Assembly: GCF_944388875.1 (NCBI RefSeq) | Contig: NZ_CALXKQ010000010.1 | Location: 1 to 64,000 of the forward strand | Length of the DNA: 64,000 nucleotides | Source: an uncultured Brachyspira sp. | GTDB taxonomy: Bacteria > Spirochaetota > Brachyspiria > Brachyspirales > Brachyspiraceae | Reading direction: 5' to 3' | Shown: positions 1 to 64,000 of the stretch, piece after piece | Position numbering within the stretch: position 1 is the stretch's first letter | Layout of the letters: the number at the start of each line of letters is the position of its first letter | The notes under the pieces: generated by a model | Seen by the model: only the letters and a program-made list of their open reading frames with translations | The model's database searches: none | Told to the model about the DNA's origin: nothing | Program-made: the position numbers and the translations under genes

Positions 1-648
1 ATGGAAAAATTATTATCAAGCGAAGATTCAAACAATATAGACGGATATGATGAATTAATGAATGCTGTATCTAAAGGAGATATGAAAGCATTAGAAAAAC
101 TTATAAAAGATGATACTGATTTAAATAAACAATATGATAATATTACACCCCTTAATTTAGCTACCGCTAGAAATGATAAAGAAATGGTCAAATTTTTAGT
201 AGAGAAAGGTGCTGATATAAATTTAGAAGATGGATACGGATATACTCCTTTAATGAAAGCAATAGATTATTATAATATTGGTTTAGCTAAAAATATTATT
301 GATTTGAAGCCTGATTTAAATGCTGTATGTTCAGCAACAGGCGATACTTCTTTAACATATTTAGTAAATGCCAAGAAGTACGGCGGCGGAGCGGATCTTT
401 GTTATTATATGATAAAAAATGGTGCTGATATAAATAAAAAGAATAAAGAAGGAAATACTCCATTAATGATTGCAGCTGCAAGTTATAATTATGGTATTGT
501 TGGAGTTCTTGTAAATATGGGTGCCGATTATAATATTAAAAACAAAGAAGGACAAACAGCCATTGATATTGCTTCAGCTAGAGATGATACATCAGCACTT
601 CATCACATGACTAATCCAATCGATTTAGAAAATTATCTTAGTTATTAA
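1..648 (+). CDS. Ankyrin-repeat lipoprotein, C-terminal part (5' end outside window)
   Basis: This is the last 215 residues of an ankyrin-repeat protein. Repeats are visible as TPLNLA, LVEKGADINLEDG, TPLMKA and NTPLMIAAA blocks. The whole stretch aligns without net length change to residues 337-551 of the lipoprotein at 5942-7597. The codon equivalent to the first ATG here is ATA (Ile) in that copy, so the ATG at base 1 is very probably internal and the gene starts before the window. By analogy the missing part would carry a lipoprotein signal and more ankyrin repeats, placing the protein in the periplasm or on an envelope surface, where ankyrin repeats bind other proteins. The partner is unknown. 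An rpn gene follows, as it does after the second copy. Confidence 0.8.
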   Translation: MEKLLSSEDSNNIDGYDELMNAVSKGDMKALEKLIKDDTDLNKQYDNITPLNLATARNDKEMVKFLVEKGADINLEDGYGYTPLMKAIDYYNIGLAKNIIDLKPDLNAVCSATGDTSLTYLVNAKKYGGGADLCYYMIKNGADINKKNKEGNTPLMIAAASYNYGIVGVLVNMGADYNIKNKEGQTAIDIASARDDTSALHHMTNPIDLENYLSY

Positions 649-659
649 TAAATAATAAA

Positions 660-697
660 AAAGTGCATGCTTTATATATGTATGCACTTTATTATTT
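660..697 (+). terminator. Intrinsic terminator after ankyrin gene
   Basis: A stem AAAGTGCAT (660-668) pairs with ATGCACTTT (682-690), with a T-rich tail. Very similar GTGCATGC/GTATGCAC hairpins follow the next genes up to 8750, so this is one of a family of near-copied terminators in the island. Confidence 0.75.
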
Positions 698-712
698 GCA
701 GTTTTTCAAATT

Positions 713-741
713 TTGACAATTTATGTTTATTTTAGTATAAT
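713..741 (+). promoter_or_regulatory. Promoter of first rpn gene, leaderless geometry
   Basis: TTGACA (713-718), 17-base spacer, TATAAT (736-741): a full sigma-70 consensus. A start point 7-8 bases downstream would fall on or next to the ATG at 749, predicting a leaderless or nearly leaderless mRNA. A TTG start at 713 would lie inside the -35 box and is rejected. Confidence 0.8.
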
Positions 742-748
742 ATATTTT

Positions 749-1645
749 ATGGAGAAAAAATCAAATATTAAAAAAATCAAATATTTCAATCCTTTGAATG
801 ATTATTTTATACGCTACCTTTTTACTGATAAGGGAAGCAGTGAGTCTATACTTTTGGACTTTATCAATTCTATAATGCTTAATGCTAATATGAAGATTTT
901 CCGTTCAGTAGAAATTTTAACTCCATTTAATTTGAAGAAAAATAAAAATTTAAAGGAGACAATAGTAGATGTAAAATGTATTACTCAAAACGGTTCAGTA
1001 GTCATAATAGAAATACAGTTACAAGGTAATTCAAGATTCCCAGAACGTATCTTATATTATTGGGCAGCTAATTATAGTAAGTTATTAAAACATGGAGAAA
1101 GATACGATGAGCTTACACCAGTAATAAGTATTAATTTACTTAATTTCAATTTGGATAAAAATAAAAATATACATTCCTGCTATATGCTTTATGAGATGAA
1201 TAATAAAAAGCTGCTAACTGATCATTTACAAATACATATAATAGAATTAAAAAAGTTTAAGAAAAATGCATTATCTAAAGATTTAAATTATTGGCTAAGA
1301 ATATTTACAAGTAAAAATTTGGAGGCATCTATGTCTGAAATAGTAAAAGAAAAACCTATAATGGAAGAAGTACAGAAAAAATATAATAATTTTGTCAAAA
1401 GTAAATTAATGATGATGGAATATGAAAAAAAAGAGGCTTATTTATATGGTAATCAAATAATGCTTGATGAAGAAAGAAGATTAGGAATTGAAGAAGGAAT
1501 TAAAAAAGGAAAAGAAGAAGGTATTAAAGAAGGTATTAAAGAAAATCAAATATTAACAGCGAAAAATATGAAAAAAGAAAATATAGATGTTAATATTATA
1601 AGTAAAATAACAGGATTAAGTATACAAGAAATAGAAAATCTATAA
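749..1645 (+). CDS. Rpn family PD-(D/E)xK nuclease / transposase-like protein
   Basis: A 298-residue Rpn-type (recombination-promoting nuclease) protein. The N-terminal domain shows the family opening FNPLNDYFIRYLF and the PD-(D/E)xK variant core with Asp in IVDVK and Glu-x-Gln in IIEIQ, followed by the YYWAANYS helix. A short C-terminal domain contains four-residue repeats (GIEE, GIKK, GKEE, GIKE, GIKE) and ends in an ISKITGLS segment shared with the paralogue at 7715. Known Rpn proteins are DNA endonucleases, some acting as toxins and phage-defence factors held in check by a separately translated C-terminal fragment. Here the ATG at 749 sits directly after the -10 box and has no Shine-Dalgarno, while an internal ATG at 1331 has a strong one. 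It forms an ankyrin-rpn pair with the preceding gene. Confidence 0.85.
   Translation: MEKKSNIKKIKYFNPLNDYFIRYLFTDKGSSESILLDFINSIMLNANMKIFRSVEILTPFNLKKNKNLKETIVDVKCITQNGSVVIIEIQLQGNSRFPERILYYWAANYSKLLKHGERYDELTPVISINLLNFNLDKNKNIHSCYMLYEMNNKKLLTDHLQIHIIELKKFKKNALSKDLNYWLRIFTSKNLEASMSEIVKEKPIMEEVQKKYNNFVKSKLMMMEYEKKEAYLYGNQIMLDEERRLGIEEGIKKGKEEGIKEGIKENQILTAKNMKKENIDVNIISKITGLSIQEIENL
1331..1645 (+). CDS. Candidate intragenic small protein (RpnS-like antitoxin)
   Basis: An in-frame ATG at 1331 inside the rpn gene is preceded by GGAGG (1321-1325) at a five-base spacing, the best ribosome site in the locus. It would make a 104-residue protein equal to the Rpn C-terminal domain: a Lys/Glu-rich helical stretch, five four-residue repeats, and the ISKITGLS end. 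E. coli rpn genes are known to make such a short form (RpnS) from an internal start; it binds and blocks the toxic full-length form, and its dimer helix carries four-residue repeats of variable number. The paralogue at 7715-8620 has an equivalent start at the homologous position. Function here is inferred from this match; no promoter for a separate transcript was identified. Confidence 0.6.
   Translation: MSEIVKEKPIMEEVQKKYNNFVKSKLMMMEYEKKEAYLYGNQIMLDEERRLGIEEGIKKGKEEGIKEGIKENQILTAKNMKKENIDVNIISKITGLSIQEIENL
1484..1543 (+). repeat. 12-base coding repeats in rpn C-terminal domain (five units)
   Basis: Five consecutive 12-base units encode GIEE, GIKK, GKEE, GIKE and GIKE. The last two are identical at DNA level (GGTATTAAAGAA). 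The paralogue has only two clear units. Four-residue repeats of varying number are a known trait of the Rpn C-terminal domain. Confidence 0.8.
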
Positions 1646-1666
1646 TAAATATAAAGGTTACAATAA

Positions 1667-1700
1667 AAAAGTGTATACATTATATGTATGCTCTTTTTTT
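1667..1700 (+). terminator. Intrinsic terminator after first rpn gene
   Basis: An imperfect stem (AAGTGTATACA with TGTATGCTCTT) is followed by a long T run. It belongs to the same hairpin family as those at 660, 5830 and 7611. Confidence 0.65.
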
Positions 1701-1718
1701 ATTAAAAATATTTTTTAA

Positions 1719-1747
1719 TTGAAATTTCAATCATTTTAATTTATAAT
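1719..1747 (+). promoter_or_regulatory. Promoter of lipoprotein gene with palindromic -35 region
   Basis: TTGAAA (1719-1724), 17 bases, TATAAT (1742-1747). The -35 lies in a perfect 12-base palindrome, TTGAAATTTCAA (1719-1730). The same promoter block, slightly mutated, precedes the genes at 3882 and 5942. Confidence 0.75.
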
Positions 1748-1779
1748 GCGAAAACAACAATACATACAGAGGGTACTAT

Positions 1780-3759
1780 ATGAAAAATATTATTTCTATA
1801 ATTGCAGCATTTATTTTAATAATTGCTGTAATTTCCTGTGGAGGCAGAAACAAAGAAGCAAATCAATCAGAACAAAATACTCAAACTAATCAAACATCAC
1901 AAAACAACAATACACAATCTCAAAATATTCAAACTAATACTTCACAAACAAATAATCAAAAAGAATTCTTTGATATGAAATATGTATATAAAGGTATTAG
2001 AGCAGATAAAACAAAATTTGATGAGAAGCTTAAAAAATTAAGAGAAAATAATGAATATGCAAAAAGGAATTTTGATTTTCTTAATATAAAATTTGCAAAT
2101 GATGATGAAAGAAAAAAATATTCTATAGAGTTTATATCAAATGTTAATTATGCTACATTAAATCTAAAATTCTTAATAAGCTGGGGGGACTGGGGTGTAT
2201 ATAGTGAAGTTGAAGATTATTATGCTGTTGGATATTTATATGTTGATCAAAATTTAGCATTAAAAAAAGCAAGAGAAGAATTATTAAAATTAAATAAAAA
2301 AGATGCTGATGTTTATTTAGCCTTATTCTTATCTCATTTTGCCTGCGATTCGCTTTATTATTTTGAAGAAGAGAAAAAATATTTAACAGAATGGAAAAAA
2401 GCAGGCGGAAGTAATATTGCTATGATGATGAGAAAAAATGATAATGATAATACTTATATACAAAAGATGAATTTAATTAATTATATAATAGAAGCTCCTG
2501 ATTCTTTAAGAGCAGAAAAATTAGTTGCTGATGCTTATAAAGATAATTTCTATAGATACATTGTAAAAAATAATGGATATATAGATTTATTCAATGAAAA
2601 TAATTATTCTTTAATTTCAATTGAATTGGAAGGTACAGCCCGTTTATCTTCAGTAGAAATAGCAGAAGAAATAGGCAATACAAATATAATGAACAAATAT
2701 ATAAAAACTTATATAAATAATAGATTAGCTAATGATGATATAGAAGACTATTTAGAATATCATCAAAATTATTACAATATTAATGCCGTTTATTGTTATG
2801 ATGGTTGGAACAACCTTAATTTACTTGAATTTAAAAAGAATACATTTTTAATTGAAAGTACTATGAACGGATTAGTAAATATGCATTATTATAATCCTGA
2901 GTTCATAAAAGATAATTTATATGCTTCATTTAAAGAGATAAAAAATTATAATTTCAGACTTGGAGATATAGATAATGTAGAATCTGCCAAAATTAATTTA
3001 ATTTCTACAAATGATTTGAAAGATTATACTAAAGACTCCAAATTTATAGATTCAGGCAGCTTTGATAGAAAACAATATTCATCTTATATAGCTAGCAACA
3101 TGTATTATCCTCTGCATGAAGTATCTTTCTTCTTATGTGATATCAATAATGACGGTAAAGAAGAATTAATGCTTTCAGGCGAATATACTAGTTCTGCAGG
3201 AAGAGGGGGTATAGCACATTATACTTTACTTTTAAAAGATAATTTAGAAATAAATTTTGATTCAGAAACAGGACGGCTTATTAATAATCCTGATTTTCAA
3301 CATTTGGGATGTACTCAAAAAATATACACAGAAAATGGAAAAAACAAAATTCTTTTATTGGATACTCTTAATAATGAAGCATGTGATATATTCGTTGATA
3401 ATAATGAAATAAAGAATGCAGAAGTTTTTGATTATATTACATATAGTTATCAGCCCAAATTAGAATGGAAAGGAAGCATACTTAATGGAGTACCTGAAGG
3501 AGCTTTAAAAACTGATGCAAGTTTCGATATGTCTAAAGCAGAAAATGCATCAGACAAAGCAATAGTATCAGACAGAACTTTGAGAGTAGCTGACAAACTT
3601 ATAAGTGATGCATACTTTGCTAAAAAGGCAGCTTTGGATAAACAAGGTCAGGAAGAATTGTTGGAGCAAAGAAGAGCAGAAATCAAAACTATTCAGGAAG
3701 CAAAAGGAGATATTAAATTAATAGAAGATGAAATGCTTAAAATTTTGAATATGCAATAA
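1780..3759 (+). CDS. Envelope lipoprotein, family of unknown function (copy 1)
   Basis: I do not recognise this 659-residue family. It begins with a lipoprotein signal peptide (hydrophobic segment ending VISC, Cys about residue 20), then an Asn/Gln/Thr-rich linker typical of spirochaete lipoproteins. The body is Tyr/Asp/Asn-rich and mostly helical. A motif DINNDGKEELML near residue 455 looks like the Asp/Asn-Gly calcium-binding loops of FG-GAP or EF-hand-like repeats. The C-terminus is a charged helical stretch rich in Ala, Glu and Lys. A GAGGG ribosome site lies just before the ATG. The next gene is a close full-length paralogue; the C-terminal 100 residues are nearly identical, the middle more divergent. 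Confidence 0.75.
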   Translation: MKNIISIIAAFILIIAVISCGGRNKEANQSEQNTQTNQTSQNNNTQSQNIQTNTSQTNNQKEFFDMKYVYKGIRADKTKFDEKLKKLRENNEYAKRNFDFLNIKFANDDERKKYSIEFISNVNYATLNLKFLISWGDWGVYSEVEDYYAVGYLYVDQNLALKKAREELLKLNKKDADVYLALFLSHFACDSLYYFEEEKKYLTEWKKAGGSNIAMMMRKNDNDNTYIQKMNLINYIIEAPDSLRAEKLVADAYKDNFYRYIVKNNGYIDLFNENNYSLISIELEGTARLSSVEIAEEIGNTNIMNKYIKTYINNRLANDDIEDYLEYHQNYYNINAVYCYDGWNNLNLLEFKKNTFLIESTMNGLVNMHYYNPEFIKDNLYASFKEIKNYNFRLGDIDNVESAKINLISTNDLKDYTKDSKFIDSGSFDRKQYSSYIASNMYYPLHEVSFFLCDINNDGKEELMLSGEYTSSAGRGGIAHYTLLLKDNLEINFDSETGRLINNPDFQHLGCTQKIYTENGKNKILLLDTLNNEACDIFVDNNEIKNAEVFDYITYSYQPKLEWKGSILNGVPEGALKTDASFDMSKAENASDKAIVSDRTLRVADKLISDAYFAKKAALDKQGQEELLEQRRAEIKTIQEAKGDIKLIEDEMLKILNMQ

Positions 3760-3774
3760 TTTTAATGGTTTAAA

Positions 3775-3807
3775 TAAAAGTGTGTGTACTATAATGCACT
3801 TTTTTTG
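3775..3807 (+). terminator. Intrinsic terminator
   Basis: AAAAGTG pairs with CACTTTT around a short AT loop, followed by a run of T. It is a degraded version of the island's shared hairpin. Confidence 0.55.
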
Positions 3808-3824
3808 TTAAAAATATTTTTTAA

Positions 3825-3853
3825 TTGCAATTTCAATCATTTTAATTTATGAT
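3825..3853 (+). promoter_or_regulatory. Weakened copy of the lipoprotein promoter
   Basis: TTGCAA (3825-3830), 17 bases, TATGAT (3848-3853). The surrounding bases match the block at 1719-1747, with a change in each hexamer, so expression should be lower than that of copy 1. Confidence 0.55.
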
Positions 3854-3881
3854 ACATAAAAATACTTATGGACGGTTTAAT

Positions 3882-5813
3882 ATGAAAAAACTTATTTCTA
3901 TCATTATGATACTTACTTTAATAATGACAGTTATTTCCTGCGGAGGCGGTAATAAAGACACAAATCAAACATCACAAAATAATAATTCTCAAACTTCATC
4001 AGACAATCAAAGCAAACAAACAGATAATCAAAAAGAATTCTTTGATATGAAATATGTTTATAAAGGCATTAGAGTAGATAAAGCTAAATTTGATGAAGAA
4101 CTTAAAAAAGCAAGAGAAAATAATGAATATGCAAAAAGGAATTTTGATTTTCTTAATAGGAAATTTGCCAATGATGATGAAAGAAAAAAATATTCTATAG
4201 AGTTTATATCAAATGTTAATTATGATCCATTTAGTGAAACTTTCAGTAGTTGGGATAGATATAATGAAGATTTGACAGATTATTATGCTGATGAATATTT
4301 ATATGTTGATCAGAATTTAGCATTAAAAAAGGCAAGAGAAGAATTATTAAAATTAAATAAAAAAGATGCTAATGTTTATTTAGCTTTGTTTTTATCTCAT
4401 TTTGCTTGCGATTCGCTTTATTATTTTGAAGAAGAAAAAAAGTATTTAACAGAATGGAAAAAATCAGGCGGCACTAATATATCTATGATGATATCAAAGT
4501 ATGATGATGATGATGCTTACAGTAGTAAAATGAAATTAGTTGATTATATAATAGAAGCCAATGATTCTTTAAGGGCAGAAAAATTAGCTGCTGATGCTTA
4601 TAACAATGGTTTCGCTAGATATATTACAAAAAATACTGGATATATAGATTTATTTAATGAAAATAATTATTCTTTAAGTTCAATTGAATTGGAAGGTACA
4701 GCTCATATAGCTTCAGTAAATATAGTACCAGAAATAGTTAATACAAATATAATAAATAAATATTTAAAAACTTATGTTGAAAATAGACTCAGCAATGATA
4801 AATTATATTTTGATGATGCGGAGTATTTTAGAAATTATTACGGAATTGATTTTATGGAGTATTATGATGGATGGAATGGACTTAGTTTTCTTGAGTTTAA
4901 GAAAAATACATTTTTAATTGAATCAAGAGTAAATATGCATTATTATAATCCTGAGTTTATGAATGATCATATATATGCTTCATTTGAAGAGATAAAAACT
5001 TATAATTTCAGACTTGGAGATATAGATAAAGTAGAATCTGCTGAAATTAATTCAATCTCTACAAATGATTTGAAAGATTATACTAAAGGCTCTAAATTTA
5101 TAAGTTTCGGTAAATTTGATGAAGAAAAATATTTGGAGTATATAGATGAAACAATGGGTTGGCGTATATATTTTCCTTCTTTCTTTTTATGCGACATCAA
5201 TAATGACGGCAAAGAAGAATTAATGCTTTCAGGGGATTATGATTATGGCGGAGGAAGAGGCGGTACAGTGAATTTTACTTTACTTTTGAAAGAGAATTTG
5301 GAAGTAGATTTTGATTCAGAAATAGGACAGCTTATTAATAACAAAGATTTTCAAGATTTAAACTGTATTCAAAAAATATATACTGAAGACGGTAAAAATA
5401 AAATGTTTTTATTAGATACAAGTTATAATAAAGCACTTGATATATTCATTGATAATAATGAAATAAAGAATGCAGATTATTTTGATTATGTTACGTATAG
5501 TTATCAGCCAAAATTGGAATGGAAAGGAAGCATACTTGACGGAGTACCTGAAGGAGCTTTAAAAACTGATGCTAGCTTTGATATGTCTAAGGCAGAAAAT
5601 GCATCAGACAAAGCAATAGTATCCGACAGAACTTTGAGAATGGCTGACAGACTTATAAGCGATGCCTATTTTGCCAAAAAAGCTGCTTTGGATAAACAAG
5701 GTCAGGAAGAGTTACTAGAGCAAAGAAGGGCAGAGATAAAAACTATTCAGGAAGCAAAAGGCGATATTAAAGCAATAGAAGCTGAGATGCTTAAAATTTT
5801 GAATATACAATAA
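3882..5813 (+). CDS. Envelope lipoprotein, family of unknown function (copy 2)
   Basis: A 643-residue paralogue of the preceding gene. The start is placed at ATG 3882 because it gives a clean lipoprotein signal (MKKLISIIMILTLI, then VISC); the in-frame codons upstream would start inside the -10 region. It has the same layout: Gln/Asn/Ser linker, helical Asp/Tyr-rich body, one DINNDGKEELML loop, and a charged C-terminal helix almost identical to copy 1. The leader aligns with that of copy 1, but the ribosome site has drifted from CAGAGGGTACT to TGGACGGTTTA, so translation may be weaker. The tandem arrangement points to local duplication. Role unknown; a surface or periplasmic location is inferred from the lipobox. 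Confidence 0.75.
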   Translation: MKKLISIIMILTLIMTVISCGGGNKDTNQTSQNNNSQTSSDNQSKQTDNQKEFFDMKYVYKGIRVDKAKFDEELKKARENNEYAKRNFDFLNRKFANDDERKKYSIEFISNVNYDPFSETFSSWDRYNEDLTDYYADEYLYVDQNLALKKAREELLKLNKKDANVYLALFLSHFACDSLYYFEEEKKYLTEWKKSGGTNISMMISKYDDDDAYSSKMKLVDYIIEANDSLRAEKLAADAYNNGFARYITKNTGYIDLFNENNYSLSSIELEGTAHIASVNIVPEIVNTNIINKYLKTYVENRLSNDKLYFDDAEYFRNYYGIDFMEYYDGWNGLSFLEFKKNTFLIESRVNMHYYNPEFMNDHIYASFEEIKTYNFRLGDIDKVESAEINSISTNDLKDYTKGSKFISFGKFDEEKYLEYIDETMGWRIYFPSFFLCDINNDGKEELMLSGDYDYGGGRGGTVNFTLLLKENLEVDFDSEIGQLINNKDFQDLNCIQKIYTEDGKNKMFLLDTSYNKALDIFIDNNEIKNADYFDYVTYSYQPKLEWKGSILDGVPEGALKTDASFDMSKAENASDKAIVSDRTLRMADRLISDAYFAKKAALDKQGQEELLEQRRAEIKTIQEAKGDIKAIEAEMLKILNIQ

Positions 5814-5829
5814 TTTTAATAGTTTCAAT

Positions 5830-5866
5830 AAAAAGTGTATGCATTATATATGTATGCACTTTTTTA
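5830..5866 (+). terminator. Intrinsic terminator
   Basis: The stem AAAAAGTGTATGCA pairs with TGTATGCACTTTTT across an AT loop, followed by T. Member of the island's repeated hairpin family. Confidence 0.75.
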
Positions 5867-5880
5867 TTAATATTTTGTAA

Positions 5881-5909
5881 TTGAAATTTTAATTATTTTA
5901 ATTTATTAT
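5881..5909 (+). promoter_or_regulatory. Promoter of ankyrin lipoprotein gene
   Basis: TTGAAA (5881-5886), 17 bases, TATTAT (5904-5909). Homologous to the block at 1719-1747, including the following ACATACAGAGGGTA ribosome-site region. Confidence 0.7.
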
Positions 5910-5941
5910 AAAAAATAATAATACATACAGAGGGTAAAAAT

Positions 5942-7597
5942 ATGAAAAATTTTATTTCCATTATTTCTATTTTTATTTTAATGGTTTCGATAATTTCATG
6001 CGGCGGCGGTAATACTGAACAAACAGAAAATACTCAAACCAATCAAACAGAAACTAATAAAGTATATATTAATCCAACAACTACAAATAATAATACAGAT
6101 ATTGATATTAATTTTGACGAAACTAAATATACTAATGAATATATTCAAGGCACAAAATTAGACCCTATGCCTACAGGATATAAAAAAATAGATGAAATAC
6201 TTAATGAACATAAATATAAAGCACCAATATACGAAATATCAAAATTATTAGCAGAGGAGGGACTAGAAGGAAAAATTACTGAAATGACAAATTTTGGTGA
6301 TAAATACATATTTAAAGATTCTACTCCTTTATTTTTGGCAGTACAATTCGGATACAATGATTTAGCAAAAGAGCTTATAAAAGAAGGTGCTGATGTTAAT
6401 GCTAGAGTAGATAATATGGAAACAGAAGGCGGTATTGATATGCTTTATCATGCTGTTAGAAATAATAATCCTGAAATGACTAAAATCTTAATTGATAAAG
6501 GACTTGATAAAAATAGAGATTATGGTTATGAATATTCTTATTATTTAACAGATATTGCTATTGACAACAACAATCTTGATGTACTTAAACTTCTTGTAAA
6601 AAGAGGAGATTCAAAAGAAACTTTAATTCCTGATGCAGTAAGAGAAAATAATATAGAAATGGTTAAATATTTATTATCTATAGGACAAGATATAGATGCT
6701 CAAATATTTTATGACGGATTTTGGGTTAATTCTCCTTTGAAAGTAGCTGCAGAAAACGGATATGTAGAAATGGCTAAATTTTTAATTGATAAAGGAGCAA
6801 ATTTAAACTCAGCTGATGATTATATGCTTTATGCCTATAATAATTATGATATAACTAAATTATTAGTAGATAATGATGTTTTTAATCTTAATACTAATAC
6901 AACTAGAGAAGAAGCTATAAAATTAGTAAAAGACGGCAAATATTATGAAATAGAAAAATTATTATCAAGTGAAGATTCAAATAATATAGACGGATATGAT
7001 GAATTGATGAATGCTGTATCTAAAGGCGATATGAAAGCATTAGAAAAACTTATAAAAGATGATACTGATTTAAATAAACAATATGATAATATTACACCTC
7101 TTGGCTTAGCTGCTGCTAGAAATGATAAGGAAATGGTTAAATTTTTAGTAGAGAAAGGTGCTGATATAAATTTAGAAGACGGATACGGATATACTCCATT
7201 AATAATAGCAATGAAGTATCGTAATATTGGTTTAGCTAAAGATATTATTGATTTAAAGCCTGATTTAAATGCTATATGTTCAGCAACAGGAGATACTCCT
7301 TTAACATATTTAGCACGTGAAGTTTGGTTTGGAACAGATCTTTGTTACTATATGATAAAAAACGGTGCTGATGTAAATAAAAAAAATGATAACGGAGATA
7401 CTCCATTAATAGTTGCCGTAGAAAATGTTGTTGGAAGTTATGGTATGTTAGGAGTTATTATAAATATGGGGGCTGATTATAATATTAAAAACAAAGAAGG
7501 ACAAACTGCAATTGATATTGTTATAGAAGAAGATGACAAAGCAGCACTTCATCATTTAAATAATCCAGACAGTTTAGAATACTATCTTAGTATATAA
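5942..7597 (+). CDS. Ankyrin-repeat lipoprotein, full length
   Basis: 551 residues. The signal peptide ends IISC with a lipidated Cys near residue 20, then an Asn/Thr linker and about ten ankyrin repeats (for example TPLFLAVQFGYNDLAKELI, LIDKGLDKN, TPLGLAAARNDKEMVKFLV, TPLIIAMKY). Ankyrin repeats mediate protein binding; with a lipobox this should act at the envelope rather than in the cytosol. The ribosome site is GAGGG. The last 215 residues match the truncated protein at 1-648 nearly throughout, with local swaps near residues 450-475 and 495-520. An rpn gene follows 117 bases downstream, repeating the ankyrin-rpn order seen at the left edge. Confidence 0.88.
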   Translation: MKNFISIISIFILMVSIISCGGGNTEQTENTQTNQTETNKVYINPTTTNNNTDIDINFDETKYTNEYIQGTKLDPMPTGYKKIDEILNEHKYKAPIYEISKLLAEEGLEGKITEMTNFGDKYIFKDSTPLFLAVQFGYNDLAKELIKEGADVNARVDNMETEGGIDMLYHAVRNNNPEMTKILIDKGLDKNRDYGYEYSYYLTDIAIDNNNLDVLKLLVKRGDSKETLIPDAVRENNIEMVKYLLSIGQDIDAQIFYDGFWVNSPLKVAAENGYVEMAKFLIDKGANLNSADDYMLYAYNNYDITKLLVDNDVFNLNTNTTREEAIKLVKDGKYYEIEKLLSSEDSNNIDGYDELMNAVSKGDMKALEKLIKDDTDLNKQYDNITPLGLAAARNDKEMVKFLVEKGADINLEDGYGYTPLIIAMKYRNIGLAKDIIDLKPDLNAICSATGDTPLTYLAREVWFGTDLCYYMIKNGADVNKKNDNGDTPLIVAVENVVGSYGMLGVIINMGADYNIKNKEGQTAIDIVIEEDDKAALHHLNNPDSLEYYLSI

Positions 7598-7610
7598 AAA
7601 ATAATAAAAT

Positions 7611-7652
7611 AAAAAGAGCATGCATATTATTTATATGTATGCACTTTTTTAT
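7611..7652 (+). terminator. Intrinsic terminator
   Basis: A long stem (AAAAAGAGCATGCATA with TATGTATGCACTTTTT) is followed by T residues. Same family as 660 and 5830. Confidence 0.75.
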
Positions 7653-7679
7653 TGTGAAAAATATATAAATTTAATAAAC

Positions 7680-7708
7680 TTTACTTTTACCATTATTTTT
7701 TGTATAAT
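7680..7708 (+). promoter_or_regulatory. Promoter of second rpn gene, leaderless geometry
   Basis: TTTACT (7680-7685), 17 bases, extended TGTATAAT (-10 at 7703-7708). The ATG at 7715 is seven bases past the -10 box, exactly where transcription would begin, as for the first rpn copy. Confidence 0.7.
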
Positions 7709-7714
7709 AATATT

Positions 7715-8620
7715 ATGAAAGATTTTGATAAATTAAAACAAATACTGAATGAACCTGTTACAATAAATAATTTAAATAGAATTAATGATTATTTTGTACG
7801 CTATTTATTTTCGCATGAGGGCAATGAAAATATAGCTTTAAATTTCATTAATGCAGTATTTAAAGATTTAGACTTTGAAACTTTTAATAAAATAGAAATA
7901 CTTAATCCTTTTAATATATCAGAAAACTATGATGAAAAAGAATCAATAGTTGATATAAAAGCTACTACGGAAACAGGTATCACTGTTTTAATAGAAATAC
8001 AATCAAGAGGAAATGAAGATTTTATAAAAAGAGCTTTGTATTATTGGGCTTATAATTACAGTTCTAGTTTAAATAGAGGTTCTTTTTATGATGAATTAAA
8101 AGCTACTGTAAGTATTAATATTACAAATTTTATATTAACAGATGAAGATAAAGTACATAGCTGTTATATTTTAAAAGAATTAAACAATAATAAAATTCTA
8201 ACAGATCATTGTCAATTGCATTTCCTTGAACTTCCTAAATTCAATTTAAAAGATATTAATGAAATAGAAGATTTAGATAATATACATAAAGAATTCATTT
8301 CTTGGATAAAATTTTTTAAGGGGGAAAATATGTCTATCTTAATGAAAGAAAATACTATATTTGAAGAAGTAGAAAAAAAATGCCGTACATTTGTTAATGA
8401 CAGTCCAGTAATGGATAAGTATAAAAAACGAGAAGTAGATACTTATTTTTTTAATAAAAGTATGGAATTAGATTTAAAAAGATCTAGAGAAGAAGGTATT
8501 AAAGAAGGTATTAAGGAAAATCAAATATTAACGGCTAAAAATATGAAAAAAGAAAATATGGATATTAATATTATAAGCAAAATAACAGGATTAAGTATAG
8601 AAGAAATAAAAAAATTGTGA
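7715..8620 (+). CDS. Rpn family PD-(D/E)xK nuclease / transposase-like protein (copy 2)
   Basis: 301 residues, paralogue of the protein at 749. The nuclease core is intact: RINDYFVRYLF, Asp in IVDIK, Glu-x-Gln in IEIQ, and the ALYYWAYNYS helix. The catalytic domain differs from copy 1 at many positions, but the last 45 residues from GIKEGIKE onward are almost identical, suggesting gene conversion or selection on that end. The ATG at 7715 is used because an upstream TTG would lie in the -10 box. There is no Shine-Dalgarno before it. An internal ATG at 8330 has a strong one. Expected role: DNA nuclease with toxin or phage-defence activity, inferred from the family. Confidence 0.85.
   Translation: MKDFDKLKQILNEPVTINNLNRINDYFVRYLFSHEGNENIALNFINAVFKDLDFETFNKIEILNPFNISENYDEKESIVDIKATTETGITVLIEIQSRGNEDFIKRALYYWAYNYSSSLNRGSFYDELKATVSINITNFILTDEDKVHSCYILKELNNNKILTDHCQLHFLELPKFNLKDINEIEDLDNIHKEFISWIKFFKGENMSILMKENTIFEEVEKKCRTFVNDSPVMDKYKKREVDTYFFNKSMELDLKRSREEGIKEGIKENQILTAKNMKKENMDINIISKITGLSIEEIKKL
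8330..8620 (+). CDS. Candidate intragenic small protein (RpnS-like), copy 2
   Basis: An in-frame ATG at 8330 has AAGGGGG (8318-8324) five bases upstream. The product would be 96 residues (MSILMKENTIFEEV...), the Rpn C-terminal domain with two GIKE repeats. The start is at the same aligned position as ATG 1331 of copy 1 (MSEIVKEKPIMEEV), and both have the full-length start without a ribosome site. That two paralogues keep this layout while their surrounding sequence has diverged argues the internal start is used. Confidence 0.6.
   Translation: MSILMKENTIFEEVEKKCRTFVNDSPVMDKYKKREVDTYFFNKSMELDLKRSREEGIKEGIKENQILTAKNMKKENMDINIISKITGLSIEEIKKL
8495..8518 (+). repeat. 12-base coding repeats in rpn copy 2 (two units)
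   Basis: Two 12-base units encode GIKE-GIKE, preceded by a diverged SREE unit. Copy 1 has five units at the same place. Confidence 0.7.
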
Positions 8621-8709
8621 GTTCCTGATGGCAGAAGCCTATTAACGAACAAATTTTTTATAAACGATATAAGAAATAAAAAAATTCTAATTATATAGAA
8701 TAATCTTTT

Positions 8710-8750
8710 AATTGCATGCATATTTTTTATATGCATGCAATTTTTTATTG
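8710..8750 (+). terminator. Terminator between convergent rpn and mtnK
   Basis: A perfect 14-base stem (8710-8723 with 8729-8742; core TGCATGCA) has a five-T loop and a T-rich tail on the plus strand. It ends the island and separates it from the minus-strand operon. Confidence 0.8.
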
Positions 8751-8786
8751 TCAAAAATATTTTATATAAAATAGTAGTTTTAATAA

Positions 8787-10049
8787 TTACAGTTTATCAA
8801 TATTGGAATATCTATTTACAATCTCAGCAACTTTATCTATAGTATCAATACTTTCTCTATTTATCAAAAACTCTCTTCCTATGTTTAAACATATCCAATC
8901 AAGTCTAGCCCTCTCTTTTAAATCCTGAATGCCTGAAATATCTTTATTTTTTGCAAGCCCTAAAGTTCTTCTTATAAGCACACATCCTGCAAAACCTACA
9001 GAATCTTTGAATATTCTATTTAAAACAGTTTTAATATAATCCTCTGAATGTTTTTTTCCTTCTGGGTACTGCCAATATAAAGGGTTAGTTTCTTCTAAAT
9101 GTTTTTTCCATAGAGATTCAAATTTACTTAAAGTTCCTGTAAGCATATATTTAGCTGTATCAAAAAGCCATTTTCTATACTCTATAGAATTTGTACCTAA
9201 TCTTTTTTGATGATACTCATGCGAAATATAAGCCATAAAGAAATTAGCTATAGCCTTTCCAATATCAAACCCTATAGGACCGTAAAATGCAAACTCTGGG
9301 TCTATAATATATGTTTCTTCTTCATTACCCATAAAACTTCCCAAATGAAAATCTCCATGCAATAATGCTTCTGTCTTAGTCATAAATGCATATTTCATCT
9401 CTGCCGCTGCTGTTTTAAGTTTTGAATCTCTTTGAAATTTTTTAACTTCATCTATATTTAATTCATCATAAAATACATTAGTATCATTATCTTCAAAAGG
9501 ATGAGTAAAAATAAAATCTTCTGTTAAACTACATAGTTCAGCATTCATATATTCTATAACTAGAACTTTTTTAGATTTAGTATCCAAATAATAATCAGAA
9601 GTAAAAAATAAAGTATTAGATAGGAAATCTGTTAAATGTTCTGCAGCTTTAGGGAATTTTTTTCCTTCTATTATTTCTCCCCTTAAAACCTTATGATTAT
9701 TTAAATTCTGCATTATAACAAGGCACATATCATCAGAATCATAATATATCTTAGGAACAAGATTAGGACATAACCTGTATTGCTCCTTAAGGGTTTTTAT
9801 CTCTATTTTCATCCTGTCTTTTTCCAAAGGATAACTTTCTCCAACGCATCTTAAAAAGGGTACAGACTGTTTTAAAATTACAGTTTCTTTATCATTATTT
9901 TTATTTGTAATGCTGTATACAAAATTTAAATTACCATCTCCAATTTCAGTTATTATTAAGTCATCAAAGCTGGAGAATATATTTTTCATTTCATCTATGG
10001 TTTTTAAATAGTCTATTATAGTATCTATACTTAGTTGTTTATAAGCCAT
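8787..10049 (-). CDS. mtnK: S-methyl-5-thioribose kinase
   Basis: 420 residues, about family length. It phosphorylates 5-methylthioribose on C1 with ATP in methionine salvage. The aminoglycoside-phosphotransferase-like fold shows the Gly-rich GDGNLNFVY loop near residue 37, the catalytic LLHGDFHLGS segment near residue 232, and IDPEFAFYGPIGFDIG with the metal-binding Asp. It lies three bases after mtnA with a GGAG site in the gap, so the two are co-translated. Downstream salvage enzymes (MtnB, MtnC, MtnD) are not in the window. Because the operon also holds an ArsS-like protein, the kinase may act on a 5-modified ribose from that pathway; this is inference. Confidence 0.9.
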   Translation of the reverse strand: MAYKQLSIDTIIDYLKTIDEMKNIFSSFDDLIITEIGDGNLNFVYSITNKNNDKETVILKQSVPFLRCVGESYPLEKDRMKIEIKTLKEQYRLCPNLVPKIYYDSDDMCLVIMQNLNNHKVLRGEIIEGKKFPKAAEHLTDFLSNTLFFTSDYYLDTKSKKVLVIEYMNAELCSLTEDFIFTHPFEDNDTNVFYDELNIDEVKKFQRDSKLKTAAAEMKYAFMTKTEALLHGDFHLGSFMGNEEETYIIDPEFAFYGPIGFDIGKAIANFFMAYISHEYHQKRLGTNSIEYRKWLFDTAKYMLTGTLSKFESLWKKHLEETNPLYWQYPEGKKHSEDYIKTVLNRIFKDSVGFAGCVLIRRTLGLAKNKDISGIQDLKERARLDWICLNIGREFLINRESIDTIDKVAEIVNRYSNIDKL

Positions 10050-10052
10050 AAT

Positions 10053-11087
10053 TTAAAACTCCTTGAAAGCCTTTTTTAAATTTTCTATATACGGAGGTTT
10101 TATTATCCCTTTTTTTGTAATAAACCCTGTTATAAGCTCATTAGGCGTAACATCAAAAGCTGGATTTCTTACTTTAATATTCAATGGTGCCGTTTGTACC
10201 CCAGCAAAATTTATTACTTCTTTAGCATCTCTCTCTTCTATAACTATATCATGTCCAGTTTTTGTATTCAAATCAAAAGTAGTTGAAGGACATGCTATGT
10301 AAAAAGGTATATTAAAATATTTAGCTAAAATAGCGACTCCCATTGTACCTATCTTATTTGCAGCATCTCCATTTTCAGCAACTCTATCGCATCCTACTAT
10401 AACCAAATCTATAAGCCCTTTAGACATTATAAAAGCAGCCATATTATCACATATCAAAGTAACATCTATACCAGCCTCGCTTAATTCAAAACTAGTTAAT
10501 CTTGCACCTTGAAGCAATGGTCTTGTTTCATCAGCATATACTCTTATCTTCATACCTCTTTCATATGCTGTATACATAGGAGCAAGTGCCGTACCTATTC
10601 CGCTTACCGCCAATCTTCCAGCATTGCAATGTGTAAGTACTCCAAAATTATCTTTTAAAAGTTCAGCACCATTCTCGCCTATTTTCTGACATATATCTAT
10701 GTCTTCAGAGTGTATTTTCTTAGCCTCATCTTCAAGCATATTATATAATTCTAATGAAGTTTTATCTTTCTTATTATTTACAGCATTAAACATTCTATTT
10801 AAAGCATAACTTAAATTAACAGCTGTAGGTCTTGAAGAGTTCAAATATTTAGCCCTGCTCTCAAAATCGCTGGCAGATAAATCAGTCTTACTTTTTAAAT
10901 CTATAAGCATAGAATAGGCAGCAGCAACTCCTATAGCAGGAGCTCCCCTAACTTTCAATTCCTTTATAGCATTATAAGCATCTTCAATAGTTGATAACTT
11001 TACTTCTTTTACAGTTACAGGTATTAATGTTTGATCAAGTATATAAAGCTCATCTCCAGTCCATCTTACAGTAGGTATATTCGGCAT
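10053..11087 (-). CDS. mtnA: S-methyl-5-thioribose-1-phosphate isomerase
   Basis: 344 residues of the eIF2B-like/MtnA family. It isomerises methylthioribose-1-phosphate to methylthioribulose-1-phosphate. Typical segments include VRGAPAIGVAAAYSM (around residue 47), LTHCNAGRLAVSGIGTAL (catalytic Cys), ADETRPLLQGARLTSFEL and GCDRVAENGDAANKIGT (catalytic Asp). The start is ATG 11087, preceded by AGGAGGG at five bases; an in-frame start further upstream adds 19 residues atypical of the family and has no ribosome site. Second-last gene of the five-gene minus-strand operon. Confidence 0.92.
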   Translation of the reverse strand: MPNIPTVRWTGDELYILDQTLIPVTVKEVKLSTIEDAYNAIKELKVRGAPAIGVAAAYSMLIDLKSKTDLSASDFESRAKYLNSSRPTAVNLSYALNRMFNAVNNKKDKTSLELYNMLEDEAKKIHSEDIDICQKIGENGAELLKDNFGVLTHCNAGRLAVSGIGTALAPMYTAYERGMKIRVYADETRPLLQGARLTSFELSEAGIDVTLICDNMAAFIMSKGLIDLVIVGCDRVAENGDAANKIGTMGVAILAKYFNIPFYIACPSTTFDLNTKTGHDIVIEERDAKEVINFAGVQTAPLNIKVRNPAFDVTPNELITGFITKKGIIKPPYIENLKKAFKEF

Positions 11088-11150
11088 TGATACCCTCCTA
11101 ATTTTTACTAGAATAAGTATAATAAAATGACCGCTAAATTTCAATAGAAA

Positions 11151-12104
11151 CTACTGCAAATTTCCCTGACAGCTGCTTCCCTCTCCAGCAGTACATCCGT
11201 AACAATAATCTTCTATTACTATAGAATTGTCCCTAAAATCATCAATGGTTAAATCACCTATATATGAAGATTTATTATTTGCAGATATTAAATTTTTCAT
11301 TTGATTAAAGTCGCAATCGTACACTTTTCCGTCATAACCTATATTAATCGTATTTAAACACATAACTTTATAAGCATTTGATACATTAAAATTATCCTCA
11401 AGAAGCTGCATATATTGCTCATACTTATTATTCTTTTTAAGTTTCTCTTCAAATCTTCCTATAGGTATATTGGCAATAGTATATAAATTATTAAACACTA
11501 TGCCATGTTCATTTTTTAAATGCTCTTTATAATCCTTTTCTAATTCTGCTTGAGAAGCAGGCAGATAATCATCCAATGGATTATAAACCAAATTTATAAT
11601 TAAATCTTTATCAATGCCGTACCCTACAGAGTTTAAATATTTAAGCATTTTTATAGATTTCTCATAAGTTCCATTTCCTCTTTGTTCATCAACATTTTCT
11701 TTTGTATAGCAAGGAAGAGAAGCTACCAACTCTACCCTATTATTTTTAAAAATATCTATAAGTTCTTTTTTATTTTCTAATATGGTTAAATTAGTTCTTA
11801 ATATAATTCTATTAACATTTTTTAACTTTCTAACATCTTCTATGAATTTAGGTAATAAATCACAATTTTCAGGAGCACCTCCTGTTATATCAACATCTAT
11901 TTGTTTATTAGAATTTTTTATAAACTTTAAACAGTCATTCAATACTTCTCTGCTTATAGTTTCTTTTCTATTAGAACCAGCATCAACATGGCAATGAGCA
12001 CAATGTAAATTACAACTATAACCTGTGTTAATCTGCACAGTTTCTATTTCTTTTTTCTTCAATTCAATATCATATTTTTTTAAAGTTTCTGAAAAATGCA
12101 TCAT
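11151..12104 (-). CDS. arsS: ArsS-like radical SAM/Cys-rich protein
   Basis: 317 residues. The radical SAM cluster motif is CNLHCAHC near residue 32, followed by HVDAGSNRKE; DITGGAPE follows near residue 75. The C-terminal half has the Cys-rich domain with MCLNTINIGYDGKVYDCDFN and ends with CYGCTAGEGSSCQG, hallmarks of the rSAM/selenodomain family whose studied cyanobacterial members (ArsS) transfer the 5'-deoxyadenosyl group of SAM to dimethylarsinous acid in arsenosugar synthesis. Some relatives are selenoproteins; I see only Cys codons here. AAGGAGT precedes the ATG. No ArsM methyltransferase lies nearby, so the natural substrate is open. Its usual companions, two glycosyl/nucleotidyl transferases, are encoded on the plus arm at 18.7-20.1 kb. 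Confidence 0.85.
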   Translation of the reverse strand: MMHFSETLKKYDIELKKKEIETVQINTGYSCNLHCAHCHVDAGSNRKETISREVLNDCLKFIKNSNKQIDVDITGGAPENCDLLPKFIEDVRKLKNVNRIILRTNLTILENKKELIDIFKNNRVELVASLPCYTKENVDEQRGNGTYEKSIKMLKYLNSVGYGIDKDLIINLVYNPLDDYLPASQAELEKDYKEHLKNEHGIVFNNLYTIANIPIGRFEEKLKKNNKYEQYMQLLEDNFNVSNAYKVMCLNTINIGYDGKVYDCDFNQMKNLISANNKSSYIGDLTIDDFRDNSIVIEDYCYGCTAGEGSSCQGNLQ

Positions 12105-12123
12105 TTATATACTCCTTAATTTT

Positions 12124-13056
12124 TTATAGTATTTGAAAACCTTTTATTACAGCTTTTTCTATACCATATTCAGTTCCATTGATTATTCTATCTCTGTATG
12201 ATACAGATGCTTCGCTTCCTAAAGGCCATAAATTATCAAACCATTTTAAAAATCTATCGTTATTGTACCTAACTGGAACAGCCTCTGCATACAAATTATT
12301 AATTCTATCTCTGTAAACAGCATTCTCATTTACAGAATTTGATATTCTAGTTATTAAGCCATAAAGCTTTCCCTTAAAATTCGGCATGCCTGCAGCACCA
12401 TTATTTATAACAATTCCATTTTTAAGTTTAGCTGCAGCAGGAAAGCATGTATGTGTAGATGCCAAAATATCTATATCATTTTCTATAAACCAATTATCAA
12501 GCTCATTCTGTCTTTCATATCTTTCTAAAGATTCATTAGAACATTCCCATCCGCTTAATGACTTTTCATCACCATGTGTTATAGCTATTTTCTGCCCCAT
12601 CATTTCCAATGTAATATTTTTCTTTCTGCCAGATAATATATTTTTATATTTAGTCAAAATATCCATAACTTTCTTCAATTCTTTATGTATAATATTGGAT
12701 CTATTAACTATATCATCAGATACATAGCTTGGATATGAACATCCGCACCCATTATAATCTCCTTCTCTAAAAAGCTCTTTTTCAACATTTCCTAAAAGCT
12801 TTTGAGAATTTTCAGACATATCCTCTATCTTTTTAAAATCATCTGCACTCTTGTCAAACCAATGCATATCTCCATTAAATATAAGCAAAATATCTTTATC
12901 TTTTTCATTTTCAATCATCTTATTTATTTCTTTTAAAGACTCAATATTTCCGTATAATCCTCCAACTATATACAATGTCGAATTATTTATGTTTATTACT
13001 TTTTTAAATGAATCTTTATCCAATGCATAATCAGACGGACATGTTTCTGCTCTCAT
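12124..13056 (-). CDS. Calcineurin-like metallophosphoesterase of the ArsS operon
   Basis: 310 residues. Metallophosphoesterase landmarks are FNGDMHWFD (GD motif), ITHGDEKSLSGW and ASTHTCFPAA, with INNGAAGMPNF near the end. The first motif, normally DxHG, reads YIVGGLYGN, lacking the usual Asp-His pair, so metal binding may be altered. It overlaps the symporter gene by four bases (ATGA) and is followed 20 bases on by arsS, so co-translation is likely. Expected role: removing phosphate from an intermediate of the ArsS-linked pathway; the substrate is unknown. Confidence 0.75.
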   Translation of the reverse strand: MRAETCPSDYALDKDSFKKVININNSTLYIVGGLYGNIESLKEINKMIENEKDKDILLIFNGDMHWFDKSADDFKKIEDMSENSQKLLGNVEKELFREGDYNGCGCSYPSYVSDDIVNRSNIIHKELKKVMDILTKYKNILSGRKKNITLEMMGQKIAITHGDEKSLSGWECSNESLERYERQNELDNWFIENDIDILASTHTCFPAAAKLKNGIVINNGAAGMPNFKGKLYGLITRISNSVNENAVYRDRINNLYAEAVPVRYNNDRFLKWFDNLWPLGSEASVSYRDRIINGTEYGIEKAVIKGFQIL

Positions 13057-14429
13057 ACTTTATCCTTTTTCATTATTATGCTTGGTATAATATAAGCCAA
13101 GAAACATAATATGCTTCCATATAAATTAACACCTAATAATAAAGCACTTTTACCATCGCCTATACTAAATATTTTTGGAATAACACCTATAGTATAAGCT
13201 ATTCCTAAAAAAATACCTATCCAAAAACTCAAATGAAATCCTATCTTAGTAGGCTTAAAAATACCATGAAGTAAAAATATAGGAGAAAGTCCTATTACCA
13301 TAGTGCCGCTTATTGTTGTTGCTGCCAGTATATTAGTTCCTGCTATCATTGGCAAATTTCCTACTACAGCAAACAAAACCATAACAAGCATACCTATTAT
13401 TCTTGCTTTATTTCCTAAATCTATGCCTTTTATATGAGGTAAATCTTGAGCAGCCAATTTAGATAAACTTGAAAATGTAGAATCCAAAGTTGAACCAGCA
13501 GCAAATATCATTAATACTGCCATTAAAAGGAACGCAAATACAGACATATTTTTAGCTACATCAGCTGGAACGTTTCCGCTTAAAACTATATTTTCCAATT
13601 TTGCATGTATTCCTATAAAGCTAAATATGAGTATAACAATAAAACCCAATATGCCTGATACTATAAACGCTTTAAGCATTTCTTTCTCTTCGGATATAAA
13701 TCCTCTATCAGTTAATACAGGATCATGAAAAGGGTAACTAAAAATTTGTATAAAAGTTACAAGAATTAAATCAACTCCTCCTGACAAAGTCCAAGTTCCT
13801 GATGAAGCATATTCATTTAAGGAATGTTTAGGTATTATCCACACCGCAATAAAAATAAATATTATAACAAATAGTACAGTTTGTATTGCATCTGTAATAA
13901 TAGAACTTAATAAGCCTCCCTTCATAGAATATATTAATGTTATTATAGTAAATATTGAGGCTGCTATTATAAAATTAATACTTCCGCTTGCTCCATAATA
14001 CCCCCCTATAACAGAAGAGTTGCTCCAAATTTCATTGAATAATCTTATAAGTATTGCAGCAGAAAATGATAAAGCAGCGGCATTTCCATAATTATCTTTT
14101 AAAAAGCTGACAAGTCCTTTAGCGTTATACTTTTTTCTTAATCTGTATATAACTATTCCAGATATAGGTATGCATAACCAATATAATGCATAAGCGATCC
14201 CTCCTACAATTCCATAATCTGCCCCTAAATTAGCTGCATTTGTAACTGATTTTGCAAATATCCAACTTATAAAAATACTTGATGTTAATATAAAAGTAGA
14301 AGGTTTATTTCCATATTTATCTTCACCGTTAAAAAAACTTTTAATTGTCAAGGCTTTCGGAGATAAAAATGTCATTGTAATTCCATATAGAGATAAAAAT
14401 CCCCAAAAAAATATAGATGTAAATTCCAT
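13053..14429 (-). CDS. Sodium:solute symporter family transporter
   Basis: 458 residues with about 12-13 predicted membrane helices, inner membrane. The SSS-family pattern is recognisable: a long N-terminal helix, the SISWIFAKSVTNAANLGADYGIVGG region, SSVIGGYYGASGS, the YPFHDPVLTDRGF loop, and FAAGSTLDSTFSSLSKLAAQDL, resembling the Na2-site helix of PutP/SGLT relatives. Substrate is not predictable. It is the first gene of the operon ending in mtnK and shares an ATGA overlap with the phosphoesterase, suggesting import or export of a metabolite used by the ArsS pathway. Confidence 0.8.
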   Translation of the reverse strand: MEFTSIFFWGFLSLYGITMTFLSPKALTIKSFFNGEDKYGNKPSTFILTSSIFISWIFAKSVTNAANLGADYGIVGGIAYALYWLCIPISGIVIYRLRKKYNAKGLVSFLKDNYGNAAALSFSAAILIRLFNEIWSNSSVIGGYYGASGSINFIIAASIFTIITLIYSMKGGLLSSIITDAIQTVLFVIIFIFIAVWIIPKHSLNEYASSGTWTLSGGVDLILVTFIQIFSYPFHDPVLTDRGFISEEKEMLKAFIVSGILGFIVILIFSFIGIHAKLENIVLSGNVPADVAKNMSVFAFLLMAVLMIFAAGSTLDSTFSSLSKLAAQDLPHIKGIDLGNKARIIGMLVMVLFAVVGNLPMIAGTNILAATTISGTMVIGLSPIFLLHGIFKPTKIGFHLSFWIGIFLGIAYTIGVIPKIFSIGDGKSALLLGVNLYGSILCFLAYIIPSIIMKKDKV

Positions 14430-14447
14430 AAAATATTTACCCCATTT

Positions 14448-14473
14448 AAGCCCGCATAAATCTGTGCGGGCTT
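14448..14473 (-). other. GC-rich hairpin in the leader of the symporter-ArsS-Mtn operon
   Basis: A perfect nine-base stem, AAGCCCGCA (14448-14456) with TGCGGGCTT (14465-14473), has an eight-base loop and stands out in AT-rich DNA. On the minus strand it lies a few bases before the GGGG ribosome site of the symporter gene and has no T tail, so it is not a clear terminator for that strand; a T run follows on the plus strand. It could be a translational control hairpin or the distal terminator of the rhodanese gene. Confidence 0.5.
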
Positions 14474-14596
14474 TTATAAATAATGAATTATTTTTTATTA
14501 AAACTATAGATTCACGATCTAATTAAATTGAAAAAATGAGAGGGATTTTATTCTTATAGTAAATAAAAAAATGAAAGTTCATAAATTTAATTTTTA

Positions 14597-15025
14597 TTAC
14601 TCAGCCAATGCTTTAGAAAACTCATCATATCCTGCATTATTGAGGTTATTAACATTAGTAAAACCTAAATCAGCCATTATTTGAGAAGCCTGTCCTGAAC
14701 GGTTACCTGTTCTGCAGAATACTATATACTCTTTACTTTTATCTAAAGCAGATACATTGTCTTTAAAATCAGCTGCTTTAAAATCTATATTAGTAGCACC
14801 TTCTATAGTACCTGTTTCTTTAATTTCATCTGGTGTTCTTACATCTATTAATATGATGTTAGTATTTGATTTCCATAATGTTATAACTTCATCAACAGTT
14901 AAGTTCTTATAACTTGCTGCAGTATTAGTCTGCTGCTGAGAAGATGAAGAAGATGATGATGAATTACTGCAGCTTATTATCAATGATAATAAAACTACAA
15001 AAGAGATTATAATATTTTTTTTCAT
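14597..15025 (-). CDS. Rhodanese-domain lipoprotein
   Basis: 142 residues. The lipoprotein signal (SLIISC, Cys near residue 19) is followed by a Ser/Gln linker and one rhodanese domain. IILIDVRTPDEI marks the substrate-side loop and CRTGNRSG the active-site loop with the catalytic Cys. Rhodaneses carry persulfide sulfur; lipid-anchored, it would act outside the cytoplasm. AGGAG precedes the ATG. It lies between the two arms of the ArsS-type locus and is transcribed with the minus arm's orientation. E. coli has a comparable grouping of rhodanese YnjE with YdjX, YdjY and YdjZ, families also present here. Confidence 0.9.
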   Translation of the reverse strand: MKKNIIISFVVLLSLIISCSNSSSSSSSSQQQTNTAASYKNLTVDEVITLWKSNTNIILIDVRTPDEIKETGTIEGATNIDFKAADFKDNVSALDKSKEYIVFCRTGNRSGQASQIMADLGFTNVNNLNNAGYDEFSKALAE

Positions 15026-15056
15026 AGTAAAATTCTCCTAATTAGAAATTTAGTTT

Positions 15057-15084
15057 ATAATAACATACAAAGAATTATAGTCAA
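15057..15084 (-). promoter_or_regulatory. Promoter of rhodanese lipoprotein
   Basis: On the minus strand TTGACT (15084-15079), 16 bases, extended TGT-TATTAT (-10 at 15062-15057). Start point expected about 25 bases before the ATG. Confidence 0.65.
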
Positions 15085-15404
15085 TAAAAAATTATATAAA
15101 TACTTTTAAATTATTGTTTTTTTAATTTAAAATATAAAACCTCATTATAAAAATAATTTTTTATAGAATGTATAGCTTTTATCATATATTTTACTTGATA
15201 TTTTTATTCTTTTTGTTATTATTAGCAATAGAGTAATTTTTTTGGAAGGATTATGTTTAATAAATATTCTATTAACAATTTACTTATATTTTTTAATAAT
15301 TACAAATTTCCTCTTAAATAAAATCATATAGTCCGTGAGACTTATTTCATAAATATATAATTATAAAATCTAAATTATTTTATAAAATCGGGAGTTTATC
15401 TATT
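15085..15404. other. AT-rich divergent intergenic region
   Basis: About 320 bases between the rhodanese promoter and the plus arm. I see no gene, RNA or clear repeat. A GGGAG ribosome site (about 15390) precedes the ATG at 15405; possible -10 boxes are present but no convincing -35. Confidence 0.5.
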
Positions 15405-16154
15405 ATGAATGAATCTGGCACTTTTAATAAAAAATCAATAATAAAAAAAATTATTCTATTACTAATAATTGTACTATGTGTGTTATCTTATTTTTTTGTA
15501 CCTGCAGTAAATAAACAGCTCAATAATATATTTAAAATGTTTGCTACTGGAGATTTTAATGTTGTAAAAGAATTCGTGGCATCTTACGGACATTATGCTA
15601 TGGCTGTTTCATTTATACTTATGGTTCTTCAATCTGTAGTAGCCCCTTTGCCTGCATTCTTACTTACATTTGCAAATGCTAATCTATTCGGATGGAAAGC
15701 GGGAGCATTATTATCTTGGTCTAGTGCTATGGCTGGTGCTGCTGTATGTTTTTATATTGCTAGAATACTTGGAAGAGATTTTGTTGAAAAACTAACAAGT
15801 AAAACAGGATTAAAACAAATAGATGATTTTTTTGAGAAATATGGAAAACAAAGCGTGCTTATAGCAAGACTTCTTCCTTTTATTTCTTTTGATATAGTGA
15901 GCTATGCTGCTGGATTAACATCTATGAATTTTTTAAGTTTCTTTATAGCAACTGGAATAGGTCAGCTTCCTGCTACTATAGTTTATTCTTATGTAGGAGG
16001 AATGCTTACAGGAGGAGCCAAATTATTTGTTACAGGACTTTTAATATTATTTGCCTTATCTGCATTGATAATTTTATTAAGACAAATATATAAAAATAGA
16101 AAAGATAAAACAAAATCGGTTAATAACACAGAAAACAATGAAAGTACAAACTAA
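15405..16154 (+). CDS. TVP38/TMEM64 (VTT/DedA-like) membrane protein 1
   Basis: 249 residues with about six membrane helices. The VTT core is visible: VVAPLPAFLLTFANANLFGWKAG, AGAAVCFYIARILGRDF, and ARLLPFISFDIVSYAAGLTSMNF, with the Gly/Pro-rich re-entrant loops of the family. Such proteins are membrane scramblase or transporter-like factors of unclear substrate. E. coli YdjX and YdjZ belong here and flank ydjY; this locus likewise has two VTT genes followed by YdjY-like genes. The next gene overlaps the last 17 bases, so translation is probably coupled. Confidence 0.85.
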   Translation: MNESGTFNKKSIIKKIILLLIIVLCVLSYFFVPAVNKQLNNIFKMFATGDFNVVKEFVASYGHYAMAVSFILMVLQSVVAPLPAFLLTFANANLFGWKAGALLSWSSAMAGAAVCFYIARILGRDFVEKLTSKTGLKQIDDFFEKYGKQSVLIARLLPFISFDIVSYAAGLTSMNFLSFFIATGIGQLPATIVYSYVGGMLTGGAKLFVTGLLILFALSALIILLRQIYKNRKDKTKSVNNTENNESTN

Positions 16155-16815
16155 ATATATTAAATTAATAATATTTATAATAGCCATCATTGCTGTTATT
16201 ATCATTAATCATCATTACAAACTGCATGATAAAATTCATAATCTTGATGATTTCAAATATATGATAGGTGATAATATAGTTAAAGCATCAATAATATATA
16301 TTGTTATAACAGCTATTGGAAGTTCTATACTGGCACTTCCTGGTGTTACTTTTGCTTTATTTTCAGGTATATTATTCGGACCTATACTTGGAATAATATT
16401 ATGCTCTGTATCTTCTACATTGGCTGCTATAATTTCTTTTTTGGTATCAAGATTTTTCCTAAAAGATACTATAAAGCCTCTCATAGAAAAAAATAAATGC
16501 TTAAATAAGCTATTGTTCCAAGATGGAAATAAAAATGCAATGCTTCTTTTAATGATTACAAGATTGGTTCCTCTATTTCCATACAATATACAGAACTTTG
16601 CTTATGGTATAACAGATGTTAGTTTTATGCAGTATTCTTTATATACATTTTTGTTTATGCTTCCTGGAATATCTTTATTTACTATAGCATCTGTAGGAAT
16701 AGTCGCTGAAAATAATAGATCTTTATATTTTTTGATTGCTGCTGTTATATTGGTATTTGTATTAGTTATATCTTTTTTATTAAAGAAAAAATATGTTAAT
16801 AATAAATCGGTTTAA
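16138..16815 (+). CDS. TVP38/TMEM64 (VTT/DedA-like) membrane protein 2
   Basis: 225 residues, a second VTT protein and distant paralogue of the preceding one. Motifs: GSSILALPGVTFALFSGILFGP, a C-terminal TRLVPLFPYNIQNFAYGIT segment, then two helices and a Lys-rich tail. ATG 16138 lies inside the end of the upstream gene with no strong ribosome site, consistent with translational coupling. Pairs of VTT proteins are typical of the rSAM/ArsS and ydjXYZ-type neighbourhoods. Function unproven. Confidence 0.85.
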   Translation: MKVQTKYIKLIIFIIAIIAVIIINHHYKLHDKIHNLDDFKYMIGDNIVKASIIYIVITAIGSSILALPGVTFALFSGILFGPILGIILCSVSSTLAAIISFLVSRFFLKDTIKPLIEKNKCLNKLLFQDGNKNAMLLLMITRLVPLFPYNIQNFAYGITDVSFMQYSLYTFLFMLPGISLFTIASVGIVAENNRSLYFLIAAVILVFVLVISFLLKKKYVNNKSV

Positions 16816-16863
16816 GATTATATTTTATGGGGTTATATAAGATTATATTTTATGGGGTTATAT
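16814..16863 (+). repeat. Exact 25-base tandem duplication before the YdjY-like gene
   Basis: Two identical 25-base copies (16814-16838 and 16839-16863) abut the ATG at 16864. Each carries a TATGGGG block that can serve as ribosome site, so the duplication doubles it and lengthens the gap from the VTT gene. Confidence 0.9.
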
Positions 16864-17514
16864 ATGATAAAAAAAATTATTTTATTTTTGTTATTTATAT
16901 TGTCAATATCATGCAGTAATGAACTAAAAAATTCTATGGGAAGTGTAATTTTAAGGGATGAAGGAGCTGTGCCTGCTGTTATAGATAATGATAAGAAAGA
17001 AGTTATAATAGAAGCTGTAGTAAACGGCAAATATTTTAATACGCCTTCAAGACATCATGGCATAGTATTCAAAGGCGGAAAATATGGAGAGATGGGTGTA
17101 TTAATATCGCTTACAGATGAAAGAGAATTTTATCAGGCTTTAAAAGATATAGGACGTGTTGAAGGAAATAATTTAACTATGGAAGATATGATATTATCAA
17201 AAGCGGTTAAAGGAGAACCTTTGGATATATTTGTTACTTGGGATGGCTTAGGAAAAGAAATACCTTTTGAAGATATAATAAAATCATCTGAAAATAGAAT
17301 GATGATAGTTAGATTCGGAGGCAATTTTGAGGCTGCTAAATCCAATAGAACAGGATGTATATTATGTCTTGACAGTTGTGCTATGGCTATAACGAGTGAT
17401 GCCGCTTATGAGGCTGGTGCTGTTGAAATCAAAAAAATAGGCAGATATGGAAGAGAAGATGTACTGCCTGCTGACGGAACTAGAGTTTCTGTTATATTTA
17501 GAATAGCTGAATAA
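16864..17514 (+). CDS. YdjY-like lipoprotein 1
   Basis: 216 residues: signal peptide ending SISC (Cys near residue 17), then one domain resembling E. coli YdjY. Shared features are a beta-rich start, RHHGIVFKGG, EFYQALKDIG, DIFVTWDGLGKEIPFEDII, and the highly conserved RFGGNFEAAKSNRTGCILCLDSC segment, with three Cys in a CxxC-x3-C arrangement that could bind metal or heme, or react with thiols. The start is ATG 16864 with GGGG six bases upstream. A close paralogue follows. Position between VTT genes and the transferases suggests an envelope role in the same process. Confidence 0.7.
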   Translation: MIKKIILFLLFILSISCSNELKNSMGSVILRDEGAVPAVIDNDKKEVIIEAVVNGKYFNTPSRHHGIVFKGGKYGEMGVLISLTDEREFYQALKDIGRVEGNNLTMEDMILSKAVKGEPLDIFVTWDGLGKEIPFEDIIKSSENRMMIVRFGGNFEAAKSNRTGCILCLDSCAMAITSDAAYEAGAVEIKKIGRYGREDVLPADGTRVSVIFRIAE

Positions 17515-17522
17515 TAAACTAA

Positions 17523-17560
17523 GAATTGCTAGTATATGAATTTCATGTATGCAATTTTTA
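17523..17560 (+). terminator. Hairpin between the two YdjY-like genes
   Basis: AATTGC...ATGAA pairs with TTCAT...GCAATT, followed by five T. May act as a partial terminator within the plus arm. Confidence 0.45.
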
Positions 17561-17590
17561 TAAATAACTGTAAATAAAAAGGAGAAAAGT

Positions 17591-18292
17591 ATGAACAAAA
17601 AATTTATTTTAACTTTATTTGTATGTTTATTATTTGTATCATTAATGGTATCATGTAATAAACAATCTTCTTCATCATCTGCTGCCTCCAATACAGAATT
17701 AACTAATTCTATGGGCAGTGTAATATTAAGAGATGAAGGAGCTGAGCCTGTTATAATAGACATAGAAAAAAAAGAGGTTATAGTCCCTGCAGAAGTAAAT
17801 GGCAAATATTTTAATTCACCAACAAGACATGGAGTTGTATTTGACAGAGGTTCTAATGGGGATAAATCTGTATTAAGAGGATTAGCTGATGAGAGAGAAT
17901 TTTATCAGGCATTAATAGATATAGGAGCAGTACCTGGAAATAATTTGACTATGGAAGATATGAAATTAGAAAAAACTGTTGATGGTCAAAAACTTGATGT
18001 ATTTGTTACTTGGGACGGATTAGGAAAAGAAATACCTTTTGCTGATATAATAAGATCAGATGATGAAAGACCTATGGACATAAGATTCGGAGGTAACTTA
18101 GAAAATGCTAAAGATAAAAGAACAGGATGCATACTATGTCTTGACAGCTGTGCGGTAGGTATAACAAGCGATGCTGCTTATGAAACTGGTGCTGTTGAAA
18201 TTAAAAAAATAGGCAGATATGGAAGAGAAGATGTACTTCCTGCTGACGGAACTAGAGTTTCTGTTATATTTAGAATAGCTACAAACAATTAA
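17591..18292 (+). CDS. YdjY-like lipoprotein 2
   Basis: 233 residues, paralogue of the previous gene over the whole mature domain. The signal peptide ends LMVSC, followed by a Ser/Ala linker. Conserved parts are SMGSVILRDEGA, TRHGVVFDRG, FVTWDGLGKEIPF and RFGGNLENAKDKRTGC with the same Cys cluster (GCILCLDSC). A GGAG site precedes the ATG. The last 30 residues (IGRYGREDVLPADGTRVSVI) are identical to copy 1, showing recent duplication or conversion. Confidence 0.7.
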   Translation: MNKKFILTLFVCLLFVSLMVSCNKQSSSSSAASNTELTNSMGSVILRDEGAEPVIIDIEKKEVIVPAEVNGKYFNSPTRHGVVFDRGSNGDKSVLRGLADEREFYQALIDIGAVPGNNLTMEDMKLEKTVDGQKLDVFVTWDGLGKEIPFADIIRSDDERPMDIRFGGNLENAKDKRTGCILCLDSCAVGITSDAAYETGAVEIKKIGRYGREDVLPADGTRVSVIFRIATNN

Positions 18293-18313
18293 TAAAAATA
18301 AAAGGATTGATAA

Positions 18314-18715
18314 GTGAAATATTTTGCTGTACTATATAATACTTTTTTATGGGCTATGATCATTGCTTTTATGATGTTCAAAAATGTATGGCTTGAAATG
18401 CGTGTTAATATAGGACTATGTTTTTTTATAATATGGGCTTTACTATTTGTTATATTCGTTTTTATAAATAATAAAAAAAATATTTTCAAAAGATATACAA
18501 TATTTTCGCTTATCAATCTAATTTTATGCTTTGTAATTGCCTTAATAATATTATCTCCATCTGCTATGGCATATACTCCGTCTTCAATTATAAGAGATGG
18601 TATATACGCTTTAAGAAAATTTAAATTGAATACAATAAATATTGCTATATCCGTATTCATAACAGCAAGCATACTAATTATGCTCATTCCATCACTAATA
18701 AAGAAAAGAGCATAA
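18314..18715 (+). CDS. Small four-helix membrane protein
   Basis: 133 residues with four hydrophobic segments and a Lys-Lys-Arg end; family not recognised. GTG 18314 is the start, supported by AAAGGA seven bases upstream. It ends three bases before the next ATG, so it belongs to the plus-arm operon. An inner-membrane partner of the VTT/YdjY-like proteins is possible, but nothing in the sequence tells its role. Confidence 0.65.
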   Translation: MKYFAVLYNTFLWAMIIAFMMFKNVWLEMRVNIGLCFFIIWALLFVIFVFINNKKNIFKRYTIFSLINLILCFVIALIILSPSAMAYTPSSIIRDGIYALRKFKLNTINIAISVFITASILIMLIPSLIKKRA

Positions 18716-18718
18716 TAT

Positions 18719-19384
18719 ATGAAATCCAATGCTTTAATAATATTCACAAGAATACCAATAGCAGGTAAAACCAAAACTAGATTACAAACAAAATTATCAC
18801 CTGAAGAATGTGCAAGTATACATAAATGCTTTTTAAAAGATATATATAAAAAAATGAAAGAACTAAAGCATGATGATATTGATATAATAATATCTTATAA
18901 TCCTGAAGGGGATTTAAATATATTAAAAGAAATATTTTATGATGAAAATAAATATATAAAGCAGAAAATAAACAGCAATAATGAAAATGAAAAAATATAC
19001 AATTCTATGAAGGAAGTATTTGATTTAGGATATAAAAAATGTATTCTAATAGGAACTGATATACCAGAAATAAGCAAAGAGAATATAATTGATTCTTTTA
19101 ATTTATTAGATGATAATGATTTTGTATTCGGTCCTAGCTATGACGGAGGATATTATTTAGTTGGAATGAATAAGTATAATGATGTAATAGTTAATACTAA
19201 TAGCGGAAATCTTAAAAATATTTTAAGTGCTGTAGAAAATATTAATTTGAAATACTCTGCTATAGAAAATAGATACGATATTGATGAGTATAATGATTTG
19301 ATTGAATTAAATAATAGAATAAATAATAATAATATAATACTTGAGAATACAAAGAATTTTTTAAATAGCATAAATTTAGATTAG
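18719..19384 (+). CDS. rSAM/selenodomain-associated transferase 1 (arsenosugar-type, TIGR04282-like)
   Basis: 221 residues with a nucleotidyltransferase/GT-A fold related to CofC and MobA. The N-terminal loop FTRIPIAGKTKTRL matches the family pattern (K-x-P-x-x-G-x-x-K-T-R-L); LIGTDIPEIS carries the metal-binding Asp, and GPSYDGGYYLVGM the product loop. Families of this kind co-occur with the ArsS-like radical SAM protein and with the transferase encoded next. The reaction is predicted, not shown. It starts directly after the small membrane protein and is followed 11 bases on by the second transferase. Confidence 0.85.
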   Translation: MKSNALIIFTRIPIAGKTKTRLQTKLSPEECASIHKCFLKDIYKKMKELKHDDIDIIISYNPEGDLNILKEIFYDENKYIKQKINSNNENEKIYNSMKEVFDLGYKKCILIGTDIPEISKENIIDSFNLLDDNDFVFGPSYDGGYYLVGMNKYNDVIVNTNSGNLKNILSAVENINLKYSAIENRYDIDEYNDLIELNNRINNNNIILENTKNFLNSINLD

Positions 19385-19395
19385 GATTTTTAAAT

Positions 19396-20076
19396 TTGTC
19401 TGTTTCTATAATTATACCAATATTGAATGAAGAAAATGTAATAGAAAGATTAATAAAAAATTTGAATGAATTAGAAGGAGAATTTGAGGTAATATTCTCC
19501 GACGGAGGAAGCAAAGACAAAACGCTTGATATAATAAAAAATACCTGCAATTACAAGATAGTGTATTCTGATAAAGGCAGGGCTAAACAATTAAATACTG
19601 GGGCTAAAGAAAGTAAATATGATATACTTTTATTTCTGCATGCTGACAGTATTATAGAAAAAGGCGTATTAATAAAGATAGAAAATTTTATAAAAAATAA
19701 TAAAAAAGCAGGATGCTTAAAAATAAAATTTGACAGCAAAAAAATATTAATGCGTATATGCGGATTTTTATCTAATGTAAGAGCGGCACTAAGACATATA
19801 GCATTTGGGGATCAGGGAATATTTATAGAAAAAAAACTATTTTTTGATATAGGAATGTTTGATGATATGCCTCTTATGGAAGATTATAAATTATCCATAA
19901 AACTGAAAGATGTATGCCCTATTAATGCTGTTGATTCATATATAATTTCTTCTGCAAGACGTTTTGAAAAAAACGGAATTATAAAAACTATGATTTATAT
20001 GCAGAAACTTCAGTATATGTTTAGAAATGGCGAGGATATAGAAAAAATAGCAAATATATATAATAATATGAAATAA
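19396..20076 (+). CDS. rSAM/selenodomain-associated transferase 2 (arsenosugar-type GT2, TIGR04283-like)
   Basis: 226 residues, family 2 glycosyltransferase. SIIIPILNEENVIERLI opens the GT-A domain; FSDGGSKDKT binds the sugar nucleotide; the SDKGRAKQLNTGA segment is typical of this subfamily; LLFLHADS holds the DxD-like site; FGDQGIFIEKKLF and MPLMEDYKLS complete the acceptor side. Start is TTG 19396 with AGGA upstream, as no ATG is in place. Paired with transferase 1, it marks this as the companion arm of the ArsS gene on the other strand. Confidence 0.85.
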   Translation: MSVSIIIPILNEENVIERLIKNLNELEGEFEVIFSDGGSKDKTLDIIKNTCNYKIVYSDKGRAKQLNTGAKESKYDILLFLHADSIIEKGVLIKIENFIKNNKKAGCLKIKFDSKKILMRICGFLSNVRAALRHIAFGDQGIFIEKKLFFDIGMFDDMPLMEDYKLSIKLKDVCPINAVDSYIISSARRFEKNGIIKTMIYMQKLQYMFRNGEDIEKIANIYNNMK

Positions 20077-20085
20077 GGACTTTTT

Positions 20086-21093
20086 ATGAAAATGCCTGAT
20101 AATGTAGAGGATTGTATACATTGCAATAGATGTGTAAAAAAATGCAGTTTTTTAACTAAATACAATATGGATTTGCATGAATTTTCAAAGCACGAAGATT
20201 TAGCTTATAATTGTTTTTTATGCAATGACTGCAAGATTGTTTGTCCTAAAGATATAGACGGACATAAAATATCTTTATCTTTAAGAAGCAGCAAAGTTGA
20301 GTCTGACATAAAAAACAGAAAAGAAATTGAAGAAAAATATAAATTTCTGCTGTTTGAAAAAAAAGATTATATTTTTAAGAATTATAATAACATAATTAGC
20401 GAATCTGTAATATTCCCAGGATGCAATTTTTCATCATTTTATCCTGATGCATTAAAAAATATATTATATAAATTTAAAAATGAATATAATATCGGTGCTG
20501 TATTTGACTGCTGCGGAAAACCTATAGCTGAATTAGGCATAGAGGATTATGAAAATGAAATAATAAAAAAATTAGAAAATAGTATGATATCTAATGGAAT
20601 AAAAGAAATAATAACTTTATGTCCTAATTGCTACTATTTCTTAAAACCAAGAATCAATATTAAAATTATCACTATATATGAAAAAATGTATGAATTGGGT
20701 TTGAAATTTAAATTAAATAATGATGATGAACAAATAAATCTTTTTATACCTTGTCCTGATAAAGAATCAAAACATATAAAAAATGCTATATTAAAAATTA
20801 TAGATTTAGATGAGAATAATATCAAAGAAGTAAAAGATGTTAATTGCTGCGGACTTGGGGGATGTGCCATTGTTAATGAGAAAGAATTGGCAGAAGGCTT
20901 TATAGATAAATTAAAAAATAAAAACTTAGAAAATCTATATGTTTACTGTGCTACATGTGCTGGTAATTTTAATAGAAACAATATAAATAATATTCATCAT
21001 ATTTTGGTTGATATTCTTAATATGGACAGTTTAAAAATAAAGAATAAAACTTCTTTATTAAGCAGAGCTATGTTTAAGTTTTTTAAACTATAA
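20086..21093 (+). CDS. Fe-S/CCG-domain oxidoreductase (heterodisulfide reductase-like)
   Basis: 335 residues. Two [4Fe-4S] ferredoxin motifs sit at the N-terminus (CIHCNRCVKKC and CFLCNDCKIVC), then two CCG domains: FPGCNF, DCCGKP and CPNCYYF in the first, NCCGLGGC and CATCAGNF in the second. This is the arrangement of HdrB/GlpC/LutA-type electron-transfer subunits acting on disulfides or quinones. AAGGA precedes the ATG; nine bases separate it from transferase 2, so it closes the plus arm. It could supply reducing power or process a thiol/arsenic or selenium intermediate, which is inference. Its 3' end overlaps the convergent STAS gene by 11 bases. Confidence 0.85.
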   Translation: MKMPDNVEDCIHCNRCVKKCSFLTKYNMDLHEFSKHEDLAYNCFLCNDCKIVCPKDIDGHKISLSLRSSKVESDIKNRKEIEEKYKFLLFEKKDYIFKNYNNIISESVIFPGCNFSSFYPDALKNILYKFKNEYNIGAVFDCCGKPIAELGIEDYENEIIKKLENSMISNGIKEIITLCPNCYYFLKPRINIKIITIYEKMYELGLKFKLNNDDEQINLFIPCPDKESKHIKNAILKIIDLDENNIKEVKDVNCCGLGGCAIVNEKELAEGFIDKLKNKNLENLYVYCATCAGNFNRNNINNIHHILVDILNMDSLKIKNKTSLLSRAMFKFFKL

Positions 21094-21406
21094 AATCTTT
21101 AGGGTCATCAAAATATTTTATTAAACTGAATATCATAAGACTTTTTAATATAGGTGAAACAGATTCATGCAAATTAGTCATAAAGAGCTTAACTTTTAAC
21201 GATTGCAGATTTTTATATAATTTAAGCATTTTAGCAATTCCAGCACTGTTTATTTCTCTTACATTTTTCATATCAAGAACGACTACAGGCATTCTGATAT
21301 TGCATGCTTCTTCAGAATCTTCAAGAAATTTACTTATTTCCTCAGGAGAACTCAAATTAGCTTCCATAACGATGGATACGTATTCATTAAAAAACTCTAT
21401 AGCCAA
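21083..21406 (-). CDS. STAS-domain protein (anti-anti-sigma factor-like)
   Basis: 107 residues, a single STAS domain. VVVLDMKNVREINSAGIAKMLKLY matches the SpoIIAA phosphorylation helix, with Ser in NSAG at the phospho-acceptor position. Such proteins take part in partner-switching with anti-sigma kinases or serve as scaffold subunits. No kinase or phosphatase partner is adjacent. The gene lies convergent to the Fe-S gene and downstream of tRNA-Tyr. Confidence 0.8.
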   Translation of the reverse strand: MAIEFFNEYVSIVMEANLSSPEEISKFLEDSEEACNIRMPVVVLDMKNVREINSAGIAKMLKLYKNLQSLKVKLFMTNLHESVSPILKSLMIFSLIKYFDDPKDFIV

Positions 21407-21447
21407 AATACAATCCTTTATTAAAAAAGATGGCGTAAAAAAGAATG

Positions 21448-21530
21448 TGGGCAGGGAGGGATTCGCACCCCCGTAGACTCACGTCGGCAGATTTACAGTC
21501 TGCTGCCATTGACTGCTCGGCCACCTACCC
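21448..21530 (-). tRNA. tRNA-Tyr (GTA)
   Basis: An 83-base class II tRNA. The 5' GGGTAGG pairs with 3' CCTGCCC (one G-T pair), the anticodon loop CTGTAAA holds GTA, there is a long variable arm, and the T arm contains GTGCGAATCC. Discriminator base is A; the CCA end is not encoded. Confidence 0.95.
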
Positions 21531-21554
21531 ATATTAATTTGAAAACGTAAAAGC

Positions 21555-21583
21555 ATAATACCATATTATATATAAAATGTCAA
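21555..21583 (-). promoter_or_regulatory. Promoter of tRNA-Tyr
   Basis: On the minus strand TTGACA (21583-21578), 17 bases, TATTAT (21560-21555), about 18 bases before the mature 5' end. Confidence 0.75.
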
Positions 21584-21679
21584 TAGACAACTTCGATTTT
21601 TTAAAACATATTTTTATATCTTTTTATTCAATAATGATGTATAATAAAAGATAGTTTATAATTTTTAGGTGATAGTAAT

Positions 21680-23317
21680 ATGAAAAAAAAATTAGCTGTT
21701 GTATTTATATTTACTTTTTTAGTATTATCATGCAAAGGAGGACAATACAAATTAGAAAATAAATCTGAAAATAATAATACTTTTGAAACCGCACAATATA
21801 TAAATAAAGACGGCATAATAGGTCAATTAGAAGGTACAAATACAGACTATTATTATTTTACGGCTGATGATAAATCACAGATAATAGATTTCTATATTTC
21901 TAATTCCACATATATGCCTGTTACTATGACTTTATATGATTCTCAAACTAATGTAATAAAAGTTATAAGCGAACCTGAGATTACTGCTGCTAATAATACA
22001 AATAATGCTGCTGATATTGCTATAGATGAAGAAATAAATCCTGATGATGTTAATGATATAAATGATCTAAGAAAAAACGATAATCAAAATAATAATTTTG
22101 AATGCTCTATTCAAATTATGAAAGGCATATATTTTGACAGCGGAAACAATGAAAATAAATATTATATTTCAATATCGCCTAAAGATGACGTTAAAGAAAA
22201 TATTGACTATATTCTAATACTTCAAAAAAGGGATTATAAAGAAAGCGATGAGAAAGAGCCTAATGACAAAATATCATCTTCTCAGATTATAGATGTTAAT
22301 AGTGAAAACAGACTATATACTATAGACGGATATTACAGTCAGACATATAATCCGCTATTAAAGACTGGGGATTTAAAAAATATGGAAATAGATTCATATA
22401 AAATAACAAACAGCTCTTTTAATACATATTCAATATCTATAGAACTTTCTGGAGTACCAGCAATAGATGCCAGCATAAGACTTTATGATCAGAAAGGCAA
22501 TTGGATAACTATGAAAGATATTAATAATACAGGAGATGGAGAAACTGTAGATAAACTTATATTATATCCGTATATGTCATATTATTTTATACTGACAGCA
22601 AGCAATACAGTTGCCAATATACCATACAGAGTAAGCATTATAGCAAAACCTTATGATAAATACACAGAACATGAACCTAACAATAAACCATCAGAAGCTC
22701 AGACTATAGAGTTTAATCAAACATATAAAGGTGCTATAGATTATTCTTATGATAAGGATTATTATAATTTTAATATACCTATAAAATCCAGTGTTAAACT
22801 TTCATATTTTTTAATAGATTCTCAGGCTGTTAATATAAGCATATCAAATGATATATTGGGAAAAATTGCTGCAATGCCTCAGACTGATGATGAACAGATT
22901 ATAAGTTTGGATCAGGGAAGATACTATCTTATATTTGAAAGAGATTTAACTAAAGAAAAATGGCAGAAAGGAATATCAAAAGCTAGAAATTATGAATTCA
23001 GTATGAGCATATCTAATGAAATAAGCGGTGATTATAATTATGGATATTATAATGAATCTAATACATACGAAATGGATTATTATAATTACAGTAATAATTA
23101 TTTGAATACGGAAGATAATTATACTCAGGAAGAAAATTTAGAAAGCAATTTCAATAATACTAATAATATTATCATCATAAGACCTGAAGATTACAAATCT
23201 GACTATTATTACTACAGCAATGAAACTAACGAAACTAATGAAGAAAACTATAATAATCAGCAGGATAATATATATAGATATGATGAAGAAAATAATAATG
23301 ATTACTATTATAATTAA
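21680..23317 (+). CDS. Lipoprotein with PPC-like repeats and Asn/Tyr-rich tail
   Basis: 545 residues. The signal peptide ends VLSC. Three beta-sandwich units resembling bacterial pre-peptidase C-terminal (PPC) domains begin with NNTFETAQYI, EKEPNDKISSSQII and EHEPNNKPSEAQTI and contain the usual Asp-Tyr-Tyr strand (TDYYYFTADD, KDYYNFNIP). The last 90 residues are low complexity, dominated by Asn, Tyr and Glu. PPC domains bind surfaces or assist secretion. AGGTGA precedes the ATG, and an extended -10 (TGTATAAT, 21638-21645) is about 35 bases upstream. The next gene follows after 90 bases. Confidence 0.75.
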   Translation: MKKKLAVVFIFTFLVLSCKGGQYKLENKSENNNTFETAQYINKDGIIGQLEGTNTDYYYFTADDKSQIIDFYISNSTYMPVTMTLYDSQTNVIKVISEPEITAANNTNNAADIAIDEEINPDDVNDINDLRKNDNQNNNFECSIQIMKGIYFDSGNNENKYYISISPKDDVKENIDYILILQKRDYKESDEKEPNDKISSSQIIDVNSENRLYTIDGYYSQTYNPLLKTGDLKNMEIDSYKITNSSFNTYSISIELSGVPAIDASIRLYDQKGNWITMKDINNTGDGETVDKLILYPYMSYYFILTASNTVANIPYRVSIIAKPYDKYTEHEPNNKPSEAQTIEFNQTYKGAIDYSYDKDYYNFNIPIKSSVKLSYFLIDSQAVNISISNDILGKIAAMPQTDDEQIISLDQGRYYLIFERDLTKEKWQKGISKARNYEFSMSISNEISGDYNYGYYNESNTYEMDYYNYSNNYLNTEDNYTQEENLESNFNNTNNIIIIRPEDYKSDYYYYSNETNETNEENYNNQQDNIYRYDEENNNDYYYN

Positions 23318-23407
23318 TAAAGCCCTTGATAAAGAAAATATTATATAATATACTACTTTATAGGGATATATTTGTTTATATAATAATAAAGTAAAAGATT
23401 TAAAATT

Positions 23408-26400
23408 ATGAAAAAGTTTTTAACATTTTTTAAGAAAAAAGAAAAAAATATTTCTGAACCTGCATCAGATAATACAGAAAATAATAAAAATAAAAGAAGG
23501 TTTAAAAAAAGATATATACCTTTAATAATTCTTTTCGTTCTAATAATCGGAGTTATATGTGCTAGAATATATTTTAATAATGAAAGAGTAAAAAATCTTA
23601 TTCAGAACATAGTATACTCATCTATGAATAGAAAGCTTGAAATAGGAGATTTCAGCTATGGTTTATTATTTCCAAAAGTTGAAATGAGCAATGTAATACT
23701 TTATAATTCTTCAAATTTTAATAATGAGGAAAATATAAAAATAGATAATTTTAGATTAAGATTTTCATTATTTTCATTATTCTTTTTGAAATTGCATGTA
23801 AAAGAACTCTCTATTGATAATTTATACGTTTATATGTTTACTGATGAAAGCGGAAATTGGAATCTGCCAGACATGCCTCCATCGGAACCCAAAATAGAAG
23901 ATACCAATAAAGAGCCATTTGATATAAAAAAATTAGATTTTCTTAAGTTAAAAGCTGATATAGAAAATATAAGAATAAATAATTTAGCATTCAAAGCGGA
24001 CAGCAAATCATTTTTAACCAATATTCCTAATAACGGACTTATAGCAAGTTTAAGCAATTATAATCTCCATCTGGATTTGCATAGTAAAAGATTTTCATTA
24101 TCAAAAGTAATGGGAGTAAGAGCCCCTGAAGTTTTGAAAGATATTTATTTAAAAAGTTTTATAAGCAATAGTTTAGCCTATAATGACAGAAGTATTTATT
24201 TTTATGATAATCCATTATTCAATTTAGATGTATCCTACCCTAAAAAAGAAGATGGATATGATAAAGATGAAATAATAGTAACATTTGATTTTGAGATAGA
24301 TGAACCTGATTTCAGTTATAACGGCAATAGAAGAGATGATATTCAAGCGGCTGCTCATTTGCTTGCAAGATATAATGTAAAAACTCAAAGTCTGTCTATA
24401 GAAAATATTTCTTCTGAACTTTTAAATGATGAAATACTAAAAGTTATAGCTTCTGCCAATAACATATTCAGCGATAATATAGGCGTTAATTTGGATACAT
24501 TATATGCAAGACTTGATTTAAATAAAATAAATACTTTAGTGCCTATGTTTGTTCCTTCTTTGGGATTAAATGTAAGCGGTATGGTTAATGTAGATGCTGA
24601 TAAAACAAGCGGAACAATCAATAATTTAACTAACACTATAAATATAGCTTTAGATAAAATAAATGTATCTATGGGTGATACAATAGCAGTAAATAATCTA
24701 AACTCAAAAACTAAATTGGGATTTACATTAAACCCTAATAATATTTCAAGTGAGGATATAAAACTAGAACATAAGACCACCATTGAAAGAGTAACAGCAT
24801 TAAAAAAATATAGATTTAGCAACACTGATTTATCTTTTAGAGCATTTTCATCTTTAAATGGTGCTTTAGCCGTTGCTCCTGCCATAAGTGATTCAAATAA
24901 GAAAAGCGATACAGTACTTTATATAGATAATATATCAACAAAGTATATTAACTCAGACATAATTGTTAATGGAGCTGTTAAATTTGATGATCCTACAGAT
25001 TTAAATATAAAGGTTACATCGCTTCCTATAGCTAATTTTTCAGGAGGATTGGCACGAGGTTCTCTAAATTTAGATGTTAATGTATTTGGAGAGATGATAA
25101 ATAATATAGACACTAAAGTTAATGGAATAATCAACAATTTCTCTTATAACTTGTCAGGAGAAGTATCATCAACTGCTGCTGCTAAAATAAATGTTCTTGC
25201 CAATGCTGATTTGCTTACTCAAAAAATAGATGTTTCAGAACTTAATTTAGATTTAGATAATTTTCTTAATTTTAGATCAAATCTTGATTTAGAAGGAATG
25301 GGATTAACAGGAGGTTTCGTAAATATATCTACTTTAAGAATAGCCCCTTATGCTATGAAAAATTGGCTTTCTCCTAAATTTGCTGAAGCATTAGAAAGTC
25401 TGCCTTTTGAAGATGATCTAAAAATAACCAGTGCTTTGGGATATGATTTATCTTTAGAAGATACTTTTGTAACAGTAACTAATTTCAGCACTTTCTATGT
25501 AACAGAAAAACAGTATAAACTTCAGGATGTTACAATGAAAGTTGATGCTGATGTTAATTTCGGAGAAAATCTTTATGCTAATATAAGAGAGTTTAATTTA
25601 CAAAGCCCTGCTAATAAATTAAAAGTATATGTTGATGGATATTTTACCCCTGTAATAAAAAATGCTGATTTGAATTATGATGTAGGTTTGGATACAGAAA
25701 GTTTATATCTTCCTTTTGGTATAGAGATAGGCGGATTATTCAATGTTAATGGTAATTTAAAAAATAATATAGCTGACGGAGTATTTAAAACTGATGAGTT
25801 TTTTGCTAATATGGATTCTCCAGATAAAATGTCTATAGTATTAAATGGTCTTACTTCTAATATAGATTATCATTTTGATTTAACTCCTACAAAAAATGAA
25901 ACAGCTGTAAGTGCTGCAAGATATACGCCTCTTATTACTCAAGTTCCTAACATGTATTTTAAACAGCTTAGAGTATATTTAAAAATACCTCCATTTGTAG
26001 ATGACAGTATAAGAATAATGGATTTTTATTCATCTGTAAAAATACAAGGACATGGACTTACAATACAGGATTTGAAATCATCGCTTTATATAGGAGGAGA
26101 AAAATTTGATGATGCTTTATTCTTGGCTTCTATTTCAAATAATACCGCTCCTAGAAGAGGTGCTATACATTTGCCATGGCTTAATGTGGATTTAGGAAGT
26201 TTCAATACAAGTACAATTAAATATGATATGCGTGTATTAGCAAGCGATATTAACTTTAAATACTTACTAAGCCCTGAAAATAGAGAAAAAATAAACGATG
26301 ATAAATTACTTGTTAATCTTACAGCAGATATTGCAGGCGTTGGAGTTAGTCCTTTAAATAATATAAGACCTACTACATTCTTTGTTGGTATAAGTAAAAT

Positions 26401-26674
26401 GTCTACAGAGTTTTCTAAGTTCTTAATTGAAATGATAAGACCTATTAACCCTGGTATATCTACTGTGGAAAATATAGTTCAATTCGGATATGATCCTAAT
26501 TCAGTTGAATTTAGCATATCGGCGAATAAAGTATATACGACTTTCTATTTTAGAGATCAGAACTTGGATAAAGTAAGCCAGCAGAAACAGCAGCTTATAG
26601 CATTTGAAGGTGATAAATTCGGACTTGAACCTATGCCTTTTTCTGATGTAATATCTTATTTGGAAGGCAATTAA
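23408..26674 (+). CDS. AsmA-like envelope protein (YdbH/TamB superfamily type)
   Basis: 1088 residues. A basic cytoplasmic N-terminus is followed by one membrane helix (residues about 37-55), then a long periplasmic region predicted as continuous beta strands. Early segments (RKLEIGDFSYGLLFPKVEMS, VKELSIDNLYVYMF) and the C-terminal TADIAGVGVSPLNNIRPT match AsmA-family architecture. These proteins form hydrophobic grooves that bridge inner and outer membranes for lipid transport. The next gene encodes a DUF1318-like lipoprotein, resembling the E. coli ydbH-ynbE-ydbL set, where YdbL also carries DUF1318. No strong ribosome site is seen before ATG 23408. Confidence 0.75.
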   Translation: MKKFLTFFKKKEKNISEPASDNTENNKNKRRFKKRYIPLIILFVLIIGVICARIYFNNERVKNLIQNIVYSSMNRKLEIGDFSYGLLFPKVEMSNVILYNSSNFNNEENIKIDNFRLRFSLFSLFFLKLHVKELSIDNLYVYMFTDESGNWNLPDMPPSEPKIEDTNKEPFDIKKLDFLKLKADIENIRINNLAFKADSKSFLTNIPNNGLIASLSNYNLHLDLHSKRFSLSKVMGVRAPEVLKDIYLKSFISNSLAYNDRSIYFYDNPLFNLDVSYPKKEDGYDKDEIIVTFDFEIDEPDFSYNGNRRDDIQAAAHLLARYNVKTQSLSIENISSELLNDEILKVIASANNIFSDNIGVNLDTLYARLDLNKINTLVPMFVPSLGLNVSGMVNVDADKTSGTINNLTNTINIALDKINVSMGDTIAVNNLNSKTKLGFTLNPNNISSEDIKLEHKTTIERVTALKKYRFSNTDLSFRAFSSLNGALAVAPAISDSNKKSDTVLYIDNISTKYINSDIIVNGAVKFDDPTDLNIKVTSLPIANFSGGLARGSLNLDVNVFGEMINNIDTKVNGIINNFSYNLSGEVSSTAAAKINVLANADLLTQKIDVSELNLDLDNFLNFRSNLDLEGMGLTGGFVNISTLRIAPYAMKNWLSPKFAEALESLPFEDDLKITSALGYDLSLEDTFVTVTNFSTFYVTEKQYKLQDVTMKVDADVNFGENLYANIREFNLQSPANKLKVYVDGYFTPVIKNADLNYDVGLDTESLYLPFGIEIGGLFNVNGNLKNNIADGVFKTDEFFANMDSPDKMSIVLNGLTSNIDYHFDLTPTKNETAVSAARYTPLITQVPNMYFKQLRVYLKIPPFVDDSIRIMDFYSSVKIQGHGLTIQDLKSSLYIGGEKFDDALFLASISNNTAPRRGAIHLPWLNVDLGSFNTSTIKYDMRVLASDINFKYLLSPENREKINDDKLLVNLTADIAGVGVSPLNNIRPTTFFVGISKMSTEFSKFLIEMIRPINPGISTVENIVQFGYDPNSVEFSISANKVYTTFYFRDQNLDKVSQQKQQLIAFEGDKFGLEPMPFSDVISYLEGN

Positions 26675-26695
26675 TATTTAGGAGAATGATATAAA

Positions 26696-27307
26696 ATGAA
26701 AATTAATAATATAATATTTATTTCTTTTGCAGTAATATTATTTACAAGCTGTTCTAAACTTATATTAGTTCAAGAGCCTGAAATGCGTGTTTTGGGAGGA
26801 AAGACACTGATAGAAGCACAGGTTTTAGGAAGATATAGGCAAATAGATGAGAGTGCTTATCAAATATCTACTCTCTCAAGCGAACAGGATTTAAACCTCA
26901 TTATGGTTAGTACAAATGTTTCGGATGAATTAGCTCAGGAATACAGAGAAGCATTAATAAGAAGCATGTTTAATCAGGATGAAATAAATTTATATAAAAC
27001 TAATTATTATATAGGTGAAAATAACGGCGGATATTTATCATATATTGCATTTGATGTTTCAAAACCTAAAACTCAATATAGCGATGAAAGAGTTAAATAT
27101 ATAAAAGGAATAATGGAAAAAGAAAATACAGACAGAAGAACTATAGCAGAATATTTGATTCTTTCAGATCCAAAACTAACTATGGCAAATATTAAAGAAG
27201 TAGAAAGTGCTTTATACAGAAGAAATGTTCAAAGATTAGTTGAAAATAGTTATTATCAGCTTCCAGACAATAGCTGGACAGTTTATACTAATAGTACTAA
27301 TCAATAA
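26696..27307 (+). CDS. DUF1318-like lipoprotein (YdbL-type partner)
   Basis: 203 residues. The signal peptide ends FTSC. The mature part opens EMRVLGGKTLIEAQVLGRY, which resembles spirochaetal DUF1318 lipoproteins, and ends in ALYRRNVQRLVENSYYQLPDNSW, comparable with the C-terminal end of YdbL. AGGAGA precedes the ATG and the gap to the AsmA-like gene is 21 bases, so they form an operon. In E. coli, YdbL helps YnbE assemble with YdbH; the same role here is inferred from the pairing. Confidence 0.6.
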   Translation: MKINNIIFISFAVILFTSCSKLILVQEPEMRVLGGKTLIEAQVLGRYRQIDESAYQISTLSSEQDLNLIMVSTNVSDELAQEYREALIRSMFNQDEINLYKTNYYIGENNGGYLSYIAFDVSKPKTQYSDERVKYIKGIMEKENTDRRTIAEYLILSDPKLTMANIKEVESALYRRNVQRLVENSYYQLPDNSWTVYTNSTNQ

Positions 27308-27310
27308 TAA

Positions 27311-27346
27311 AAAAAGAAAATATAAAAAAACTTTTATATTTTCTTT
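27311..27346. terminator. Bidirectional terminator
   Basis: A perfect 16-base stem (27311-27326 with 27331-27346) has a four-base loop, A-rich on one side and T-rich on the other, so it works on both strands between convergent genes. Confidence 0.8.
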
Positions 27347-27369
27347 TAAATCTAATTATCATTTTTATT

Positions 27370-28968
27370 TTATTTATTAGCAGATTCTATACTATTTGAA
27401 ATATTAACAAGTATTGTTTTCATATTTTTATAAAGTTTAGCATCATCATTATATTTTAAGAACTCTACTCTCTTTTCATCTATCTCTTTAACATTTGATA
27501 GATATGTATTGAAATATTCATCTATAAATTTATTATATTTAGCTATTACATTCTCTTCTTCGTATGCTTTAATTACTTTTTTTGATAAAGTTTTTTTCCA
27601 ATTTCCTGAAAATGACATGAATCCTGAAAGTATAAAAACTATACTAGGAAGGAAGTATAAAGATGCTCCTATAATATTTAATTGTCTAGTTCCGCTTGTT
27701 TTAAGCAAATTAAATGATGGTACAGCACCGATTGAAGCAGCTGCCAAAAATATTTTATTGGAATTTTTTGTAATCAAGGCTTTATTAACATCTTTATTGC
27801 TGAAATCTTCTTCAACTATAGCCAATGTATTATATAATCTAGTATCCAATTCTAAATTGATGCTATTGCATAATACTTTTATATCATCCTTTTTTCTATA
27901 CACATTATGATCATCAATAGCTTTAATTATATTATCTATATTTAAAGTATTTTTATATATTTCATTAAAGATTTCTTTAGCATTATTCTTTAATTTTTGT
28001 ATATTAGTATCTATTTTGTCATTATCCTGAAATTCATTTTTATCATTAATAATCTCAATATAGAAATTAATATTAGTGAGAAGTCTATGATAATAAGTGT
28101 ATTTAAGGCTATCAACAAATTTACTCTTTATTTCTTTAACAAAATTTGTATTATTAATTGAAAATGGGAAGAATCTGCTTCTTAAATATTTATAATCTAT
28201 CTTGTTTATATTCTCACTTGAAGAGATAAAATTCTTAAGTATTTCAAATTTCTTATCTATAACACCCTCAAGCTCATTTTCATCAAAAATATTTGCTTTT
28301 GAAAATATTATAAATATATTTGAAAAATCATCTACAAAATTAATAAGCCCATTTATATTTGTTACATCTTCCTGTGAAAATGCATTTATATCGCACAAAT
28401 ATATAAACATGTTTTTATTACTGTATTTTTTTGTATCAAGAACATTATCTTTATATTCTGTAATTTTGAATTGTTTAGAATCATCTTGAAGATAATATTC
28501 TTCATTATCAGTATCTTCAGAATATGGATTTGTATCTATATTCTTATCAAAAATAGCATTTATAAAAGATGTTTTTCCAGAGCTGTATCTTCCATAAACG
28601 ATTATATCAAGCGTATCATTAACTTGATTATAAATATCAGACATAAGCTCATTAATCTTTTCGCTATTTTTCTTATCTACCGAATTAATCTCTTCTGATA
28701 TTTTATCGAGTATCTTTTGTACATCGATAAAATTATCATATAAATCCAAACTCTCATTTTCAAATGAATTTTTTCTGTATTTTGTTAATTCATCAATGCT
28801 AAGCCCTGTATTTTCTGCAAGCTTATCTAACAAATCAAGGGTTATATTATTAGCATTCCTTTCAAGTCTGGAAATATAATCCTGACGCACACCCAACATC
28901 TTAGCAAACTGACTCTGAGTCAGCTTCAATATTTTTTCTCTAATATCTTTTAAATTAAAATCAATCAT
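27370..28968 (-). CDS. XRE-type HTH fused to dynamin-like GTPase
   Basis: 532 residues from ATG 28968. Residues 1-65 form a classic XRE/Cro helix-turn-helix (TQSQFAKMLGVRQDYISRLE). A linker helix precedes a P-loop GTPase: IIVYGRYSSGKTSFINAIF (G1) and IFSKANIFDE in the place of the G4 motif. A long helical region follows, and two hydrophobic helices near residues 400-455 look like the membrane-inserting part of bacterial dynamin-like proteins. The start is fixed by a promoter whose start point falls after the upstream in-frame TTG. DNA-binding and membrane-GTPase modules in one chain are unusual. Divergent to the HPr-like/GTPase cluster, it may regulate or act with it (inference). Confidence 0.75.
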   Translation of the reverse strand: MIDFNLKDIREKILKLTQSQFAKMLGVRQDYISRLERNANNITLDLLDKLAENTGLSIDELTKYRKNSFENESLDLYDNFIDVQKILDKISEEINSVDKKNSEKINELMSDIYNQVNDTLDIIVYGRYSSGKTSFINAIFDKNIDTNPYSEDTDNEEYYLQDDSKQFKITEYKDNVLDTKKYSNKNMFIYLCDINAFSQEDVTNINGLINFVDDFSNIFIIFSKANIFDENELEGVIDKKFEILKNFISSSENINKIDYKYLRSRFFPFSINNTNFVKEIKSKFVDSLKYTYYHRLLTNINFYIEIINDKNEFQDNDKIDTNIQKLKNNAKEIFNEIYKNTLNIDNIIKAIDDHNVYRKKDDIKVLCNSINLELDTRLYNTLAIVEEDFSNKDVNKALITKNSNKIFLAAASIGAVPSFNLLKTSGTRQLNIIGASLYFLPSIVFILSGFMSFSGNWKKTLSKKVIKAYEEENVIAKYNKFIDEYFNTYLSNVKEIDEKRVEFLKYNDDAKLYKNMKTILVNISNSIESANK

Positions 28969-29007
28969 ATTTCTTTTTTGTTCATAAAATTTTTTGTTTT
29001 CATATAT

Positions 29008-29036
29008 ATTATACAATAATAAGAAAAAATTTTCAA
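29008..29036 (-). promoter_or_regulatory. Promoter of XRE-GTPase gene
   Basis: On the minus strand TTGAAA (29036-29031), 17 bases, extended TGTATAAT (-10 at 29013-29008). Expected start near 29001, about 33 bases before ATG 28968. Confidence 0.75.
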
Positions 29037-29341
29037 GATTTTTTATGTAAGATATGTTGTATTATTTACCTATTATTTGTATTTAAAATGAATATAGCAT
29101 TTTTAATTGAATTTTTAAGTTTAAATATTCTAAAATATATAATTCTTTAAATTGATATTATTTACTTATATACAGAATTAATTTATTATACTATTAATAT
29201 ATATAAATATTTTTTAATATACTCTTATTGTATTATTAATTAATAACACATTATCCTATTTTACATTTTTTATATAAATATAATCAAATAAATATTACAA
29301 TTAATAAATGTAGGATATAATTTTAATACCTGCTATGTTAA
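29037..29341. other. Extremely AT-rich divergent intergenic region
   Basis: About 305 bases of almost pure A and T between the promoters of the XRE-GTPase and HPr-like genes. No gene or repeat unit was recognised. Strongly bent or easily melted DNA and binding of the XRE protein are possible but not shown. Confidence 0.5.
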
Positions 29342-29369
29342 TTGATTTATAAAAATATTTGTGTATAAT
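29342..29369 (+). promoter_or_regulatory. Promoter of first HPr-like gene
   Basis: TTGATT (29342-29347), 16 bases, extended TGTATAAT (-10 at 29364-29369). Confidence 0.65.
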
Positions 29370-29401
29370 GTTTTTTATTTCTTATTTAAGGAAGTTAATT
29401 A

Positions 29402-30538
29402 ATGCTGAATAATGATTTTTCATCTAAAGAATTTATATATATAAATAACACATCAATTATTGCCTCAATTGTAGATTTTATAAAAAACAATATAGAAGAC
29501 AAGGTTGAAATCGGATATAGTATTGATAAAAAAGTAAATGCAAAATCTCTTTTAAAAGTTATGGCTTTATTATCTAATAATAATAACAATATTAATATAT
29601 ATTGCTATGGAAACAAAAAAGAAGATAACCTAAAAACTATAGAAGACTTTTTATATGACAATAATTTATGTTCAATGCCTGAAATAAAAAATATAGAACA
29701 GGAAAGAATAAATAGTTATGATAAAGAATTGGAAGAGGAAATATTATCCGTAACTCCAGATAATAAAAGGAAAAACATAAAATCCAAAATAAATCTTTTA
29801 AAAGAAAAAAGAAGTAAAAAACACGGCAAATACTCTGAAAATCACAATATAATATATATAAAAAATAATAAAAAAATAGAAATAATTAATTTTATTGAAA
29901 ATGATATTACAGAAATGATAAAAAATTTATCTTCATATTATGAAATAAATATTGAATATAATTATATAGAAAATTTAAAAATAGAAATAACAGATGCATT
30001 AAAATCAATTGATATACAATATTTCTATAAAGATATATTTTTTAACTGCCTGCAAAAATACTTTATTGATAAATTTGATAAAATATATATAAAAAAGATA
30101 ATAGATGAAGATTATACAAATGAAATAAAGTATAATACTGAATACATTAATAAAATCATAAAAGAATCAGTTAAAACATTAGACTATATTTTAAAAAACA
30201 AAAGAGAACTCTCATATAATATTTCTAATATATATTTAAATAATTTTAATTATGCAAATATTAAAAGCAGTATTATAAGTATTATAAATAATATATCTGT
30301 AATATATGAATTGGAATATAAATTAATTAATGATGATCTAATATCGTTTGCATCAAAAATAAGCAATTCTATAGGGGAAAACCTTTTATCAGGAATGGGA
30401 AGCAGCGGAAATATATTAATACAAAATATAATAAATTACTTTCAAAAGCAATTTGAATATGCTTATATATCTTCTATAATTGGAGAAGATTCCCCTATTA
30501 TAGAATATGATTTTAATTATATAAAAAGATTCATATAA
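29402..30538 (+). CDS. HPr-like domain protein lacking the phospho-histidine (copy 1)
   Basis: 378 residues. Residues about 7-90 fit the HPr fold: KEFIYINNTSIIASIVDFI, VNAKSLLKVMALL, then a Gly (YCYGNKKEDN) and a last helix. The catalytic His-Ala-Arg-Pro segment is absent, but Ser in NAKSLLKVM aligns with regulatory Ser46 of HPr, a pattern like Bacillus Crh. The remaining 290 residues are a helical, Lys/Glu/Ile/Asn-rich domain I do not recognise. AAGGAAG precedes the ATG. A paralogue lies at 33570, with two GTPase genes between them. Role unknown; a protein-binding or regulatory part in a GTPase system is inferred. Confidence 0.65.
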   Translation: MLNNDFSSKEFIYINNTSIIASIVDFIKNNIEDKVEIGYSIDKKVNAKSLLKVMALLSNNNNNINIYCYGNKKEDNLKTIEDFLYDNNLCSMPEIKNIEQERINSYDKELEEEILSVTPDNKRKNIKSKINLLKEKRSKKHGKYSENHNIIYIKNNKKIEIINFIENDITEMIKNLSSYYEINIEYNYIENLKIEITDALKSIDIQYFYKDIFFNCLQKYFIDKFDKIYIKKIIDEDYTNEIKYNTEYINKIIKESVKTLDYILKNKRELSYNISNIYLNNFNYANIKSSIISIINNISVIYELEYKLINDDLISFASKISNSIGENLLSGMGSSGNILIQNIINYFQKQFEYAYISSIIGEDSPIIEYDFNYIKRFI

Positions 30539-30580
30539 ATTTTACAAAATTATAATTAATATGTTTTTATACATAAAGCA

Positions 30581-30609
30581 TTGACTTTCCATGTTTTTTG
30601 TGATATTAT
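30581..30609 (+). promoter_or_regulatory. Promoter of first GTPase gene
   Basis: TTGACT (30581-30586), 17 bases, TATTAT (30604-30609). An AAGGA ribosome site follows before ATG 30637. Confidence 0.7.
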
Positions 30610-30636
30610 TACTAATAAATATAATAAGGAAAAATT

Positions 30637-31740
30637 ATGGAAAATATTGAAAATTATAATTATGAAGAAGATTTTTATAAGCAATATGAAAAAGAGAAGG
30701 AAAAATATAAAAGACCTAACATTTTAATATGCGGATACACTGGTTCAGGCAAAACTAGTATAATACAGTCATTATTAGGGGAAGATTTAGTTCCTGCTGA
30801 TAAAATAGGAGCAGGTTTGCCTGTAACACAAGATTATGAAATGTATGAAAATGAATTAGTAAGAATATGGGATTCTCAAGGTTTAGAACCTGATAAAGGT
30901 GAATATGAGTTCATAGAGAGAACAAAAAAATTCATAAGCGAAATACAGAACAGACCTAATGTAGATGATCATATTCATATATTTTGGTATGTAGTAAGTG
31001 CAGGAGTTAGTAAAGTTACTCCTACAGATTTAAAAATTATGGAAATATTTCCTAGAGAATCAAGAATAGTAATCATAAGCAAAAAGGATATAGCAAGACA
31101 AAACACAATAAAGGGAATGAAAAATGTTTTAATAAATGGCAATATTCCAGAAAATAAAATAATATGCACAACTGATATAGAAGCAGGAAGAGAAGGAATA
31201 AAAGAATTGTATGAACTTAGTTTAAAAATATTACCAGATGCTTATAAAACAGCATTTGAAGAAGCTCAGCGTATAGATATAGAAAAATCTGTAGAAAAAA
31301 TAAAAGAAAAGAAAGCATCAGCTTTGGGAATTATTGGAACAGCAACTACAGGAGCTGCTCTTGCTGCCGCTAATCCTATACCTCTGTCAGATGCAGCTAT
31401 AATAACCCCTATTCAAATTGCAATGATAGCAGGACTTGCCGCTTTGTATAAACTAAATAAAGAACAATTACAACATTTAGCTTTACCTTTAGTTGCCAGA
31501 ACAGTTGGAGTTATAACAGCAGGCGGTTTAGCTAAATTAATACCTGTGGCTGGAAACATTCTTAATGCAAGTATAGCTGGAGTTATAACAGGTGCTTTAG
31601 GCTGGTTTGTGCAGGATCAATTTGAAAAAATAGCTATTGCTAAAGTGAAAGGGGAAACTCCTCCTATTATAAATTTTGACCCTGAAATATTTATGGCATT
31701 TTTTAAACAATATCAAAAAAATAATAGCAATAATAAATAA
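30637..31740 (+). CDS. GTPase with C-terminal DUF697-like membrane domain
   Basis: 367 residues. The Era/TrmE-like GTPase domain has G1 ICGYTGSGKTSII (about residues 30-42), G3 IWDSQGLE and G4 ISKKD, ending near residue 210. The C-terminal part, ALGIIGTATTGAALAAANPIPLSDA and following Gly/Ala-rich helices, resembles DUF697 found on YcjF-type membrane GTPases. It should sit at the inner membrane. The first 210 residues are nearly identical to those of the GTPase at 32035, but the C-termini are unrelated. The pair is bracketed by two HPr-like genes. Confidence 0.8.
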   Translation: MENIENYNYEEDFYKQYEKEKEKYKRPNILICGYTGSGKTSIIQSLLGEDLVPADKIGAGLPVTQDYEMYENELVRIWDSQGLEPDKGEYEFIERTKKFISEIQNRPNVDDHIHIFWYVVSAGVSKVTPTDLKIMEIFPRESRIVIISKKDIARQNTIKGMKNVLINGNIPENKIICTTDIEAGREGIKELYELSLKILPDAYKTAFEEAQRIDIEKSVEKIKEKKASALGIIGTATTGAALAAANPIPLSDAAIITPIQIAMIAGLAALYKLNKEQLQHLALPLVARTVGVITAGGLAKLIPVAGNILNASIAGVITGALGWFVQDQFEKIAIAKVKGETPPIINFDPEIFMAFFKQYQKNNSNNK

Positions 31741-31791
31741 GAATATTCTGTTAAGATAATAATTAAGTCAGCATAACAGAATATTCTTATT
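31736..31791 (+). terminator. Hairpin overlapping the GTPase stop codon
   Basis: A perfect 18-base stem (31736-31753 with 31774-31791) has a 20-base loop. The left arm includes the last bases of the TAA stop; a short T/A stretch follows. Confidence 0.6.
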
Positions 31792-31799
31792 TATTAAAG

Positions 31800-32020
31800 A
31801 CATAGTATTGAAAATGACTTTATTAATAAATTTGAAAATTGCAAACAAATTATAAAAATAAAATTTGATAGTATAGTGCAGAAAAAATTGAAAAAAATAA
31901 TTGAGGGCTGCTGCTAAAATTAGAATGGAAACTTCTCTTATTGTAAATTTAGATAAAAGTAGAATTTATTTAAATTTAAAAACAATACCAAAAATAATAA
32001 ACTATTATATATTATAAAAA
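31800..32020 (+). pseudogene. Possible gene remnant between the two GTPase genes
   Basis: The 294-base gap between GTPase genes is less AT-extreme than other gaps. It can be read as about 30 residues (FINKFENCKQIIKIKF...) followed, after one frame change near 31910, by AAAKIRMETSLIVNLDKS and on to a stop near 32018. This looks like a decayed coding fragment, but I cannot assign a family. Could also be chance. Confidence 0.2.
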
Positions 32021-32034
32021 AGGGGTAATTTTTA

Positions 32035-33546
32035 ATGAGTGAGAATTTTGGTTTTAATTCAAGTTCTTTCTATGTAGGTTCAAAAAATATCCTTAGCGGA
32101 ATATCTTCAGATAAAATAAATAAAAATAATGCAGATGTTTATTCATACATAGAAAAATTGAAAAAAAATATAAAGAAACCAAATATTTTAATATGCGGAT
32201 ACACTGGTTCAGGTAAAACTAGTATAATACAGTCATTATTAGGAAAAGATTTAGTTCCTGCTGATAAAATAGGAGCAGGTTTGCCTATAACACAAGATTA
32301 TGAAATGTATGAAAATGAATTAGTTAGAATATGGGATTCTAAAGGTTTAGAACCTGATAAAGGTGAAGATGAGTTTATAGAAAGAACAAAAGAGTTTATT
32401 AGAAAAATTCAGGATAATTCTATAAATGCAGATGATCATATTCATGTATTTTGGTATGTAGTAAGTGCAGGAATTTCTAAAGTTACTCCTACAGATTTAA
32501 AAATTATGGAAATATTTCCTAAAGAAGCAAAAATAGCGATTATAAGCAAAAAGGATATAGCAAGACAAAACATAATAAATGGAATGAAAGATGTTTTAAT
32601 AAATAAAGGCGACATTCCAGAAAATAAAATAATATGTACAACTGATATAGAAGCAGGAAGAGAAGGCATAAAAGAATTATACGAACTTACTTTAAAAATA
32701 TTACCAGATGCTTATAAAACAGCATTTGAAGAAGCTCAGCGTATAGATATAGAAAATAAATTAAAGTTAATAGAATCTAAAGAAAAAGATGCTGACAATA
32801 TTATTTTACAAGCAGTAAATGAATCAAAAACTGATAATGTATCAGCTATATATGATACAAATATAGATATTGTTTCACGGCTATCTTCTTTATATATGAT
32901 AGATAAAAAATATATTGAGAATATTATATATTCACTTAGTTATATATCTTTATTTTCATTGCAGCCTTCAGGATTTTTTTCTATTTTTGCTGGGGATGAA
33001 AAATTTATAGACTCTATGATCTTTACTTCTGGCTTTGGACATTATGTAAAACATGAAATAAAAAGACTGTCTATAGCAATTGCAAAAGATGATAATATAG
33101 AATTAATTGAAACGGATAATGATAATATATTTGAAGATTATTTAAATAAATACAAAGAAAATATAAAATGCAGTAATGTTGATGATTTGGTAAAAAAAAT
33201 ATCAAATAATGAAAATTTGATATTTATGCATGGTGATTTAGCAAAAGATATATATAAAATCAAAACTTTAAAAAATAATTTATGGGCTATACTTATATCT
33301 AGTCTTGCACTTATTATTCCAGCCCTTCTTATGCCTATGGTAAACATAGTAGTTGGGGGCATACTTGGAGTTGGTATTGCAGCTGCTTTAGGAGTTAGGG
33401 GCATAAATGTTTTAATACTTATAATAAAGGCTGGAACTTTATTATTTGGAGGAGGTATTTCAGGGGCAAAAAAAGTTCTTGAAATTTTGAGAAATAAATA
33501 TGTTATTATATTAGATAAACAAAATAGTTTATTGATAAGAAAATAA
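32035..33546 (+). CDS. GTPase with divergent C-terminal membrane domain
   Basis: 503 residues. Residues 50-255 repeat the GTPase domain of the gene at 30637 almost word for word (ICGYTGSGKTSIIQSLLG, IWDSKGLE, ISKKD), up to EEAQRIDIE, after which similarity stops. The new C-terminal half has a helical region, then two or three hydrophobic helices (WAILISSLALIIPALLMP, IVVGGILGVGIAAALGV, GTLLFGGGISG) and a short basic tail. An extra 50-residue N-terminus is Ser/Asn-rich. AGGGG precedes the ATG. The mosaic structure suggests duplication with domain swap. Membrane GTPase of unknown cargo. Confidence 0.75.
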   Translation: MSENFGFNSSSFYVGSKNILSGISSDKINKNNADVYSYIEKLKKNIKKPNILICGYTGSGKTSIIQSLLGKDLVPADKIGAGLPITQDYEMYENELVRIWDSKGLEPDKGEDEFIERTKEFIRKIQDNSINADDHIHVFWYVVSAGISKVTPTDLKIMEIFPKEAKIAIISKKDIARQNIINGMKDVLINKGDIPENKIICTTDIEAGREGIKELYELTLKILPDAYKTAFEEAQRIDIENKLKLIESKEKDADNIILQAVNESKTDNVSAIYDTNIDIVSRLSSLYMIDKKYIENIIYSLSYISLFSLQPSGFFSIFAGDEKFIDSMIFTSGFGHYVKHEIKRLSIAIAKDDNIELIETDNDNIFEDYLNKYKENIKCSNVDDLVKKISNNENLIFMHGDLAKDIYKIKTLKNNLWAILISSLALIIPALLMPMVNIVVGGILGVGIAAALGVRGINVLILIIKAGTLLFGGGISGAKKVLEILRNKYVIILDKQNSLLIRK

Positions 33547-33569
33547 TCATTATTTATAAGGGTAAATCT

Positions 33570-34736
33570 ATGGAAGAGTTTATATCTAAAGAATTTGAAT
33601 GCAGGAACCGTTCTGCCTCTGATAATAAAGTAACTAATTCTATTGTTGATTTTTTAAGAACTATAGATGACAAAATAGAAATAGAAAATAAAAACGGTAA
33701 AAGAGTTAATGCTAAATCTTTTGTTAAAATGATGGGGCTTGGTTTAGAATACGGATATAAATTTACATTGTATGTTTATGGAAATGACAGAGAACATAAT
33801 TTAAAAAGGATTGAGGAAGTATTAGAAAAGAAAGAGTTTTATAGTTTAGAAAAAATAGAAGAATTAGAAAAAAAAGAACTTCTAGAAGAAAATAAATTAT
33901 TAGAAGAAGAAATACTGCATTTAACACCTGAAGATAAAAAAGAAGCTGTAAAAAATGATATAGAAAACAAAATAAAGCTATTAAAAGAAAAAAGGGATAC
34001 TATTCATTTAGAGCCTTTGAATTTAGACAGTAATATTATATACATAAAAAATAATGATAAAACTGCAATTATTGATGTTATTAATAATAATATATGCAAT
34101 GCTGTAAAAAAACTTTCCTCTCATTATGAAATACCTATAAATGAAAATGATTTAGAGAATTTTTTATCTCAATTAATAAATGTTGTTAAAGAAAAAGAGA
34201 TGAAATACTTTTATATTTATCTATTTTCAAGCAATGTTAAAAAATATTTTTATACTCAATTTGATACTATATTTATAAAAAAGATAGCTGGTGCTGAATG
34301 TTTACATAACACTGATTATAATATTGAAATTAATACTGGTTTTGTAGAAGAAGCTATAAAAACTTTAGATTTTGTTCTTGATGATAAGAGAAAGTCGGCT
34401 GATTATTCCATTGATATTTATATGATTGGAAATATTCCTAATTTTACTATGGATATTTTTAGGATTATCAATATTGTCCAAAACATAGGAAAGATTTACG
34501 AAATAAGCTCAAACATTACGGATAATATTATTGAGAGAATAAGGCTAATTTATGATGATAAGAAACAAGCACATGATTTTTCACATGATGAAGAGTATTT
34601 AGATAATATAAAAGCATTTAAAGATTACTTTCAAAAAGAGTTTGAAGAGCTGTATATATCTAATATACTTGAAAATGATGATAAAAAATTAAATATTGAT
34701 TATAAGTATATAAATAGAATTATAAGGAGGTTTTAA
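33570..34736 (+). CDS. HPr-like domain protein lacking the phospho-histidine (copy 2)
   Basis: 388 residues, paralogue of the protein at 29402 in both halves. The HPr-like part is clearer here: NGKRVNAKSFVKMMGLGLEYG closely follows the NGKxVNxKSIMGVMSLGxxxG pattern of true HPr, while the active-site stretch reads NRSASDNKV with no His. A Lys/Glu-rich coiled segment (about residues 85-145) leads into the shared helical domain (HYEIPINENDLENF in the middle). AAGGG precedes the ATG, and the stop overlaps the start of the phosphoesterase gene, so they are co-translated. Confidence 0.65.
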   Translation: MEEFISKEFECRNRSASDNKVTNSIVDFLRTIDDKIEIENKNGKRVNAKSFVKMMGLGLEYGYKFTLYVYGNDREHNLKRIEEVLEKKEFYSLEKIEELEKKELLEENKLLEEEILHLTPEDKKEAVKNDIENKIKLLKEKRDTIHLEPLNLDSNIIYIKNNDKTAIIDVINNNICNAVKKLSSHYEIPINENDLENFLSQLINVVKEKEMKYFYIYLFSSNVKKYFYTQFDTIFIKKIAGAECLHNTDYNIEINTGFVEEAIKTLDFVLDDKRKSADYSIDIYMIGNIPNFTMDIFRIINIVQNIGKIYEISSNITDNIIERIRLIYDDKKQAHDFSHDEEYLDNIKAFKDYFQKEFEELYISNILENDDKKLNIDYKYINRIIRRF

Positions 34737-35431
34737 TGAAGATAGCTGTTATAGGTGATTTGCATGGTAAAAGCTGCTGGAAAAAATTATTAGAAGGAAA
34801 ATTTGATAGCTTTGATAAAATAATATTTATGGGTGATTACAGTGATGACAGCTGGGTTAGATTTAGCGATGAAGAGATAGTAAATAATTTGAATGATGTT
34901 ATAGAGTTCAAAAAAAATCACAATGATAAGGTTGAGCTTTTAATAGGAAACCATGACTTTCAGTATATAGTAGGCTATCCTACTGCAAGCAGATACAGAG
35001 AAACTTATGCTAAAGAAATGCATGAAATATTTAATGATAATGCAGATATATTTAAAACTATACATTTAGAGAATAATCATATATTCACTCATGCAGGCAT
35101 TACAAACGGATGGATAGATTATATAAAAAATAAATATGAAATAAAAAATATAAATATTGATAATATATATGATGCTGTAAATATAGTTTATAAAAACAAT
35201 AAAGAAGACTGCAATATTGCTTCATTTAGAAGAGGAGGAATGAATAGATTTGCAGGCATATTATGGTCAGATACTGAAGATTTGTTTGATGATGCTTGGA
35301 CTGGATATAATCAGGTTGTAGGACATAATAGAATAAAACCATACAGTGCTATTAAAAAAGATAATTATATTATTTATATGAGTGATCATTTTGATACAGA
35401 TCAGAGTAAATTATTAGTGTTAGATATATAA
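34736..35431 (+). CDS. Serine/threonine-phosphatase-like metallophosphoesterase
   Basis: 231 residues. All metallophosphoesterase motifs are present in order: GDLHG (about residue 7), GDYSD, GNHD, THAG and GHNR. The layout fits PPP-type/diadenosine tetraphosphatase-like enzymes. An AAGGAGG site lies in the end of the HPr-like gene, with TAATG stop/start overlap. Since HPr and Crh are regulated by Ser phosphorylation, a phosphatase co-translated with an HPr-like protein that keeps the Ser may act on it. This is inference. Confidence 0.85.
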   Translation: MKIAVIGDLHGKSCWKKLLEGKFDSFDKIIFMGDYSDDSWVRFSDEEIVNNLNDVIEFKKNHNDKVELLIGNHDFQYIVGYPTASRYRETYAKEMHEIFNDNADIFKTIHLENNHIFTHAGITNGWIDYIKNKYEIKNINIDNIYDAVNIVYKNNKEDCNIASFRRGGMNRFAGILWSDTEDLFDDAWTGYNQVVGHNRIKPYSAIKKDNYIIYMSDHFDTDQSKLLVLDI

Positions 35432-35447
35432 TTTTTTAGGAGTTTAT

Positions 35448-35729
35448 ATGTTTCCAGATAAAGCCCCTTTTCACTATAAATGCAGAAACTGCGGATATTT
35501 TTTCACTTCTGATGAAAATCTGCATGCTCCGTCAGGTCTTTCATTTGTTTCATTAGATTTTGATAATAATGCTAAAACAGATGAAAATGGAAATGAAGTA
35601 TATGAAATAAAATCAGATAACAAAAAAGAATCATTATTAAAAAAAATAACTAAAAGATTATTATGTCCAAAATGTCCGAAATGTAATGAACATTCCGTTG
35701 TAAGTGTTAATTATATATGGCATAAATAA
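35448..35729 (+). CDS. Small zinc-ribbon protein
   Basis: 93 residues. Two Cys pairs, CRNCG near residue 12 and CPKC-PKCNE near residue 75, fit a zinc ribbon interrupted by an acidic insert (DFDNNAKTDENGNE). AGGAG precedes the ATG. It lies 16 bases after the phosphoesterase and ends just as the next promoter begins, making it the last gene of that transcript. Function unknown; nucleic-acid or protein binding is possible. Confidence 0.7.
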   Translation: MFPDKAPFHYKCRNCGYFFTSDENLHAPSGLSFVSLDFDNNAKTDENGNEVYEIKSDNKKESLLKKITKRLLCPKCPKCNEHSVVSVNYIWHK

Positions 35730-35758
35730 TTGACTTTTATTGTTATTTGTAATATTAT
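35730..35758 (+). promoter_or_regulatory. Promoter of polysaccharide deacetylase-like gene
   Basis: TTGACT (35730-35735), 17 bases, TATTAT (35753-35758). The hexamers match those at 30581-30609. Confidence 0.65.
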
Positions 35759-35787
35759 TAAATATCTTTATTTAATAATGAACTTTT

Positions 35788-36696
35788 ATGAAAAATATAT
35801 TTATTTTTATACTTTCTATTATTATAATTGCAGTATTCTCATTTACCTTTATTAAAGTTAAAAATAATTATAATATTAGTTTTAAATATGATGACAGTAC
35901 AAATGTTTCTACTAATAATATAAGTATAACAAAAAAGCAGCTTGCAGAAAATGATAAATTTCATTTGGCAGATATTAACTCGCCAAAAATAGTAGAGCCA
36001 GTATTAAGCAATATAAATAAACCAGTAGAAATAAGCAATTGGATAAGCATTATAATAGATGACAGCGGAAATACATTGGATTATGTCGATAGATTTTTTT
36101 ATTTAGCAAGTGAATATGGAATAACATTTGCAGTTCTGCCAGATTCTCCTCATAGCTTAGATTTTTCATATTATGCTTACAGCAATAATATAAATACTAT
36201 ACTCCATATACCTATGGAAGGAAGCGAATATTTCGGAGAACAGACATTGGTAAGAACCGATATGAATAAGGATGAAGTATTTAACTTACTTGATTATTCA
36301 TATTCAAAAGTACCCTATGCTAATGGAATGAATAATCATACTGGTTCTGTAGCAAGCAAAAATAGAGATATTGTTTCATATATGATTGAATACGCTGTTT
36401 CTAATAATAAATATTTTATTGATTCTTATACTGTTGCTGGAAGTCTTATATATGATATGGCTATTGAATATGGGGTGAAAACTGCTAAAAGGTCTGTATT
36501 CCTTGATAATGAAAGGGATTATGATTCGATAATGAAGCAGTGGAGAGAATTGATAAGATTATCAAAAGAACATGGAGGGGCTATAGGTATAGGACATTAT
36601 CAGAGCATAGAAACATTGAATATGCTTGAAAATAGTCTTCCTATTCTTGCTGAAGAAGGTATAGTAAGCATTAATATAAATGAAATATTAAATTAA
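35788..36696 (+). CDS. Divergent polysaccharide deacetylase family protein (YibQ-like)
   Basis: 302 residues. A membrane anchor (residues 3-23) precedes an extracytoplasmic NodB-like domain of the divergent (DUF610/YibQ) type: SIIIDDSGNT with the catalytic Asp pair, FAVLPDSPHS, LHIPMEG, GMNNHTGS, FIDSYTV, and IGIGHYQS near the end. Such enzymes probably modify periplasmic glycans. It lies 18 bases before lysA with AAGGATT between, so they may share a transcript. Confidence 0.85.
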   Translation: MKNIFIFILSIIIIAVFSFTFIKVKNNYNISFKYDDSTNVSTNNISITKKQLAENDKFHLADINSPKIVEPVLSNINKPVEISNWISIIIDDSGNTLDYVDRFFYLASEYGITFAVLPDSPHSLDFSYYAYSNNINTILHIPMEGSEYFGEQTLVRTDMNKDEVFNLLDYSYSKVPYANGMNNHTGSVASKNRDIVSYMIEYAVSNNKYFIDSYTVAGSLIYDMAIEYGVKTAKRSVFLDNERDYDSIMKQWRELIRLSKEHGGAIGIGHYQSIETLNMLENSLPILAEEGIVSININEILN

Positions 36697-36714
36697 AATT
36701 TATAAGGATTATTT

Positions 36715-37953
36715 ATGATTGATTATAAAAATGATATTCTAATGTGCGAGGATGTAAAATTAATAGATATTGCAAATGAGTATAAAACACCTTTTTATAT
36801 TTATTCAAAAAATGATATTCTAAAAAAAATAAAAATTTTTAAAGAGGTTTTTTCTGATATTGATGATTTATTAATAGCTTATGCTGTTAAGGCAGAGAAT
36901 AATTTATCCATACTTAAATTAATGGTTAAGGAAGGAATAGGTGCAGATGTTGTATCTATAGGAGAGGTTCTAAAATACATAAAAGCAGGCGGAAATGCCA
37001 ATAATGTAGTATTTTCAGGTGTAGGAAAAACAGAAGAAGAAATAAAAAAAGCAATAGAATTAGAAATAAGACGTTTTAATATAGAGTCTATACCAGAAGC
37101 CGTTAGAATAAATAATATAGCCAAAGAACTTAAAAAGATAGTAAAATGTTCTCTAAGAGTTAATCCTAATGTTGATGCTCATACGCATGAAAAAATAACA
37201 ACAGGAGTTCATGGAAATAAATTCGGTATAAGTATAAAAACTATAAAAGATAATGCAGAACTTCTAAAAGGATTAAGCAATATAGAAATAGATTCTCTTT
37301 CAATGCATATAGGCTCTCAAATATTAGACCCTGCTCCATTAAATAAGGCAATAATTGTAATGAAGGTACTTATAGAAGAGGTTAAAAATATGGGCTTTGA
37401 TATAAAATCTGTTGATATAGGCGGAGGATATGGGGTAAGATATGATAAACAATCTAATGGGTTTGATTTTGATAAATTTAAAAGAGAAAGCATAAGTTTA
37501 TTAAAAGATATGAAGCTAAGCATTACAACAGAACCAGGAAGATATTTCATTGCAGAATCAGGTGCTTTGATAATGAGAGTAGAATATGTTAAAGAAGAAT
37601 GGGGAAGAAAATACCTAATACTAAACGGAGGTATGAATGATTATATAAGAGCTGCCATGTATGATGCTTATAATGATATATTGCCTATCATAAAAAAAGA
37701 CGGAAAAGAAAAATATGAATTTGTAGGTCCTATATGCGAAAGTTCGGATGTTTTTGCTAATAACAGAGAATGCAGTACTATAGAGGCTGGCGATTATGTA
37801 GCATTACTTGATTCTGGGGCTTATGGATTTAGTATGTCAAGCAATTATAATTCAAGAACTTTAATATCACAAATTATGATAGATAAAGATAAGCATCAAT
37901 TAATAAGAAAAGCTCAGACTTTTGAAGAAATGATATCTTCTGAAATTATATAA
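36715..37953 (+). CDS. lysA: Diaminopimelate decarboxylase
   Basis: 412 residues, standard length. It makes L-lysine from meso-diaminopimelate with PLP. LIAYAVKAENN contains the PLP-binding Lys; SMHIGSQI, DIGGGYGVRY, TTEPGRYF and VGPICESSDVF are fold-III decarboxylase signatures, the last with the active-site Cys and Asp. AAGGATT precedes ATG 36715. A terminator follows. No other lysine genes are adjacent. Confidence 0.95.
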   Translation: MIDYKNDILMCEDVKLIDIANEYKTPFYIYSKNDILKKIKIFKEVFSDIDDLLIAYAVKAENNLSILKLMVKEGIGADVVSIGEVLKYIKAGGNANNVVFSGVGKTEEEIKKAIELEIRRFNIESIPEAVRINNIAKELKKIVKCSLRVNPNVDAHTHEKITTGVHGNKFGISIKTIKDNAELLKGLSNIEIDSLSMHIGSQILDPAPLNKAIIVMKVLIEEVKNMGFDIKSVDIGGGYGVRYDKQSNGFDFDKFKRESISLLKDMKLSITTEPGRYFIAESGALIMRVEYVKEEWGRKYLILNGGMNDYIRAAMYDAYNDILPIIKKDGKEKYEFVGPICESSDVFANNRECSTIEAGDYVALLDSGAYGFSMSSNYNSRTLISQIMIDKDKHQLIRKAQTFEEMISSEII

Positions 37954-37976
37954 TATATAAAGAATAAAAGAATAAT

Positions 37977-38008
37977 AGAAACTAAATAGTATTTATTATT
38001 TAGTTTCT
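37977..38008. terminator. Terminator between lysA and the DtxR gene
   Basis: A 12-base stem (37977-37988 with 37997-38008) is followed by TTTTTC. The right arm covers the last codons of the convergent regulator gene. Confidence 0.7.
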
Positions 38009-38421
38009 TTTTCTCTATTAAAAATATTTTCTTTTTTACAATATCCGCACAAGAATTCTTTAAATTTATGCACAGTATCCTTACTCATAGCATGTTCTAT
38101 TAGGCATGCCTCTTCATCTGCTATTTTTTCTTCAACATTAAGTACTTTTGTCAAAAAATAGTAAAATATAGCATGTCTTTCGGCTATATCTTTACCTATA
38201 GCTCTTCCAGATTCGGTAAGTTCTATATCTCCGTAATGCTCATGCTTTATATGTCCTAATTTTGCAAGACTCTTAATTGCTGTATTAACACTAGCTTTAG
38301 ATCTTCCCACTAAATCAGCTATATCTGTTATTCTTATAGCCTCTTTAAAATTCTTTTCTACTTCTAAATTGTAGATAGTTTCTAAATAGTTTTCTAATAT
38401 AGGTGTTATTTCTTGTTTCAT
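37996..38421 (-). CDS. DtxR/MntR family metal-dependent regulator
   Basis: 141 residues from ATG 38421. The winged helix (AIRITDIADLVGRSKASVNTAIKSLAKLGHI) is followed by ELTESGRAIGKDIAERH and a dimer domain with LIEHAMSKDTVHKFKEFL, typical of MntR/IdeR relatives; the His, Glu and Cys residues could bind Mn or Fe. No C-terminal SH3-like domain, so it is of the short MntR type. In-frame TTG upstream is part of the -35 box and is rejected. The ATG is eight bases past the -10, predicting a nearly leaderless mRNA. Confidence 0.88.
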   Translation of the reverse strand: MKQEITPILENYLETIYNLEVEKNFKEAIRITDIADLVGRSKASVNTAIKSLAKLGHIKHEHYGDIELTESGRAIGKDIAERHAIFYYFLTKVLNVEEKIADEEACLIEHAMSKDTVHKFKEFLCGYCKKENIFNREKETK

Positions 38422-38429
38422 AATACTTG

Positions 38430-38457
38430 ATTGTAATATAAAAATGGTATAAGTCAA
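38430..38457 (-). promoter_or_regulatory. Promoter of DtxR-type gene, leaderless geometry
   Basis: On the minus strand TTGACT (38457-38452), 16 bases, TACAAT (38435-38430), with the ATG eight bases on. Confidence 0.65.
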
Positions 38458-38589
38458 TATTTAAATTAAATATTTTTAACTAATTTGAATTAAATCAGTT
38501 AATTAAATAACATTAATTTATTATTAAAAAAATTAATTATTTTTGACAAAATATTAATTTTTATTATATTCTATTATATGATATAATAG

Positions 38590-38617
38590 TTGTATATTCA
38601 TAAAAGAAATATATAAT
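38590..38617 (+). promoter_or_regulatory. Promoter of response-regulator operon
   Basis: TTGTAT (38590-38595), 16 bases, TATAAT (38612-38617). A second candidate, TTGACA (38543-38548) with TATATT (38565-38570), lies upstream. Confidence 0.6.
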
Positions 38618-38657
38618 TTTTATATAAATAAAATATCTTATTTTGGTGGTTTTTATT

Positions 38658-39341
38658 ATGGAAAAAGAACTTATTTACTCTGTAGAAGATGATGATAATA
38701 TAAGGGATCTCATCAAATACACAGTTGAAGAAGCAGGCTACACAATAGAATGCTTTTCAAACGGTAATGACATGCTTGATGCATTAAAAATGACCACCCC
38801 AAATTTAGTATTACTTGATATTATGCTTCCTGATATAGAGGGAACAGAAATATTAAAAGTAATAAGAACAGATTATGCTCATCTTCCTATTAAAGTTATA
38901 ATGCTTACAGCGAAGGCTAGCGAAATTAATATAGTTACTGGGCTTAATTTAGGTGCAGATGATTATATTCCTAAGCCTTTTTCGGTATTAGAACTTCTTG
39001 CTAGAATAAAGGCAAATTTAAGGAAGAAAGATGTCAGGCTTGATGCTGAGGAATTAAACTTCGGCGAAATAAAGCTGATAGTGAAGAAAAGAAGCGTATT
39101 TGTTGGGGAAAGACAGGTTATTTTAACTCAAAAAGAATTCGATCTTCTAAAACTCTTAATGGAAAATGCTAATAATGTAGTTGACCGAGATACTATGCTT
39201 GAAGAAGTATGGGGCGTAGATCACTCTATGGAAACTAGAACCATTGATATGCATATAAAATCCATAAGACAGAAATTGGATTTGCAGAAAGAAAATATCA
39301 TAACTGTCAGAGGCATGGGTTACAAATTAACAGAAATATAA
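38658..39341 (+). CDS. OmpR/PhoB-type response regulator
   Basis: 227 residues. The receiver domain has the acidic pair in VEDDDN, the phospho-acceptor Asp in LLDIMLPD, Thr in LTAKA and Lys in PKPF. The C-terminal winged helix ends with TRTIDMHIKSIRQKL and ITVRGMGYKL, the OmpR/PhoB signature. ATG 38658 with GGTGG upstream is preferred over an in-frame TTG. A PhoR-like kinase follows 15 bases later. Phosphate genes (pst, phoU) are not in view, so the signal is uncertain. Confidence 0.9.
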   Translation: MEKELIYSVEDDDNIRDLIKYTVEEAGYTIECFSNGNDMLDALKMTTPNLVLLDIMLPDIEGTEILKVIRTDYAHLPIKVIMLTAKASEINIVTGLNLGADDYIPKPFSVLELLARIKANLRKKDVRLDAEELNFGEIKLIVKKRSVFVGERQVILTQKEFDLLKLLMENANNVVDRDTMLEEVWGVDHSMETRTIDMHIKSIRQKLDLQKENIITVRGMGYKLTEI

Positions 39342-39356
39342 TAATTTAAGAAAACT

Positions 39357-41120
39357 ATGATTAAGAATATATTTTATAAATCATTATTGATACTTATCTT
39401 ATCAAGTGCTTTAATGTTTATAGGTATATTATTTACTGTGCAATATAATAATATTATGTACAGCCAAGTAATGATAGTAAATATCATGGAAATGCTTGAA
39501 AAAGAAATAGACTTATACGATATACAGACAGAAGATGCTTTCAGAAAATTTGTACTTCAGTCTGATAAAGAAGAATTAAGAATTAGCGTTATCTCAACAA
39601 ATGGGACTGTAGTTGCTGATACGCTTACAGATACTTCAAAAAACCCTATGGGAAATCATACGAATAGAAGTGATGTTATAGAGGCTTTGCATAGTGCGGA
39701 AAATACTCCCGCTTTTTCTATACGTACTTCTATTAGTCAAAAGACCCCTTACATATACGGCTCAAAAAAAATTAAAGCAGATGACAGCAGAGATTATATA
39801 TTAAGAATTGCAATACCAATAGACTCTGTAAATAAATATTTAATAAGTTTTTTATTTACTGCAGTTATGGTTATAGGAGTTATTATTATAATTATGGCTT
39901 TGGTTCTTCCTTTAATGAGCAGAAACATAATGATTCCTTTCTTTATTATAAAAGAAACTCTTGATGATATATATAATAATAAATCTCCTAAACCTAAAAA
40001 TCTAACAGGATATAATGATATAAATACTATTCTATATGATATTAATGAACTTGCTGTTAGTTTGAATGAAAATATAACTGGATATCAGACAGAGAAAGAA
40101 AAACTTAATTATGTACTTGAAAATATCGCTCAGGGTATTATCGCTGTTAATAAAAATAAAGACATATTTTTTATAAATCAGTATACAATGGACTTGCTTG
40201 AAATATCTGATTATAATGTAAAAAACTTAAGCGAGATTATTAAAAACTCTGAAGTTATAGAGAGAATTAATAATGCTATAGAATTAAAAAGATTTTCTAA
40301 GTTTGATATAAAAGAACATACTATGGATATAGAGATAAGTATTATACCTATACTTGATAATGAAAATATATCAGCTTTAATAAAATTTGAAGATGTTACA
40401 GATATTAGAAAAGTAGAAATAGAGAAGCAGGATTTCTTTATAAATGCTTCGCATGAATTAAAAACGCCTCTTACATCCATATTAGGATATTCTGAACTTT
40501 TACTTGCCACAGGAGGCGGTAAAAACTCAGCTGATTTTATCAAAAGAATAAATAATGAAGCTTTAAGAATGAAAGATTTAGTTATAGATATGCTTACATT
40601 AAGCAGAATAGAAGCTAATTGGAAAGAAACTGTTGATGAAGAATTGGATATAAAAGAGGTTATACTCAATGTATTTGAAAGCAATAGAATAAAAGCGGAA
40701 CAGAGAAATATGAGTATTGATTTGGATATAGAATCAGCTGTTATAATGGCTAATAAGGAAAAGATTACAGAAGTAGTTAATAATTTAGTTGATAATGCTA
40801 TAAAATATACTGATGACGGCGGAACTGTAAAAATATCTCTAAAGAAAAAAGATTCTAAAGCTGTATTTACTGTAAAAGATACAGGATGCGGTATTGCTCC
40901 TCAGTATTTAAATAGAATATTTGAAAGATTTTTTAGAGTTAAAAATAATAAATATTTAAAAGTTCAAGGCACTGGCTTAGGACTTACAATAGTAAAAAAT
41001 ATATGCAATTATTACAATGCTGATATACATATAAAAAGCGAAGAGAATGTAGGTACTGAAATGACTGTTGTCTTTAATTTATATAAAGATATTGGACAAG
41101 AAAATAAAGAAAAACAGTGA
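39357..41120 (+). CDS. PhoR-like sensor histidine kinase
   Basis: 587 residues, inner membrane. Two membrane helices (about residues 7-28 and 162-185) flank a periplasmic sensor of 130 residues. A HAMP-like linker and a PAS domain (NIAQGIIAVNKNKDIFFIN) follow, then HisKA with FINASHELKTPLTSILGYSE (phospho-His) and the ATPase boxes NLVDNAIKYT, DTGCGIAPQYLNRIFERFF and GTGLGLTIVKNI. Domain order matches PhoR/WalK. Forms a two-component pair with the upstream regulator. Confidence 0.9.
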   Translation: MIKNIFYKSLLILILSSALMFIGILFTVQYNNIMYSQVMIVNIMEMLEKEIDLYDIQTEDAFRKFVLQSDKEELRISVISTNGTVVADTLTDTSKNPMGNHTNRSDVIEALHSAENTPAFSIRTSISQKTPYIYGSKKIKADDSRDYILRIAIPIDSVNKYLISFLFTAVMVIGVIIIIMALVLPLMSRNIMIPFFIIKETLDDIYNNKSPKPKNLTGYNDINTILYDINELAVSLNENITGYQTEKEKLNYVLENIAQGIIAVNKNKDIFFINQYTMDLLEISDYNVKNLSEIIKNSEVIERINNAIELKRFSKFDIKEHTMDIEISIIPILDNENISALIKFEDVTDIRKVEIEKQDFFINASHELKTPLTSILGYSELLLATGGGKNSADFIKRINNEALRMKDLVIDMLTLSRIEANWKETVDEELDIKEVILNVFESNRIKAEQRNMSIDLDIESAVIMANKEKITEVVNNLVDNAIKYTDDGGTVKISLKKKDSKAVFTVKDTGCGIAPQYLNRIFERFFRVKNNKYLKVQGTGLGLTIVKNICNYYNADIHIKSEENVGTEMTVVFNLYKDIGQENKEKQ

Positions 41121-41127
41121 AACAATA

Positions 41128-41156
41128 TTGAAAAATACCCGCAGATAGTATATAAT
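41128..41156 (+). promoter_or_regulatory. Promoter of HMA-domain gene
   Basis: TTGAAA (41128-41133), 17 bases, TATAAT (41151-41156), then AAAGGAG before the ATG. Confidence 0.75.
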
Positions 41157-41188
41157 TGTTAGAGGATTAAAACAAAGGAGTAATCAAA

Positions 41189-41398
41189 ATGAAAAATGTA
41201 ACTATAAAAATAAATGGAATGGGTTGTCAGAACTGTGTTAAAGCGGTTACTGAAGAATTAAGTTCATTGGACGGAATAAGCAAAGTTAATGTAAGTTTAG
41301 AAAATGCATCTGCTGAAGTTGAATATGATGAATCAAAAGTAAGCACTGATAAAATGATTTCCGCTATAAAAGAATTAGAATATGAGGCTAGCTTATAA
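41189..41398 (+). CDS. Copper-chaperone-like heavy-metal-associated protein
   Basis: 69 residues, a single HMA domain. The metal site GMGCQNC (residues 10-16, CxxC) follows the first beta strand, as in CopZ. These proteins hand Cu(I) to P-type ATPases; none is in the window. AAAGGAG gives a strong ribosome site. Ends three bases before ruvA, so ruvA may be co-transcribed from this promoter. Confidence 0.88.
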   Translation: MKNVTIKINGMGCQNCVKAVTEELSSLDGISKVNVSLENASAEVEYDESKVSTDKMISAIKELEYEASL

Positions 41399-41401
41399 TA
41401 G

Positions 41402-41986
41402 ATGTTTGCTTTTATAGAAGGTAAAGTTCAAATAATGTCTGAAGGCATCATTGCTCTTCTTTGCGGCGGTGTAGGTTATGAGATTATAGTATCAAGAAAA
41501 TTTAATGTCCAAAATGATGATAATATAAGGCTATATACTCATCTTATACATAAAGAAGATGCTATGATGCTTTACGGATTTAAAACAAGAGAGGAAAAAA
41601 AGATGTTTTCTACATTGATAGCAGCTTCTGGGGTAGGTCCTAAACTTGCTATGGAAATTCTCTCTGCTTATTCAATAGATGAGATAATGCATATACTTTT
41701 TAATAAGGATGTTAATTTATTAAAGAAAGTTCCTGGAATGGGATTAAAAAAAGCTGAAAAACTTTTATTTGAACTAAGAGATAAAATAGAAAAGATAGAT
41801 ATTAATATTTCATCATCTGCGATTAAAAATTATAATGATAATGAAAGCGATGTAATAAAGGCTTTAATGTCATTGGGATTTTCAAATAATGAAGCTATTA
41901 AATCTTTATCTGCCATAGAAAATAAGGAGAATATGAGTACTGAAGATTTAATAAGCCATGCTTTAAGGAATTTGAGTTCTATATAA
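41402..41986 (+). CDS. ruvA: Holliday junction branch migration protein RuvA
   Basis: 194 residues, normal size. The N-terminal OB domain (FAFIEGKVQIMSEG, VGYEIIVS) is followed by two helix-hairpin-helix motifs (LIAASGVGPKLAMEILS and LKKVPGMGLKKAEKLLFEL) and a C-terminal RuvB-binding three-helix domain (DVIKALMSLGFSNNEA). RuvA tetramers bind Holliday junctions for RuvB-driven migration. ruvB and ruvC are not adjacent. Confidence 0.95.
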   Translation: MFAFIEGKVQIMSEGIIALLCGGVGYEIIVSRKFNVQNDDNIRLYTHLIHKEDAMMLYGFKTREEKKMFSTLIAASGVGPKLAMEILSAYSIDEIMHILFNKDVNLLKKVPGMGLKKAEKLLFELRDKIEKIDINISSSAIKNYNDNESDVIKALMSLGFSNNEAIKSLSAIENKENMSTEDLISHALRNLSSI

Positions 41987-42009
41987 TTATTTATTTTTTA
42001 TTAATATTA

Positions 42010-42038
42010 TTGAAAATAAGTAATTATTGAACTATAAT
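42010..42038 (+). promoter_or_regulatory. Promoter of GNAT gene
   Basis: TTGAAA (42010-42015), 17 bases, TATAAT (42033-42038), then GAGGT before ATG 42065. Confidence 0.75.
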
Positions 42039-42064
42039 ATATTTTACTTAGAGGTATAATAAAA

Positions 42065-42571
42065 ATGGAAATAGTAATAAAAAAAGCTGAAATTAAAGAT
42101 GTTTTTGATATTAGTAAACTTCATGCTATATGCTGGAAGGATTCCTATAAAGATATTATACCAGCATCATACTTAAAAAAGATATATTTAGATGATTGGT
42201 GCGAAGAATTTGAAGACGGAATAAGCAATAAAACTAGAGAAGCACATATTGCCTATATAGATGATAAGCCTATAGCTGTTGTTTCGCATGGCAAAAGCAG
42301 ATGCAATATGGAAAATTACGGAGAGATAATATCATTATACGTTCATCCTATATATCAGGGTTCAGGAATAGGAAGCATGCTTCTTAAACATGCTGTTGAA
42401 TATATAAAAGAATCAGGATACGACAATATATGCCTTTGCGTTTTTGATAAAAATGAAGACGCTAAAAAATTCTATGAAAAAAACGGATTTAAAAATTCTG
42501 GTAAAAAAAATACATTAAAAATAGATGATGAAGATATAGAAGAAACAGTTTATATTTATAGTATAGATTAA
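42065..42571 (+). CDS. GNAT family N-acetyltransferase
   Basis: 168 residues. The acetyl-CoA site ISLYVHPIYQGSGIGSMLLKHA matches motif A (Q/RxxGxG/A), and LCVFDKNEDAKKFYEKNGF motif B. The N-terminal LHAICWKDSYKDIIPASYL segment is common in PhnO/RimI-like members. Substrate unknown. Single gene with its own promoter. Confidence 0.9.
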   Translation: MEIVIKKAEIKDVFDISKLHAICWKDSYKDIIPASYLKKIYLDDWCEEFEDGISNKTREAHIAYIDDKPIAVVSHGKSRCNMENYGEIISLYVHPIYQGSGIGSMLLKHAVEYIKESGYDNICLCVFDKNEDAKKFYEKNGFKNSGKKNTLKIDDEDIEETVYIYSID

Positions 42572-42592
42572 TAGTTCGATTATACCCACATA

Positions 42593-42621
42593 TTGAAATT
42601 TATAACAGTATATGATACAAT
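42593..42621 (+). promoter_or_regulatory. Promoter of membrane rhodanese gene
   Basis: TTGAAA (42593-42598), 17 bases, TACAAT (42616-42621), with TG extension; GGGGT ribosome site before ATG 42652. Confidence 0.7.
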
Positions 42622-42651
42622 AAAATCATTATACATACTAGGGGTATATTA

Positions 42652-43062
42652 ATGAATAATACAATGACTTTAATAATAGGTATAATACTGACATTCATAA
42701 TATTAAGTGCAGCAAGAAAAATTATATTTAATATAAGAAGCAAAGGAAAGTTCAAGAATATTAATATAAATGATGCAGTTTCAATTTACAAAAATAATAA
42801 GAATATAGGGTTAATAGATGTGAGAAGCTATGGTGAAGTTCAGCAAAGCGGATATATAAAAAACAGTATAAATATAGCTTTAGATGATTCAAAGTTTGAA
42901 GAGAAGATGTCAAAACTTGATAAAAATAAGGAATATATAGTATATTGTGCAAGCGGAAGCCGTTCTGGTATGGCATGTATGCGTATGTACAAAATGGGAT
43001 TTACAAATATTAATAATCTTACACATGCAGGATATTTTCAGCTCTCATCATCCTTGAAATAA
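42652..43062 (+). CDS. Membrane-anchored rhodanese
   Basis: 136 residues. One N-terminal membrane helix (residues 5-24) precedes a rhodanese domain: GLIDVRSYGEVQQSGYI and the active-site loop CASGSRSGMAC with catalytic Cys. The domain resembles the lipoprotein at 14597 (DKNKEYIVYCASGSRSG against DKSKEYIVFCRTGNRSG; TNINNLTHAGY against TNVNNLNNAGY). Topology would place it either in the cytoplasm or the periplasm; the basic residues after the helix favour the cytoplasm. Confidence 0.88.
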   Translation: MNNTMTLIIGIILTFIILSAARKIIFNIRSKGKFKNININDAVSIYKNNKNIGLIDVRSYGEVQQSGYIKNSINIALDDSKFEEKMSKLDKNKEYIVYCASGSRSGMACMRMYKMGFTNINNLTHAGYFQLSSSLK

Positions 43063-43129
43063 TTTACTTGCATATAAATTGTTTTAATGATATTGTATAT
43101 TATAACAATTTAATAAGGATAAGGGTTTA

Positions 43130-44083
43130 ATGAAGAAAACAATATTTTTTATATTATCTGTATTTTTGATTCAATATAATCTTTTATTTAATGATGTTGT
43201 TAATAGCATTGTAGGTATAGTAGGATCAATGCCTATAACTTACGAAGATTTTATAAGCCGAAAAGCTTTTTTAACACTGCAGGCTAGATCTGTGGGTCAG
43301 AAAGTAAATGATGATATGGTTTATAAGGATTTAGTTGAAGAGAGAATAATGTATTTAAAGCTTAAAGAATACAATTATGTTATAGAAGAAAATGATGTAA
43401 GCAGAAGATTAGAAAATATTGCAAAACAATATAATATGACATTGGATCAGTTTTCTAAACAGCTTAGAGCAGAGGGAATATCTTATGAAGAATACAGAAG
43501 CTCTATAAAAAAACAAATAGCTATGGAAAACTTGTACGGACTTGTAGTTAATAATGATGAAATAACAGATGCAGAAGCAGATGAGTTTTACCAAAATTCA
43601 AAAGATAAATCAGCATTTGAAGTAGATACATTAGTAAAACTATCATGGATATTTTTTAAAGCAACTACATTCACAGAAAAAGGCGAAAAGCAGGAATTAG
43701 CAGGAAAAGTTAGAGGAATGGCAGCAAGAGGACAGGATTTTGCGGAACTTGCTGAAAAGTACAGTGATGATGAAGCTACAAAAAACAACGGCGGAGATTT
43801 AGGATATAATCTTTTATATGATGCTGGAAAAAGATCATTACCAGCACAGATAAATGCAGGGTTAAACCTTGCTAAAAGAGGATATAAAGTAGGTACAGTA
43901 AGCAGCGTAAGAGAATTGGTTGGAAAAGGATTTTATATTGTAAAAATAGTGGGTATAGAAAAGGATATGGAAAGCATTAGAACTAGAGTAAAAAACTATC
44001 TCGGTGAATCACGCATGAGAGAATCATTTATAAAATGGCTTGATGAGGAAACTAAAAGGGTTTCTGTTCAATTATACAAATAA
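43130..44083 (+). CDS. SurA-like peptidyl-prolyl isomerase (parvulin type)
   Basis: 317 residues with an N-terminal signal or anchor (residues 3-20). The helical chaperone part (ARSVGQKVNDDMVYKDLVEERIMYLKLKEY) resembles SurA, and the parvulin domain shows FAELAEKYSDDEATKNNGGDLGY, GTVSSVRELVGKGFYIVKI. It probably helps outer-membrane proteins fold. AAGGATAAGGG precedes the ATG. A strong terminator follows. Confidence 0.85.
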   Translation: MKKTIFFILSVFLIQYNLLFNDVVNSIVGIVGSMPITYEDFISRKAFLTLQARSVGQKVNDDMVYKDLVEERIMYLKLKEYNYVIEENDVSRRLENIAKQYNMTLDQFSKQLRAEGISYEEYRSSIKKQIAMENLYGLVVNNDEITDAEADEFYQNSKDKSAFEVDTLVKLSWIFFKATTFTEKGEKQELAGKVRGMAARGQDFAELAEKYSDDEATKNNGGDLGYNLLYDAGKRSLPAQINAGLNLAKRGYKVGTVSSVRELVGKGFYIVKIVGIEKDMESIRTRVKNYLGESRMRESFIKWLDEETKRVSVQLYK

Positions 44084-44090
44084 TAAAAAT

Positions 44091-44128
44091 ACGGACTTAC
44101 GCTTTAAAAGTGCAAGTCCGTTTATTTT
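44091..44128 (+). terminator. Intrinsic terminator after PPIase gene
   Basis: ACGGACTT (44091-44098) pairs with AAGTCCGT (44114-44121), then TTATTTTTTT. Also lies between convergent genes. Confidence 0.85.
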
Positions 44129-44133
44129 TTTAA

Positions 44134-46362
44134 TTATTTAACTTTTATTTCTATAGTTTTAGCTGCAACTCTTTTATTTTCAACAGTAATTTTTATGCTT
44201 CCTTTTTTGCTTCCTGATTTTACCCAAAAAGAATAGTAACCGCCTTCAAGCACAGGATTGTCATTTCCTATAAGCTCCCCTGCCCCTTCAACAGTTATTT
44301 TTATAGCTTCATTAATATACGGAAGTCTGTTTCCTATAGCATCGGCAGCTTTTACAGTTACTCTAGTACAATCCCAAGAAGAACCGTTATTTATAGAATT
44401 AATCTCATCATCATCAGATTTTACTTCTAATTCTTTAAAAGTAGGATTTTTTATGTAATTTTTCTCTATAACAGCTTTTCCGTCTATATATCCTATAAGT
44501 TTAGCATCTTCCCAATTCATAGAACTTACACCAGGAATATTTCTCTCAAGTTGTATTATTACAGGAGGATGATCCAAGCCTTGATATTTTCCAGAAGCAG
44601 GATACTCTTTAGCTAAAAGCTCCCCCTTGTAATAGAACTCTACATAATCACAGTTTGTAGATACCATTAAAGGAGCAACACCGCCTATAGCTCTCTCCCC
44701 TCTTGCATATATCGTTATAGGCTCTAATACTATTTCACAGTCTTTATCCATTTGAGAAGAATATGCACTCGCTGCTAATTTAGGATTTCTAAACATATCG
44801 TAAACACCATGATAGCATATCCTATCCCCAGAACCAAAATCATAATGAGTATGATAATCAAATGCACACCATCCTGTTGAACCAGCTATATTTTTATCTA
44901 AAGCAACAGCATTGATTACATCATAATGTCTTTTAGTATGTTCTATTAATCTCTCTTCACAGTCCTGCATCTTTGTAGGGAACATGTGTCCATTATATTC
45001 CGTTATCATATAAGGAATATTTTTATCCAATTTAGTTACAAATTTCTGAGCTCTTATAGGATCAGCAATTCCGTCGCAGTTAAAATCATTCATAGTATAA
45101 ACATCTTCTAAAAGTTCGCTGCCCATTATATATCTTACACCGCCTGTTTGTCTGGTTTTATCAAGTTTATGAGCTGTTTTATTTGTTTCTTTATAAAAGC
45201 TATGATTATCCTGACTCTCATTTATTCTAACACCCCATATAATTATTGAAGGATGATGAAAATCTCTCTCTATCATATCGCGTACATTATCTATAGAAAC
45301 TTTCTGCCATTCTTTATCTCCTATATGCTGCCATCCAGGTATCTCTTCAAAAACCATAAGTCCTATTTCATCGCATCTGTCTAAGAAATGTCTTGAAGCA
45401 GGATAGTGAGAAGAACGCACAATATTAAGTCCCATATCAAATTTTAATATATCAGCATCTTTTTTCTGTATTCTCTCAGGCATAGCATAGCCCATATATG
45501 GAAAACTCTGATGTCTATTTAATCCTCTTAATTTTATTTTCTCTCCGTTTAAGAAAAAACCATTATCTCTAAACTCAGCATCTCTGAATCCTATTTTTAT
45601 AGAAACATTATCATCATTGGAAAGAGAAGCATCAAGTTTATATAGTCTTGGATTATTTATGCTCCAAAGCTCTATTCTGTCAGAATCTATACGCTCATTG
45701 ATTTCAATATCAGTAAATAATTCATCATTCTTTAATGATACATCTTTTTTTATTTCGCATATATGAAACTCTCTGTTATAAAGATTAATAGATATTGTTT
45801 CTTTTACTGATTCTTTTTTGCTGTTTCTTATTCTGATTTTTCCAGTTATAGTTTGATTAGCAAGACCTGTAAGCATAACATTTTCTATAGATATATTATC
45901 AGCTATTATTATTTGAACTTCTCTATATATTCCGCCGTAGCATAGATAATCTATTTCATTGCCGAAAGGAGGTATATCATCACGTTCTACACTGTCAAGT
46001 TTTACGGCTATAATATTATCTCCGTCTTTCAAATGATCTGTTATATCATATATAAAAGGAAGATATCCTCCCTTATGTTCCCCTAAACTTATGCTGTTAA
46101 TAAATACTTCGCATGCTGCCATTGCTCCTTCAAAATTAATCAATACTCTTTTGTTTTGCAGGTTTTTCTTATCATATTTGAAAATATTTTGATACCCTGT
46201 AATAAGCCAAGTTTCTGATTCATCAAAATAGTGAAGTGGTATTTCATGTACTGTATGAGGCAATGTTATTTTCTCACCATTTAAATTAGCATCAGTTTTT
46301 ATATTATTATCCCATTCTTTAAAGAATTTCCAATTAGTATTAAAGTTGATTATTTCTCTCAT
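44134..46362 (-). CDS. Glycoside hydrolase family 2 enzyme (beta-galactosidase/glucuronidase-like)
   Basis: 742 residues, no signal peptide, so cytoplasmic. The N-terminal sugar-binding domain (NWKFFKEW, LPHTVHEIP, VFINSISLGEHKGGYLPF), a beta-sandwich, and the TIM barrel (LRGLNRHQSFPYMG, IVRSSHYPASRHFLDRCDEIG) are in order. The acid/base Glu is in IIIWGVRINESQD and the nucleophile Glu in YMITEYNGHMF. The C-terminal Ig-like domain (DAIGNRLPYINEAIKITVEG) is typical of GH2 proteins with DUF4982-like ends. Substrate not predictable. No transporter is adjacent. Confidence 0.9.
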   Translation of the reverse strand: MREIINFNTNWKFFKEWDNNIKTDANLNGEKITLPHTVHEIPLHYFDESETWLITGYQNIFKYDKKNLQNKRVLINFEGAMAACEVFINSISLGEHKGGYLPFIYDITDHLKDGDNIIAVKLDSVERDDIPPFGNEIDYLCYGGIYREVQIIIADNISIENVMLTGLANQTITGKIRIRNSKKESVKETISINLYNREFHICEIKKDVSLKNDELFTDIEINERIDSDRIELWSINNPRLYKLDASLSNDDNVSIKIGFRDAEFRDNGFFLNGEKIKLRGLNRHQSFPYMGYAMPERIQKKDADILKFDMGLNIVRSSHYPASRHFLDRCDEIGLMVFEEIPGWQHIGDKEWQKVSIDNVRDMIERDFHHPSIIIWGVRINESQDNHSFYKETNKTAHKLDKTRQTGGVRYIMGSELLEDVYTMNDFNCDGIADPIRAQKFVTKLDKNIPYMITEYNGHMFPTKMQDCEERLIEHTKRHYDVINAVALDKNIAGSTGWCAFDYHTHYDFGSGDRICYHGVYDMFRNPKLAASAYSSQMDKDCEIVLEPITIYARGERAIGGVAPLMVSTNCDYVEFYYKGELLAKEYPASGKYQGLDHPPVIIQLERNIPGVSSMNWEDAKLIGYIDGKAVIEKNYIKNPTFKELEVKSDDDEINSINNGSSWDCTRVTVKAADAIGNRLPYINEAIKITVEGAGELIGNDNPVLEGGYYSFWVKSGSKKGSIKITVENKRVAAKTIEIKVK

Positions 46363-46458
46363 CTTTTATACATACTCCATAATTTTATTATGAAGTATTT
46401 TATATTGAACATATAAAAAATCAATTAAGATTTTACAAAAAATAATTATGTATTTTTC

Positions 46459-46926
46459 TTAATTAAACATAACTACATGAAGAGTTAAATAACTTGCAAA
46501 TAAACACCATATTAAATATGGAACAAGCAGTATGGATGATAGTTTAGAAATATTTTTGAATCTTGATATAGTTATAATAATCATAATATCTAAAACAATT
46601 ATTTCTATTAAAGCAAATAAAGGCTGCTTTAAACCGAAAAATATAAAAGTCCAAAAGAAATTTAATATTAACTGTACCGCAAAAACAATAACAGATTTTT
46701 TATCTATAGGATTATGATTTATTATAATAGAAACAGATACAGCCATCAATAAATATAAAATACTCCAAGCTATTGGAAAAGCAATATTTGGAGGACTTAA
46801 AGGCGACTTATTCAATGAATTATACCATACAAAATTATCAGATTTTACACTCAAACCGCCTATGGCTCCGATTGATAGGCAAACTACTATAGAAACTATT
46901 AGTATAATTATAAATTTTTTATTCAT
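46459..46926 (-). CDS. TspO/MBR family protein
   Basis: 155 residues, five membrane helices. Family signatures: WYNSLNKSPLSPPNIAFPIAWSI, LNFFWTFIFFGL and VPYLIWCLFASYLTL. TspO proteins bind porphyrins and other small ligands and respond to stress in aerobes; in an anaerobe the role is unclear. AGGA precedes the ATG. Confidence 0.93.
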   Translation of the reverse strand: MNKKFIIILIVSIVVCLSIGAIGGLSVKSDNFVWYNSLNKSPLSPPNIAFPIAWSILYLLMAVSVSIIINHNPIDKKSVIVFAVQLILNFFWTFIFFGLKQPLFALIEIIVLDIMIIITISRFKNISKLSSILLVPYLIWCLFASYLTLHVVMFN

Positions 46927-47021
46927 GTTAGAATCCTAAATATTTTTTATTAATTCTACACTATAATAAAATATTTGTAATCATTATATAGTTTATATTT
47001 TCTTATATATTACCGCTTTTA

Positions 47022-47459
47022 TTAAGCGTAAGCATCAACATTATTGCCTTTGCTTGATGAACTTGCTACTGCAGCTTTAGTTACTCCTCCAGAAACATAA
47101 ACTCTCTTACATTCAGGACATATATTAGTTTTTAAAGTTACATTCTGAAATATTACTTCGCCGCCGCTTTTTTCTGCTGCTCTTTGATTGTTGGCTACAT
47201 GTTCCTGTTCATGTGAAGCTACAAGTGAAGGTGCACTTGAAGGATCTATACGTGTAGGACTTTTAAATGATACTCCTATATCATTAGAACCATCCTGATA
47301 TGTTCTTGAAGCACATGTTTTGCATACGCCTACTTCGCTTATAGGTGTTTTTTCTCTAGCTTCCTGAACAATATTAGCTATATTATTGCTGTTATTTCTT
47401 ATATTATTGTTTCTTATACTATTACTATAAGGAGCATTATTACGAATACTTATTTCCAT
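47022..47459 (-). CDS. Small HExxH (metalloprotease-like) protein with two Cys pairs
   Basis: 145 residues. A CKTC pair (about residue 46), SFKSPTRIDPSSAPSLVASHEQEHVANNQ with the zinc-type HExxH motif (HEQEH), then CPEC and YVSGGVTKA. This matches a small family with SHExEHV and G-rich ends related to SprA-like putative metalloproteases. The N-terminal 30 residues are an Asn/Arg/Ile repeat (SIRNN, NIRNN, NNIRNNSNN). No signal peptide. GAGGT precedes the ATG. Peptidase activity is unproven. Confidence 0.65.
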   Translation of the reverse strand: MEISIRNNAPYSNSIRNNNIRNNSNNIANIVQEAREKTPISEVGVCKTCASRTYQDGSNDIGVSFKSPTRIDPSSAPSLVASHEQEHVANNQRAAEKSGGEVIFQNVTLKTNICPECKRVYVSGGVTKAAVASSSSKGNNVDAYA

Positions 47460-47590
47460 AATTTATACCTCTTAATTATATTTAATTCTACCCCTATACT
47501 AAAATTATAAACATATAAAAATAAATATCAACTTATTTTGTACTTATATACGTTGTTATGTTTACTAATTAATAAATTTTATTGATAATT

Positions 47591-47619
47591 TTGCAAATTT
47601 TTTATTTTATAAGTATAGT
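47591..47619 (+). promoter_or_regulatory. Promoter of secreted ankyrin gene
   Basis: TTGCAA (47591-47596), 17 bases, TATAGT (47614-47619). Moderate match. Confidence 0.5.
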
Positions 47620-47669
47620 TTTATTATTTCCGATAATAGAAACGGTATTTTATAGCTTGGATTTTTATA

Positions 47670-48746
47670 ATGAAAAATATAATTATTTTCTTATGTATAA
47701 TATTTAATACATCAATATTATTTGCTCAAAATGATGATTTAATGGAAAATATAAAGAATAATGATATAAATAAAATAAGAACATTATTAAGAGAAGGAAT
47801 AAATTTAGATTTATACAATATCAGATATGGAATGACTCCTTTAATGTATGCTGCAGAGATTGGAAATATTGAAATAGTAAATGAATTATTAGATTTTGGG
47901 GCTAAAGATTTTGACTTTGCTTTTTATGTTGCATGTTCTGAGGGCAGATGGGATATAGCAGAAAGCATAATGAAAGCGGGAGCCAGTAATTATAATATTG
48001 CTTTATCCTATGCTGCTATAGGAGGACAATTAGAAATAGTTGAAAAACTTATAGATTTAGGAGCTAAGGATCTTAATCCTGCCTTAGTATCAGCATGTGA
48101 GGGTAATAACTTAGAGGTTGTAAGATATTTAATAGATGCAGGAGCCAATGTAAATACTAGGGCTTATATAGAGGCATATAGAAACTATAAGGGAGCAGAA
48201 AGAAAATCCCCTTTAACAGCTGCTACTAATATTGAAATAATAAGGGAGTTGGTAAATGCTGGGGCAAGCAACTTGAATGAGGCTATTATATATAATGCTG
48301 AAACTATATCCTCAAATTTTGACAGTACATATTCAACAGATATATTAAATGAATACATAGATTTGGGAGCTGATATAAACTCAGCAAGTATGAATGATGG
48401 TAAAACTTTGCTTATGTATTTAATAGAAAAAAGACAATTAGATTTTAAATTGATAAAAAAAATTATAGAACTTGGTGCTGATGTCAATGCAAGAGATAGA
48501 AATGGAAATACTGTTTTAATACGTGCTGTTATGTATGAATATGAAGCTCCTATTGAGGATACAAATTTAAATAAAAAAGTTTACAGAACTATTGGAACTC
48601 CTATAAATATAATAGAGGAACTTTTAAAAGCGGGTGCTGATCCCACAGCCAGAAACAGCTACGGAAATACAGCATACAGAATTGCAGCAAAGAAAAAAAG
48701 AGATGATATAATTAAACTTTTTGATGAAAATAAAAAATTACCATAA
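47670..48746 (+). CDS. Secreted ankyrin-repeat protein
   Basis: 358 residues. A signal peptide (MKNIIIFLCIIFNTSILFAQ) ends in a signal-peptidase I site rather than a lipobox, so the protein is periplasmic or exported. About nine ankyrin repeats follow (TPLMYAAEIGNIEIVNELL, ALSYAAIGGQLEIVEKLIDLGA, TLLMYLIEKR, TVLIRAVMY, GADPTARNSYGNTAYRIA). It is not closely related to the island's ankyrin lipoproteins. The stop codon lies in the terminator stem. Confidence 0.85.
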   Translation: MKNIIIFLCIIFNTSILFAQNDDLMENIKNNDINKIRTLLREGINLDLYNIRYGMTPLMYAAEIGNIEIVNELLDFGAKDFDFAFYVACSEGRWDIAESIMKAGASNYNIALSYAAIGGQLEIVEKLIDLGAKDLNPALVSACEGNNLEVVRYLIDAGANVNTRAYIEAYRNYKGAERKSPLTAATNIEIIRELVNAGASNLNEAIIYNAETISSNFDSTYSTDILNEYIDLGADINSASMNDGKTLLMYLIEKRQLDFKLIKKIIELGADVNARDRNGNTVLIRAVMYEYEAPIEDTNLNKKVYRTIGTPINIIEELLKAGADPTARNSYGNTAYRIAAKKKRDDIIKLFDENKKLP

Positions 48747-48770
48747 CAGAAATATTTTCTATTATGGTAA
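48738..48770. terminator. Terminator between convergent genes
   Basis: TTACCATAA (48738-48746) pairs with TTATGGTAA (48762-48770), loop of 15 bases; AT-rich flanks on both sides. Confidence 0.6.
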
Positions 48771-48781
48771 ATAATTAAATA

Positions 48782-49762
48782 TTATTTTTCAAAAGGGTAT
48801 TTTATTTTCCAGCTTCTGCGTAAAGTATCCATTATATTCATAACTCTTAAAATATCTTCATGCGGCATTTCTGGGCATTCTAATTTGCCTTTATTAATAG
48901 CATCTGCACATGATAATATTTGATATTCATAGCCTGTTATTTGTTTTGGAACCTTAATTGTTTTTACAATTTTTCTGTCAAGCGAATAAACTGTTATGCT
49001 TTCTGGATTATTAATATTTTTTATTACCATATAGCCTTTATCACCATTTATAACTCCTTCCCTATTCGTCAAAGCTGACATTGTGCTGTTTAGTATAGCC
49101 ATTTTTCCATCATCAAAAGTTAATGTAATGGAATTCTGTTCATCTACTCCTTTTTTGGTTTTTACGCATGATGAATCTATCTTCTTTATTTTATTTCCAA
49201 ATACCATTAAAGCAAAATTAATAGTATAAACTCCTACATCAAGTAAAGCTCCTCCTGCTAATTCAGGCTCTATCAATCTTGGAACTTTATTAATAACATA
49301 ACCTAAATTAGCTGTAAGAGATGATACTTTTCCTATAATTCCGATTTTTATAGTGTCATTAATGATTTTTCTGCTAGGCATGTATCTAGTCCAAATAGCT
49401 TCAGCAAGTAAAAGTTTTTTCTTTTTAGCAAGTATCAAAACTTCCCTTGCCTGTTTAGTATTAACTGTGAATGCTTTTTCACATATTACATTTTTATTAT
49501 TGTTTAAGCATAGTTTTATATGTTCATAATGATGTGAATGTGGTGTTGCTATATAAACTAAATCAATCTTTTCATCTTTAAGCATTTCTTCATAAGAGCC
49601 GTAAAATTTTTTAAATCCGTACTTTTTGGCAAATGCCTTGCTTCTTTTTAAATCTCTAGCACTTACGGCATAAGATTCTACTTCTTTGATTTTTGAAATA
49701 GTTTTAGCCATAGATTCTGCTATATGCCCTGCTCCTATAAAGCCTATATTTATTTTTTTCAT
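48782..49762 (-). CDS. Gfo/Idh/MocA family oxidoreductase
   Basis: 326 residues. The NAD(P)-binding GFIGAGHIAESMAKTI is at the N-terminus; YIATPHSHHYEH and NVICEKAFTVNTKQAREV contain the conserved Glu-Lys of the EKP-type motif (here EKA), and GGALLDVGVYTINF the catalytic-site helix. Probably acts on a sugar or cyclitol derivative; dihydrodiol dehydrogenase-like members share this layout. AAGGGGT precedes the ATG. Single gene. Confidence 0.9.
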   Translation of the reverse strand: MKKINIGFIGAGHIAESMAKTISKIKEVESYAVSARDLKRSKAFAKKYGFKKFYGSYEEMLKDEKIDLVYIATPHSHHYEHIKLCLNNNKNVICEKAFTVNTKQAREVLILAKKKKLLLAEAIWTRYMPSRKIINDTIKIGIIGKVSSLTANLGYVINKVPRLIEPELAGGALLDVGVYTINFALMVFGNKIKKIDSSCVKTKKGVDEQNSITLTFDDGKMAILNSTMSALTNREGVINGDKGYMVIKNINNPESITVYSLDRKIVKTIKVPKQITGYEYQILSCADAINKGKLECPEMPHEDILRVMNIMDTLRRSWKIKYPFEK

Positions 49763-49848
49763 TTTATTACCCCTTACTAGAATACATTTTTATTATTAAA
49801 ATAATATTAGAATTTGATTTATTGTCAATATTATTAAAAAACATATAC

Positions 49849-49879
49849 TTGAATTTTTATCTTTTTAATAATATATTAT
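49849..49879 (+). promoter_or_regulatory. Promoter of scpA, leaderless geometry
   Basis: TTGAAT (49849-49854) with TATATT (49872-49877, 17 bases) or TATTAT (49874-49879). The ATG at 49888 is eight to ten bases past the -10. Confidence 0.6.
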
Positions 49880-49887
49880 ATCCTATT

Positions 49888-50763
49888 ATGGAAGAGAATA
49901 TAAACGAAACTAAACAAGAAAATAATAAGCCTGATTATAAGGAATTTACTGTTTCATTATCCAGTATAGATTATGAAGGACCTCTCTCTATACTTTTTGA
50001 TATGCTCAAAAGAAGCGAAAAAAATATATATGAAGTGTCCATACTAGAAATTATAGATCAATTCGTAGAATATTTAAAAACACAGGCAGCATTAAACTTA
50101 GATTCCACAGGAGATTTTTTAGTTGTAGCTTCAGAGTTCCATTTATATAAATCAAAAATGCTTCTTCCCCATGATATGGATGATGATAAGTTTACAGACA
50201 GACTTAAATTTGAAATAGTAGAACAGATGCTTGAGTTTCAAAGATACAAGATGGTTTCGGAAGAACTTGACAGGCTTCAGGATGTATCGGACTCTATATT
50301 TGAGCGTAAGGATACAGAAAGGGTTAAATTTTTCCAAAATATCGAATCTATTGAAGACAATGAAGTTGCTTGGAAGGATATTACTCTTTATGATTTAGTT
50401 TATGCTTTTACAAAAGTGCAGTTTGTACCTGAAACAGATTTAGCTGTACTTTCAGGGATGTCAAATTTCCATATAGATAATGCAATTGATATGATACGCA
50501 TAAAATTATCAGAAACAGCTTTTTTTCCTTTTATAGTATTATTTAAAGACGGAGTTACTAAAAGACAGCTTGTTACATTCTTTTTAGCTATGCTTGAACT
50601 TGTAAAAGAAAAAGAAATTCTGCTTAAACAAGAAATGAAATTCAAAGAAATTTATGTATTTAAAAGAGATGAGCGTTTCATGCCTAAAAAAGAAGATGAA
50701 AAAAATGATAATGAAACACAAGAAATAAATAATATGTCTGATAATAAAAAAGAAAATAATTAA
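49888..50763 (+). CDS. scpA: Segregation and condensation protein A
   Basis: 291 residues from ATG 49888. Kleisin subunit of the SMC-ScpAB complex. The N-terminal SIDYEGPLSILFDMLKRSEKNIYEVSILEIIDQF binds the SMC neck; DSTGDFLVVASEFHLYKSKMLLP is the family core; the C-terminal winged helix includes FPFIVLFKDGVTKRQLVTFFLAMLELVKEKEI. In-frame codons upstream overlap the promoter and are rejected. A Glu/Asn/Lys tail ends the protein. scpB, usually next, is absent; a BspA-like gene follows at four bases. Confidence 0.92.
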   Translation: MEENINETKQENNKPDYKEFTVSLSSIDYEGPLSILFDMLKRSEKNIYEVSILEIIDQFVEYLKTQAALNLDSTGDFLVVASEFHLYKSKMLLPHDMDDDKFTDRLKFEIVEQMLEFQRYKMVSEELDRLQDVSDSIFERKDTERVKFFQNIESIEDNEVAWKDITLYDLVYAFTKVQFVPETDLAVLSGMSNFHIDNAIDMIRIKLSETAFFPFIVLFKDGVTKRQLVTFFLAMLELVKEKEILLKQEMKFKEIYVFKRDERFMPKKEDEKNDNETQEINNMSDNKKENN

Positions 50764-50767
50764 CACA

Positions 50768-51283
50768 ATGATAAAATATATACCAAAAAACAAAATAGAA
50801 TTAAGAAGTTTGATAGAAAACAATAATATATATTTAGGCGATATTGATACTTCTTTAATAACTGATATGTCTATGCTTTTTGATAAGCCTAATTTTGCAT
50901 GTTTTGAAGGTTCTTACAGTGAATATGAAAATTATATTATAAGATTAGATTTTTCAGGTATAGAGAAATGGAATACTTCCAAGGTTTTAACAATGAAATC
51001 AATGTTTCATAGTATAAAAAATTTCAATATAAATATTAATGATTGGGACGTTTCTAATGTAATAGATATGAGCTATATGTTTTATGGAGCTGAAAATTTT
51101 AATCGGTCTTTAGATAAATGGAATGTATGCAATGTAAAATCTATGATATGCATGTTTAAAAATGCTGTAAATTTCAATCAGGATTTGAATGCTTGGAAAA
51201 TAAATAAAGAAGCTGATATTAAAGATATTTTTATTAATACATCTCTTAAAAAATTTCCTATATGGTACGGGAAATTTAATTAA
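50768..51283 (+). CDS. BspA-like (DUF285) repeat protein
   Basis: 171 residues. Repeats of the DUF285 type: ITDMSMLFD, WNTSKVLTMKSMFHSIKNFN, WDVSNVIDMSYMFYGAENFN and WNVCNVKSMICMFKNAVNFN. Such repeats build surface proteins in Brachyspira, Mycoplasma and Bacteroidetes relatives. No signal peptide is seen, so it may remain cytoplasmic or be a fragment. It starts four bases after scpA without a clear ribosome site, suggesting translational coupling. Confidence 0.8.
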   Translation: MIKYIPKNKIELRSLIENNNIYLGDIDTSLITDMSMLFDKPNFACFEGSYSEYENYIIRLDFSGIEKWNTSKVLTMKSMFHSIKNFNININDWDVSNVIDMSYMFYGAENFNRSLDKWNVCNVKSMICMFKNAVNFNQDLNAWKINKEADIKDIFINTSLKKFPIWYGKFN

Positions 51284-51431
51284 AGCTAATTATTATTTTA
51301 AATAACAAAATAATAATGAATGATAATATTTAAATTAGAAAAACTAAAAAATATATATAATCAATCTATATTGTAATGTTTTATAAAATTTGTTATTATT
51401 ATGAAAAATAAATAATACAGGAATTTTGTAT

Positions 51432-52337
51432 ATGGGAAAATCTATTAAGGGTGTTTTAAGCAGAAAGAATGTTTCATTAAAAAAGTATAATACATTCAGA
51501 GTTAATGCCAAGGCTTTGGAATTTTATATACCAGAAACTATTAACGGCTTTATAGATTTGATTAAATATTTAAATGATAATAATAAAAGATATATCATCT
51601 TAGGAGGCGGAAGCAATACATTATTTTTAGATAAAGTAATAAAGTTTCCTATTATTTATACAGGTTTCTTCAGCAGAATAGAGCATACATCTCATAATAT
51701 TTTAGCATATTCTGGAGCTGATGTTATTGATGTTGTAAAATATGCTTATAAAAATGCTTTTACAGGATTAGAGTTTTTATACGGACTCCCTGGAAGCATA
51801 GGAGGAGCAGCTTATATGAATGCAAGATGCTATGAACATTCGGTATCTGAATTCATAGACAGTGTTGGAATAATAGATGATAACATAGAATATATGCATA
51901 TTGGTATTGATGAGTGCAAATACGCTTATAAAAAAAGTATTTTTCAAGATAAAAAATATATTATATTGGATGTAAGATTTAAATTAAATAAAGGTTCTAA
52001 AAAATTGATTAAGCCAGAAATGAATAAATATTTAAAAGACAGAAAAACTAAGAATCAATTTAAATACCCTTCAGCAGGAAGTACATTTTTAAATGATTAC
52101 GAAACAAATATGATAGCTGGAAAAGTTATAGACTCTGTCAATATGAAAGGAGTTAAATTAGGAGGTGCTATGGTTTCACCTTATCATGCCAATTTTATAG
52201 TTAATTATAATAATGCTTCAGGAAAAGATATACTAAATCTTATGAGAAAAGTAAGAGAAGAAGTTTATAATCAAAAAGGTATTCTTTTGAATGCTGAAGT
52301 TAGAATAGTATCAAATGATGAAAATGAAAAATTATAA
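51432..52337 (+). CDS. murB: UDP-N-acetylenolpyruvoylglucosamine reductase
   Basis: 301 residues. Reduces UDP-GlcNAc-enolpyruvate to UDP-MurNAc with FAD and NADPH. LKKYNTFRVNAKA, YIILGGGSNTLFLD (FAD loop), LEFLYGLPGSIGGAAYMNARCY and YPSAGSTF (catalytic Ser) are type II MurB landmarks. ATG 51432 is chosen because AGGA lies nine bases upstream; an in-frame TTG two codons earlier would be too close. A hairpin starts directly after the stop. Confidence 0.93.
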   Translation: MGKSIKGVLSRKNVSLKKYNTFRVNAKALEFYIPETINGFIDLIKYLNDNNKRYIILGGGSNTLFLDKVIKFPIIYTGFFSRIEHTSHNILAYSGADVIDVVKYAYKNAFTGLEFLYGLPGSIGGAAYMNARCYEHSVSEFIDSVGIIDDNIEYMHIGIDECKYAYKKSIFQDKKYIILDVRFKLNKGSKKLIKPEMNKYLKDRKTKNQFKYPSAGSTFLNDYETNMIAGKVIDSVNMKGVKLGGAMVSPYHANFIVNYNNASGKDILNLMRKVREEVYNQKGILLNAEVRIVSNDENEKL

Positions 52338-52363
52338 CCTCTATGTATAACAACACATAGAGG
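52338..52363. terminator. Hairpin after murB
   Basis: CCTCTATGT (52338-52346) pairs with ACATAGAGG (52355-52363). Sits between convergent murB and tenA. Confidence 0.65.
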
Positions 52364-52393
52364 CGTATTTAATCAATTTATTTAAAATTATTT

Positions 52394-53056
52394 TTATACA
52401 TTATAAAAATCATCTAAATTATAAGCGTCATTCCAAAATCTGTACTCCCAAACAAAAGCTATGTCAAAAGAAATTATCATTTTTTCTTTAACATAATTGG
52501 AAGCATTATTATACAAATCATCAATAATTTTAATCATATTTTCTGTTGATTTTGAAAACTCTTCATCAGCATAAGCATCAATCCAGTTTTTGTATGGATT
52601 ATTTTCTATTTTTGCATTTTCTTTTATGTGTTTACCTACTTCATTATATATCCAAAAGCATGGAAGTATTGAAGAAGCAGCTGCCTCAAAAGATTCTGTG
52701 TGAACTGTATTAATTAAAAAACTTGTATAACCTAGGTTTGAAGTTGTAATTTTATTTGTATTTTTTAATTTAAAAGTATCTCTAAAATATTTATGTACAA
52801 TTTCCTCTTCTACTATATATGCATTCATAGATGATTTTAAAAAAGCCATAGCATAGTCTGCATTATTATTTATTTTTGAAGATATCGTGGCTAATACTTT
52901 AGAATAGTATTTTAAATATATGCTGTCCTGTTCTATATAATAGGCAAATTTTTCTTTATCCAAAGAGCCTTCCATAAGCTCTTTGTTAAATGGCATATTA
53001 ATTATTTTTTTATATAGCCCTTCATTTTTTTTCCAAACCATTTCCGAAAATTTCAT
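52394..53056 (-). CDS. tenA: TenA family aminopyrimidine aminohydrolase/thiaminase II
   Basis: 220 residues, normal length. FAYYIEQDSIYL, AASSILPCFWIYNEVG (catalytic Cys) and FVWEYRFWNDAY (Glu and Tyr of the active site) are TenA signatures. It hydrolyses aminopyrimidine from degraded thiamine for salvage. GAGGAG precedes the ATG. It lies 40 bases after the OppA-type gene, downstream of a TPP riboswitch, so thiamine status should control it. Confidence 0.92.
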   Translation of the reverse strand: MKFSEMVWKKNEGLYKKIINMPFNKELMEGSLDKEKFAYYIEQDSIYLKYYSKVLATISSKINNNADYAMAFLKSSMNAYIVEEEIVHKYFRDTFKLKNTNKITTSNLGYTSFLINTVHTESFEAAASSILPCFWIYNEVGKHIKENAKIENNPYKNWIDAYADEEFSKSTENMIKIIDDLYNNASNYVKEKMIISFDIAFVWEYRFWNDAYNLDDFYNV

Positions 53057-53096
53057 TTTATTCTCCTCTTGTTATAAATTATTAAATTTTTAAATA

Positions 53097-54704
53097 TTAT
53101 TTTTCTATATATGCATAGTTAAACTTATATCTTCCCAAAGGCTCATCAATATAATTTTTTAATTTAGGGTTTACTACCAAAAAGTCAGTCCTGTATATAA
53201 AAGGTATAATAGGCACTTCTTCAAAAAGTATAGATTCTGCTTCTTTCAATGCCTCCATTCGTTTATTTGCATTTGTGGCAGTAATGGCAAAATCTATTAA
53301 ATAATCATACCTTTCATTAGAAAAGCCTCCGTAATTTATATCGCTATCACTTATCATAATTTGAAGCATAGTAAGTGGATCATTATAATCACCTGTCCAG
53401 CTAGTTCTAGCCATTTGATAATTTCCAGATTCTCTAAAAGGAAGAGTGATTTTTGATTCTTCTGTTCTCACAGCTGTTTCTATATTAAGTGCTTCTTTCC
53501 ACATTTGCTGTACTGCTTCCATAACAGTAGTATAAAACCCTGATGATACTTTTAGCTCTAATATAGGGAAGTTTTCTCCATTTGGATATCCTGCTTCAGC
53601 TAATAATCTTCTTGCCTCTTCAACATTTTGATTATAATTATTGGCTATAATATAGTTGCTGCTTTCTTCTCTGAATGATTTTTCAAGTCCTTTCACTGCT
53701 GGAGGAACAAATGCTTCTGCTGCTATTAGTTTTCCATATCCTATATTCGATACTATATAGTTTCTATCTATTGCTAGTGATAATGCTTTTCTTACTCTTT
53801 TATCAGATAGTGTTTTATCTTTAGTATTTAAGTCTATATAATAAGTGCCTATAATATCGCTTACTGCCATTAGATTTTCTTTTATAAGGTTTTCTATCTC
53901 TCCAATAGGCGGAGCATTTATAGAGAAGTCAACATCTCCTGTTCTTACAGCATTAAGTGAAATATATTCATCGGCTATCAAAACAAAATTAATTTTTTTA
54001 GCTACCTGATTTGTATAATTCCAATAATTAGTATTAATTTCAAAAACTAGAATCTCGTCTGGTTTTCTTTTTGTCATTCTATAAGCACCGTTACCTATAT
54101 AAGTATCAGGATTCCAAGTCCAATCGTCGCCATATTTTTCTATTATATCTTTTCTCACAGGCATATACACGCCTCCTGATGCAAGTAAATCAATAAAATA
54201 TATTGTAGGCTTTTCAAGTTCTATTACCAACGTATTTTCATTTATTGCTTTAACTCCTAGATTTTCTACACTTTGTTTGCCTCTTATTATGTCTTTGGCA
54301 TTTTTTATATATTCCATTAAATAGCTCAATGGGGAAGCTGTTTTAGGATCAACCGCCCTTCTATAAGAATATACAAAATCATCAGCCGTTACTTTTTTAC
54401 CATCGCTCCATTTTGCATTATCCCTTAAATAAAATGTATAAGTCAGTTTATCATCACTTATATCCCATTTTTCAGCAACTCCTTCTACAATATTGCCGTT
54501 TATATCTTTATTAAGAAGTCCCTCAAATGCATGATTGATATAAATATATCCATAGGTTTCATAATTCAATGCTGGGTCTATAGTTTTTAGTTCATAGCCC
54601 AAATTTACAGTGATCTCATCTTTGATATTTTTCGTTTGTTTTTTACAAGATATGAACGATACAAATAAAAATAATATAATAATAAATTTTTGTATTGAAG
54701 TCAT
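53097..54704 (-). CDS. Peptide/nickel-type (SBP family 5, OppA-like) binding lipoprotein under TPP control
   Basis: 535 residues. The signal peptide ends FISC. Family 5 binding protein features: NLGYELKTIDPALNYET, YINHAFEGLLNKD, EGVAEKWDISDDKLTYTFYLRDNAKWSDG, VTADDFVYSYRRAVDP and VRKALSLAIDR. AAGGAG precedes the ATG. Members usually deliver oligopeptides to ABC permeases, but a TPP riboswitch in the leader and tenA downstream argue that this one captures a thiamine-related compound, or a peptide relevant to thiamine supply. No permease or ATPase genes are adjacent, so it would borrow a transporter encoded elsewhere. Confidence 0.9.
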   Translation of the reverse strand: MTSIQKFIIILFLFVSFISCKKQTKNIKDEITVNLGYELKTIDPALNYETYGYIYINHAFEGLLNKDINGNIVEGVAEKWDISDDKLTYTFYLRDNAKWSDGKKVTADDFVYSYRRAVDPKTASPLSYLMEYIKNAKDIIRGKQSVENLGVKAINENTLVIELEKPTIYFIDLLASGGVYMPVRKDIIEKYGDDWTWNPDTYIGNGAYRMTKRKPDEILVFEINTNYWNYTNQVAKKINFVLIADEYISLNAVRTGDVDFSINAPPIGEIENLIKENLMAVSDIIGTYYIDLNTKDKTLSDKRVRKALSLAIDRNYIVSNIGYGKLIAAEAFVPPAVKGLEKSFREESSNYIIANNYNQNVEEARRLLAEAGYPNGENFPILELKVSSGFYTTVMEAVQQMWKEALNIETAVRTEESKITLPFRESGNYQMARTSWTGDYNDPLTMLQIMISDSDINYGGFSNERYDYLIDFAITATNANKRMEALKEAESILFEEVPIIPFIYRTDFLVVNPKLKNYIDEPLGRYKFNYAYIEK

Positions 54705-54847
54705 AAAAAGCTCCTTATATTAACAAATAGAGATTTTTATAACGCCGTTTGTTTTGTCTTGCTTGATATTTTTTAATAAAACAAGACCAACTTTAGAAAA
54801 GGTCTCATTTTATTAATAATTTTAGAAAAGTAAAAAAATAATAAAAG

Positions 54848-54955
54848 AGATAATTCCCTACGCTGGCATTACCCAAACAGGTTATAAGGGTCGAAGTTTA
54901 TAATAGCTAAAATTATGTAAACTTCCTCTCAGCCTTTTCAAGCTCCCCGATTTAT
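54848..54955 (-). promoter_or_regulatory. TPP riboswitch (THI element)
   Basis: On the minus strand the aptamer reads GGGGAGCTTGAAAAGG, CTGAGAGGAAG, then ACCCTTATAACCTGTTTGG and GTAATGCCAGCGTAGGGAA. These are the conserved P1/P2 start, the pyrimidine-sensing CUGAGA loop, and the ACCUG/AAUGCCAGCGUAGGGA side. It lies about 145 bases before the ATG of the OppA-type gene. The expression platform is unclear: a long stem at about 54774-54816 has no T tail on this strand, and a T-rich stretch directly follows the aptamer. Confidence 0.93.
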
Positions 54956-54986
54956 GCTGAAAATGATACAGCATTTTTATTTTTTT
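54954..54986 (+). terminator. Hairpin with T tail upstream of the riboswitch
   Basis: ATGCTG (54954-54959) pairs with CAGCAT (54969-54974), followed by TTTTATTTTTTTA on the plus strand. It may stop plus-strand readthrough, or extend the riboswitch leader structure on the other strand. Confidence 0.45.
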
Positions 54987-55016
54987 ATCAATACTTATAT
55001 ATAACAATTTATAAAA

Positions 55017-55526
55017 TTATCTAAAATAACTATATAGTGATAAATACATAAATACTTGTATTATAATTAATAAAGATGCCGATATTAAAACTAATTTATT
55101 TTCTTTTACTATTGAAATACAATAAAATAAAAATATATAAAATAAATATATTATAAGAGCATATAAATACATTGCGTCCTTTATTTTTAGAGTATATTTT
55201 ATATTATCAATTTTTTCTGTATCTATAGCTTTATCAGTTATAAATGTACCGAAAGGGCTTCCTTTTTTACCAATTTTAATATTTTTTATAAAGTTATTAT
55301 CATTAATGGTTTTTTGAATATCTAAATATACATCATAAATATCACTATTTCTAAAAACTTTATCATAATAGCTTATTCTAAAAGTATATGTATTATTTTC
55401 AATTAGTTTTATTTTATTTAAATATCCAGTTCTAGAAATACTTCCTAAATATGACAATACCATTAATAATATTACTATAAATAATAGTGGAAGCAAGCAC
55501 ATAAAAATAGTTTTTTTATTTTTCAT
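55017..55526 (-). CDS. Hypothetical membrane protein with periplasmic domain
   Basis: 169 residues; family not recognised. One membrane helix at residues 7-27, a soluble middle of about 80 residues (YTFRISYYDKVFRNSDIYDVY), and two helices at the end (about 117-137 and 143-165). No ribosome site is obvious before the ATG. It sits upstream of the riboswitch operon in the same direction but has its own end about 30 bases before the leader hairpin. Confidence 0.6.
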   Translation of the reverse strand: MKNKKTIFMCLLPLLFIVILLMVLSYLGSISRTGYLNKIKLIENNTYTFRISYYDKVFRNSDIYDVYLDIQKTINDNNFIKNIKIGKKGSPFGTFITDKAIDTEKIDNIKYTLKIKDAMYLYALIIYLFYIFLFYCISIVKENKLVLISASLLIIIQVFMYLSLYSYFR

Positions 55527-55606
55527 AAATTAAGTCCATTTTAGATATTGAATCATAATGTACATGATAAATAAAAAAAATCAAGTATTTTTAATTGATT
55601 TTTATT

Positions 55607-55615
55607 TGTTATAAT
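55607..55615 (+). promoter_or_regulatory. Extended -10 promoter upstream of MBOAT operon
   Basis: TGT-TATAAT (-10 at 55610-55615) with a weak -35. Transcription from here would place the AAACC repeat in the 5' leader. Confidence 0.45.
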
Positions 55616-55651
55616 ATATAATAACTTTCTATCATGAGTATTTGTATATTT

Positions 55652-55694
55652 AAACCAAACCAAACCAAACCAAACCAAACCAAACCAAACCAAA
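55652..55694 (+). repeat. Pentanucleotide tract (AAACC)8
   Basis: Eight perfect AAACC units (55652-55691) plus AAA, then TAGAATAGAAT. It lies 43 bases before the MBOAT start codon. Such tracts change length by slipped-strand replication and, in a promoter or leader, can switch expression. Confidence 0.92.
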
Positions 55695-55736
55695 TAGAAT
55701 AGAATACTTTTGCATTTTTTTTCTGGGAGTTAAATA

Positions 55737-57212
55737 ATGTTATTTAATTCCACAGAGTTTATGATATTTTTTCCAATAACATTAATTTTATACTGGATAT
55801 TTCCAAAAAAGTACAGATATATTTGTTTATTTATAGCAAGTTATACATTTTATATGTTTTGGAATCCTAAATATGCTCTTCTTATGGGTACTTCTACTAT
55901 AGTAACTTTTTTAAGCGGTGTATTAATAGAGAAATTAAAATATAAAAGAACTGTTGTAGCATTTAGTTTTATTATCAACTTAGCAATTCTAATATTCTTC
56001 AAATATTTTGATTTTCTGCTTCAGAATATAAATATAGTTTTGTCAGCAGTAAATATACAATTAATAAATAAGCCTTTTGATATAATACTTCCAGTAGGAA
56101 TATCTTTTTATACTTTTCAGGCATTAAGTTATACTATAGATGTTTACAGAGGTGAGATAAAACCTGAAAAAAATATTATTAAGTATGCATTGTTCGTATC
56201 ATTCTTTCCACAGTTAGTTGCTGGACCTATAGAGCGTTCTAAAAATTTGCTTATTCAAATGGAGAATTTAGAAAAAATAAAAAGATTTGATTATGACAGA
56301 ATAACTGAAGGGCTAACCTTAATACTTTTCGGTTATTTTCAGAAAATGGTAATAGCAGACAGAGCAGCAATATTAGTAGATACTGTTTTTAATGGCTATT
56401 ATGAATACAACAGTATGGCTTTAATTTTGGCAGCAGTATTTTTTGCTATACAAATATACTGCGATTTTGGAAGCTACTCACTTATAGCAATAGGGACAGC
56501 TAAAGTTATGGGCATTAATTTGATGGAGAATTTTAATACCCCGTATTTTTCTAGAAGTATAAAGGAGTTCTGGGGCAGATGGCATATATCATTATCTACT
56601 TGGTTTAGAGATTACCTTTATATACCTTTAGGCGGAAATAGATGTTCAAATATAAGAAAGAGTTTTAATATATTAGTAACATTTCTAGTAAGCGGTTTAT
56701 GGCATGGAGCTAATTTTACCTTCATAGCTTGGGGAGCTATTCATGGTATATTTCACATAATAGAAGAACAGTTAAAACATATAAAAGAAAAATATTTAAA
56801 TAGATTCAAAATAAAAACAAATGCTTTCAGTTTTGCCTTAATAGAAATAATAATTACTTTTATCATAGTAGATTTAGCTTGGATATTTTTCAGGGCGGAA
56901 ACTATACATGATGCCATACATTATATAAAAAGAATATTTACAAGAATAGATTTATGGACATTGTTTGACGGTACTTTATATAGTTTAGGATTAGATATTT
57001 TTGAGATGAACATTTTAATCATAGCGTTATTCATACTGATATCTTTTGATTTAATAAATTATATAAGAAAAGAAAGCATATTTGTATTTCTAAGTAAACA
57101 GAATCTATATTTCAGATGGTTTGTTATGTTATTTTTGATTTTTTACATAATTGTTTACGGTAAGTACGGAGCAGGCTTTGACCCTAAACAGTTTATATAT
57201 TTCCAATTTTAA
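55737..57212 (+). CDS. MBOAT family membrane O-acyltransferase 1 (AlgI/DltB-like)
   Basis: 491 residues, about ten membrane helices. It would carry acyl groups across the inner membrane onto an extracytoplasmic glycan. Signatures: FNSTEFMIFFPITLILYWIFPKK, ILPVGISFYTFQALSYTIDVYRG, VAGPIERSKN, EFWGRWHISLSTWFRDYLYIPLGGN and GLWHGANFTFIAWG with the catalytic His at residue 323. GGGAG precedes the ATG. An SGNH-type partner follows 15 bases later, the usual AlgI/AlgJ or DltB/DltD layout. The (AAACC)8 tract just upstream suggests phase-variable expression. A second copy lies at 58752. Confidence 0.9.
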   Translation: MLFNSTEFMIFFPITLILYWIFPKKYRYICLFIASYTFYMFWNPKYALLMGTSTIVTFLSGVLIEKLKYKRTVVAFSFIINLAILIFFKYFDFLLQNINIVLSAVNIQLINKPFDIILPVGISFYTFQALSYTIDVYRGEIKPEKNIIKYALFVSFFPQLVAGPIERSKNLLIQMENLEKIKRFDYDRITEGLTLILFGYFQKMVIADRAAILVDTVFNGYYEYNSMALILAAVFFAIQIYCDFGSYSLIAIGTAKVMGINLMENFNTPYFSRSIKEFWGRWHISLSTWFRDYLYIPLGGNRCSNIRKSFNILVTFLVSGLWHGANFTFIAWGAIHGIFHIIEEQLKHIKEKYLNRFKIKTNAFSFALIEIIITFIIVDLAWIFFRAETIHDAIHYIKRIFTRIDLWTLFDGTLYSLGLDIFEMNILIIALFILISFDLINYIRKESIFVFLSKQNLYFRWFVMLFLIFYIIVYGKYGAGFDPKQFIYFQF

Positions 57213-57227
57213 TAATGTGAGTTATTT

Positions 57228-58643
57228 ATGAAAATAAAAATTATAAAGATAATTTCTTTTGTATTGATATTTTTTGTACTGCTTTATGCTGTAAACAATG
57301 TATTAAAATTTAAATATTTTTATCTATTTGATTCATTTTATAAATTAAAAAATAATTCTATAGATGTTCTATTATTAGGAAGCAGTCATTCTTATGTAAA
57401 TATAAATTCTTTTTATTTATACAAACTATATGGTATATCTTCATTTAATTTTGGAGGTAGTATACAGCCTTTATGGAATACTTATTTTTATTTAAAAGAA
57501 GCTTTAAAAAAACAAAAACCTAAATTAATAGTTTTAGATGCATTAACAACAACACTTAATGATGAATATGCAGATTATTCAGGAATTATAAAAAATAATT
57601 ATGAACTAAAGTTTTCTTTTGATAAAATAAATAGCATAATTATAAGTTCACCTAAAAATATATGTATCTTTTTTTTAAATCCTTTATACCAATACCATAA
57701 TAGATATTCTTCTCTTACTTTCGAAGATTTTCTTAGCTATAGAGGTAGAGAAAAATACAAATATTATAAAGGTTATGTTCTTTTTTACCGTATTAGCAGT
57801 AATACAAAACCTAATGTTAATTATATTACCAATGAAATAAGCTTATACCCAAAGATAGAGAAGTATTACAGAATGGTAATAGAGTTAGCAAAAAATAATA
57901 ATATACCTATTTTAATCGTAAAATCTCCATATTCTCTTTATAATGAATATGATCAAAAAAAATATAATATGGCAAAAAAAATTGCAAAAGAATATAATGT
58001 TCCTTTTATTAATTTAAACTATAATTATGATGATTATAATTTAGATTTTTCAAAAGATTTTTATGATCAATCTGGACATTTAAATTATAAAGGAGCAGAA
58101 AAGCTTGCAAAATATTTAGGCAAATATTTAAAAGAGAATTATGACTTACCTGATAGAAGAGGTGATCCTAAATATTATTCTTGGGAAATGAATGCTAAAT
58201 ATCAAGATAAAGAGATTTATAATTTTGAACTAACAAACTTAGCAAATTTAAATGAATACATAGAAAAAGTAAAAAATGCTGATGATTATATTATAGGTAT
58301 TACTATGCTTGGCAATTATCAAAAAAATGATAATATTATTCAAAACATAGCATCAAAGTTTAATATTAATAACATATATTTACAAAATTCTTCTTATGTT
58401 ATAGATAATAATAATCTTATATACTCCTCTAAAGGCTCTAGTAATTATTTATTTTATAAAGAAATAGGAAATTATACTGATTTGGTTGTTAATAATGAAA
58501 AACTATCTATAAATAGAACAAATTATATAAAATCAACTAATGGCATAAACATGGTCATTTATGATAAGTTTACCGAAGAAATAGTTGATAATATATATTT
58601 GGAATATGATGATAATTCTATTAATCCAACAATTAAAAGATAA
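57228..58643 (+). CDS. SGNH-like acyltransferase partner 1 (AlgJ/DltD-like)
   Basis: 471 residues. An N-terminal membrane anchor is followed by an SGNH-type domain: VLLLGSSHSYVNIN (Ser in block I), FNFGGSIQPLWNT, PKLIVLDAL, and block V DQSGHLNYKGAEKLAKYL with Asp and His. From about residue 310 (DLPDRRGDPKYYSW) a second domain begins, with DYIIGITMLGNY and NGINMVIYDKFTEEIVD strands reminiscent of ILEI-like glycan-binding modules; the match is weak. Together with the MBOAT protein it should O-acylate a surface polysaccharide or lipid-linked sugar. Confidence 0.8.
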   Translation: MKIKIIKIISFVLIFFVLLYAVNNVLKFKYFYLFDSFYKLKNNSIDVLLLGSSHSYVNINSFYLYKLYGISSFNFGGSIQPLWNTYFYLKEALKKQKPKLIVLDALTTTLNDEYADYSGIIKNNYELKFSFDKINSIIISSPKNICIFFLNPLYQYHNRYSSLTFEDFLSYRGREKYKYYKGYVLFYRISSNTKPNVNYITNEISLYPKIEKYYRMVIELAKNNNIPILIVKSPYSLYNEYDQKKYNMAKKIAKEYNVPFINLNYNYDDYNLDFSKDFYDQSGHLNYKGAEKLAKYLGKYLKENYDLPDRRGDPKYYSWEMNAKYQDKEIYNFELTNLANLNEYIEKVKNADDYIIGITMLGNYQKNDNIIQNIASKFNINNIYLQNSSYVIDNNNLIYSSKGSSNYLFYKEIGNYTDLVVNNEKLSINRTNYIKSTNGINMVIYDKFTEEIVDNIYLEYDDNSINPTIKR

Positions 58644-58751
58644 TATATAAAAATGTTAAATTAAAATTAGTTTTTTATATAATTTATATTACAATTAATA
58701 CTCTTTATAAGTTATAAATGTATATTTTAGTTATTATTATGAGTTATGTAA

Positions 58752-60227
58752 ATGCTGTTTAATTCTACGGATTTTTTAATATTTTTTCCTATAACGCTTA
58801 TATTATATTGGATATTTCCAAAAAAATTAAGATATATATGTCTTTTCATAGCCAGTTATATATTCTATATGTTTTGGAATCCTAAATATGCATTATTAAT
58901 GGGAACTTCTACTGTAGTAACTTTTTTAAGCGGTATATTAATAGAAAAATTAAAATATAAAAGAATAGTTGTAGCTTTCAGCTTTATAATAAATATTGCA
59001 ATACTTGTGTTTTTTAAGTATTTTGACTTTTTGCTATTAAATATAAATATGATTTTATCAGCATTAAATATAAGATTAATAGAAAAGCCTTTTGATGTTA
59101 TTTTACCAGTAGGAATATCATTTTACACTTTTCAGGCATTAAGCTATACTATAGATGTTTACAGAGGAGAAATAAAGTCTGAAAAAAATATTATTAAGTA
59201 TGCATTGTTCGTATCATTTTTTCCTCAGTTAGTGGCAGGTCCGATAGAGCGTTCAAAACATTTACTCGGACAAATTCAGAATATGGATAAAATAAAAAGA
59301 TTCGATTATCAAAGAATAACTGAAGGACTTATTTTAATGCTTTTCGGCTATTTTCAGAAAATGGTAATAGCAGACAGAGCAGCAATACTAGTAGATACTG
59401 TTTTTAATAGATATTATATTTATAACTCAAGCGAATTGTTATTATCAGCATTACTTTTTGCGGTGCAGATATACTGTGATTTTGCAAGCTATTCACTTAT
59501 AGCAATAGGAACGGCTAAAGTTATGGGAATAGATTTAATGGAGAATTTTAATACACCTTATTTTGCTAGAAGCATAAAAGAGTTTTGGGGAAGATGGCAT
59601 ATATCATTATCAACTTGGTTTAGGGATTATCTTTATATACCTTTAGGCGGAAACAGATGCTCAAAATTAAGAAGAAGTTTTAATATATTATTAACATTTC
59701 TAGTAAGCGGACTCTGGCATGGAGCTAATTTTACTTTTATAGCTTGGGGTGCTATTCATGGAATATTTTACTTAATAGAAGATATTACTTCAAAGTTTAG
59801 GAATAATGTTTTAAATAAATTTGGCGTGAAGGTAAAAAGTTTCAGCTTTAAACTTCTTGAAGTAATTATTACATTTATAATAGTAGATTTGGCTTGGATA
59901 TTTTTTAGGGCAGAAACTATACATGACGCTTTTTACTATATAGAGAGAATGTTTACTAAAATAGATTTATGGCGATTGTTTGACGGCTCCTTATACAAAT
60001 TGGGATTAGACAGTTTTGAAATGAATATACTTATAATATCTTTGATAGTGTTATTTTTAGTTGATGTTATTAAGTATATAAAGAAAGAAACTATTTATGA
60101 GTTTTTAAAAAATCAATGTTTGTATTTCAGATGGGCTGTAATATTTTTCTTGTTATTTTTTATAATCATATACGGCAAATACGGTGCAGGCTTTGATCCT
60201 AAGCAGTTTATATATTTTCAGTTTTAG
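58752..60227 (+). CDS. MBOAT family membrane O-acyltransferase 2 (AlgI/DltB-like)
   Basis: 491 residues, same length as the copy at 55737 and nearly identical over most of the chain, including EFWGRWHISLSTWFRDYLYI and GLWHGANFTFIAWG. Differences cluster in the loops around residues 205-225 and in the C-terminal third. No repeat tract precedes it; about 108 AT-rich bases separate it from the first SGNH gene and no clear ribosome site is seen. Tandem duplication of the module followed by divergence of the partner proteins is likely. Confidence 0.9.
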   Translation: MLFNSTDFLIFFPITLILYWIFPKKLRYICLFIASYIFYMFWNPKYALLMGTSTVVTFLSGILIEKLKYKRIVVAFSFIINIAILVFFKYFDFLLLNINMILSALNIRLIEKPFDVILPVGISFYTFQALSYTIDVYRGEIKSEKNIIKYALFVSFFPQLVAGPIERSKHLLGQIQNMDKIKRFDYQRITEGLILMLFGYFQKMVIADRAAILVDTVFNRYYIYNSSELLLSALLFAVQIYCDFASYSLIAIGTAKVMGIDLMENFNTPYFARSIKEFWGRWHISLSTWFRDYLYIPLGGNRCSKLRRSFNILLTFLVSGLWHGANFTFIAWGAIHGIFYLIEDITSKFRNNVLNKFGVKVKSFSFKLLEVIITFIIVDLAWIFFRAETIHDAFYYIERMFTKIDLWRLFDGSLYKLGLDSFEMNILIISLIVLFLVDVIKYIKKETIYEFLKNQCLYFRWAVIFFLLFFIIIYGKYGAGFDPKQFIYFQF

Positions 60228-60383
60228 GGAGGTATTAATAATAGATAAAAGTTTTATTAATTATGTTGTATACTAATTTATTAATTGCAAGTTGTATGGC
60301 TTTATAAAATGATAATAATAAATTTGTAAACTTGAAAATTTTAAGTATATAGTAAAACTTTTTAAGTTTGTCAATTTTTTGTT

Positions 60384-60409
60384 GTTCTTTTTCCCGCCGC
60401 AAAAAGAAC
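60384..60409. repeat. Stem-loop with CCCGCCGC loop, candidate dispersed element
   Basis: Perfect nine-base stem (60384-60392 with 60401-60409) and an eight-base all-G/C loop, followed by CAAAAAGTGC. Its contrast with the flanking AT-rich DNA suggests a mobile or repeated small element; copy number cannot be judged from one window. Confidence 0.4.
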
Positions 60410-60565
60410 CAAAAAGTGCAAATGTAAAATGATTGTCAAATAGTATTAATCATTTTTTACATATAGTATAAATTGTTAAATTTAATATAGATTTTTACTT
60501 ATCTATGCCATATGCAAATCGGTGAGGAAAGCACCAGATATTAAAAACAAAATATGATTTTATTT

Positions 60566-60594
60566 TTGACAAACTATGTTTGTTTAGTTATATA
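60566..60594 (+). promoter_or_regulatory. Promoter of second SGNH gene
   Basis: TTGACA (60566-60571), 17 bases, TATATA (60589-60594). The spacer holds a small inverted repeat, CAAAC-TAT-GTTTG, which could be an operator. Confidence 0.65.
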
Positions 60595-60632
60595 TTGAGT
60601 TTGAATATAAAAAATAATAGGCTGTTTATAAT

Positions 60633-62063
60633 ATGATAAAAAACACATTAAAAATTATTTGCTTTATAGCTATATTTATTACATTGCTTTGGTTTTCAAG
60701 CAGAGTTTTAAGATTTAAAAATGAGAATGGTATATATCAAGGCGACAGTTTTTATGAACAAAAAACTAATAGTATAGATTTACTTATTCTTGGAAGCAGT
60801 CATGTGCATTATAATATTAATCCTGCTGTTTTGTATAATGAGTACGGTATTGCTGCTTATAATTTTACCTCTGGAAGTCAGCCTATATGGAGTACTTATC
60901 ATTATTTGGTAGAGGCATTAAAATATCAAAAGCCGAAATTAATTGCTTTGGAGTCTTATATTATAGCAGCAAGCAGGACAAATGTTGTAGACTATCAAAT
61001 AGTAGCAGCTACTTATGCATTAAAATGGTCTAAAAATAGAATAGATTCTCTAAAAGTTACAGCAGCAGAAAGATTTGATGAGTTTATTAATCCAATGTAC
61101 AGATATCATAACAGATACAAAGATTTAAAAGATGAAGACTTTGTTCCTTATGCTAATAATTATAATCATTATAAATATTTCAAAGGTTATTCTTTTCATA
61201 ATAAAACATTTCCTGTTAAAAAGCCTGATATAGAAAACATTAAAGATACTCTGCCTTTACTTGAAGAGCAGGAAACTTATTATAGAAAAATATTAGAGCT
61301 TGCCAAAACTAATAATATACCTATAGTAGTTATAGCTTCTCCTTTTCCTATGACTGATGATGAGGCCAGACATTTCAACAGAGTAGGAGAAATTGCAAAA
61401 GAGTATGATATTCCTTTTATGAATTTCAATCATTATTATGATAATTATAATTTAGACTTTTGGAATGATTATAATGATGCAGGACATTTAAATTATAAAG
61501 GCGTACAAAAATATACTTCATTTTTAGGCAAATATTTAAAAGATAATTTTGATTTGCCGGACAGAAGAGGAGATGCTAATTATAATACTTGGGAGAAAAA
61601 TGCTTTATACGAATACAATAGGGTTTATGATATGAATCTTAGAGATATAGATAATATTCATAACTACATAACAAAAATAACTAATCTTAATGACTATACT
61701 ATAGTGATAAATATGCTTGGAGAATACAGAACTAATGATAGAGTTGTAAAAGGACTTTATTCTAATTTTAATATAACTAATGAAATATATACTAATAATG
61801 TTTCTTATGTTATAGATAAAAACAAATTAGTATTTTCTTCTATGGGCGAAACTAATTATCTTTATCATAAAGAGCTTAATAAATATAATGATTTGGTAAT
61901 CGACAGCGGAAACAGAATAATGATAAGCAGAAGCAATTTAAGAAAAACTACTAATGGTGTTAACATAATAGTATATGATAATATAACTTCTGAAGTGGTT
62001 GATTTCTTTGGTTTACATTATACTAATAATATGATAGATGAAATAATAGAAAGAGATTATTAA
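60633..62063 (+). CDS. SGNH-like acyltransferase partner 2 (AlgJ/DltD-like)
   Basis: 476 residues, paralogue of the protein at 57228. Membrane anchor, then LLILGSSHVHYNINPAV, FTSGSQPIWSTYHYLVEALK, PKLIALESY and DAGHLNYKGVQKYTSFLGKYL (block V). The linker DLPDRRGDANYNTW and a C-terminal domain (DYTIVINMLGEY, TNGVNIIVYDNITSEVVD) are shared. Unlike copy 1 it has its own promoter 400 bases after its MBOAT partner. Overall it is much more diverged than the MBOAT pair, so the two modules may modify different acceptors. Confidence 0.8.
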   Translation: MIKNTLKIICFIAIFITLLWFSSRVLRFKNENGIYQGDSFYEQKTNSIDLLILGSSHVHYNINPAVLYNEYGIAAYNFTSGSQPIWSTYHYLVEALKYQKPKLIALESYIIAASRTNVVDYQIVAATYALKWSKNRIDSLKVTAAERFDEFINPMYRYHNRYKDLKDEDFVPYANNYNHYKYFKGYSFHNKTFPVKKPDIENIKDTLPLLEEQETYYRKILELAKTNNIPIVVIASPFPMTDDEARHFNRVGEIAKEYDIPFMNFNHYYDNYNLDFWNDYNDAGHLNYKGVQKYTSFLGKYLKDNFDLPDRRGDANYNTWEKNALYEYNRVYDMNLRDIDNIHNYITKITNLNDYTIVINMLGEYRTNDRVVKGLYSNFNITNEIYTNNVSYVIDKNKLVFSSMGETNYLYHKELNKYNDLVIDSGNRIMISRSNLRKTTNGVNIIVYDNITSEVVDFFGLHYTNNMIDEIIERDY

Positions 62064-62070
62064 TTTTTAT

Positions 62071-62108
62071 AATTTACTAAATATTTCTGACTTAATATTT
62101 AGCAAATT
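62071..62108 (+). terminator. Terminator after second SGNH gene
   Basis: AATTTACTAAATATT (62071-62085) pairs with AATATTTAGCAAATT (62094-62108) with one mismatch, followed by a T-rich stretch. Confidence 0.55.
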
Positions 62109-62176
62109 TATTTTCTACAAATAAAACATATTGTGTTTTCAGTTGCATATTTTCTTTTAATACCAACTATATATAG

Positions 62177-62204
62177 TTTACATAGCATATAAACTCTTTA
62201 TAAT
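62177..62204 (+). promoter_or_regulatory. Promoter of cystatin-like gene
   Basis: TTTACA (62177-62182), 16 bases, TATAAT (62199-62204), then AAGGAG before ATG 62245. Confidence 0.65.
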
Positions 62205-62244
62205 ATTAAACATCAATTAATAATAAATTTAAGGAGTTTTTATA

Positions 62245-62808
62245 ATGGTTGGAAATTTTAAAATAAATGTAAAACAAAAAAATGAAATATCTGATGAATT
62301 AATAGGTATTTTTCAAAGAGGAATTAAAGGATTCTACGGAGCTAGCAGAGAATTAATGCTTTATTTAGGAGAACAATTGGTTAATGGAACAAATTATGCC
62401 TATATAACAAGATGTACACCTGCTACTCTTAATCCTATACCTTATTATGAATTAATGATAATAAATGTTGATACTGACGGAAAAGCTTCTATTGCAAGCA
62501 GGGAAACTATAATTGAAAGTTCTCAAATTGGTACTGTAGGAGGAATAATTTGTTCTAGTTCATATGAAGCTGCTATACAAGAAAACAAATCTGCTGAGTC
62601 TAAGCATTTACTTGATTTATTTGATAAAGGTGTTTCAGATTTTGATTACAAAGCTGAACTTTATTTGGGTCATAAAATAGTTCAAGGCTGTAAATATTAT
62701 TATCTTGCAGAGGCTAAAGATAAAAAAGGAGAAAATAGTATTAAATTAGTGGTAATATATTCTTTTATGAAGAAAATTGAAATTTCAGGAATAGAAGATA
62801 TATTATAA
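62245..62808 (+). CDS. Cytoplasmic two-repeat protein resembling cystatins
   Basis: 187 residues with two internal repeats of about 90 residues. Each has a helix and a hairpin: FQRGIKGFYGASRELMLYLGEQLVNGTNYAYI and FDKGVSDFDYKAELYLGHKIVQGCKYYYLAEA in shorter runs. The QLVNG-TNY segment matches the QxVxG hairpin and following Asn-Tyr of cystatins (cysteine-protease inhibitors); KIVQG is the second copy's counterpart. No signal peptide. AAGGAG is a strong ribosome site. Protease inhibition is a guess from the motif; a cystatin-like fold with another role is equally possible. Confidence 0.55.
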   Translation: MVGNFKINVKQKNEISDELIGIFQRGIKGFYGASRELMLYLGEQLVNGTNYAYITRCTPATLNPIPYYELMIINVDTDGKASIASRETIIESSQIGTVGGIICSSSYEAAIQENKSAESKHLLDLFDKGVSDFDYKAELYLGHKIVQGCKYYYLAEAKDKKGENSIKLVVIYSFMKKIEISGIEDIL

Positions 62809-62831
62809 TTATCATACTAGAAAATATAATT

Positions 62832-62875
62832 AACTTATACTGTTTTATAAAATTAAGCAGTATAAGTTTTTTTAT
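62832..62875 (+). terminator. Intrinsic terminator
   Basis: AACTTATACTG (62832-62842) pairs with CAGTATAAGTT (62858-62868), followed by a T run. Confidence 0.8.
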
Positions 62876-63009
62876 TTAAAGTTGTATTTAAAATATACTT
62901 GTTTCAAAATTAATTTTATTTATTAATTGTTGGAACTAGCCAGTCATCCTGCTAAAGACTGCATTCTTATTTCTTAGTTATATAATGAATAAACACCAAT
63001 TTAATAATA

Positions 63010-64000
63010 TTATAAGTTATAAATTATAATTGCAATCATATTCAAAAAAGTATATAAGAAAATATAATTAATATATTTAGTTTTTGTATATCTTATATTC
63101 TCTATAAAATATATAAGAGGTACAAATCCTAATGTAAATGATGAATAAAAATAATGAGGTCTTCCTCCGCCTGCTATTCCACCCAACATGTAAAATACTA
63201 TTGTAGAAATAATATATACAATATAGAAAAATAATAAATCTCTTAATACTTCAGTTTCTCTGCTATTTTCTGTTATCATTTTTTTAGTGAAAAAATGTTT
63301 ATACGCATAAATTAAAACTATTAATGCAAATATAAATGAAAGTACATAGAATATAAATGTAAAAATATATAAATGATTACTTGTAAAATATGAATTAATT
63401 ATATCTTTTAATCCGTTTACATATTTACCGCCGCGTTCATTTGTAACAAAAAGAAATATAGAATATACTTGAGGAGGCTGTATTACATAATTACTGCTTA
63501 ACTCCGATTTTCTGCCCAATATTTTTAATAAACCTTCAAAGTTATTCTGAAATTGATATATCAGATAAGGAAGATATGTTAGAAACGATATAAATACACC
63601 TATTGACAATGGTATTATATTTTTTTTAGTATCTTTTTTCCATCTAATTATTAAAAATACTATTAAAGAAGGTATTATAGAAAAGAAGTTTGAAAAATGG
63701 CATTGTGCTGATAAAGCTAATATCGGAAACAGCAAAACTGCATATATAAACTTTTTATCATTATACAAATATTCATATAATACAGGTAAAAATATAAAAG
63801 ATAGTATTAAAGGATTATTCGGATTATATATATTATTTCCAGAATTTAGAAAATAAATATTTACAGACATAAGAAGAAGGATTATACTAAATGCGGTTAA
63901 AGAAAATCTTTTATAAATCCAAACAAAAAATATAATGCTTACTAATATAGAATTTATTAAATTTACAAGCCTTGCACCTTCATAGGTTTGTCCTCCTATA
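63010..64000 (-). CDS. GT39/ArnT-like membrane glycosyltransferase, C-terminal part
   Basis: The open frame continues past the ATG at 63870 to the window edge (residues read IGGQTYEGARLVNLINSI upstream), so this gene is cut and the visible 330 residues are its middle and end. At least eight membrane helices alternate with short loops, with HFSNFFSIIPSLIVF and an IGVFISFLTYLPYLIYQF segment, as in PMT_2/ArnT-type enzymes that move sugars from polyprenyl carriers in the inner membrane. The catalytic N-terminal loop is not visible, so the assignment rests on topology and the GQTYEGARLVNLI-like stretch. Confidence 0.6.
   Translation of the reverse strand, partial: IGGQTYEGARLVNLINSILVSIIFFVWIYKRFSLTAFSIILLLMSVNIYFLNSGNNIYNPNNPLILSFIFLPVLYEYLYNDKKFIYAVLLFPILALSAQCHFSNFFSIIPSLIVFLIIRWKKDTKKNIIPLSIGVFISFLTYLPYLIYQFQNNFEGLLKILGRKSELSSNYVIQPPQVYSIFLFVTNERGGKYVNGLKDIINSYFTSNHLYIFTFIFYVLSFIFALIVLIYAYKHFFTKKMITENSRETEVLRDLLFFYIVYIISTIVFYMLGGIAGGGRPHYFYSSFTLGFVPLIYFIENIRYTKTKYINYIFLYTFLNMIAIIIYNL

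Follow-up and report, generated by a model that had tools for sequence, protein, structure and literature searches.

In the ArsM–ArsS pathway of oxo-arsenosugar biosynthesis, represented by the families TIGR04167 (ArsS), TIGR04282, TIGR04283 and NF038099 (ArsM), arsenic is adenosylated by ArsS, according to the passages of PMC12159101 that deal with this step. In the DHAP shunt, a route of MTA and 5′-deoxyadenosine salvage through MtnN, MtnK, MtnA and a class II aldolase, MtnK and MtnA act on 5-deoxyribose, as described in the relevant part of PMC10986504, and PMC6079011 describes a kinase–isomerase–aldolase set that acts likewise. The E. coli K-12 stretch ydjXYZ-ynjABCDE has the order VTT–YdjY–VTT–AhpD–ABC–rhodanese, with the CDP-alcohol transferase gene ynjF adjoining; a paper on YdjY/YnjE gives, in the passages concerned, expression data only. 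The locus described here shares parts with each of these systems. It lies in a window of 64,000 nucleotides, the whole stretch of DNA analyzed, from a gut spirochaete, an uncultured Brachyspira sp. (genome G000), and was compared across 29 genomes of the family, 7 with ArsS (G000 included) and 22 without.

Profile scores over the gene set confirmed the initial annotation's description of an ArsS-type locus in two divergent arms between 8787 and 21093, together with the genes that it had named. On the minus strand are a rhodanese-domain lipoprotein (14597–15025; PF00581, 55.6 bits), an SSF sodium:solute symporter (13053–14429; PF00474, 23.1 bits against a cut-off of 22.8), a metallophosphoesterase-like protein (12124–13056) and arsS itself (11151–12104), encoding a radical SAM protein with DUF3641 (TIGR04167, 399 bits, cut-off 300). 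The plus-strand arm contains two VTT/DedA-type membrane proteins (vtt1 at 15405–16154 and a second at 16138–16815; PF09335, 94.7 and 64.1 bits), two YdjY-domain lipoproteins (16852–17514 and 17591–18292; NF040466, 118.8 and 149.2 bits, cut-off 50), a small membrane protein retained in the module (18314–18715) that has homologs in the right arms of congeners, a TIGR04282 CofC-like transferase (18719–19384; 142.8 bits, cut-off 134), a TIGR04283 family-2 glycosyltransferase (19396–20076; 249.5 bits, cut-off 182) and a 4Fe-4S and CCG (heterodisulfide-reductase-like) protein (20086–21093; PF02754, 45.8 bits, cut-off 20.6). Beyond it, both on the minus strand, are a STAS protein (21083–21406; PF01740, 37.4 bits, cut-off 22.6) and tRNA-Tyr (21447–21530). 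The phosphoesterase call stood in part: a metallophosphoesterase-like gene is present, but its PF00149 match is just below the cut-off (20.7 bits against 21.5), and in an alignment with ArsS-linked relatives its first metal motif is degenerate (GGLYGN) and a CGC motif is conserved; its structure model is poor (mean pLDDT 55.8). Overlooked within the annotation's own range were mtnA (listed as 10053–11144) and mtnK (8787–10049), as well as a leader ORF and hairpin preceding each arm, and their recognition alters the view of where the pathway is likely to lead. Public plasmids and phages gave no match for two stretches of the window.

The absence of ArsM from the window, noted previously, was borne out by profile searches with NF038099 and NF008823 and extends to the full genome, so the puzzle of an ArsS without ArsM stands. 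With NF038099, G000 gave no hit at E ≤ 0.001; neither profile exceeded its cut-off in any of the 29 family genomes. The best NF008823 score in G000 was 28.9 bits for a match spanning a stop codon, whereas the ArsM-type neighbors of other ArsS genes scored 118 to 206 bits with that profile (four of four). The AhpD-like (peroxidase-like) partner TIGR04169 was likewise over cut-off in none of the 29 genomes (20.5 bits in G000 against 120), and no arsenic-specific gene besides the ArsS-type set was seen at the locus. An ArsM-less ArsS is not unique to this genome: at E ≤ 1e-20, searches find nothing ArsM-like in 22 of 42 ArsS-bearing Spirochaetota genomes, among them all seven of the genus. ArsS chemistry is thus separated from self-made methylarsenic, and either microbe-to-microbe exchange of the substrate or a different substrate has to be considered. 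The locus resembles the oxo-arsenosugar pathway in having ArsS and both transferases over curated cut-offs, but differs from it in the lack of ArsM and TIGR04169 and in the presence of mtnA and mtnK and no phosphorylase. TIGR04283 is over cut-off in all seven ArsS genomes versus 2 of the 22 others (Fisher p = 2e-5), and in one of those two, G013, the contig ends at the expected arsS site. No YdjY or CCG gene, both present here, turned up in the vicinity of ArsS at 80 loci from other phyla.

One explanation for the missing ArsM is that the ArsS of this genus takes another soft nucleophile, a sulfur, selenium or phosphorus species, and therefore needs no ArsM, with the rhodanese and YdjY proteins taking part in its reactions, on the model of ydjXYZ-ynjAE in E. 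coli. The genome-wide lack of ArsM and TIGR04169 agrees with this, as does the position of the genus ArsS on a long separate branch; the E. coli stretch, too, shares two VTT/DedA proteins, YdjY and rhodanese with our locus, and its adjoining ynjF recalls an operon of G001 discussed below; no ArsS, TIGR04282 or TIGR04283 is listed in it, and it has the AhpD-like YnjA. We nevertheless consider another nucleophile unlikely, given that the near-invariant cysteines of ArsS are kept, both in the CxxxCxxC motif (C31, C35 and C38) and in the C-terminal DUF3641 (C249, C264, C301, C304 and C312), along with most other near-invariant residues, and that the arsenosugar-named transferase TIGR04283 accompanies every ArsS of the genus. 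Sequence divergence does not settle the matter: the genus ArsS differs at 6 of 73 near-invariant positions (the median of 65 clades is 1), but ArsS–ArsM fusions differ at 7 to 13 of the same positions, so divergence counts neither for nor against a different substrate, and we rejected it as proof of one. An argument for selenium from the presence of SelD was also rejected, since 28 of the 29 family genomes carry a SelD above cut-off, with or without ArsS; a selenium substrate, which the initial annotation had raised, thus gains no support and suffers no setback from it.

Directly downstream of arsS, also on the minus strand, are mtnA (10053–11087; S-methyl-5-thioribose-1-phosphate isomerase; NF004326, 444.7 bits, cut-off 271; TIGR00512, 430.6 bits, cut-off 279), whose start by alignment is the ATG at 11087, and a type A copy of mtnK (8787–10049; S-methyl-5-thioribose kinase; TIGR01767, 501.2 bits, cut-off 275), whose product has methylthioribose kinase as its closest relative of solved structure. 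In five of the seven ArsS genomes the genes arsS, mtnA and mtnK are adjacent and codirectional; these cases represent three gene contexts and fall on three branches of the mtnAK tree. In the other two, G002 and G020, mtnAK lie away from arsS, and no leader was found at the displaced genes. Among the 80 loci of other phyla, mtnA or mtnK occurs near ArsS in one, about 9 kb off. A simple, dedicated arsS-mtnA-mtnK operon is made less probable by a promoter between arsS and mtnA (TTGAAA-17 nt-TATACT; 11116–11144, minus strand; identified by scan and alignment), which 11 of 12 aligned congeners retain whether or not they have arsS, and by the retention of mtnAK in seven arsS-less congeners. When the entire region was scanned for sigma-70 promoters and terminators, matches were no more numerous than in shuffled sequence (97 against a shuffle mean of 96, and 4 against 4), and only this alignment-supported promoter was therefore used.

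The independent promoter would be expected if mtnA and mtnK were housekeeping genes and the ArsS module had come to lie beside them by chance or history, with no metabolites in common. Synteny fits this account, since STAS, mtnA and mtnK are directly joined in the seven congeners and the module of G000 occupies precisely the interval from STAS to the mtnA promoter, as does the occurrence of the same mtnK type in 10 of the 22 ArsS-less genomes. We regard it as a serious possibility but on balance doubt it, in view of the recurrence of the adjacency across contexts and branches and of a regulatory connection in G001: although this genome has no arsS, the same leader as that of the module heads an operon of CDP-alcohol transferase, binding protein, mtnA, mtnK and ABC genes, which ties mtnA and mtnK to the module by regulation. 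It is also conceivable that the two enzymes merely dispose of 5′-deoxyadenosine or 5-deoxyribose from radical SAM enzymes, in keeping with their activity on 5-deoxyribose in the DHAP shunt. This we find very improbable, because ArsS probably uses up the adenosyl group in making its product, which would leave little 5′-deoxyadenosine, and a second kinase/isomerase pair is present elsewhere in G000.

The leader, of about 20 codons with a K-I/F-P-L end, is located with a CGTGA-loop hairpin upstream of the first gene of both arms. Leader ORF 1, MNFHFFIYYKNKIPLIFSI (14523–14582), and its hairpin TAGAT-CGTGA-ATCTA (14507–14521) are on the minus strand, spanning 14507–14582; leader ORF 2, MFNKYSINNLLIFFNNYKFPLK (15253–15321), and its hairpin AGTC-CGTGA-GACT (15330–15342) are on the plus strand, spanning 15253–15342. 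Both hairpins were identified by pattern, model and covariation, the model scoring 69.6 (leader 2) and 66.7 bits (leader 1) in the window, with the next match at 16.5. Eighteen copies were found across nine congeners, all with an ATG-started open frame, and no further copies rose above background in an evenly spread 25% sample of one complete genome. Codon differences are synonymous in 35 of 79 and 47 of 146 cases in frame, compared with 2 of 79, 4 of 73, 2 of 127 and 16 of 122 in other frames; this excess, confined to the reading frame, shows that the leader ORF is under coding constraint. The stem is 91% paired, against 26 to 44% when slid, and three of its five pairs have changed on both sides. 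In G002, leader 1 would be 36 aa long if read from its first ATG, which lies inside the rhodanese gene, and is 16 aa long from the aligned ATG. Rfam returned only the tRNA at gathering score in 8000–22000; its best subthreshold matches were unrelated, with no family for the leader. The KFP codons of leader 2 can pair with the ribosome-binding site of vtt1, and in all eight arm 2 copies outside G001 (that of G001, where the vtt1 start taken reads TTA, is not counted) 0 to 10 of 77 to 121 control segments paired equally well; in arm 1 the figure was 1 to 69 of 119 to 225 for seven copies. Between leader 1 and ssf lies another, GC-rich hairpin (14448–14473, minus strand), recognized from sequence and fold, that may be an expression platform; its sequence is not conserved. 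In its constrained short ORF, hairpin and possible start-site pairing in one arm, the element resembles leader-peptide attenuators of the erm and bmrCD type, but it differs in its C-terminal K-I/F-P-L and has so far been seen only in this genus. Heading both arms, leader and hairpin offer a concrete way to learn which signal the cluster responds to and what it produces, and form a ready reporter whose inducer would name the signal of the pathway.

We tentatively propose, as an explanation that is plausible but short of probable, that the ArsS-type module is a single two-armed regulon controlled by paralogous leader-peptide attenuators, acting on external methylated arsenic or another soft nucleophile, with salvage of the product in the manner of methylthioribose. 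What can be read from the DNA is the gene content, the genome-wide lack of ArsM and TIGR04169, the constrained leaders and covarying hairpin of both arms and the leader-mtnAK arrangement of G001. ArsS would place the 5′-deoxyadenosyl group of SAM on the nucleophile, most likely trivalent dimethylarsenic from other gut microbes, as the genome has no ArsM. The resulting 5′-deoxy-5′-substituted adenosine could be converted by MtnN (163.6 bits in G000) and MtnK to a 5-substituted ribose-1-phosphate, which would be the direct product of the ArsS-adjacent nucleoside phosphorylases of other phyla; the phosphorylase family occurs near ArsS in 20 of 74 such loci (those of the 80 that yielded an ArsS ORF), and two that were scanned are of the MTAP and PNP types. 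Part of the sugar would go to the TIGR04282 and TIGR04283 transferases as glycoside, part may pass through MtnA and an aldolase in the style of the DHAP shunt, and the VTT, YdjY and rhodanese proteins would have envelope roles. G000 resembles the shunt in having MtnN, MtnK and MtnA, but its one class II aldolase (PF00596) is unclustered and scores higher against fuculose-phosphate aldolase (215.7 bits) than against 6btd, which we take to be DrdA, the aldolase of the 5-deoxyribose pathway (123.2 bits).

A bolder version, which we think quite unlikely, is that the leaders are a new family of leader-peptide sensors, responding to the arsenical or to 5-substituted ribose, and that the product of ArsS is broken down in the manner of methylthioadenosine, anaerobically by MtnN, MtnK, MtnA and an aldolase, to DHAP and dimethylarsinoyl-acetaldehyde and then dimethylarsinoylethanol. 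Dimethylarsinoylethanol has been described as an exclusive arsenosugar metabolite, and we know of no enzymes assigned to its formation; if the salvage link is true, these genes would be candidates for that role in the anaerobic gut.

Import of methylarsenic by the symporter, suggested previously from its position as first gene of its operon, would be a local answer at best. The symporter does come first here, but in five of the seven ArsS congeners the rhodanese gene is followed directly by arsS; ssf and the phosphoesterase are at the locus only in G000 and G002, so the symporter is not the general answer. It is nonetheless a recurrent ArsS partner: SSF genes are found near ArsS in 3 of the 80 loci of other phyla and in the spirochaete G338, and the relatives in L065, L068 and L086 are 42 to 45% identical to the symporter of the window.

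The two-armed ArsS locus is real, and what is new about it is the presence of genes for methylthioribose-1-phosphate isomerase and methylthioribose kinase (mtnA and mtnK) and a shared leader, consisting of a short ORF and a hairpin with a CGTGA loop, at the head of both arms; its function we infer. The genome under study (G000) comprises 3.11 Mb in 48 contigs, and GC content along the window ranges from 0.20 to 0.32. Another genome of the phylum, G135, encodes an ArsS identical to one from a Leptospirales record, which sets the phylum as Spirochaetota; by size, GC, and gene content, the genus is probably Brachyspira. The minus arm (arm 1) encodes a rhodanese lipoprotein (14597-15025), an SSF symporter (13053-14429), a metallophosphoesterase-like protein (12124-13056), ArsS (11151-12104), MtnA (10053-11087; 444.7 bits, cut-off 271), and MtnK (8787-10049; 501.2 bits, cut-off 275). 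The plus arm (arm 2; 15405-21093) encodes, in order, two VTT proteins, two YdjY proteins, a small membrane protein, TIGR04282, TIGR04283, and a CCG/4Fe-4S protein. The genes named in the initial annotation were correctly identified, but mtnA and mtnK had been omitted from it.

The same annotation had noted that ArsM was missing from the window; this lack is real and extends to the whole genome. Neither of two ArsM models, NF008823 and NF038099, was passed in any of the 29 family genomes (genus and family are kinship labels here, for 26 and 29 genomes, respectively, with G000 counted in both). NF038099 had no match in G000 at E ≤ 0.001, and the best NF008823 match there, of 28.9 bits, spanned a stop codon; the single-contig congener G010, which encodes ArsS, gave an NF008823 match of just 25.9 bits. 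As a check of sensitivity, all four ArsM-type neighbors of other ArsS genes scored 118-206 bits with NF008823. ArsS was detected in 42 of the 392 genomes of the phylum, and an ArsM-like match (E ≤ 1e-20) was present in 20 of those 42: none of the seven in this genus and 20 of the 35 outside it. In three genomes of spirochaetes (G140, locus L277; G141, L276; G180, L275), ArsS and ArsM share a single frame of 679-706 aa, which strengthens the normal ArsM-ArsS link and makes the absence of ArsM here more telling.

Partners of ArsS in other phyla were counted over 74 loci, five genes to each side (six of 80 loci had no callable ArsS ORF), with neighbor clusters named from representatives and not from each member. 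The cluster of the peroxidase-like partner TIGR04169 was found within this distance in 44 loci, and at -1 of ArsS in 43; TIGR04169 passed the cut-off in none of the 29 family genomes. TIGR04282/TIGR04283 were found in 42 of the 74 loci, a nucleoside phosphorylase family in 20, an ArsM-type cluster in 16 (18 when six genes were allowed), and rhodanese in eight. In three flavobacterial loci, a metallophosphoesterase-TIGR04169 fusion lies directly before ArsS, with an SSF symporter nearby (L065:8608-9813, L068:8535-9770, and L086:8406-9653; domain scan of L065 alone), and these fusion proteins and the window phosphoesterase have an invariant CGC motif in common. The spirochaete G338 encodes an SSF symporter and a phosphoesterase near ArsS; together with the flavobacterial loci, this indicates that both are real partners of ArsS, though not obligatory ones. 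Metallophosphoesterases usually have GDxHG as their first metal motif. In the window phosphoesterase it reads GGLYGN, and the protein may therefore not be a normal phosphatase.

Among the 29 family genomes, ArsS passed the cut-off in seven and TIGR04283 in nine, the latter being all seven with ArsS plus G001 and G013. The two relevant contigs of G013 stop just past the rhodanese gene and just ahead of mtnA, leaving a gap at the expected arsS site that may hold the gene. Fisher tests, which ignore relatedness, gave p = 2e-5 for ArsS with TIGR04283 and p = 0.003 for mtnK type A (the type found beside arsS) with the right arm; for mtnK type A and ArsS, p was 0.023 over 29 genomes and 0.058 when the genus alone was counted. 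Contiguous arsS-mtnA-mtnK is found in G000, G008, G010, G016, and G017; mtnAK lies elsewhere in G002 and G020, inside an ABC sugar-transporter operon. The mtnAK tree has ArsS-linked copies on three of its branches. A STAS gene adjoins mtnA in seven congeners without ArsS; the G000 module fills precisely the interval from STAS to the mtnA promoter. Conservation of this promoter in 11 of 12 aligned sequences argues against a dependence of mtnAK on the arsS transcript. G008 encodes a second rhodanese 3′ of mtnK (L121:12597-12989), and nearly all congeners carry a further mtnK, divergent and with an isomerase-like gene next to it (in G000, C15:36664-37821; L293).

Congener alignments revealed the same sense-orientation motif in the spacer between the rhodanese gene and the next gene and in the spacer before vtt1, the first gene of arm 2. 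The pattern CCTCT-N6-30-AGNNCGTGANNCT, derived from its own two sites, occurs twice in the 64 kb and on average 0.00 times in 100 shuffles, which show rarity and nothing more. A looser search found two copies in G001, one ahead of vtt1 and one heading an operon (L192:5486-12211) of CDP-alcohol transferase, binding protein, mtnA, mtnK, ABC ATPase, and permease genes; in E. coli, a gene annotated with this CDP-alcohol transferase domain, ynjF, lies beside ydjXYZ-ynjABCDE. The 18 copies comprise eight on arm 1, nine before vtt1, and the one before the G001 mtnAK operon. In G008, G010, and G016 the right arm is split off and has a CGTGC loop.

The leader ORF is in the same register in 18/18 copies and ends near K-I-P-L, K-F-P-L, or A-F-P-H. 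With the two G001 copies left out, in-frame codon differences were synonymous in 35/79 (arm 2) and 47/146 (arm 1), and out-of-frame differences in 2/79, 4/73, 2/127, and 16/122. Over the aligned stem, 91.1% of cells were paired versus 25.6-44.4% in slid controls, with double changes in three of five pairs and the outermost pair broken in 8/18 copies. In the window, a model (R1) built from all 18 copies scored 69.6 and 66.7 bits, against 16.5 for the next match, and in 98 family loci it recovered 16 seeds with at least 55 bits (next 26.1); its best score was 21.5 bits on 82 loci drawn from other phyla and from other spirochaetes, and 20.3 bits on 40 even stretches of G010 (0.8 of 3.24 Mb). No Rfam family matched the leader. 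The K-F-P codons of arm 2 are able to pair with the vtt1 ribosome-binding site in all eight copies outside G001, equally good pairing being found in 0-10 of 77-121 control segments, and we read the arm 2 leader as putative translational attenuation; pairing of the arm 1 leader with the start was no better than controls in most copies. The literature covered, mostly from outside subscription journals, on ArsS with arsenosugars and radical SAM, on arsenosugars with methylthioribose or MtnK, and on Brachyspira with leader peptide, methylthioribose, or radical SAM contained neither the locus nor the leader among the matches listed.

A nucleoside phosphorylase converts a 5′-substituted adenosine to a 5-substituted ribose-1-phosphate, and MtnN followed by MtnK forms the same compound in two steps. 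From this pathway knowledge, MtnN and MtnK may here be the equivalent of the ArsS-linked phosphorylase. In the E. coli DHAP shunt, MtnN/Pfs, MtnK, MtnA, and Ald2 are reported to convert MTA to DHAP plus an aldehyde, the terminal product being 2-methylthioethanol (PMC10986504). In a speculative reading separate from the main claim, dimethylarsinoyl in place of methylthio in such chemistry would give dimethylarsinoylethanol, which, with related compounds, is described as an exclusive arsenosugar metabolite (PMC3739928). In the genome paper on B. hyodysenteriae, where mtnK, mtnA-type, and mtnN genes are listed, an alternative anaerobic pathway is called probable; the term "arsen" is absent from the text covered (PMC2650404). 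G000 encodes one class II aldolase, unclustered and without adjoining sugar-catabolism genes, that is nearer to fuculose-phosphate aldolase than to 6btd, the structure of the 5-deoxyribose-pathway aldolase DrdA. Its gene is on contig C34 (L310:2577-3242), alone beside ribosomal-protein and single-strand-binding-protein-like genes.

What the first reader, a model, noticed from the sequence alone, without database searches (positions are those of the whole stretch)
29402..35729. Undescribed-looking cluster: two His-less HPr-like proteins, two GTPases, a phosphatase and a zinc ribbon
Both HPr-like domains keep the Ser46 motif (NAKS) but lost the active-site His, as in Crh, and are fused to a new 250-residue helical domain. 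They bracket two membrane GTPases; the second is co-translated with a phosphatase that could act on the Ser. The set looks like a dedicated signalling or defence module, not sugar transport.
Basis: partly seen in the sequence, partly recalled or inferred. Interest (0 to 1): 0.75.

Follow-up and report, generated by a model that had tools for sequence, protein, structure and literature searches.

The report
His-less HPr regulator beside membrane GTPases
Gut spirochaetes of the genus Brachyspira carry a relative of a sugar-transport protein that has lost its working histidine but kept its regulatory serine, is fused to a new helical region and is tied to a phosphatase gene (and in some genomes to membrane GTPases), so it probably reports the cell's energy state to a membrane or envelope process, although nobody has tested it.

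Summary
Both N-terminal domains pass the Pfam HPr cut-off. An AlphaFold model (pLDDT 86) superposes on solved HPr (Z 15.7, residues 4-91). His15 is gone and the Ser46 motif (NAKS) is invariant in all 20 copies read. The genome encodes HPr kinase/phosphorylase. The conserved chromosomal unit in 18 of 26 Brachyspira genomes is one HPr-like gene, translationally coupled to the metallophosphatase, then the Cys-pair protein. The bracketed arrangement with two DUF697-type GTPases is intact only in the window genome. A G011 scar (26 codons of GTPase 2) and weaker ones elsewhere suggest it is older and eroding. The helical region (coiled coil plus two four-helix repeats) was found only in Brachyspira. 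The phosphatase also occurs without the HPr-like gene, so it is not dedicated to it. There is no support for defence. Best mechanism, unproven: a Crh-like Ser-phosphorylated switch with a built-in helical output that acts on membrane GTPases or the envelope. Novelty: a new variant of a known kind.

The parts
27370..28968 (-). HTH (XRE) + dynamin-like GTPase with a C-terminal hydrophobic hairpin; divergent neighbour present in exactly the genomes that have the HPr-like gene
   Evidence: HTH_3 49.6 bits (cut-off 23), P-loop GRYSSGKTS; same 18 of 26 genus genomes; Foldseek best hits are bacterial dynamin-like proteins, (model pLDDT 69); ATG at 28968 conserved
29096..29118 (.). Conserved element AGCATTTTTAATTGAATTTTTAA in the divergent intergenic region; it travels with the HTH-GTPase gene
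29402..30538 (+). HPr-like a: HPr domain (no His15, NAKS kept) + coiled coil + two four-helix repeats
   Evidence: PF00381 31.3 bits; present in G000, G002, G016 only; branches outside all b copies
30558..30577 (+). Motif AATATGTTTTTATACATAAA just upstream of a promoter-like site; also upstream of the single HPr-like gene in most relatives
30637..31740 (+). GTPase 1 (TRAFAC GTPase domain + DUF697 C-terminal domain)
   Evidence: MMR_HSR1 24.9 bits (cut-off 21.9), DUF697 30.7 bits (cut-off 27.7)
32035..33546 (+). GTPase 2 (59% identical to GTPase 1 over the aligned stretch, then a hydrophobic tail)
   Evidence: MMR_HSR1 26.2 bits; scar of its 3' end in G011
33570..34736 (+). HPr-like b: the conserved copy, same architecture (HPr 2-94, coiled coil 93-143, repeat A 165-262, repeat B 292-387)
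   Evidence: PF00381 40.4 bits; AF2 model; fold match Z 15.7 to 1ptf
34736..35431 (+). Calcineurin-type metallophosphatase, start overlapping the HPr-like b stop by 1 nt
   Evidence: PF00149 40.3 bits (cut-off 21.5); spacing -1 to +5 nt in 16 of 17 genomes
35448..35729 (+). Small protein with two Cys pairs (putative zinc ribbon), conserved next to the phosphatase
   Evidence: (no curated family passed)

Best explanation
HPr-like b (and its paralogue a) is a Brachyspira-specific regulatory protein that works like Crh. It arose by duplication of the genus's own HPr and lost the catalytic His, so it cannot carry phosphate for sugar uptake. It kept Ser46, so HPr kinase/phosphorylase can set its phosphorylation according to ATP and metabolite levels. 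Instead of acting as a free co-regulator of CcpA, it carries its own output: a coiled coil and two tandem four-helix repeats. The most likely target of that output is a membrane GTPase encoded next to it (the DUF697-type pair, or the HTH-dynamin-like protein) or the nearby envelope functions. The coupled metallophosphatase is made with it in fixed proportion and may reset it or a shared target. SHOWN: HPr fold, loss of His, invariant Ser motif, presence of HprK, EI and true HPr, operon coupling, co-occurrence with the HTH-GTPase, helical architecture, scars of GTPase 2 in relatives. INFERRED: phosphorylation by HprK, the switch role, the GTPase or envelope target, the phosphatase substrate.
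For: HPr profile over cut-off. AF2 pLDDT 86 and Z up to 15.7 to HPr, with the HPr of the HprK/P-HPr complex (1kkl) the top Foldseek hit. NAKS invariant while the His loop is not, with synonymous changes. Tree places the family beside the genus's canonical HPr, support 0.89. HprK in an rpoN-hpf-ptsN-hprK cluster, plus EI and two His-bearing HPr proteins, in the same genome. HPr-b/phosphatase spacing conserved in 17 of 17 genomes within 14 nt. HTH-GTPase in exactly the same 18 of 26 genus genomes, retained even where rearrangement has unlinked it. GTPase 2 scar upstream of HPr-b in G011 (SW score 141 against a shuffled maximum of 38) and a weaker one in G017/G018/G024. Repeat B of HPr-a resembles the C-terminal tail of GTPase 1 (SW 65 against 27.8 +/- 4.9, 0 of 500 shuffles).
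Against: No phosphorylation or interaction was tested. The DUF697 GTPases are intact in one genome only. The co-occurrence with the HTH-GTPase can be explained by one joint loss of neighbouring genes on the tree. The conserved element next to the HTH-GTPase does not lie upstream of the HPr-like gene where the two are unlinked, so regulation of one by the other is not supported. The phosphatase also occurs without any HPr-like gene. Similarity of the repeats to the wider DUF697 family is weak (P about 0.003).
Confidence: 0.42

Rival explanations
1. The Ser motif is a structural left-over: the HPr fold is used only as a protein-binding or dimerising head for the helical region, and no phosphorylation is involved. 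Operon partners act independently.
For: NAKS also caps helix B in any HPr fold, and other parts of the domain are also conserved. The paralogue a has diverged strongly around it.
Against: The run N-A-K-S is the longest invariant run of the HPr domain and carries synonymous changes. The same genome has HprK.
Confidence: 0.25
2. Chromosomal hot spot: the GTPases are cargo of a mobile, possibly defensive, cassette that happened to land in or next to an ordinary HPr-like/phosphatase operon, with no functional link.
For: Relatives of GTPase 1 occur on small plasmids of Acinetobacter, Klebsiella and others and in scattered tandem clusters. Different GTPases occupy the corresponding site in G022 (L073). 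The G011 scar is more alike (93%) than its intact neighbours (74-82%).
Against: Scars of GTPase 2 at the same place in separate lineages and GTPase 1-promoter-like sequence upstream of the single HPr-like gene elsewhere argue for an old arrangement. No PADLOC family fits beyond the generic P-loop.
Confidence: 0.25
3. A dedicated anti-phage module.
For: GTPases and phosphatases occur in some defence systems. Weak LeoA/LeoBC P-loop hits.
Against: Fixed genus-wide chromosomal locus shared by 18 of 26 genomes, with no defence genes in the neighbourhoods read. No PADLOC hit for the HPr-like or phosphatase proteins beyond chance level.
Confidence: 0.05

Closest known systems
Crh (catabolite repression HPr) of Bacillus subtilis
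   Same: HPr fold without the active His and with Ser46 kept; HprK present in the same genome
   Different: Fused to about 295 residues of helices; coupled to a metallophosphatase; Brachyspira only; CcpA co-regulation untested
HPr of Brachyspira (PtsH beside EI, contig C39)
   Same: Nearest relative by sequence (41% over the domain); shared KIEIEN..GKRVNA.S segment
   Different: Canonical HPr has His15 and stands alone
DUF697-type GTPases (PF05128 + MMR_HSR1)
   Same: GTPase 1 is a member by Pfam cut-offs
   Different: Placed between two HPr-like genes in the window genome; closest relatives lie in tandem GTPase clusters or on plasmids with no HPr-like gene seen
Bacterial dynamin-like proteins (BDLP, C. 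jejuni DLP pair, IniA)
   Same: The conserved HTH-GTPase has its best fold matches among them
   Different: It carries an N-terminal XRE HTH and a degenerate G3 motif; model confidence is modest (pLDDT 69)

Membership tests
HPr phosphocarrier (PTS) | HPr fold / PF00381 | tested here: met
   31.3 and 40.4 bits over cut-off 23; Z 15.7 to 1ptf
HPr phosphocarrier (PTS) | Active-site His15 | tested here: not met
   Ser or variable, or loop shortened, in all 20 copies
Crh | HPr-like without His15 but with Ser46 | tested here: met
   NAKS in 20 of 20
Crh | Stand-alone protein of about 85 residues | tested here: not met
   378 and 388 residues with a helical extension
Crh | Phosphorylation by HprK and co-regulation with CcpA | not testable with these tools
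   HprK gene present; no biochemistry
DUF697 (for the helical repeats) | Profile similarity to DUF697 | tested here: inconclusive
   hhalign P 0.003-0.005 for repeat A, above all column-shuffled controls, but below 12% probability
DUF697 GTPase (GTPase 1) | MMR_HSR1 and DUF697 over curated cut-offs | tested here: met
   24.9 and 30.7 bits
Bacterial dynamin-like protein (27370-28968) | Dynamin-type GTPase and helical stalk | tested here: inconclusive
   Dynamin_N 18.5 bits, below cut-off 27; Foldseek E 4.6e-5 to 5oxf with a pLDDT 69 model
Calcineurin-like metallophosphatase | PF00149 profile | tested here: met
   40.3 bits over cut-off 21.5
Zinc ribbon (35448-35729) | A curated zinc-ribbon profile | tested here: inconclusive
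   No model over its cut-off; two Cys pairs present in the copies read
Known anti-phage defence systems (PADLOC 2.0.0) | Match of module proteins to a defence family beyond the P-loop or HTH | tested here: not met
   Only P-loop, HTH-level and chance-level hits

The most novel reading that the evidence does not exclude
A lineage-specific signalling module in which HPr kinase/phosphorylase, through a His-less HPr domain fused to tandem helical repeats, controls membrane-remodelling GTPases, and so couples energy state directly to the membrane or envelope without the PTS transporters or CcpA.
Probability: 0.25. Interest if true: 0.78.

Novelty: new variant of a known kind. Interest (0 to 1): 0.5.

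Why it matters
Crh is the textbook His-less HPr, and its only well-known output is a shared transcription factor. An HPr-like protein with a built-in output domain, outside Firmicutes, would show a second way for HprK signalling to be wired. It would give a testable target for HprK in spirochaetes, which include the swine dysentery agents. It also names two Brachyspira-restricted protein families (the HPr-repeat fusion and the HTH-dynamin-like GTPase) that are found in the same genomes.

Tried and rejected
1) Helical region as tandem DUF697: the internal duplication is supported (A against B hhalign score 32.3, column-shuffled maximum 22.2), and repeat B of HPr-a resembles the GTPase 1 tail, but the wide DUF697 profile gives only weak scores; not claimed. 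2) HTH-GTPase as regulator of the HPr-like operon through a shared operator: the conserved element follows the HTH-GTPase gene, not the HPr-like gene, after rearrangement. 3) Phosphatase dedicated to the HPr-like protein: rejected as the only role, because it is present without it. 4) Solved folds for the helical part: the only profile hit was E 0.26, and structure lists were filled by the HPr domain; the part was not folded alone, so no statement about a new fold is made. 5) Scar candidates in G016 and the G009 group did not clearly exceed dinucleotide shuffles. 6) Literature: no paper found on HPr or HprK function in Brachyspira.

Full report
WHAT IS THERE. The window lies on contig C10 of a 3.1-Mb genome. 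Loci found by the helical region are all named Brachyspira. Six ORFs sit at the stated coordinates: 29402-30538, 30637-31740, 32035-33546, 33570-34736, 34736-35431 and 35448-35729. The two outer long proteins (378 and 388 aa, 38% identical) start with an HPr domain: PF00381 31.3 and 40.4 bits, cut-off 23. A model of the second protein made with 13 relatives has mean pLDDT 86. Its residues 4-91 superpose on HPr of E. faecalis (1ptf, Z 15.7, rmsd 1.4); the first Foldseek hit is HPr from the HprK/P-HPr crystal.

HIS LOST, SER KEPT. In alignment with the genus's true HPr (L001), His15 falls on Ser17 of HPr-b, the loop varies among orthologues and it is shortened in the a copies. The Ser46 motif reads NAKS in 20 of 20 copies, with synonymous changes at Ala, Lys and Ser. 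It is the longest invariant run in the domain. The genome encodes HPr kinase/phosphorylase (PF07475 E 1.8e-64) in an rpoN-hpf-ptsN-hprK cluster, EI next to HPr, and a second His-bearing HPr. The HPr-like domains branch beside the canonical HPr of the genus (support 0.89), so they probably arose from it.

THE HELICAL REGION. Residues 93-143 are a coiled coil. Residues 165-262 and 292-387 are two four-helix repeats of the same layout. The two repeats match each other with an hhalign score of 32.3 against a shuffled maximum of 22.2. A profile of the region found it in 18 of 26 Brachyspira genomes and in none of 366 other genomes of the phylum. A pattern scan of 84,980 species returned Brachyspira only. 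Repeat B of HPr-a resembles the C-terminal tail of GTPase 1 (SW 65 against 27.8 +/- 4.9, 0 of 500 shuffles), and a merged repeat profile scores 28.5 against it (shuffled maximum 13.4). Against the whole DUF697 family the signal is weak. I treat shared ancestry as possible, not shown.

NEIGHBOURHOODS. In 17 relatives the fixed unit is: AsmA-like gene and lipoprotein, HTH-GTPase facing the other way, HPr-like gene (one, or two in tandem), phosphatase, Cys-pair protein, polysaccharide deacetylase and a lysA-type decarboxylase (one contig is short, and the HTH-GTPase is unlinked in three). Two HPr-like genes occur only in G000, G002 and G016. The two DUF697 GTPases are intact only in G000. HPr-b and phosphatase are separated by -1 to +5 nt in 16 of 17 genomes and by 14 nt in the last.

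BUT IT IS PROBABLY OLD. G011 has one HPr-like gene, and directly upstream of it the last 26 codons of GTPase 2 (105 bp at 92%, E 1.7e-39; SW 141, shuffled maximum 38). G017, G018 and G024 keep a shorter piece (48-50, shuffled maximum 38-43, 0 of 300). In the G009 group the single HPr-like gene is preceded by sequence like the GTPase 1 promoter region (window 30556-30649) with the motif AATATGTTTTTATACATAAC. The a copies branch outside all b copies under midpoint rooting. The simplest reading is an ancestral a - GTPase 1 - GTPase 2 - b array that lost members by deletion. The high identity of the G011 scar (93%, against 74-82% for intact neighbours) leaves room for exchange of the cassette between species, or for constraint because this stretch may hold the HPr-b promoter. 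Relatives of GTPase 1 are mobile elsewhere: small plasmids of Acinetobacter and Klebsiella and tandem GTPase clusters, including four on contig C3 of this genome.

THE HTH-GTPASE. The divergent gene 27370-28968 encodes an XRE HTH (49.6 bits) plus a P-loop GTPase with a hydrophobic hairpin. Its model (pLDDT 69) has bacterial dynamin-like proteins as best fold matches (5oxf, 2j69, 6j72). It is present in exactly the 18 genomes with the HPr-like gene and absent from the other 8; outside the genus only the HTH part matches. In G017, G018 and G024 the two genes are apart yet both kept. One joint loss on the LysA tree would explain the pattern, so this is suggestive only. A conserved element near 29096 follows the HTH-GTPase gene and not the HPr-like gene, so I do not claim that it regulates the HPr-like operon.

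THE PHOSPHATASE. It passes PF00149 and has weak matches to PPP-type and ApaH enzymes. It is in 24 of 25 Brachyspira genomes searched, including six without the HPr-like gene, where it lies in other contexts. In G022 it follows two GTPases of the same broad family, downstream of the same AsmA-like and lipoprotein genes (L073). It therefore has a role that does not need the HPr-like protein.

MECHANISM. The most likely scheme is a Crh-like switch with its own output. HprK phosphorylates Ser50 (Ser46 of HPr) under good energy supply, the helical repeats change partner, and the partner is a membrane GTPase or an envelope process. The phosphatase may reset it or act on the same target. Only the anatomy and the genome context are shown; phosphorylation, partner and phosphatase substrate are inferred. 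It works like Crh but is not filed as Crh, because Crh is a stand-alone domain.

VERDICT. Observation confirmed, interpretation partly supported. Defence is not supported: PADLOC gives only generic P-loop and HTH hits and the locus is fixed in the genus.

Noticed in passing
L072:8099-13791 (G000 contig C3): Four tandem GTPase genes on the minus strand, two of them with two GTPase domains in one chain; same broad family as GTPase 1 and 2.
   Followed up: partly
L073:8154-12565 (G022): Two GTPases (609 and 369 aa), an unknown 139-aa gene and the phosphatase occupy the place downstream of the AsmA-like and lipoprotein genes where other species have the HTH-GTPase and HPr-like genes.
   Followed up: partly
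29096-29118 and orthologous places: Strongly conserved AT-rich element (AGCATTTTTAATNNAATTTTTRA) in all 17 upstream regions of the HTH-GTPase read; kept with that gene after rearrangement. Could be an autoregulatory operator or a leader element.
   Followed up: partly
L136:2195-3298: A DUF697-type GTPase stands next to genes that read like Cas2 and a type III (Cmr-like) CRISPR operon in another spirochaete; not checked with profiles.
   Followed up: no
L076:662-1144 (G024): A stand-alone 160-aa membrane protein related to the C-terminal tail of GTPase 2 (28% identity).
   Followed up: no
L135:8843-9112, L138:5258-5500, L133:3464-3676: Small Cys-pair (zinc-ribbon-like) genes lie near DUF697-type GTPases in three other spirochaetes, recalling the one at 35448-35729; similarity not tested.
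   Followed up: no
L039, L040, L041 HPr-like genes: The helical part groups with G017/G018 while the HPr part branches separately, which hints at recombination within the gene between species.
   Followed up: no

Follow-up and report, generated by a model that had tools for sequence, protein, structure and literature searches.

The locus and its leader RNA

The window (the whole stretch of 64,000 nucleotides from an uncultured Brachyspira sp. that was analyzed here) carries a TPP aptamer, a gene for an OppA-like solute-binding lipoprotein (oppA) and tenA, all on the same strand, with the aptamer first and a spacing of 40 nt between oppA and tenA (Table 1). This order had been proposed in a first-pass annotation of the sequence, and it was borne out by the Rfam and Pfam matches, with coordinates that proved correct to 4 nt or less. 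The terminator scan returned no site between oppA and tenA, and reported one just 3' of tenA (52364-52337).

Table 1. Features of the TPP-linked oppA-tenA locus, in positions of the window.
Feature	Position	Strand	Basis or remark
TPP riboswitch aptamer RF00059	54838..54959	minus	Rfam, 57.8 bits
OppA-like solute-binding lipoprotein SBP_bac_5, 535 aa	53097..54704	minus	Pfam; candidate binder of thiamine or a precursor
TenA (thiaminase II / aminopyrimidine aminohydrolase family), 220 aa	52394..53056	minus	Pfam TENA_THI-4
Sigma-70-like promoter TTGATA-17-TATCAT, immediately 5' of the aptamer	54963..54991	minus	10/12 matches
Terminator-like hairpin UAAUAAAAUGAGACC..GGUCUUGUUUUAUU, candidate expression platform	54775..54815	minus	folding and leader conservation
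Conserved leader segment ACGGCGUUAUAAAAAUC (ACGGYGUUAUAAAAAUC over the genus), 5' of the ribosome site	54732..54748	minus	leader alignment
Terminator-like hairpin 3' of tenA, common to the convergent murB	52337..52364	minus	terminator scan

The binding protein matched Pfam PF00496 (SBP_bac_5) with 289.9 bits over positions 2-366 of the 368 in the profile, this being its sole Pfam match, to the exclusion of the ThiB and ThiY/NMT1 families, and a lipobox-like FISC motif ends at residue 20. Under the NCBIfam OppA equivalog NF011684, it scored 340.2 bits against a cut-off of 947. The TenA-family protein matched PF03070 (TENA_THI-4) with 100.5 bits and, at 119.7 bits, fell below the cut-off of 130 of the NCBIfam equivalog TIGR04306, while the alignment with Bacillus subtilis TenA (1to9) indicated that D44, Y47, the LPC cysteine and the WEY glutamate have been retained, D44, C135 and E205 being what we take to be the catalytic residues of TenA. 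Elsewhere in the window, on the plus strand, two near-alike 491-aa membrane-bound O-acyltransferase-like proteins are encoded in tandem (55737-57212 and 58752-60227), the first of these genes being followed by one for a 471-aa secreted or membrane-anchored protein, an arrangement that would be a duplicated acylation unit.

Rfam identified a single TPP aptamer in the window, scoring 57.8 bits (E=1e-8) where the gathering score is 54.3. A chance match is excluded, given that the aptamer core (CUGAGA ... ACCCUUAUAACCUG ... GCGUAGGGA) is identical across 15 aligned Brachyspira leaders, in which the ligand-binding segments CUGAGA and ACCUG..GUAGGGA are invariant, and that all 12 of the orthologue loci scanned exceed the gathering score for RF00059. 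The predicted riboswitch would bind TPP and switch expression. The promoter-like TTGATA-17-TATCAT, a kind of match that is frequent in AT-rich DNA, is retained in most of the aligned leaders of the genus.

Downstream of the aptamer, a 14-bp leader hairpin (54815-54775) with the tail UUUUAUU folds at -13.5 kcal/mol (z -5.3), and its stem is retained in nearly all of the aligned leaders, having been lost in G009 (locus L216). Given this retention of a terminator-like hairpin, control by transcription termination in the leader is likely. The search for an antiterminator by duplex folding returned no consistent pairing partner for the hairpin. Two further elements of the leader were also recorded, that is, UUUUCUAAAGUUG in the hairpin loop (54788-54800, minus strand), which is conserved over the genus even in G009, where the stem has been lost, and AAUAAAACAAGAC, which is found downstream in many species and is complementary to the 3' arm of the hairpin.

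Conservation of the riboswitch-oppA pair

The aptamer lies directly 5' of the TPP-linked oppA in all 21 of the Brachyspira loci read, a count in which L038 was assigned by sequence pattern, and which excludes the loci of G058, G072, G088, G108 and G132. The orthologues are 72-95% identical to the window protein, and all of them come from genomes of the genus Brachyspira. The position of tenA is less constant, given that it adjoins oppA in 13 of the 20 loci with a long enough contig, and not in the other seven (L029, L031, L033, L034, L215, L216 and L252), so the initial proposal that the riboswitch controls the binding protein together with TenA stands for this genome and fails for the genus as a whole. 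In G009, tenA is found on a separate contig with no TPP element; a single such element was found in the genome, and it precedes oppA. The tenA locus of G058 also lacks a TPP element, and in G034, tenA is degenerate, with one TAG and one TAA inside it, and the TPP-oppA pair is intact. No tenA was found in G088 or in G147, the latter being an incomplete draft. Because the TPP element stays with oppA when tenA is elsewhere or degenerate, the target of the riboswitch is the binding protein, and not just tenA, which agrees with the first-pass annotation in placing the binding protein itself under riboswitch control.

Since tenA is sited away from oppA in G009 (where it has a gcpE-like neighbor), in G058 and in the pilosicoli-like genomes (L033, L252), the oppA-tenA neighborhood was formed or broken within the genus, perhaps on more than one occasion. 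Beside the degenerate tenA of G034 there is also a TPP-led thi cluster (L214, G034:C1:1404500-1411100), in which thiM, thiE and thiD share only 37-47% identity with their counterparts in the genome of the window, and the salvage genes of G034 have apparently been replaced.

A TPP element is present in 135 of the 198 Spirochaetota genomes (Brachyspira included). Sixty TPP-downstream regions were sampled across this phylum and compared with reference proteins, and none of those outside Brachyspira had a family 5 binding protein behind the element. The targets in the other spirochaetes were thi enzymes, tenA, or transporters of different kinds, which were judged by look to be ThiB-like, ECF-like or NMT1-like. 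For example, the sister genus represented by G043 has a TPP-controlled NMT1/THI5-type binding protein (174.8 bits) with its own permease and ATPase. In the converse comparison, which was directed at other phyla, the 64 non-Brachyspira family 5 loci closest to the query were scanned with the TPP covariance model, which recovers 8/8 controls and replaced a strict text pattern that misses known elements. A single TPP element was found, and it was rejected as a further case of the pairing, given that it precedes thiBPQ-like genes and not the family 5 gene.

The TPP-linked OppAs group together as a single clade (SH-aLRT 100) in the maximum-likelihood tree, with a long stem and slow change within it, and the closest kin of the clade (L005 and L007) are 51-52% identical. 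Because this clade is nested among Brachyspira paralogues, it is, on the evidence of the tree, an old paralogue of the genus and not an import.

Binding pocket, permease and thiamine genes

The best solved relatives of the window protein are all peptide-binding OppA or MppA proteins (1b05 at 285.8 bits), and the equivalents of Asp419, Arg413, Trp416 and Arg404 (Salmonella OppA numbering) are invariant in 21/21 orthologues. In OppA, these residues dock the amine and the backbone of the peptide (PMC6305025, PMC9967938, PMC5736914). The list of OppA contacts used here was drawn in part from docking papers. Other positions in the pocket differ from those of Salmonella OppA, with Tyr109 being replaced by Leu, Ile or Met, Gly415 by Ser, His371 by Tyr, His161 by Gly, Tyr269 by Ile, Asn247 by Ala, Trp397 by Ser, and Lys307 by Gly, where Trp397 and Lys307 are presumably pocket positions of OppA. 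The residue at Tyr109 is aromatic in 17/18 paralogues, as is that at Trp397 in 16/18, and both are replaced in all of the orthologues. The clade-specific invariant residues are over-represented at the published OppA contact sites (6/17, in comparison with 25/234 invariant sites; Fisher p=0.010), examples being Ser in place of Gly415 and Gly in place of His161.

As several other OppA paralogues of the genome deviate equally strongly from the pocket consensus, the pocket points to a specificity of its own, and not to thiamine. The ligand is likely to have a positively charged amine, which could be that of a peptide N-terminus or that of the aminopyrimidine in HMP or thiamine. A peptide-like ligand is possible, given that the OppA residues that dock the peptide N-terminus have all been kept.

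The first-pass annotation had also supposed that the permease is encoded elsewhere, and a complete oppBCDF operon was found alone on C1, with no oppA (L133 4676-8616, G000:C1), as well as a second OppBC-like pair on C11 with no ATPase nearby. Intact OppA paralogues number about 15 in this genome, which also has fragments of two more, and Rfam found no riboswitch at the remaining paralogues. Given that the one complete oppBCDF lacks an oppA while some 15 OppAs are orphans, it is likely, by analogy, that the orphan binding proteins share this OppBCDF permease. In the Opp system of Borrelia, several lipoprotein OppAs are served by a few permeases and a single pair of ATPases (PMC5736914).

The genome has thiD, thiE, thiM and thiL, all above their curated cut-offs, and one copy of tenA. 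ThiC had no match in the genome, nor did TPK_catalytic, a test that does not extend to thiamine kinases of other families. Because thiC is absent, the pyrimidine must be salvaged, and by established thiamine biochemistry the cell would be salvage-only, dependent on HMP pyrimidine from outside and reaching TPP through ThiD, ThiM, ThiE and ThiL. A second TPP element of the genome (L003 6674-9893; G000:C3:206673-209892, minus strand) is followed by genes for a membrane protein of 442 aa with a Gate domain (PF07670), for a PhzF-like protein and for ThiM, a set that differs over the genus (Gate-PhzF-ThiM, Gate-ThiM, or ThiM alone), and the Gate protein is another candidate transporter of thiamine or thiazole. 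There are, in addition, two NMT1-type ABC systems, neither of which is under TPP control. A fused two-domain permease (C1:386-388 kb) was considered as ThiP and rejected, as its neighbors resemble the Pst phosphate system. Three tandem OppA paralogues were also observed 2-7 kb from thiE (L132 3219-10958, G000:C29), two of which have tandem counterparts in L037. A functional link between this thiE and the OppAs was discarded as coincidence, given the convergent orientation, the three intervening genes and the lack of a TPP element.

Interpretation and comparison with known systems

The placing of a TPP-sensing switch on one member of the OppA family suggests that this member was recruited for vitamin B1 or one of its building blocks. 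Computation provided the riboswitch, its genus-wide tie to a single clade of OppAs, the set of salvage genes and the orphan oppBCDF, and we incline, with some reserve, to the reading of the locus as a TPP-repressed salvage operon, in which an OppA-like lipoprotein has taken on a thiamine-related ligand and feeds the general OppBCDF. The chances are about even that the family 5 lipoprotein is a dedicated, riboswitch-controlled binder of thiamine or a precursor that works through a general peptide permease common to the orphan binding proteins.

In the proposed mechanism, when TPP is high, the aptamer would be bound and the leader would probably be terminated at the hairpin at 54815-54775, a mechanism that we infer, as we do the ligand and the partner permease, while low TPP would allow the OppA-like lipoprotein and TenA to be produced. 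The ligand of the lipoprotein would most likely be the pyrimidine moiety, as HMP or as a base-degraded aminopyrimidine, or else thiamine or its phosphates, which would be passed to the general OppBCDF encoded elsewhere. TenA would then release HMP from damaged thiamine or from thiamine, ThiD would convert it to HMP-PP, ThiM would provide the thiazole phosphate, ThiE would couple the two, and ThiL would yield TPP. In G034, with its degenerate TenA, and in G088 and G147, where none was found, damaged thiamine would not be usable through this enzyme, and the guess tilts toward HMP or the thiamine phosphates. Counted against the salvage-operon reading were the invariant peptide-docking residues, which a non-peptide ligand does not obviously need, the equal departure of other OppA paralogues from the pocket consensus, the two NMT1-type ABC systems without TPP control, which could import precursors, and the second TPP element, which already controls another candidate transporter.

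A narrower form of the salvage-operon reading, which we hold to be possible and somewhat doubtful, is that the ligand is a thiamine phosphate (TMP or TPP) or thiamine, and not a pyrimidine precursor, with arginines of the pocket holding the phosphate. Arginines are found at OppA positions 404, 413, 485 and 506 in all of the orthologues, and the presence of ThiL would make imported TMP usable at once, whereas Arg485 also occurs in 7/18 paralogues and Arg506 in 5/18.

On the other hand, the protein may be an ordinary peptide-binding OppA, with the riboswitch just putting another peptide scavenger under TPP control. The reason might be, for example, that a low TPP level is a sign of poor nutrition, or that an amino acid with an indirect role is obtained from peptides. 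This peptide-binding reading is unlikely in our estimation, even with every N-terminal docking residue of OppA kept, the best solved relatives all being peptide-binding OppA or MppA proteins, and about 15 similar paralogues in the genome, given that a single clade of these ~15 is under TPP in every species read, with no riboswitch found by Rfam at the others, and that the aromatic residues at Tyr109 and Trp397, common to most paralogues (17/18 and 16/18), are replaced in all of the orthologues. Finally, that the riboswitch serves tenA alone, with the OppA-like gene inserted between them as a passenger, would fit tenA being the second gene in this genome and TenA being a classic TPP-regulated enzyme, but this was ruled out as highly improbable, given that TPP remains with oppA in the seven loci without an adjacent tenA, that no TPP element accompanies tenA in G009 or G058, and that TPP-oppA is intact in G034, where tenA is degenerate.

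If the salvage-operon reading is true, the family 5 binding proteins join the components of vitamin B1 uptake, and the automatic annotation "oligopeptide-binding protein" masks a vitamin transporter in spirochaetes of the swine, poultry and human gut. One permease would serve a large number of binding proteins under separate regulation, perhaps with a different nutrient for each, and a vitamin uptake route would have been made by re-aiming a peptide-binding protein. The literature search returned no paper linking OppA-type proteins with TPP riboswitches, the single paper that names both being on p37 of Mycoplasma hominis, from another family, with priority being uncertain as subscription literature and regulon databases lay outside the search. 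The premise that family 5 is not among the known thiamine transport components is likewise in line with what was found, as no paper or solved structure among those searched linked this family to thiamine.

Among the known systems, the OppA of Salmonella and Escherichia coli and the BbOppA4 of Borrelia have the same family 5 fold, with full-length alignment and equivalents of Asp419, Arg413 and Trp416, and BbOppA4 is a lipoprotein, like the Brachyspira protein. The latter differs from both in its TPP riboswitch, its tenA neighbor, its lack of an adjacent permease and its altered aromatic pocket. ThiY of ThiXYZ (the NMT1-type HMP/aminopyrimidine ABC system) and ThiB of ThiBPQ (the thiamine ABC system) are likewise TPP-controlled binding proteins, often with tenA, and these types hold the TPP-controlled place in other spirochaetes, although they belong to a family unrelated to that of the Brachyspira protein and bring their own permease and ATPase. 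The p37 of Mycoplasma hominis is a thiamine-binding lipoprotein with a TPP riboswitch, while the OppA described in the same paper is not TPP-linked (PMC4498124), so p37/Cypl resembles the Brachyspira case in having a lipoprotein at a TPP riboswitch and differs from it in protein family. The lipoprotein OppAs of Borrelia share permeases in a similar manner, but they bind peptides, and the account of them in PMC5736914 describes no vitamin riboswitch. The riboswitch, the family 5 binding protein, TenA and thi salvage are each of a known kind, and it is their combination, fixed over a genus, that appears to be new.

Follow-up and report, generated by a model that had tools for sequence, protein, structure and literature searches.

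A length-variable AAACC array upstream of an acyltransferase gene of Brachyspira as part of a candidate phase-variable leader reading frame

Introduction

The classical SSR contingency genes are lic and mod of Haemophilus influenzae, in which the array is located within the open reading frame (ORF). For porA a promoter- or repressor-spacing SSR switch is known, and the AGAT repeats of Moraxella uspA2 are reported to act in the 5'-UTR without translation of a leader. Translational coupling via an occluded start comprises a hairpin that holds the Shine-Dalgarno sequence (SD) and the start, and an upstream ORF that ends at the start codon.

A promoter- or repressor-spacing switch was also described for nadA of Neisseria (PMC2791445), and the leader of Helicobacter pylori tlpB carries a G-repeat which acts together with the sRNA RepG (PMC8295292). 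The closest described systems are pil1 and pil3 of Streptococcus gallolyticus with a phase-variable leader peptide and GCAGA repeats (Danne et al. 2014, PMC3894217). The terminator mechanism of pil1 was shown by mutants, RT-PCR and variants (PMC3894217). As far as could be found, phase variation through the frame of a leader ORF is proven only at pilus loci of this one Streptococcus, and the open-licence literature searched yielded no account of phase variation by SSRs in Brachyspira.

The Brachyspira locus described here, upstream of an MBOAT O-acyltransferase gene, has in common with pil1 a pentanucleotide array in a leader ORF, in which the number of units (n) modulo 3 sets the leader stop. 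In pil1 an inhibitory hairpin in front of the gene is opened by the ribosomes that translate the leader, and the same is proposed for MBOAT. Unlike in pil1, the MBOAT hairpin encloses the SD and the ATG of the gene and is no terminator, the leader ATG is near-leaderless instead of SD-led, and Brachyspira, a spirochaete, possesses many such loci with many repeat units. Non-triplet repeats, a (here proposed) frame-dependent ON/OFF state and surface glycan genes are shared with lic and mod; however, the MBOAT array lies outside the enzyme gene and in-frame stops exclude a fusion. As in nadA and porA the repeat tract is found upstream of a surface-related gene, but it is situated downstream of the promoter and inside the predicted transcript. 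A variable repeat of the mRNA leader is also present in tlpB, where it affects a surface (LPS) gene. Whereas tlpB needs a pairing sRNA, the array lacks a 15-nt complement anywhere else in this genome, and a complementary sRNA acting on the array was therefore rejected. The hairpin with SD and start and the upstream ORF ending at the start codon (TAATG) are shared with translational coupling, but here the coupling itself would be reversibly switched by a hypermutable tract.

The acyltransferase locus and its array

The window, i.e. the whole stretch of 64,000 nucleotides that was analysed, has its close relatives in Brachyspira (Table 1). The gene downstream of the array had been taken for an MBOAT gene in an earlier note on this DNA, in agreement with its match to PF03062 (E=2.7e-27); it is DltB-like, yet stays under the DltB cut-off. 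Downstream of this copy 1 come a partner with weak SGNH similarity and then a second pair of MBOAT and partner; judged by its family, copy 1 would acylate a surface component. It is 96% identical to its counterpart in B. innocens ATCC 29796. Copy 1 (at least 91% identity) is present in 8 of 26 Brachyspira genomes and is preceded by the array in all eight. Copy 2 (about 80-81%) occurs in many more genomes, and in those checked no array was found before it. Two relatives possess a broken copy 1, with an in-frame nonsense codon in G003 (locus L156) and a frame-disrupted stretch in G023 (L148), and the gene is therefore dispensable there; it is intact in the other species. A plasmid search gave no match. 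At 50768-51283 of the window an ORF of 171 aa resembles, by eye, a BspA-type repeat protein (WNTSKV and WDVSNV motifs), with no array nearby.

Table 1 Features of the MBOAT locus (positions in the window)
Feature	Position	Strand	Remarks
Promoter TTGATT-N16-TATAAT	55595..55622	+	both hexamers identical in all seven orthologues whose upstream sequence is available
Leader ORF at n=8	55634..55702	+	ATG 11 nt after TATAAT, 22 codons (MSICIF(KPNQT)...), stop TAG 55700-55702; putative translation
(AAACC)8.6 array	55652..55694	+	without stops in any sense frame
TAGAATAG	55695..55702	+	two stops in different frames, closing two of three leader phases
TAA overlapping the MBOAT ATG (TAATG)	55735..55737	+	leader stop in the proposed ON phase (n=7, 10, 13)
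16-bp hairpin around SD, MBOAT ATG in loop	55721..55757	+	predicted fold, conserved
MBOAT Shine-Dalgarno GGGAG	55725..55729	+	
MBOAT O-acyltransferase copy 1 (array-linked)	55737..57212	+	
Weakly SGNH/GDSL-like partner protein	57228..58643	+	PF13472 below cut-off
MBOAT copy 2 (comparison gene)	58752..60227	+	without array or start hairpin

The earlier note had reported a perfect eight-unit pentanucleotide as a candidate phase-variation switch and had let it span 55652-55737. The eight units are indeed perfect over 55652-55691, with 8.6 units counted to 55694; the given start is that of the array, but the given end is the start codon of the gene, the last repeat base being 42 nt away from the MBOAT ATG (55737). 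The sequence TAGAATAGAATA follows directly 3' of the array. Among the 5-bp tandem arrays of the window this one is the strongest, and a search of the genome found AAACC arrays of at least three units only once, before MBOAT.

The unit number is far from invariant among the relatives. The seven complete orthologues all differ, with 8, 10, 11, 12, 13, 16 and 18 units; in the eighth the contig starts within the array, and its count is incomplete. The genomes G017 and G023 have upstream flanks with 95.7% identity and arrays of 57 and 83 bp, respectively. Mixed unit numbers within the B. innocens genome were considered from two overlapping contigs and rejected, both having 18 units and identical flanks. 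The locus thus shows the marks of SSR contingency loci, a perfect tract of short repeats, well in excess of chance and conserved in its position, and a unit number that differs among related genomes. Phase variation before a surface-type acyltransferase, as suggested by the earlier note, is well supported by this comparison of sequences.

The promoter TTGATT (55595), 16 nt, TATAAT (55617-55622) lies wholly upstream of the array. Since promoter-like matches are frequent by chance near the array, the case for it rests on its conservation, and its position means that the array would be transcribed. The extended −10 element TGTTATAAT (55607-55615) proposed before is present in this genome but degraded in most orthologues.

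The leader reading frame

In five genomes an ATG is found 8 nt after TATAAT and in two, this one included, 11 nt after it. Both positions share one frame, and the ORF is open into the array in all seven. The leader ATG has no SD; leaderless initiation must therefore work, as is assumed in the model below. With n=8 the leader stops 37 nt before the MBOAT ATG and with n=9 42 nt before it, while with n=7 or 10 it reads on to TAATG (55735). Short and long frames, at least one of each, are found in all complete orthologues. In some of them two of the three phases remain open and stop at −6, −2 or +8, and the ON/OFF odds would for this reason differ between species. A leader-MBOAT fusion protein is ruled out by in-frame stops.

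Two traits of pil1 thus recur: a non-triplet array within a leader ORF with its own start codon, whose translation is presumed here, and a frame that places the leader stop either before or within/after a hairpin. In addition, as in coupled gene pairs, the stop of the upstream ORF overlaps or adjoins the start codon, either as TAATG (n=7/10) or at the positions named for the orthologues.

The hairpin at the start codon

The start of MBOAT, TTCTGGGAGTTAAATAATGTTATTTAATTCCACAGAG, is predicted to form a 16-bp hairpin whose stem contains the SD and whose loop contains the ATG. For the region −25 to +30, folding energies lie between −13.9 and −18.0 kcal/mol in the copies with an array and between −2.8 and −4.3 kcal/mol in the paralogues without one. 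The start of copy 1 is the most stable among 22 genes of the window, and just 0.9% of synonymous recodings fold as well as the native one. Furthermore, the rare Ser codon TCC (6 of 131 Ser codons counted) is kept in every array-linked copy, whereas the array-free copies that were read carry TCT. Across eight orthologues base pairing amounts to 98.4%; two one-sided changes keep their pairs, changes at codon 2 preserving the pairing as G-U. With 13 of the 16 pairs never varying and no two-sided covariation in the eight orthologues, the support for the hairpin is conservation, not covariation. The start site is thus occluded by a predicted and conserved RNA structure, as in coupled pairs.

A terminator in the MBOAT leader was rejected: no intrinsic terminator of the kind that separates leader and gene in pil1 was found in 55500-55800, and the start-site hairpin is present instead. 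The hairpin encloses SD and ATG, so that control would be translational. Masking of the SD dependent on repeat length was rejected as well, the predicted SD pairing being nearly complete at any n from 2 to 20.

Proposed mechanism

On the basis of these features it is considered quite probable that MBOAT copy 1 is under a phase-variable leader-ORF switch acting through the start-codon hairpin. Transcription would start just upstream of the leader ATG, and ribosomes would initiate at this ATG, at or very near the 5' end of the mRNA, and translate through the AAACC array. Slipped-strand gain or loss of one unit (5 nt) within a strain would shift the leader frame. Two of the three frames, represented here by n=8 and n=9, would lead to a TAG just past the array, at a distance of 37-42 nt from the MBOAT ATG; the hairpin would stay shut and MBOAT would be OFF. 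With n=7, 10 or 13, in the remaining frame, ribosomes would traverse and open the hairpin and stop at TAATG, and re-initiation by translational coupling would turn MBOAT ON.

Pentanucleotide arrays in the genus

Pattern searches detected pentanucleotide arrays in most Brachyspira genomes (CA pattern in 24 of 26, CT pattern in 23 of 26). This genome has at least 16 array sites, and many more exist in relatives. Six of the at least 16 sites coincide with a contig end or lie no more than about 30 bp from one, as expected if arrays break the assembly. In the 48-contig assembly (G000) the ends adjoining arrays are C5:1, C8 end, C16:27, C25 end, C39 end and C42:3 (L232, L235, L238, L242, L243, L244).

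The arrays that were read comprise 55 loci from three genomes plus the MBOAT orthologues. In most of the 55 a gene starts 50-230 nt downstream on the A-rich strand. The array-linked genes tested encode FkbM methyltransferases, glycosyltransferases of families 9 and 11, another MBOAT and an FrhB-like protein. Homologues of the FkbM-type methyltransferase in relatives have AAACC (G002) or AAGTC (G004, G008) arrays with a similar leader type.

With classes and thresholds chosen while viewing the data, and in tests that are not fully independent because some arrays are paralogous, an open ATG within 60 nt upstream was found at 48 of 53 arrays (26 expected from shuffles). The succession of a TATAAT-like −10 element, 5-9 nt and an ATG is present at 14 of 48 non-redundant arrays versus 2.5 expected (maximum 7 in 300 shuffles); at other arrays an SD precedes the leader ATG. 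At 27 of 51 arrays two frames are closed within 25 nt and the third is open for at least 55 nt (9.9 in shuffles, maximum 20), a pattern seen on the antisense side in 7 of 49. The longest frame ends within −15 to +20 of the gene start in 21 of 43 arrays (6.4 expected, maximum 13). Start-site hairpins of −10 kcal/mol or below occur in 7 of 21 such genes, a subset picked by this last test, and in 1 of 66 controls (Fisher p=1.3e-4). Terminator-like hairpins were found at 8 of 42 arrays (1.2 expected), and at L231, L234, L241, L244 and L248, which in this respect resemble pil1, the long frame ends inside such a hairpin. The other arrays form a mixed set, with terminators at some, fusion to the gene at others and a few that belong to neither class.

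What the family would have in common is an inhibitory hairpin that ribosomes on the leader reach and open, or fail to reach, depending on n modulo 3. The target would vary, being the start site at MBOAT and an apparent terminator elsewhere, with a few open frames entering the gene. It is cautiously favoured that pentanucleotide leader ORFs, many with a near-leaderless AUG, switch glycosyltransferase, methyltransferase, acyltransferase and other genes throughout the genus via ribosome passage over a hairpin at the start site or terminator, and that the MBOAT form is a phase-variable translational coupling in place of transcription attenuation.

The leader-frame logic would thus recur many times in spirochaete genomes with many unit types, and here with a translational, not a transcriptional, target. 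If this is true, the ON/OFF states of surface-related genes could be predicted straight from a Brachyspira genome sequence, assembly breaks at array sites would be accounted for, and a route to surface heterogeneity would exist in this genus, some species of which live in the intestine of pigs and people. Leaderless translation of leaders would also become testable.

Alternative explanations

The array could act as a graded element of 5'-UTR length or ribosome standby which influences mRNA stability or ribosome access, with an untranslated leader. It would lie inside the transcript if the upstream promoter is used, and its A/C tract is predicted to be unpaired at every n. However, the predicted SD pairing is unaffected by n, and the open leader ATGs and the frame ending at the gene start, both found genus-wide, are left unexplained, so that this possibility is regarded as unlikely.

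Quite improbable is an inverted repeat at the start codon that serves as a protein-binding operator, merely spaced from the promoter by the array. The element is a long imperfect and strictly conserved palindrome, but it covers exactly the SD and the first codons, the codon 2 changes preserve G-U pairs, which matter to RNA and not to a DNA operator, and start hairpins of differing sequence are found at other arrays.

The broken copies of G003 and G023 would fit a neutral or decaying microsatellite without regulatory role. This reading is nevertheless very doubtful, as the array is retained at one place in eight genomes and arrays are repeatedly found 5' of genes, where frames and hairpins are not random.

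The earlier note had considered either a leader or a spacing effect and, for the latter, a switch in which the repeat number sets the distance between TTGTAT (55642) and TAGAAT; the leader effect is now favoured. The spacing switch is highly improbable and was rejected on conservation evidence, because both hexamers, although present here as written, are not conserved (TAGAAT is TAAAAT in G023, and TTGTAT is missing from G018, G019 and G011), because 8-18 units put the spacing far above 17 when two units are required, and because slips of a single unit would not flip it; moreover, the upstream promoter is better conserved, and the array lies neither between nor upstream of its elements. Frame-dependent opening of the hairpin, which the earlier note had not seen, is the likelier mechanism, and it differs from the spacing switch in its prediction that MBOAT would turn ON once a single unit instead of six is lost (8 to 7).

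Further array loci

The 2.5-Mb genome G022 (L256-L284) is unusually dense in arrays of many units (AAAGC, ACACT, AAGGC, AGAGC and others), several of which precede paralogous lipoprotein-like genes having a common leader. At L254 (1518-1576; G016:C5, about 9818-9875) a CAGAC array is located in the 5' end of a DNA methyltransferase-like ORF, by appearance a classical in-ORF phase-variable modification gene of the H. influenzae type. In another family of the phylum, an ORF that precedes a lipoprotein-like gene contains (AAACC)8 (L165; G087:C53, about 180374-180413); this array may represent an independent instance of such a design outside Brachyspira.
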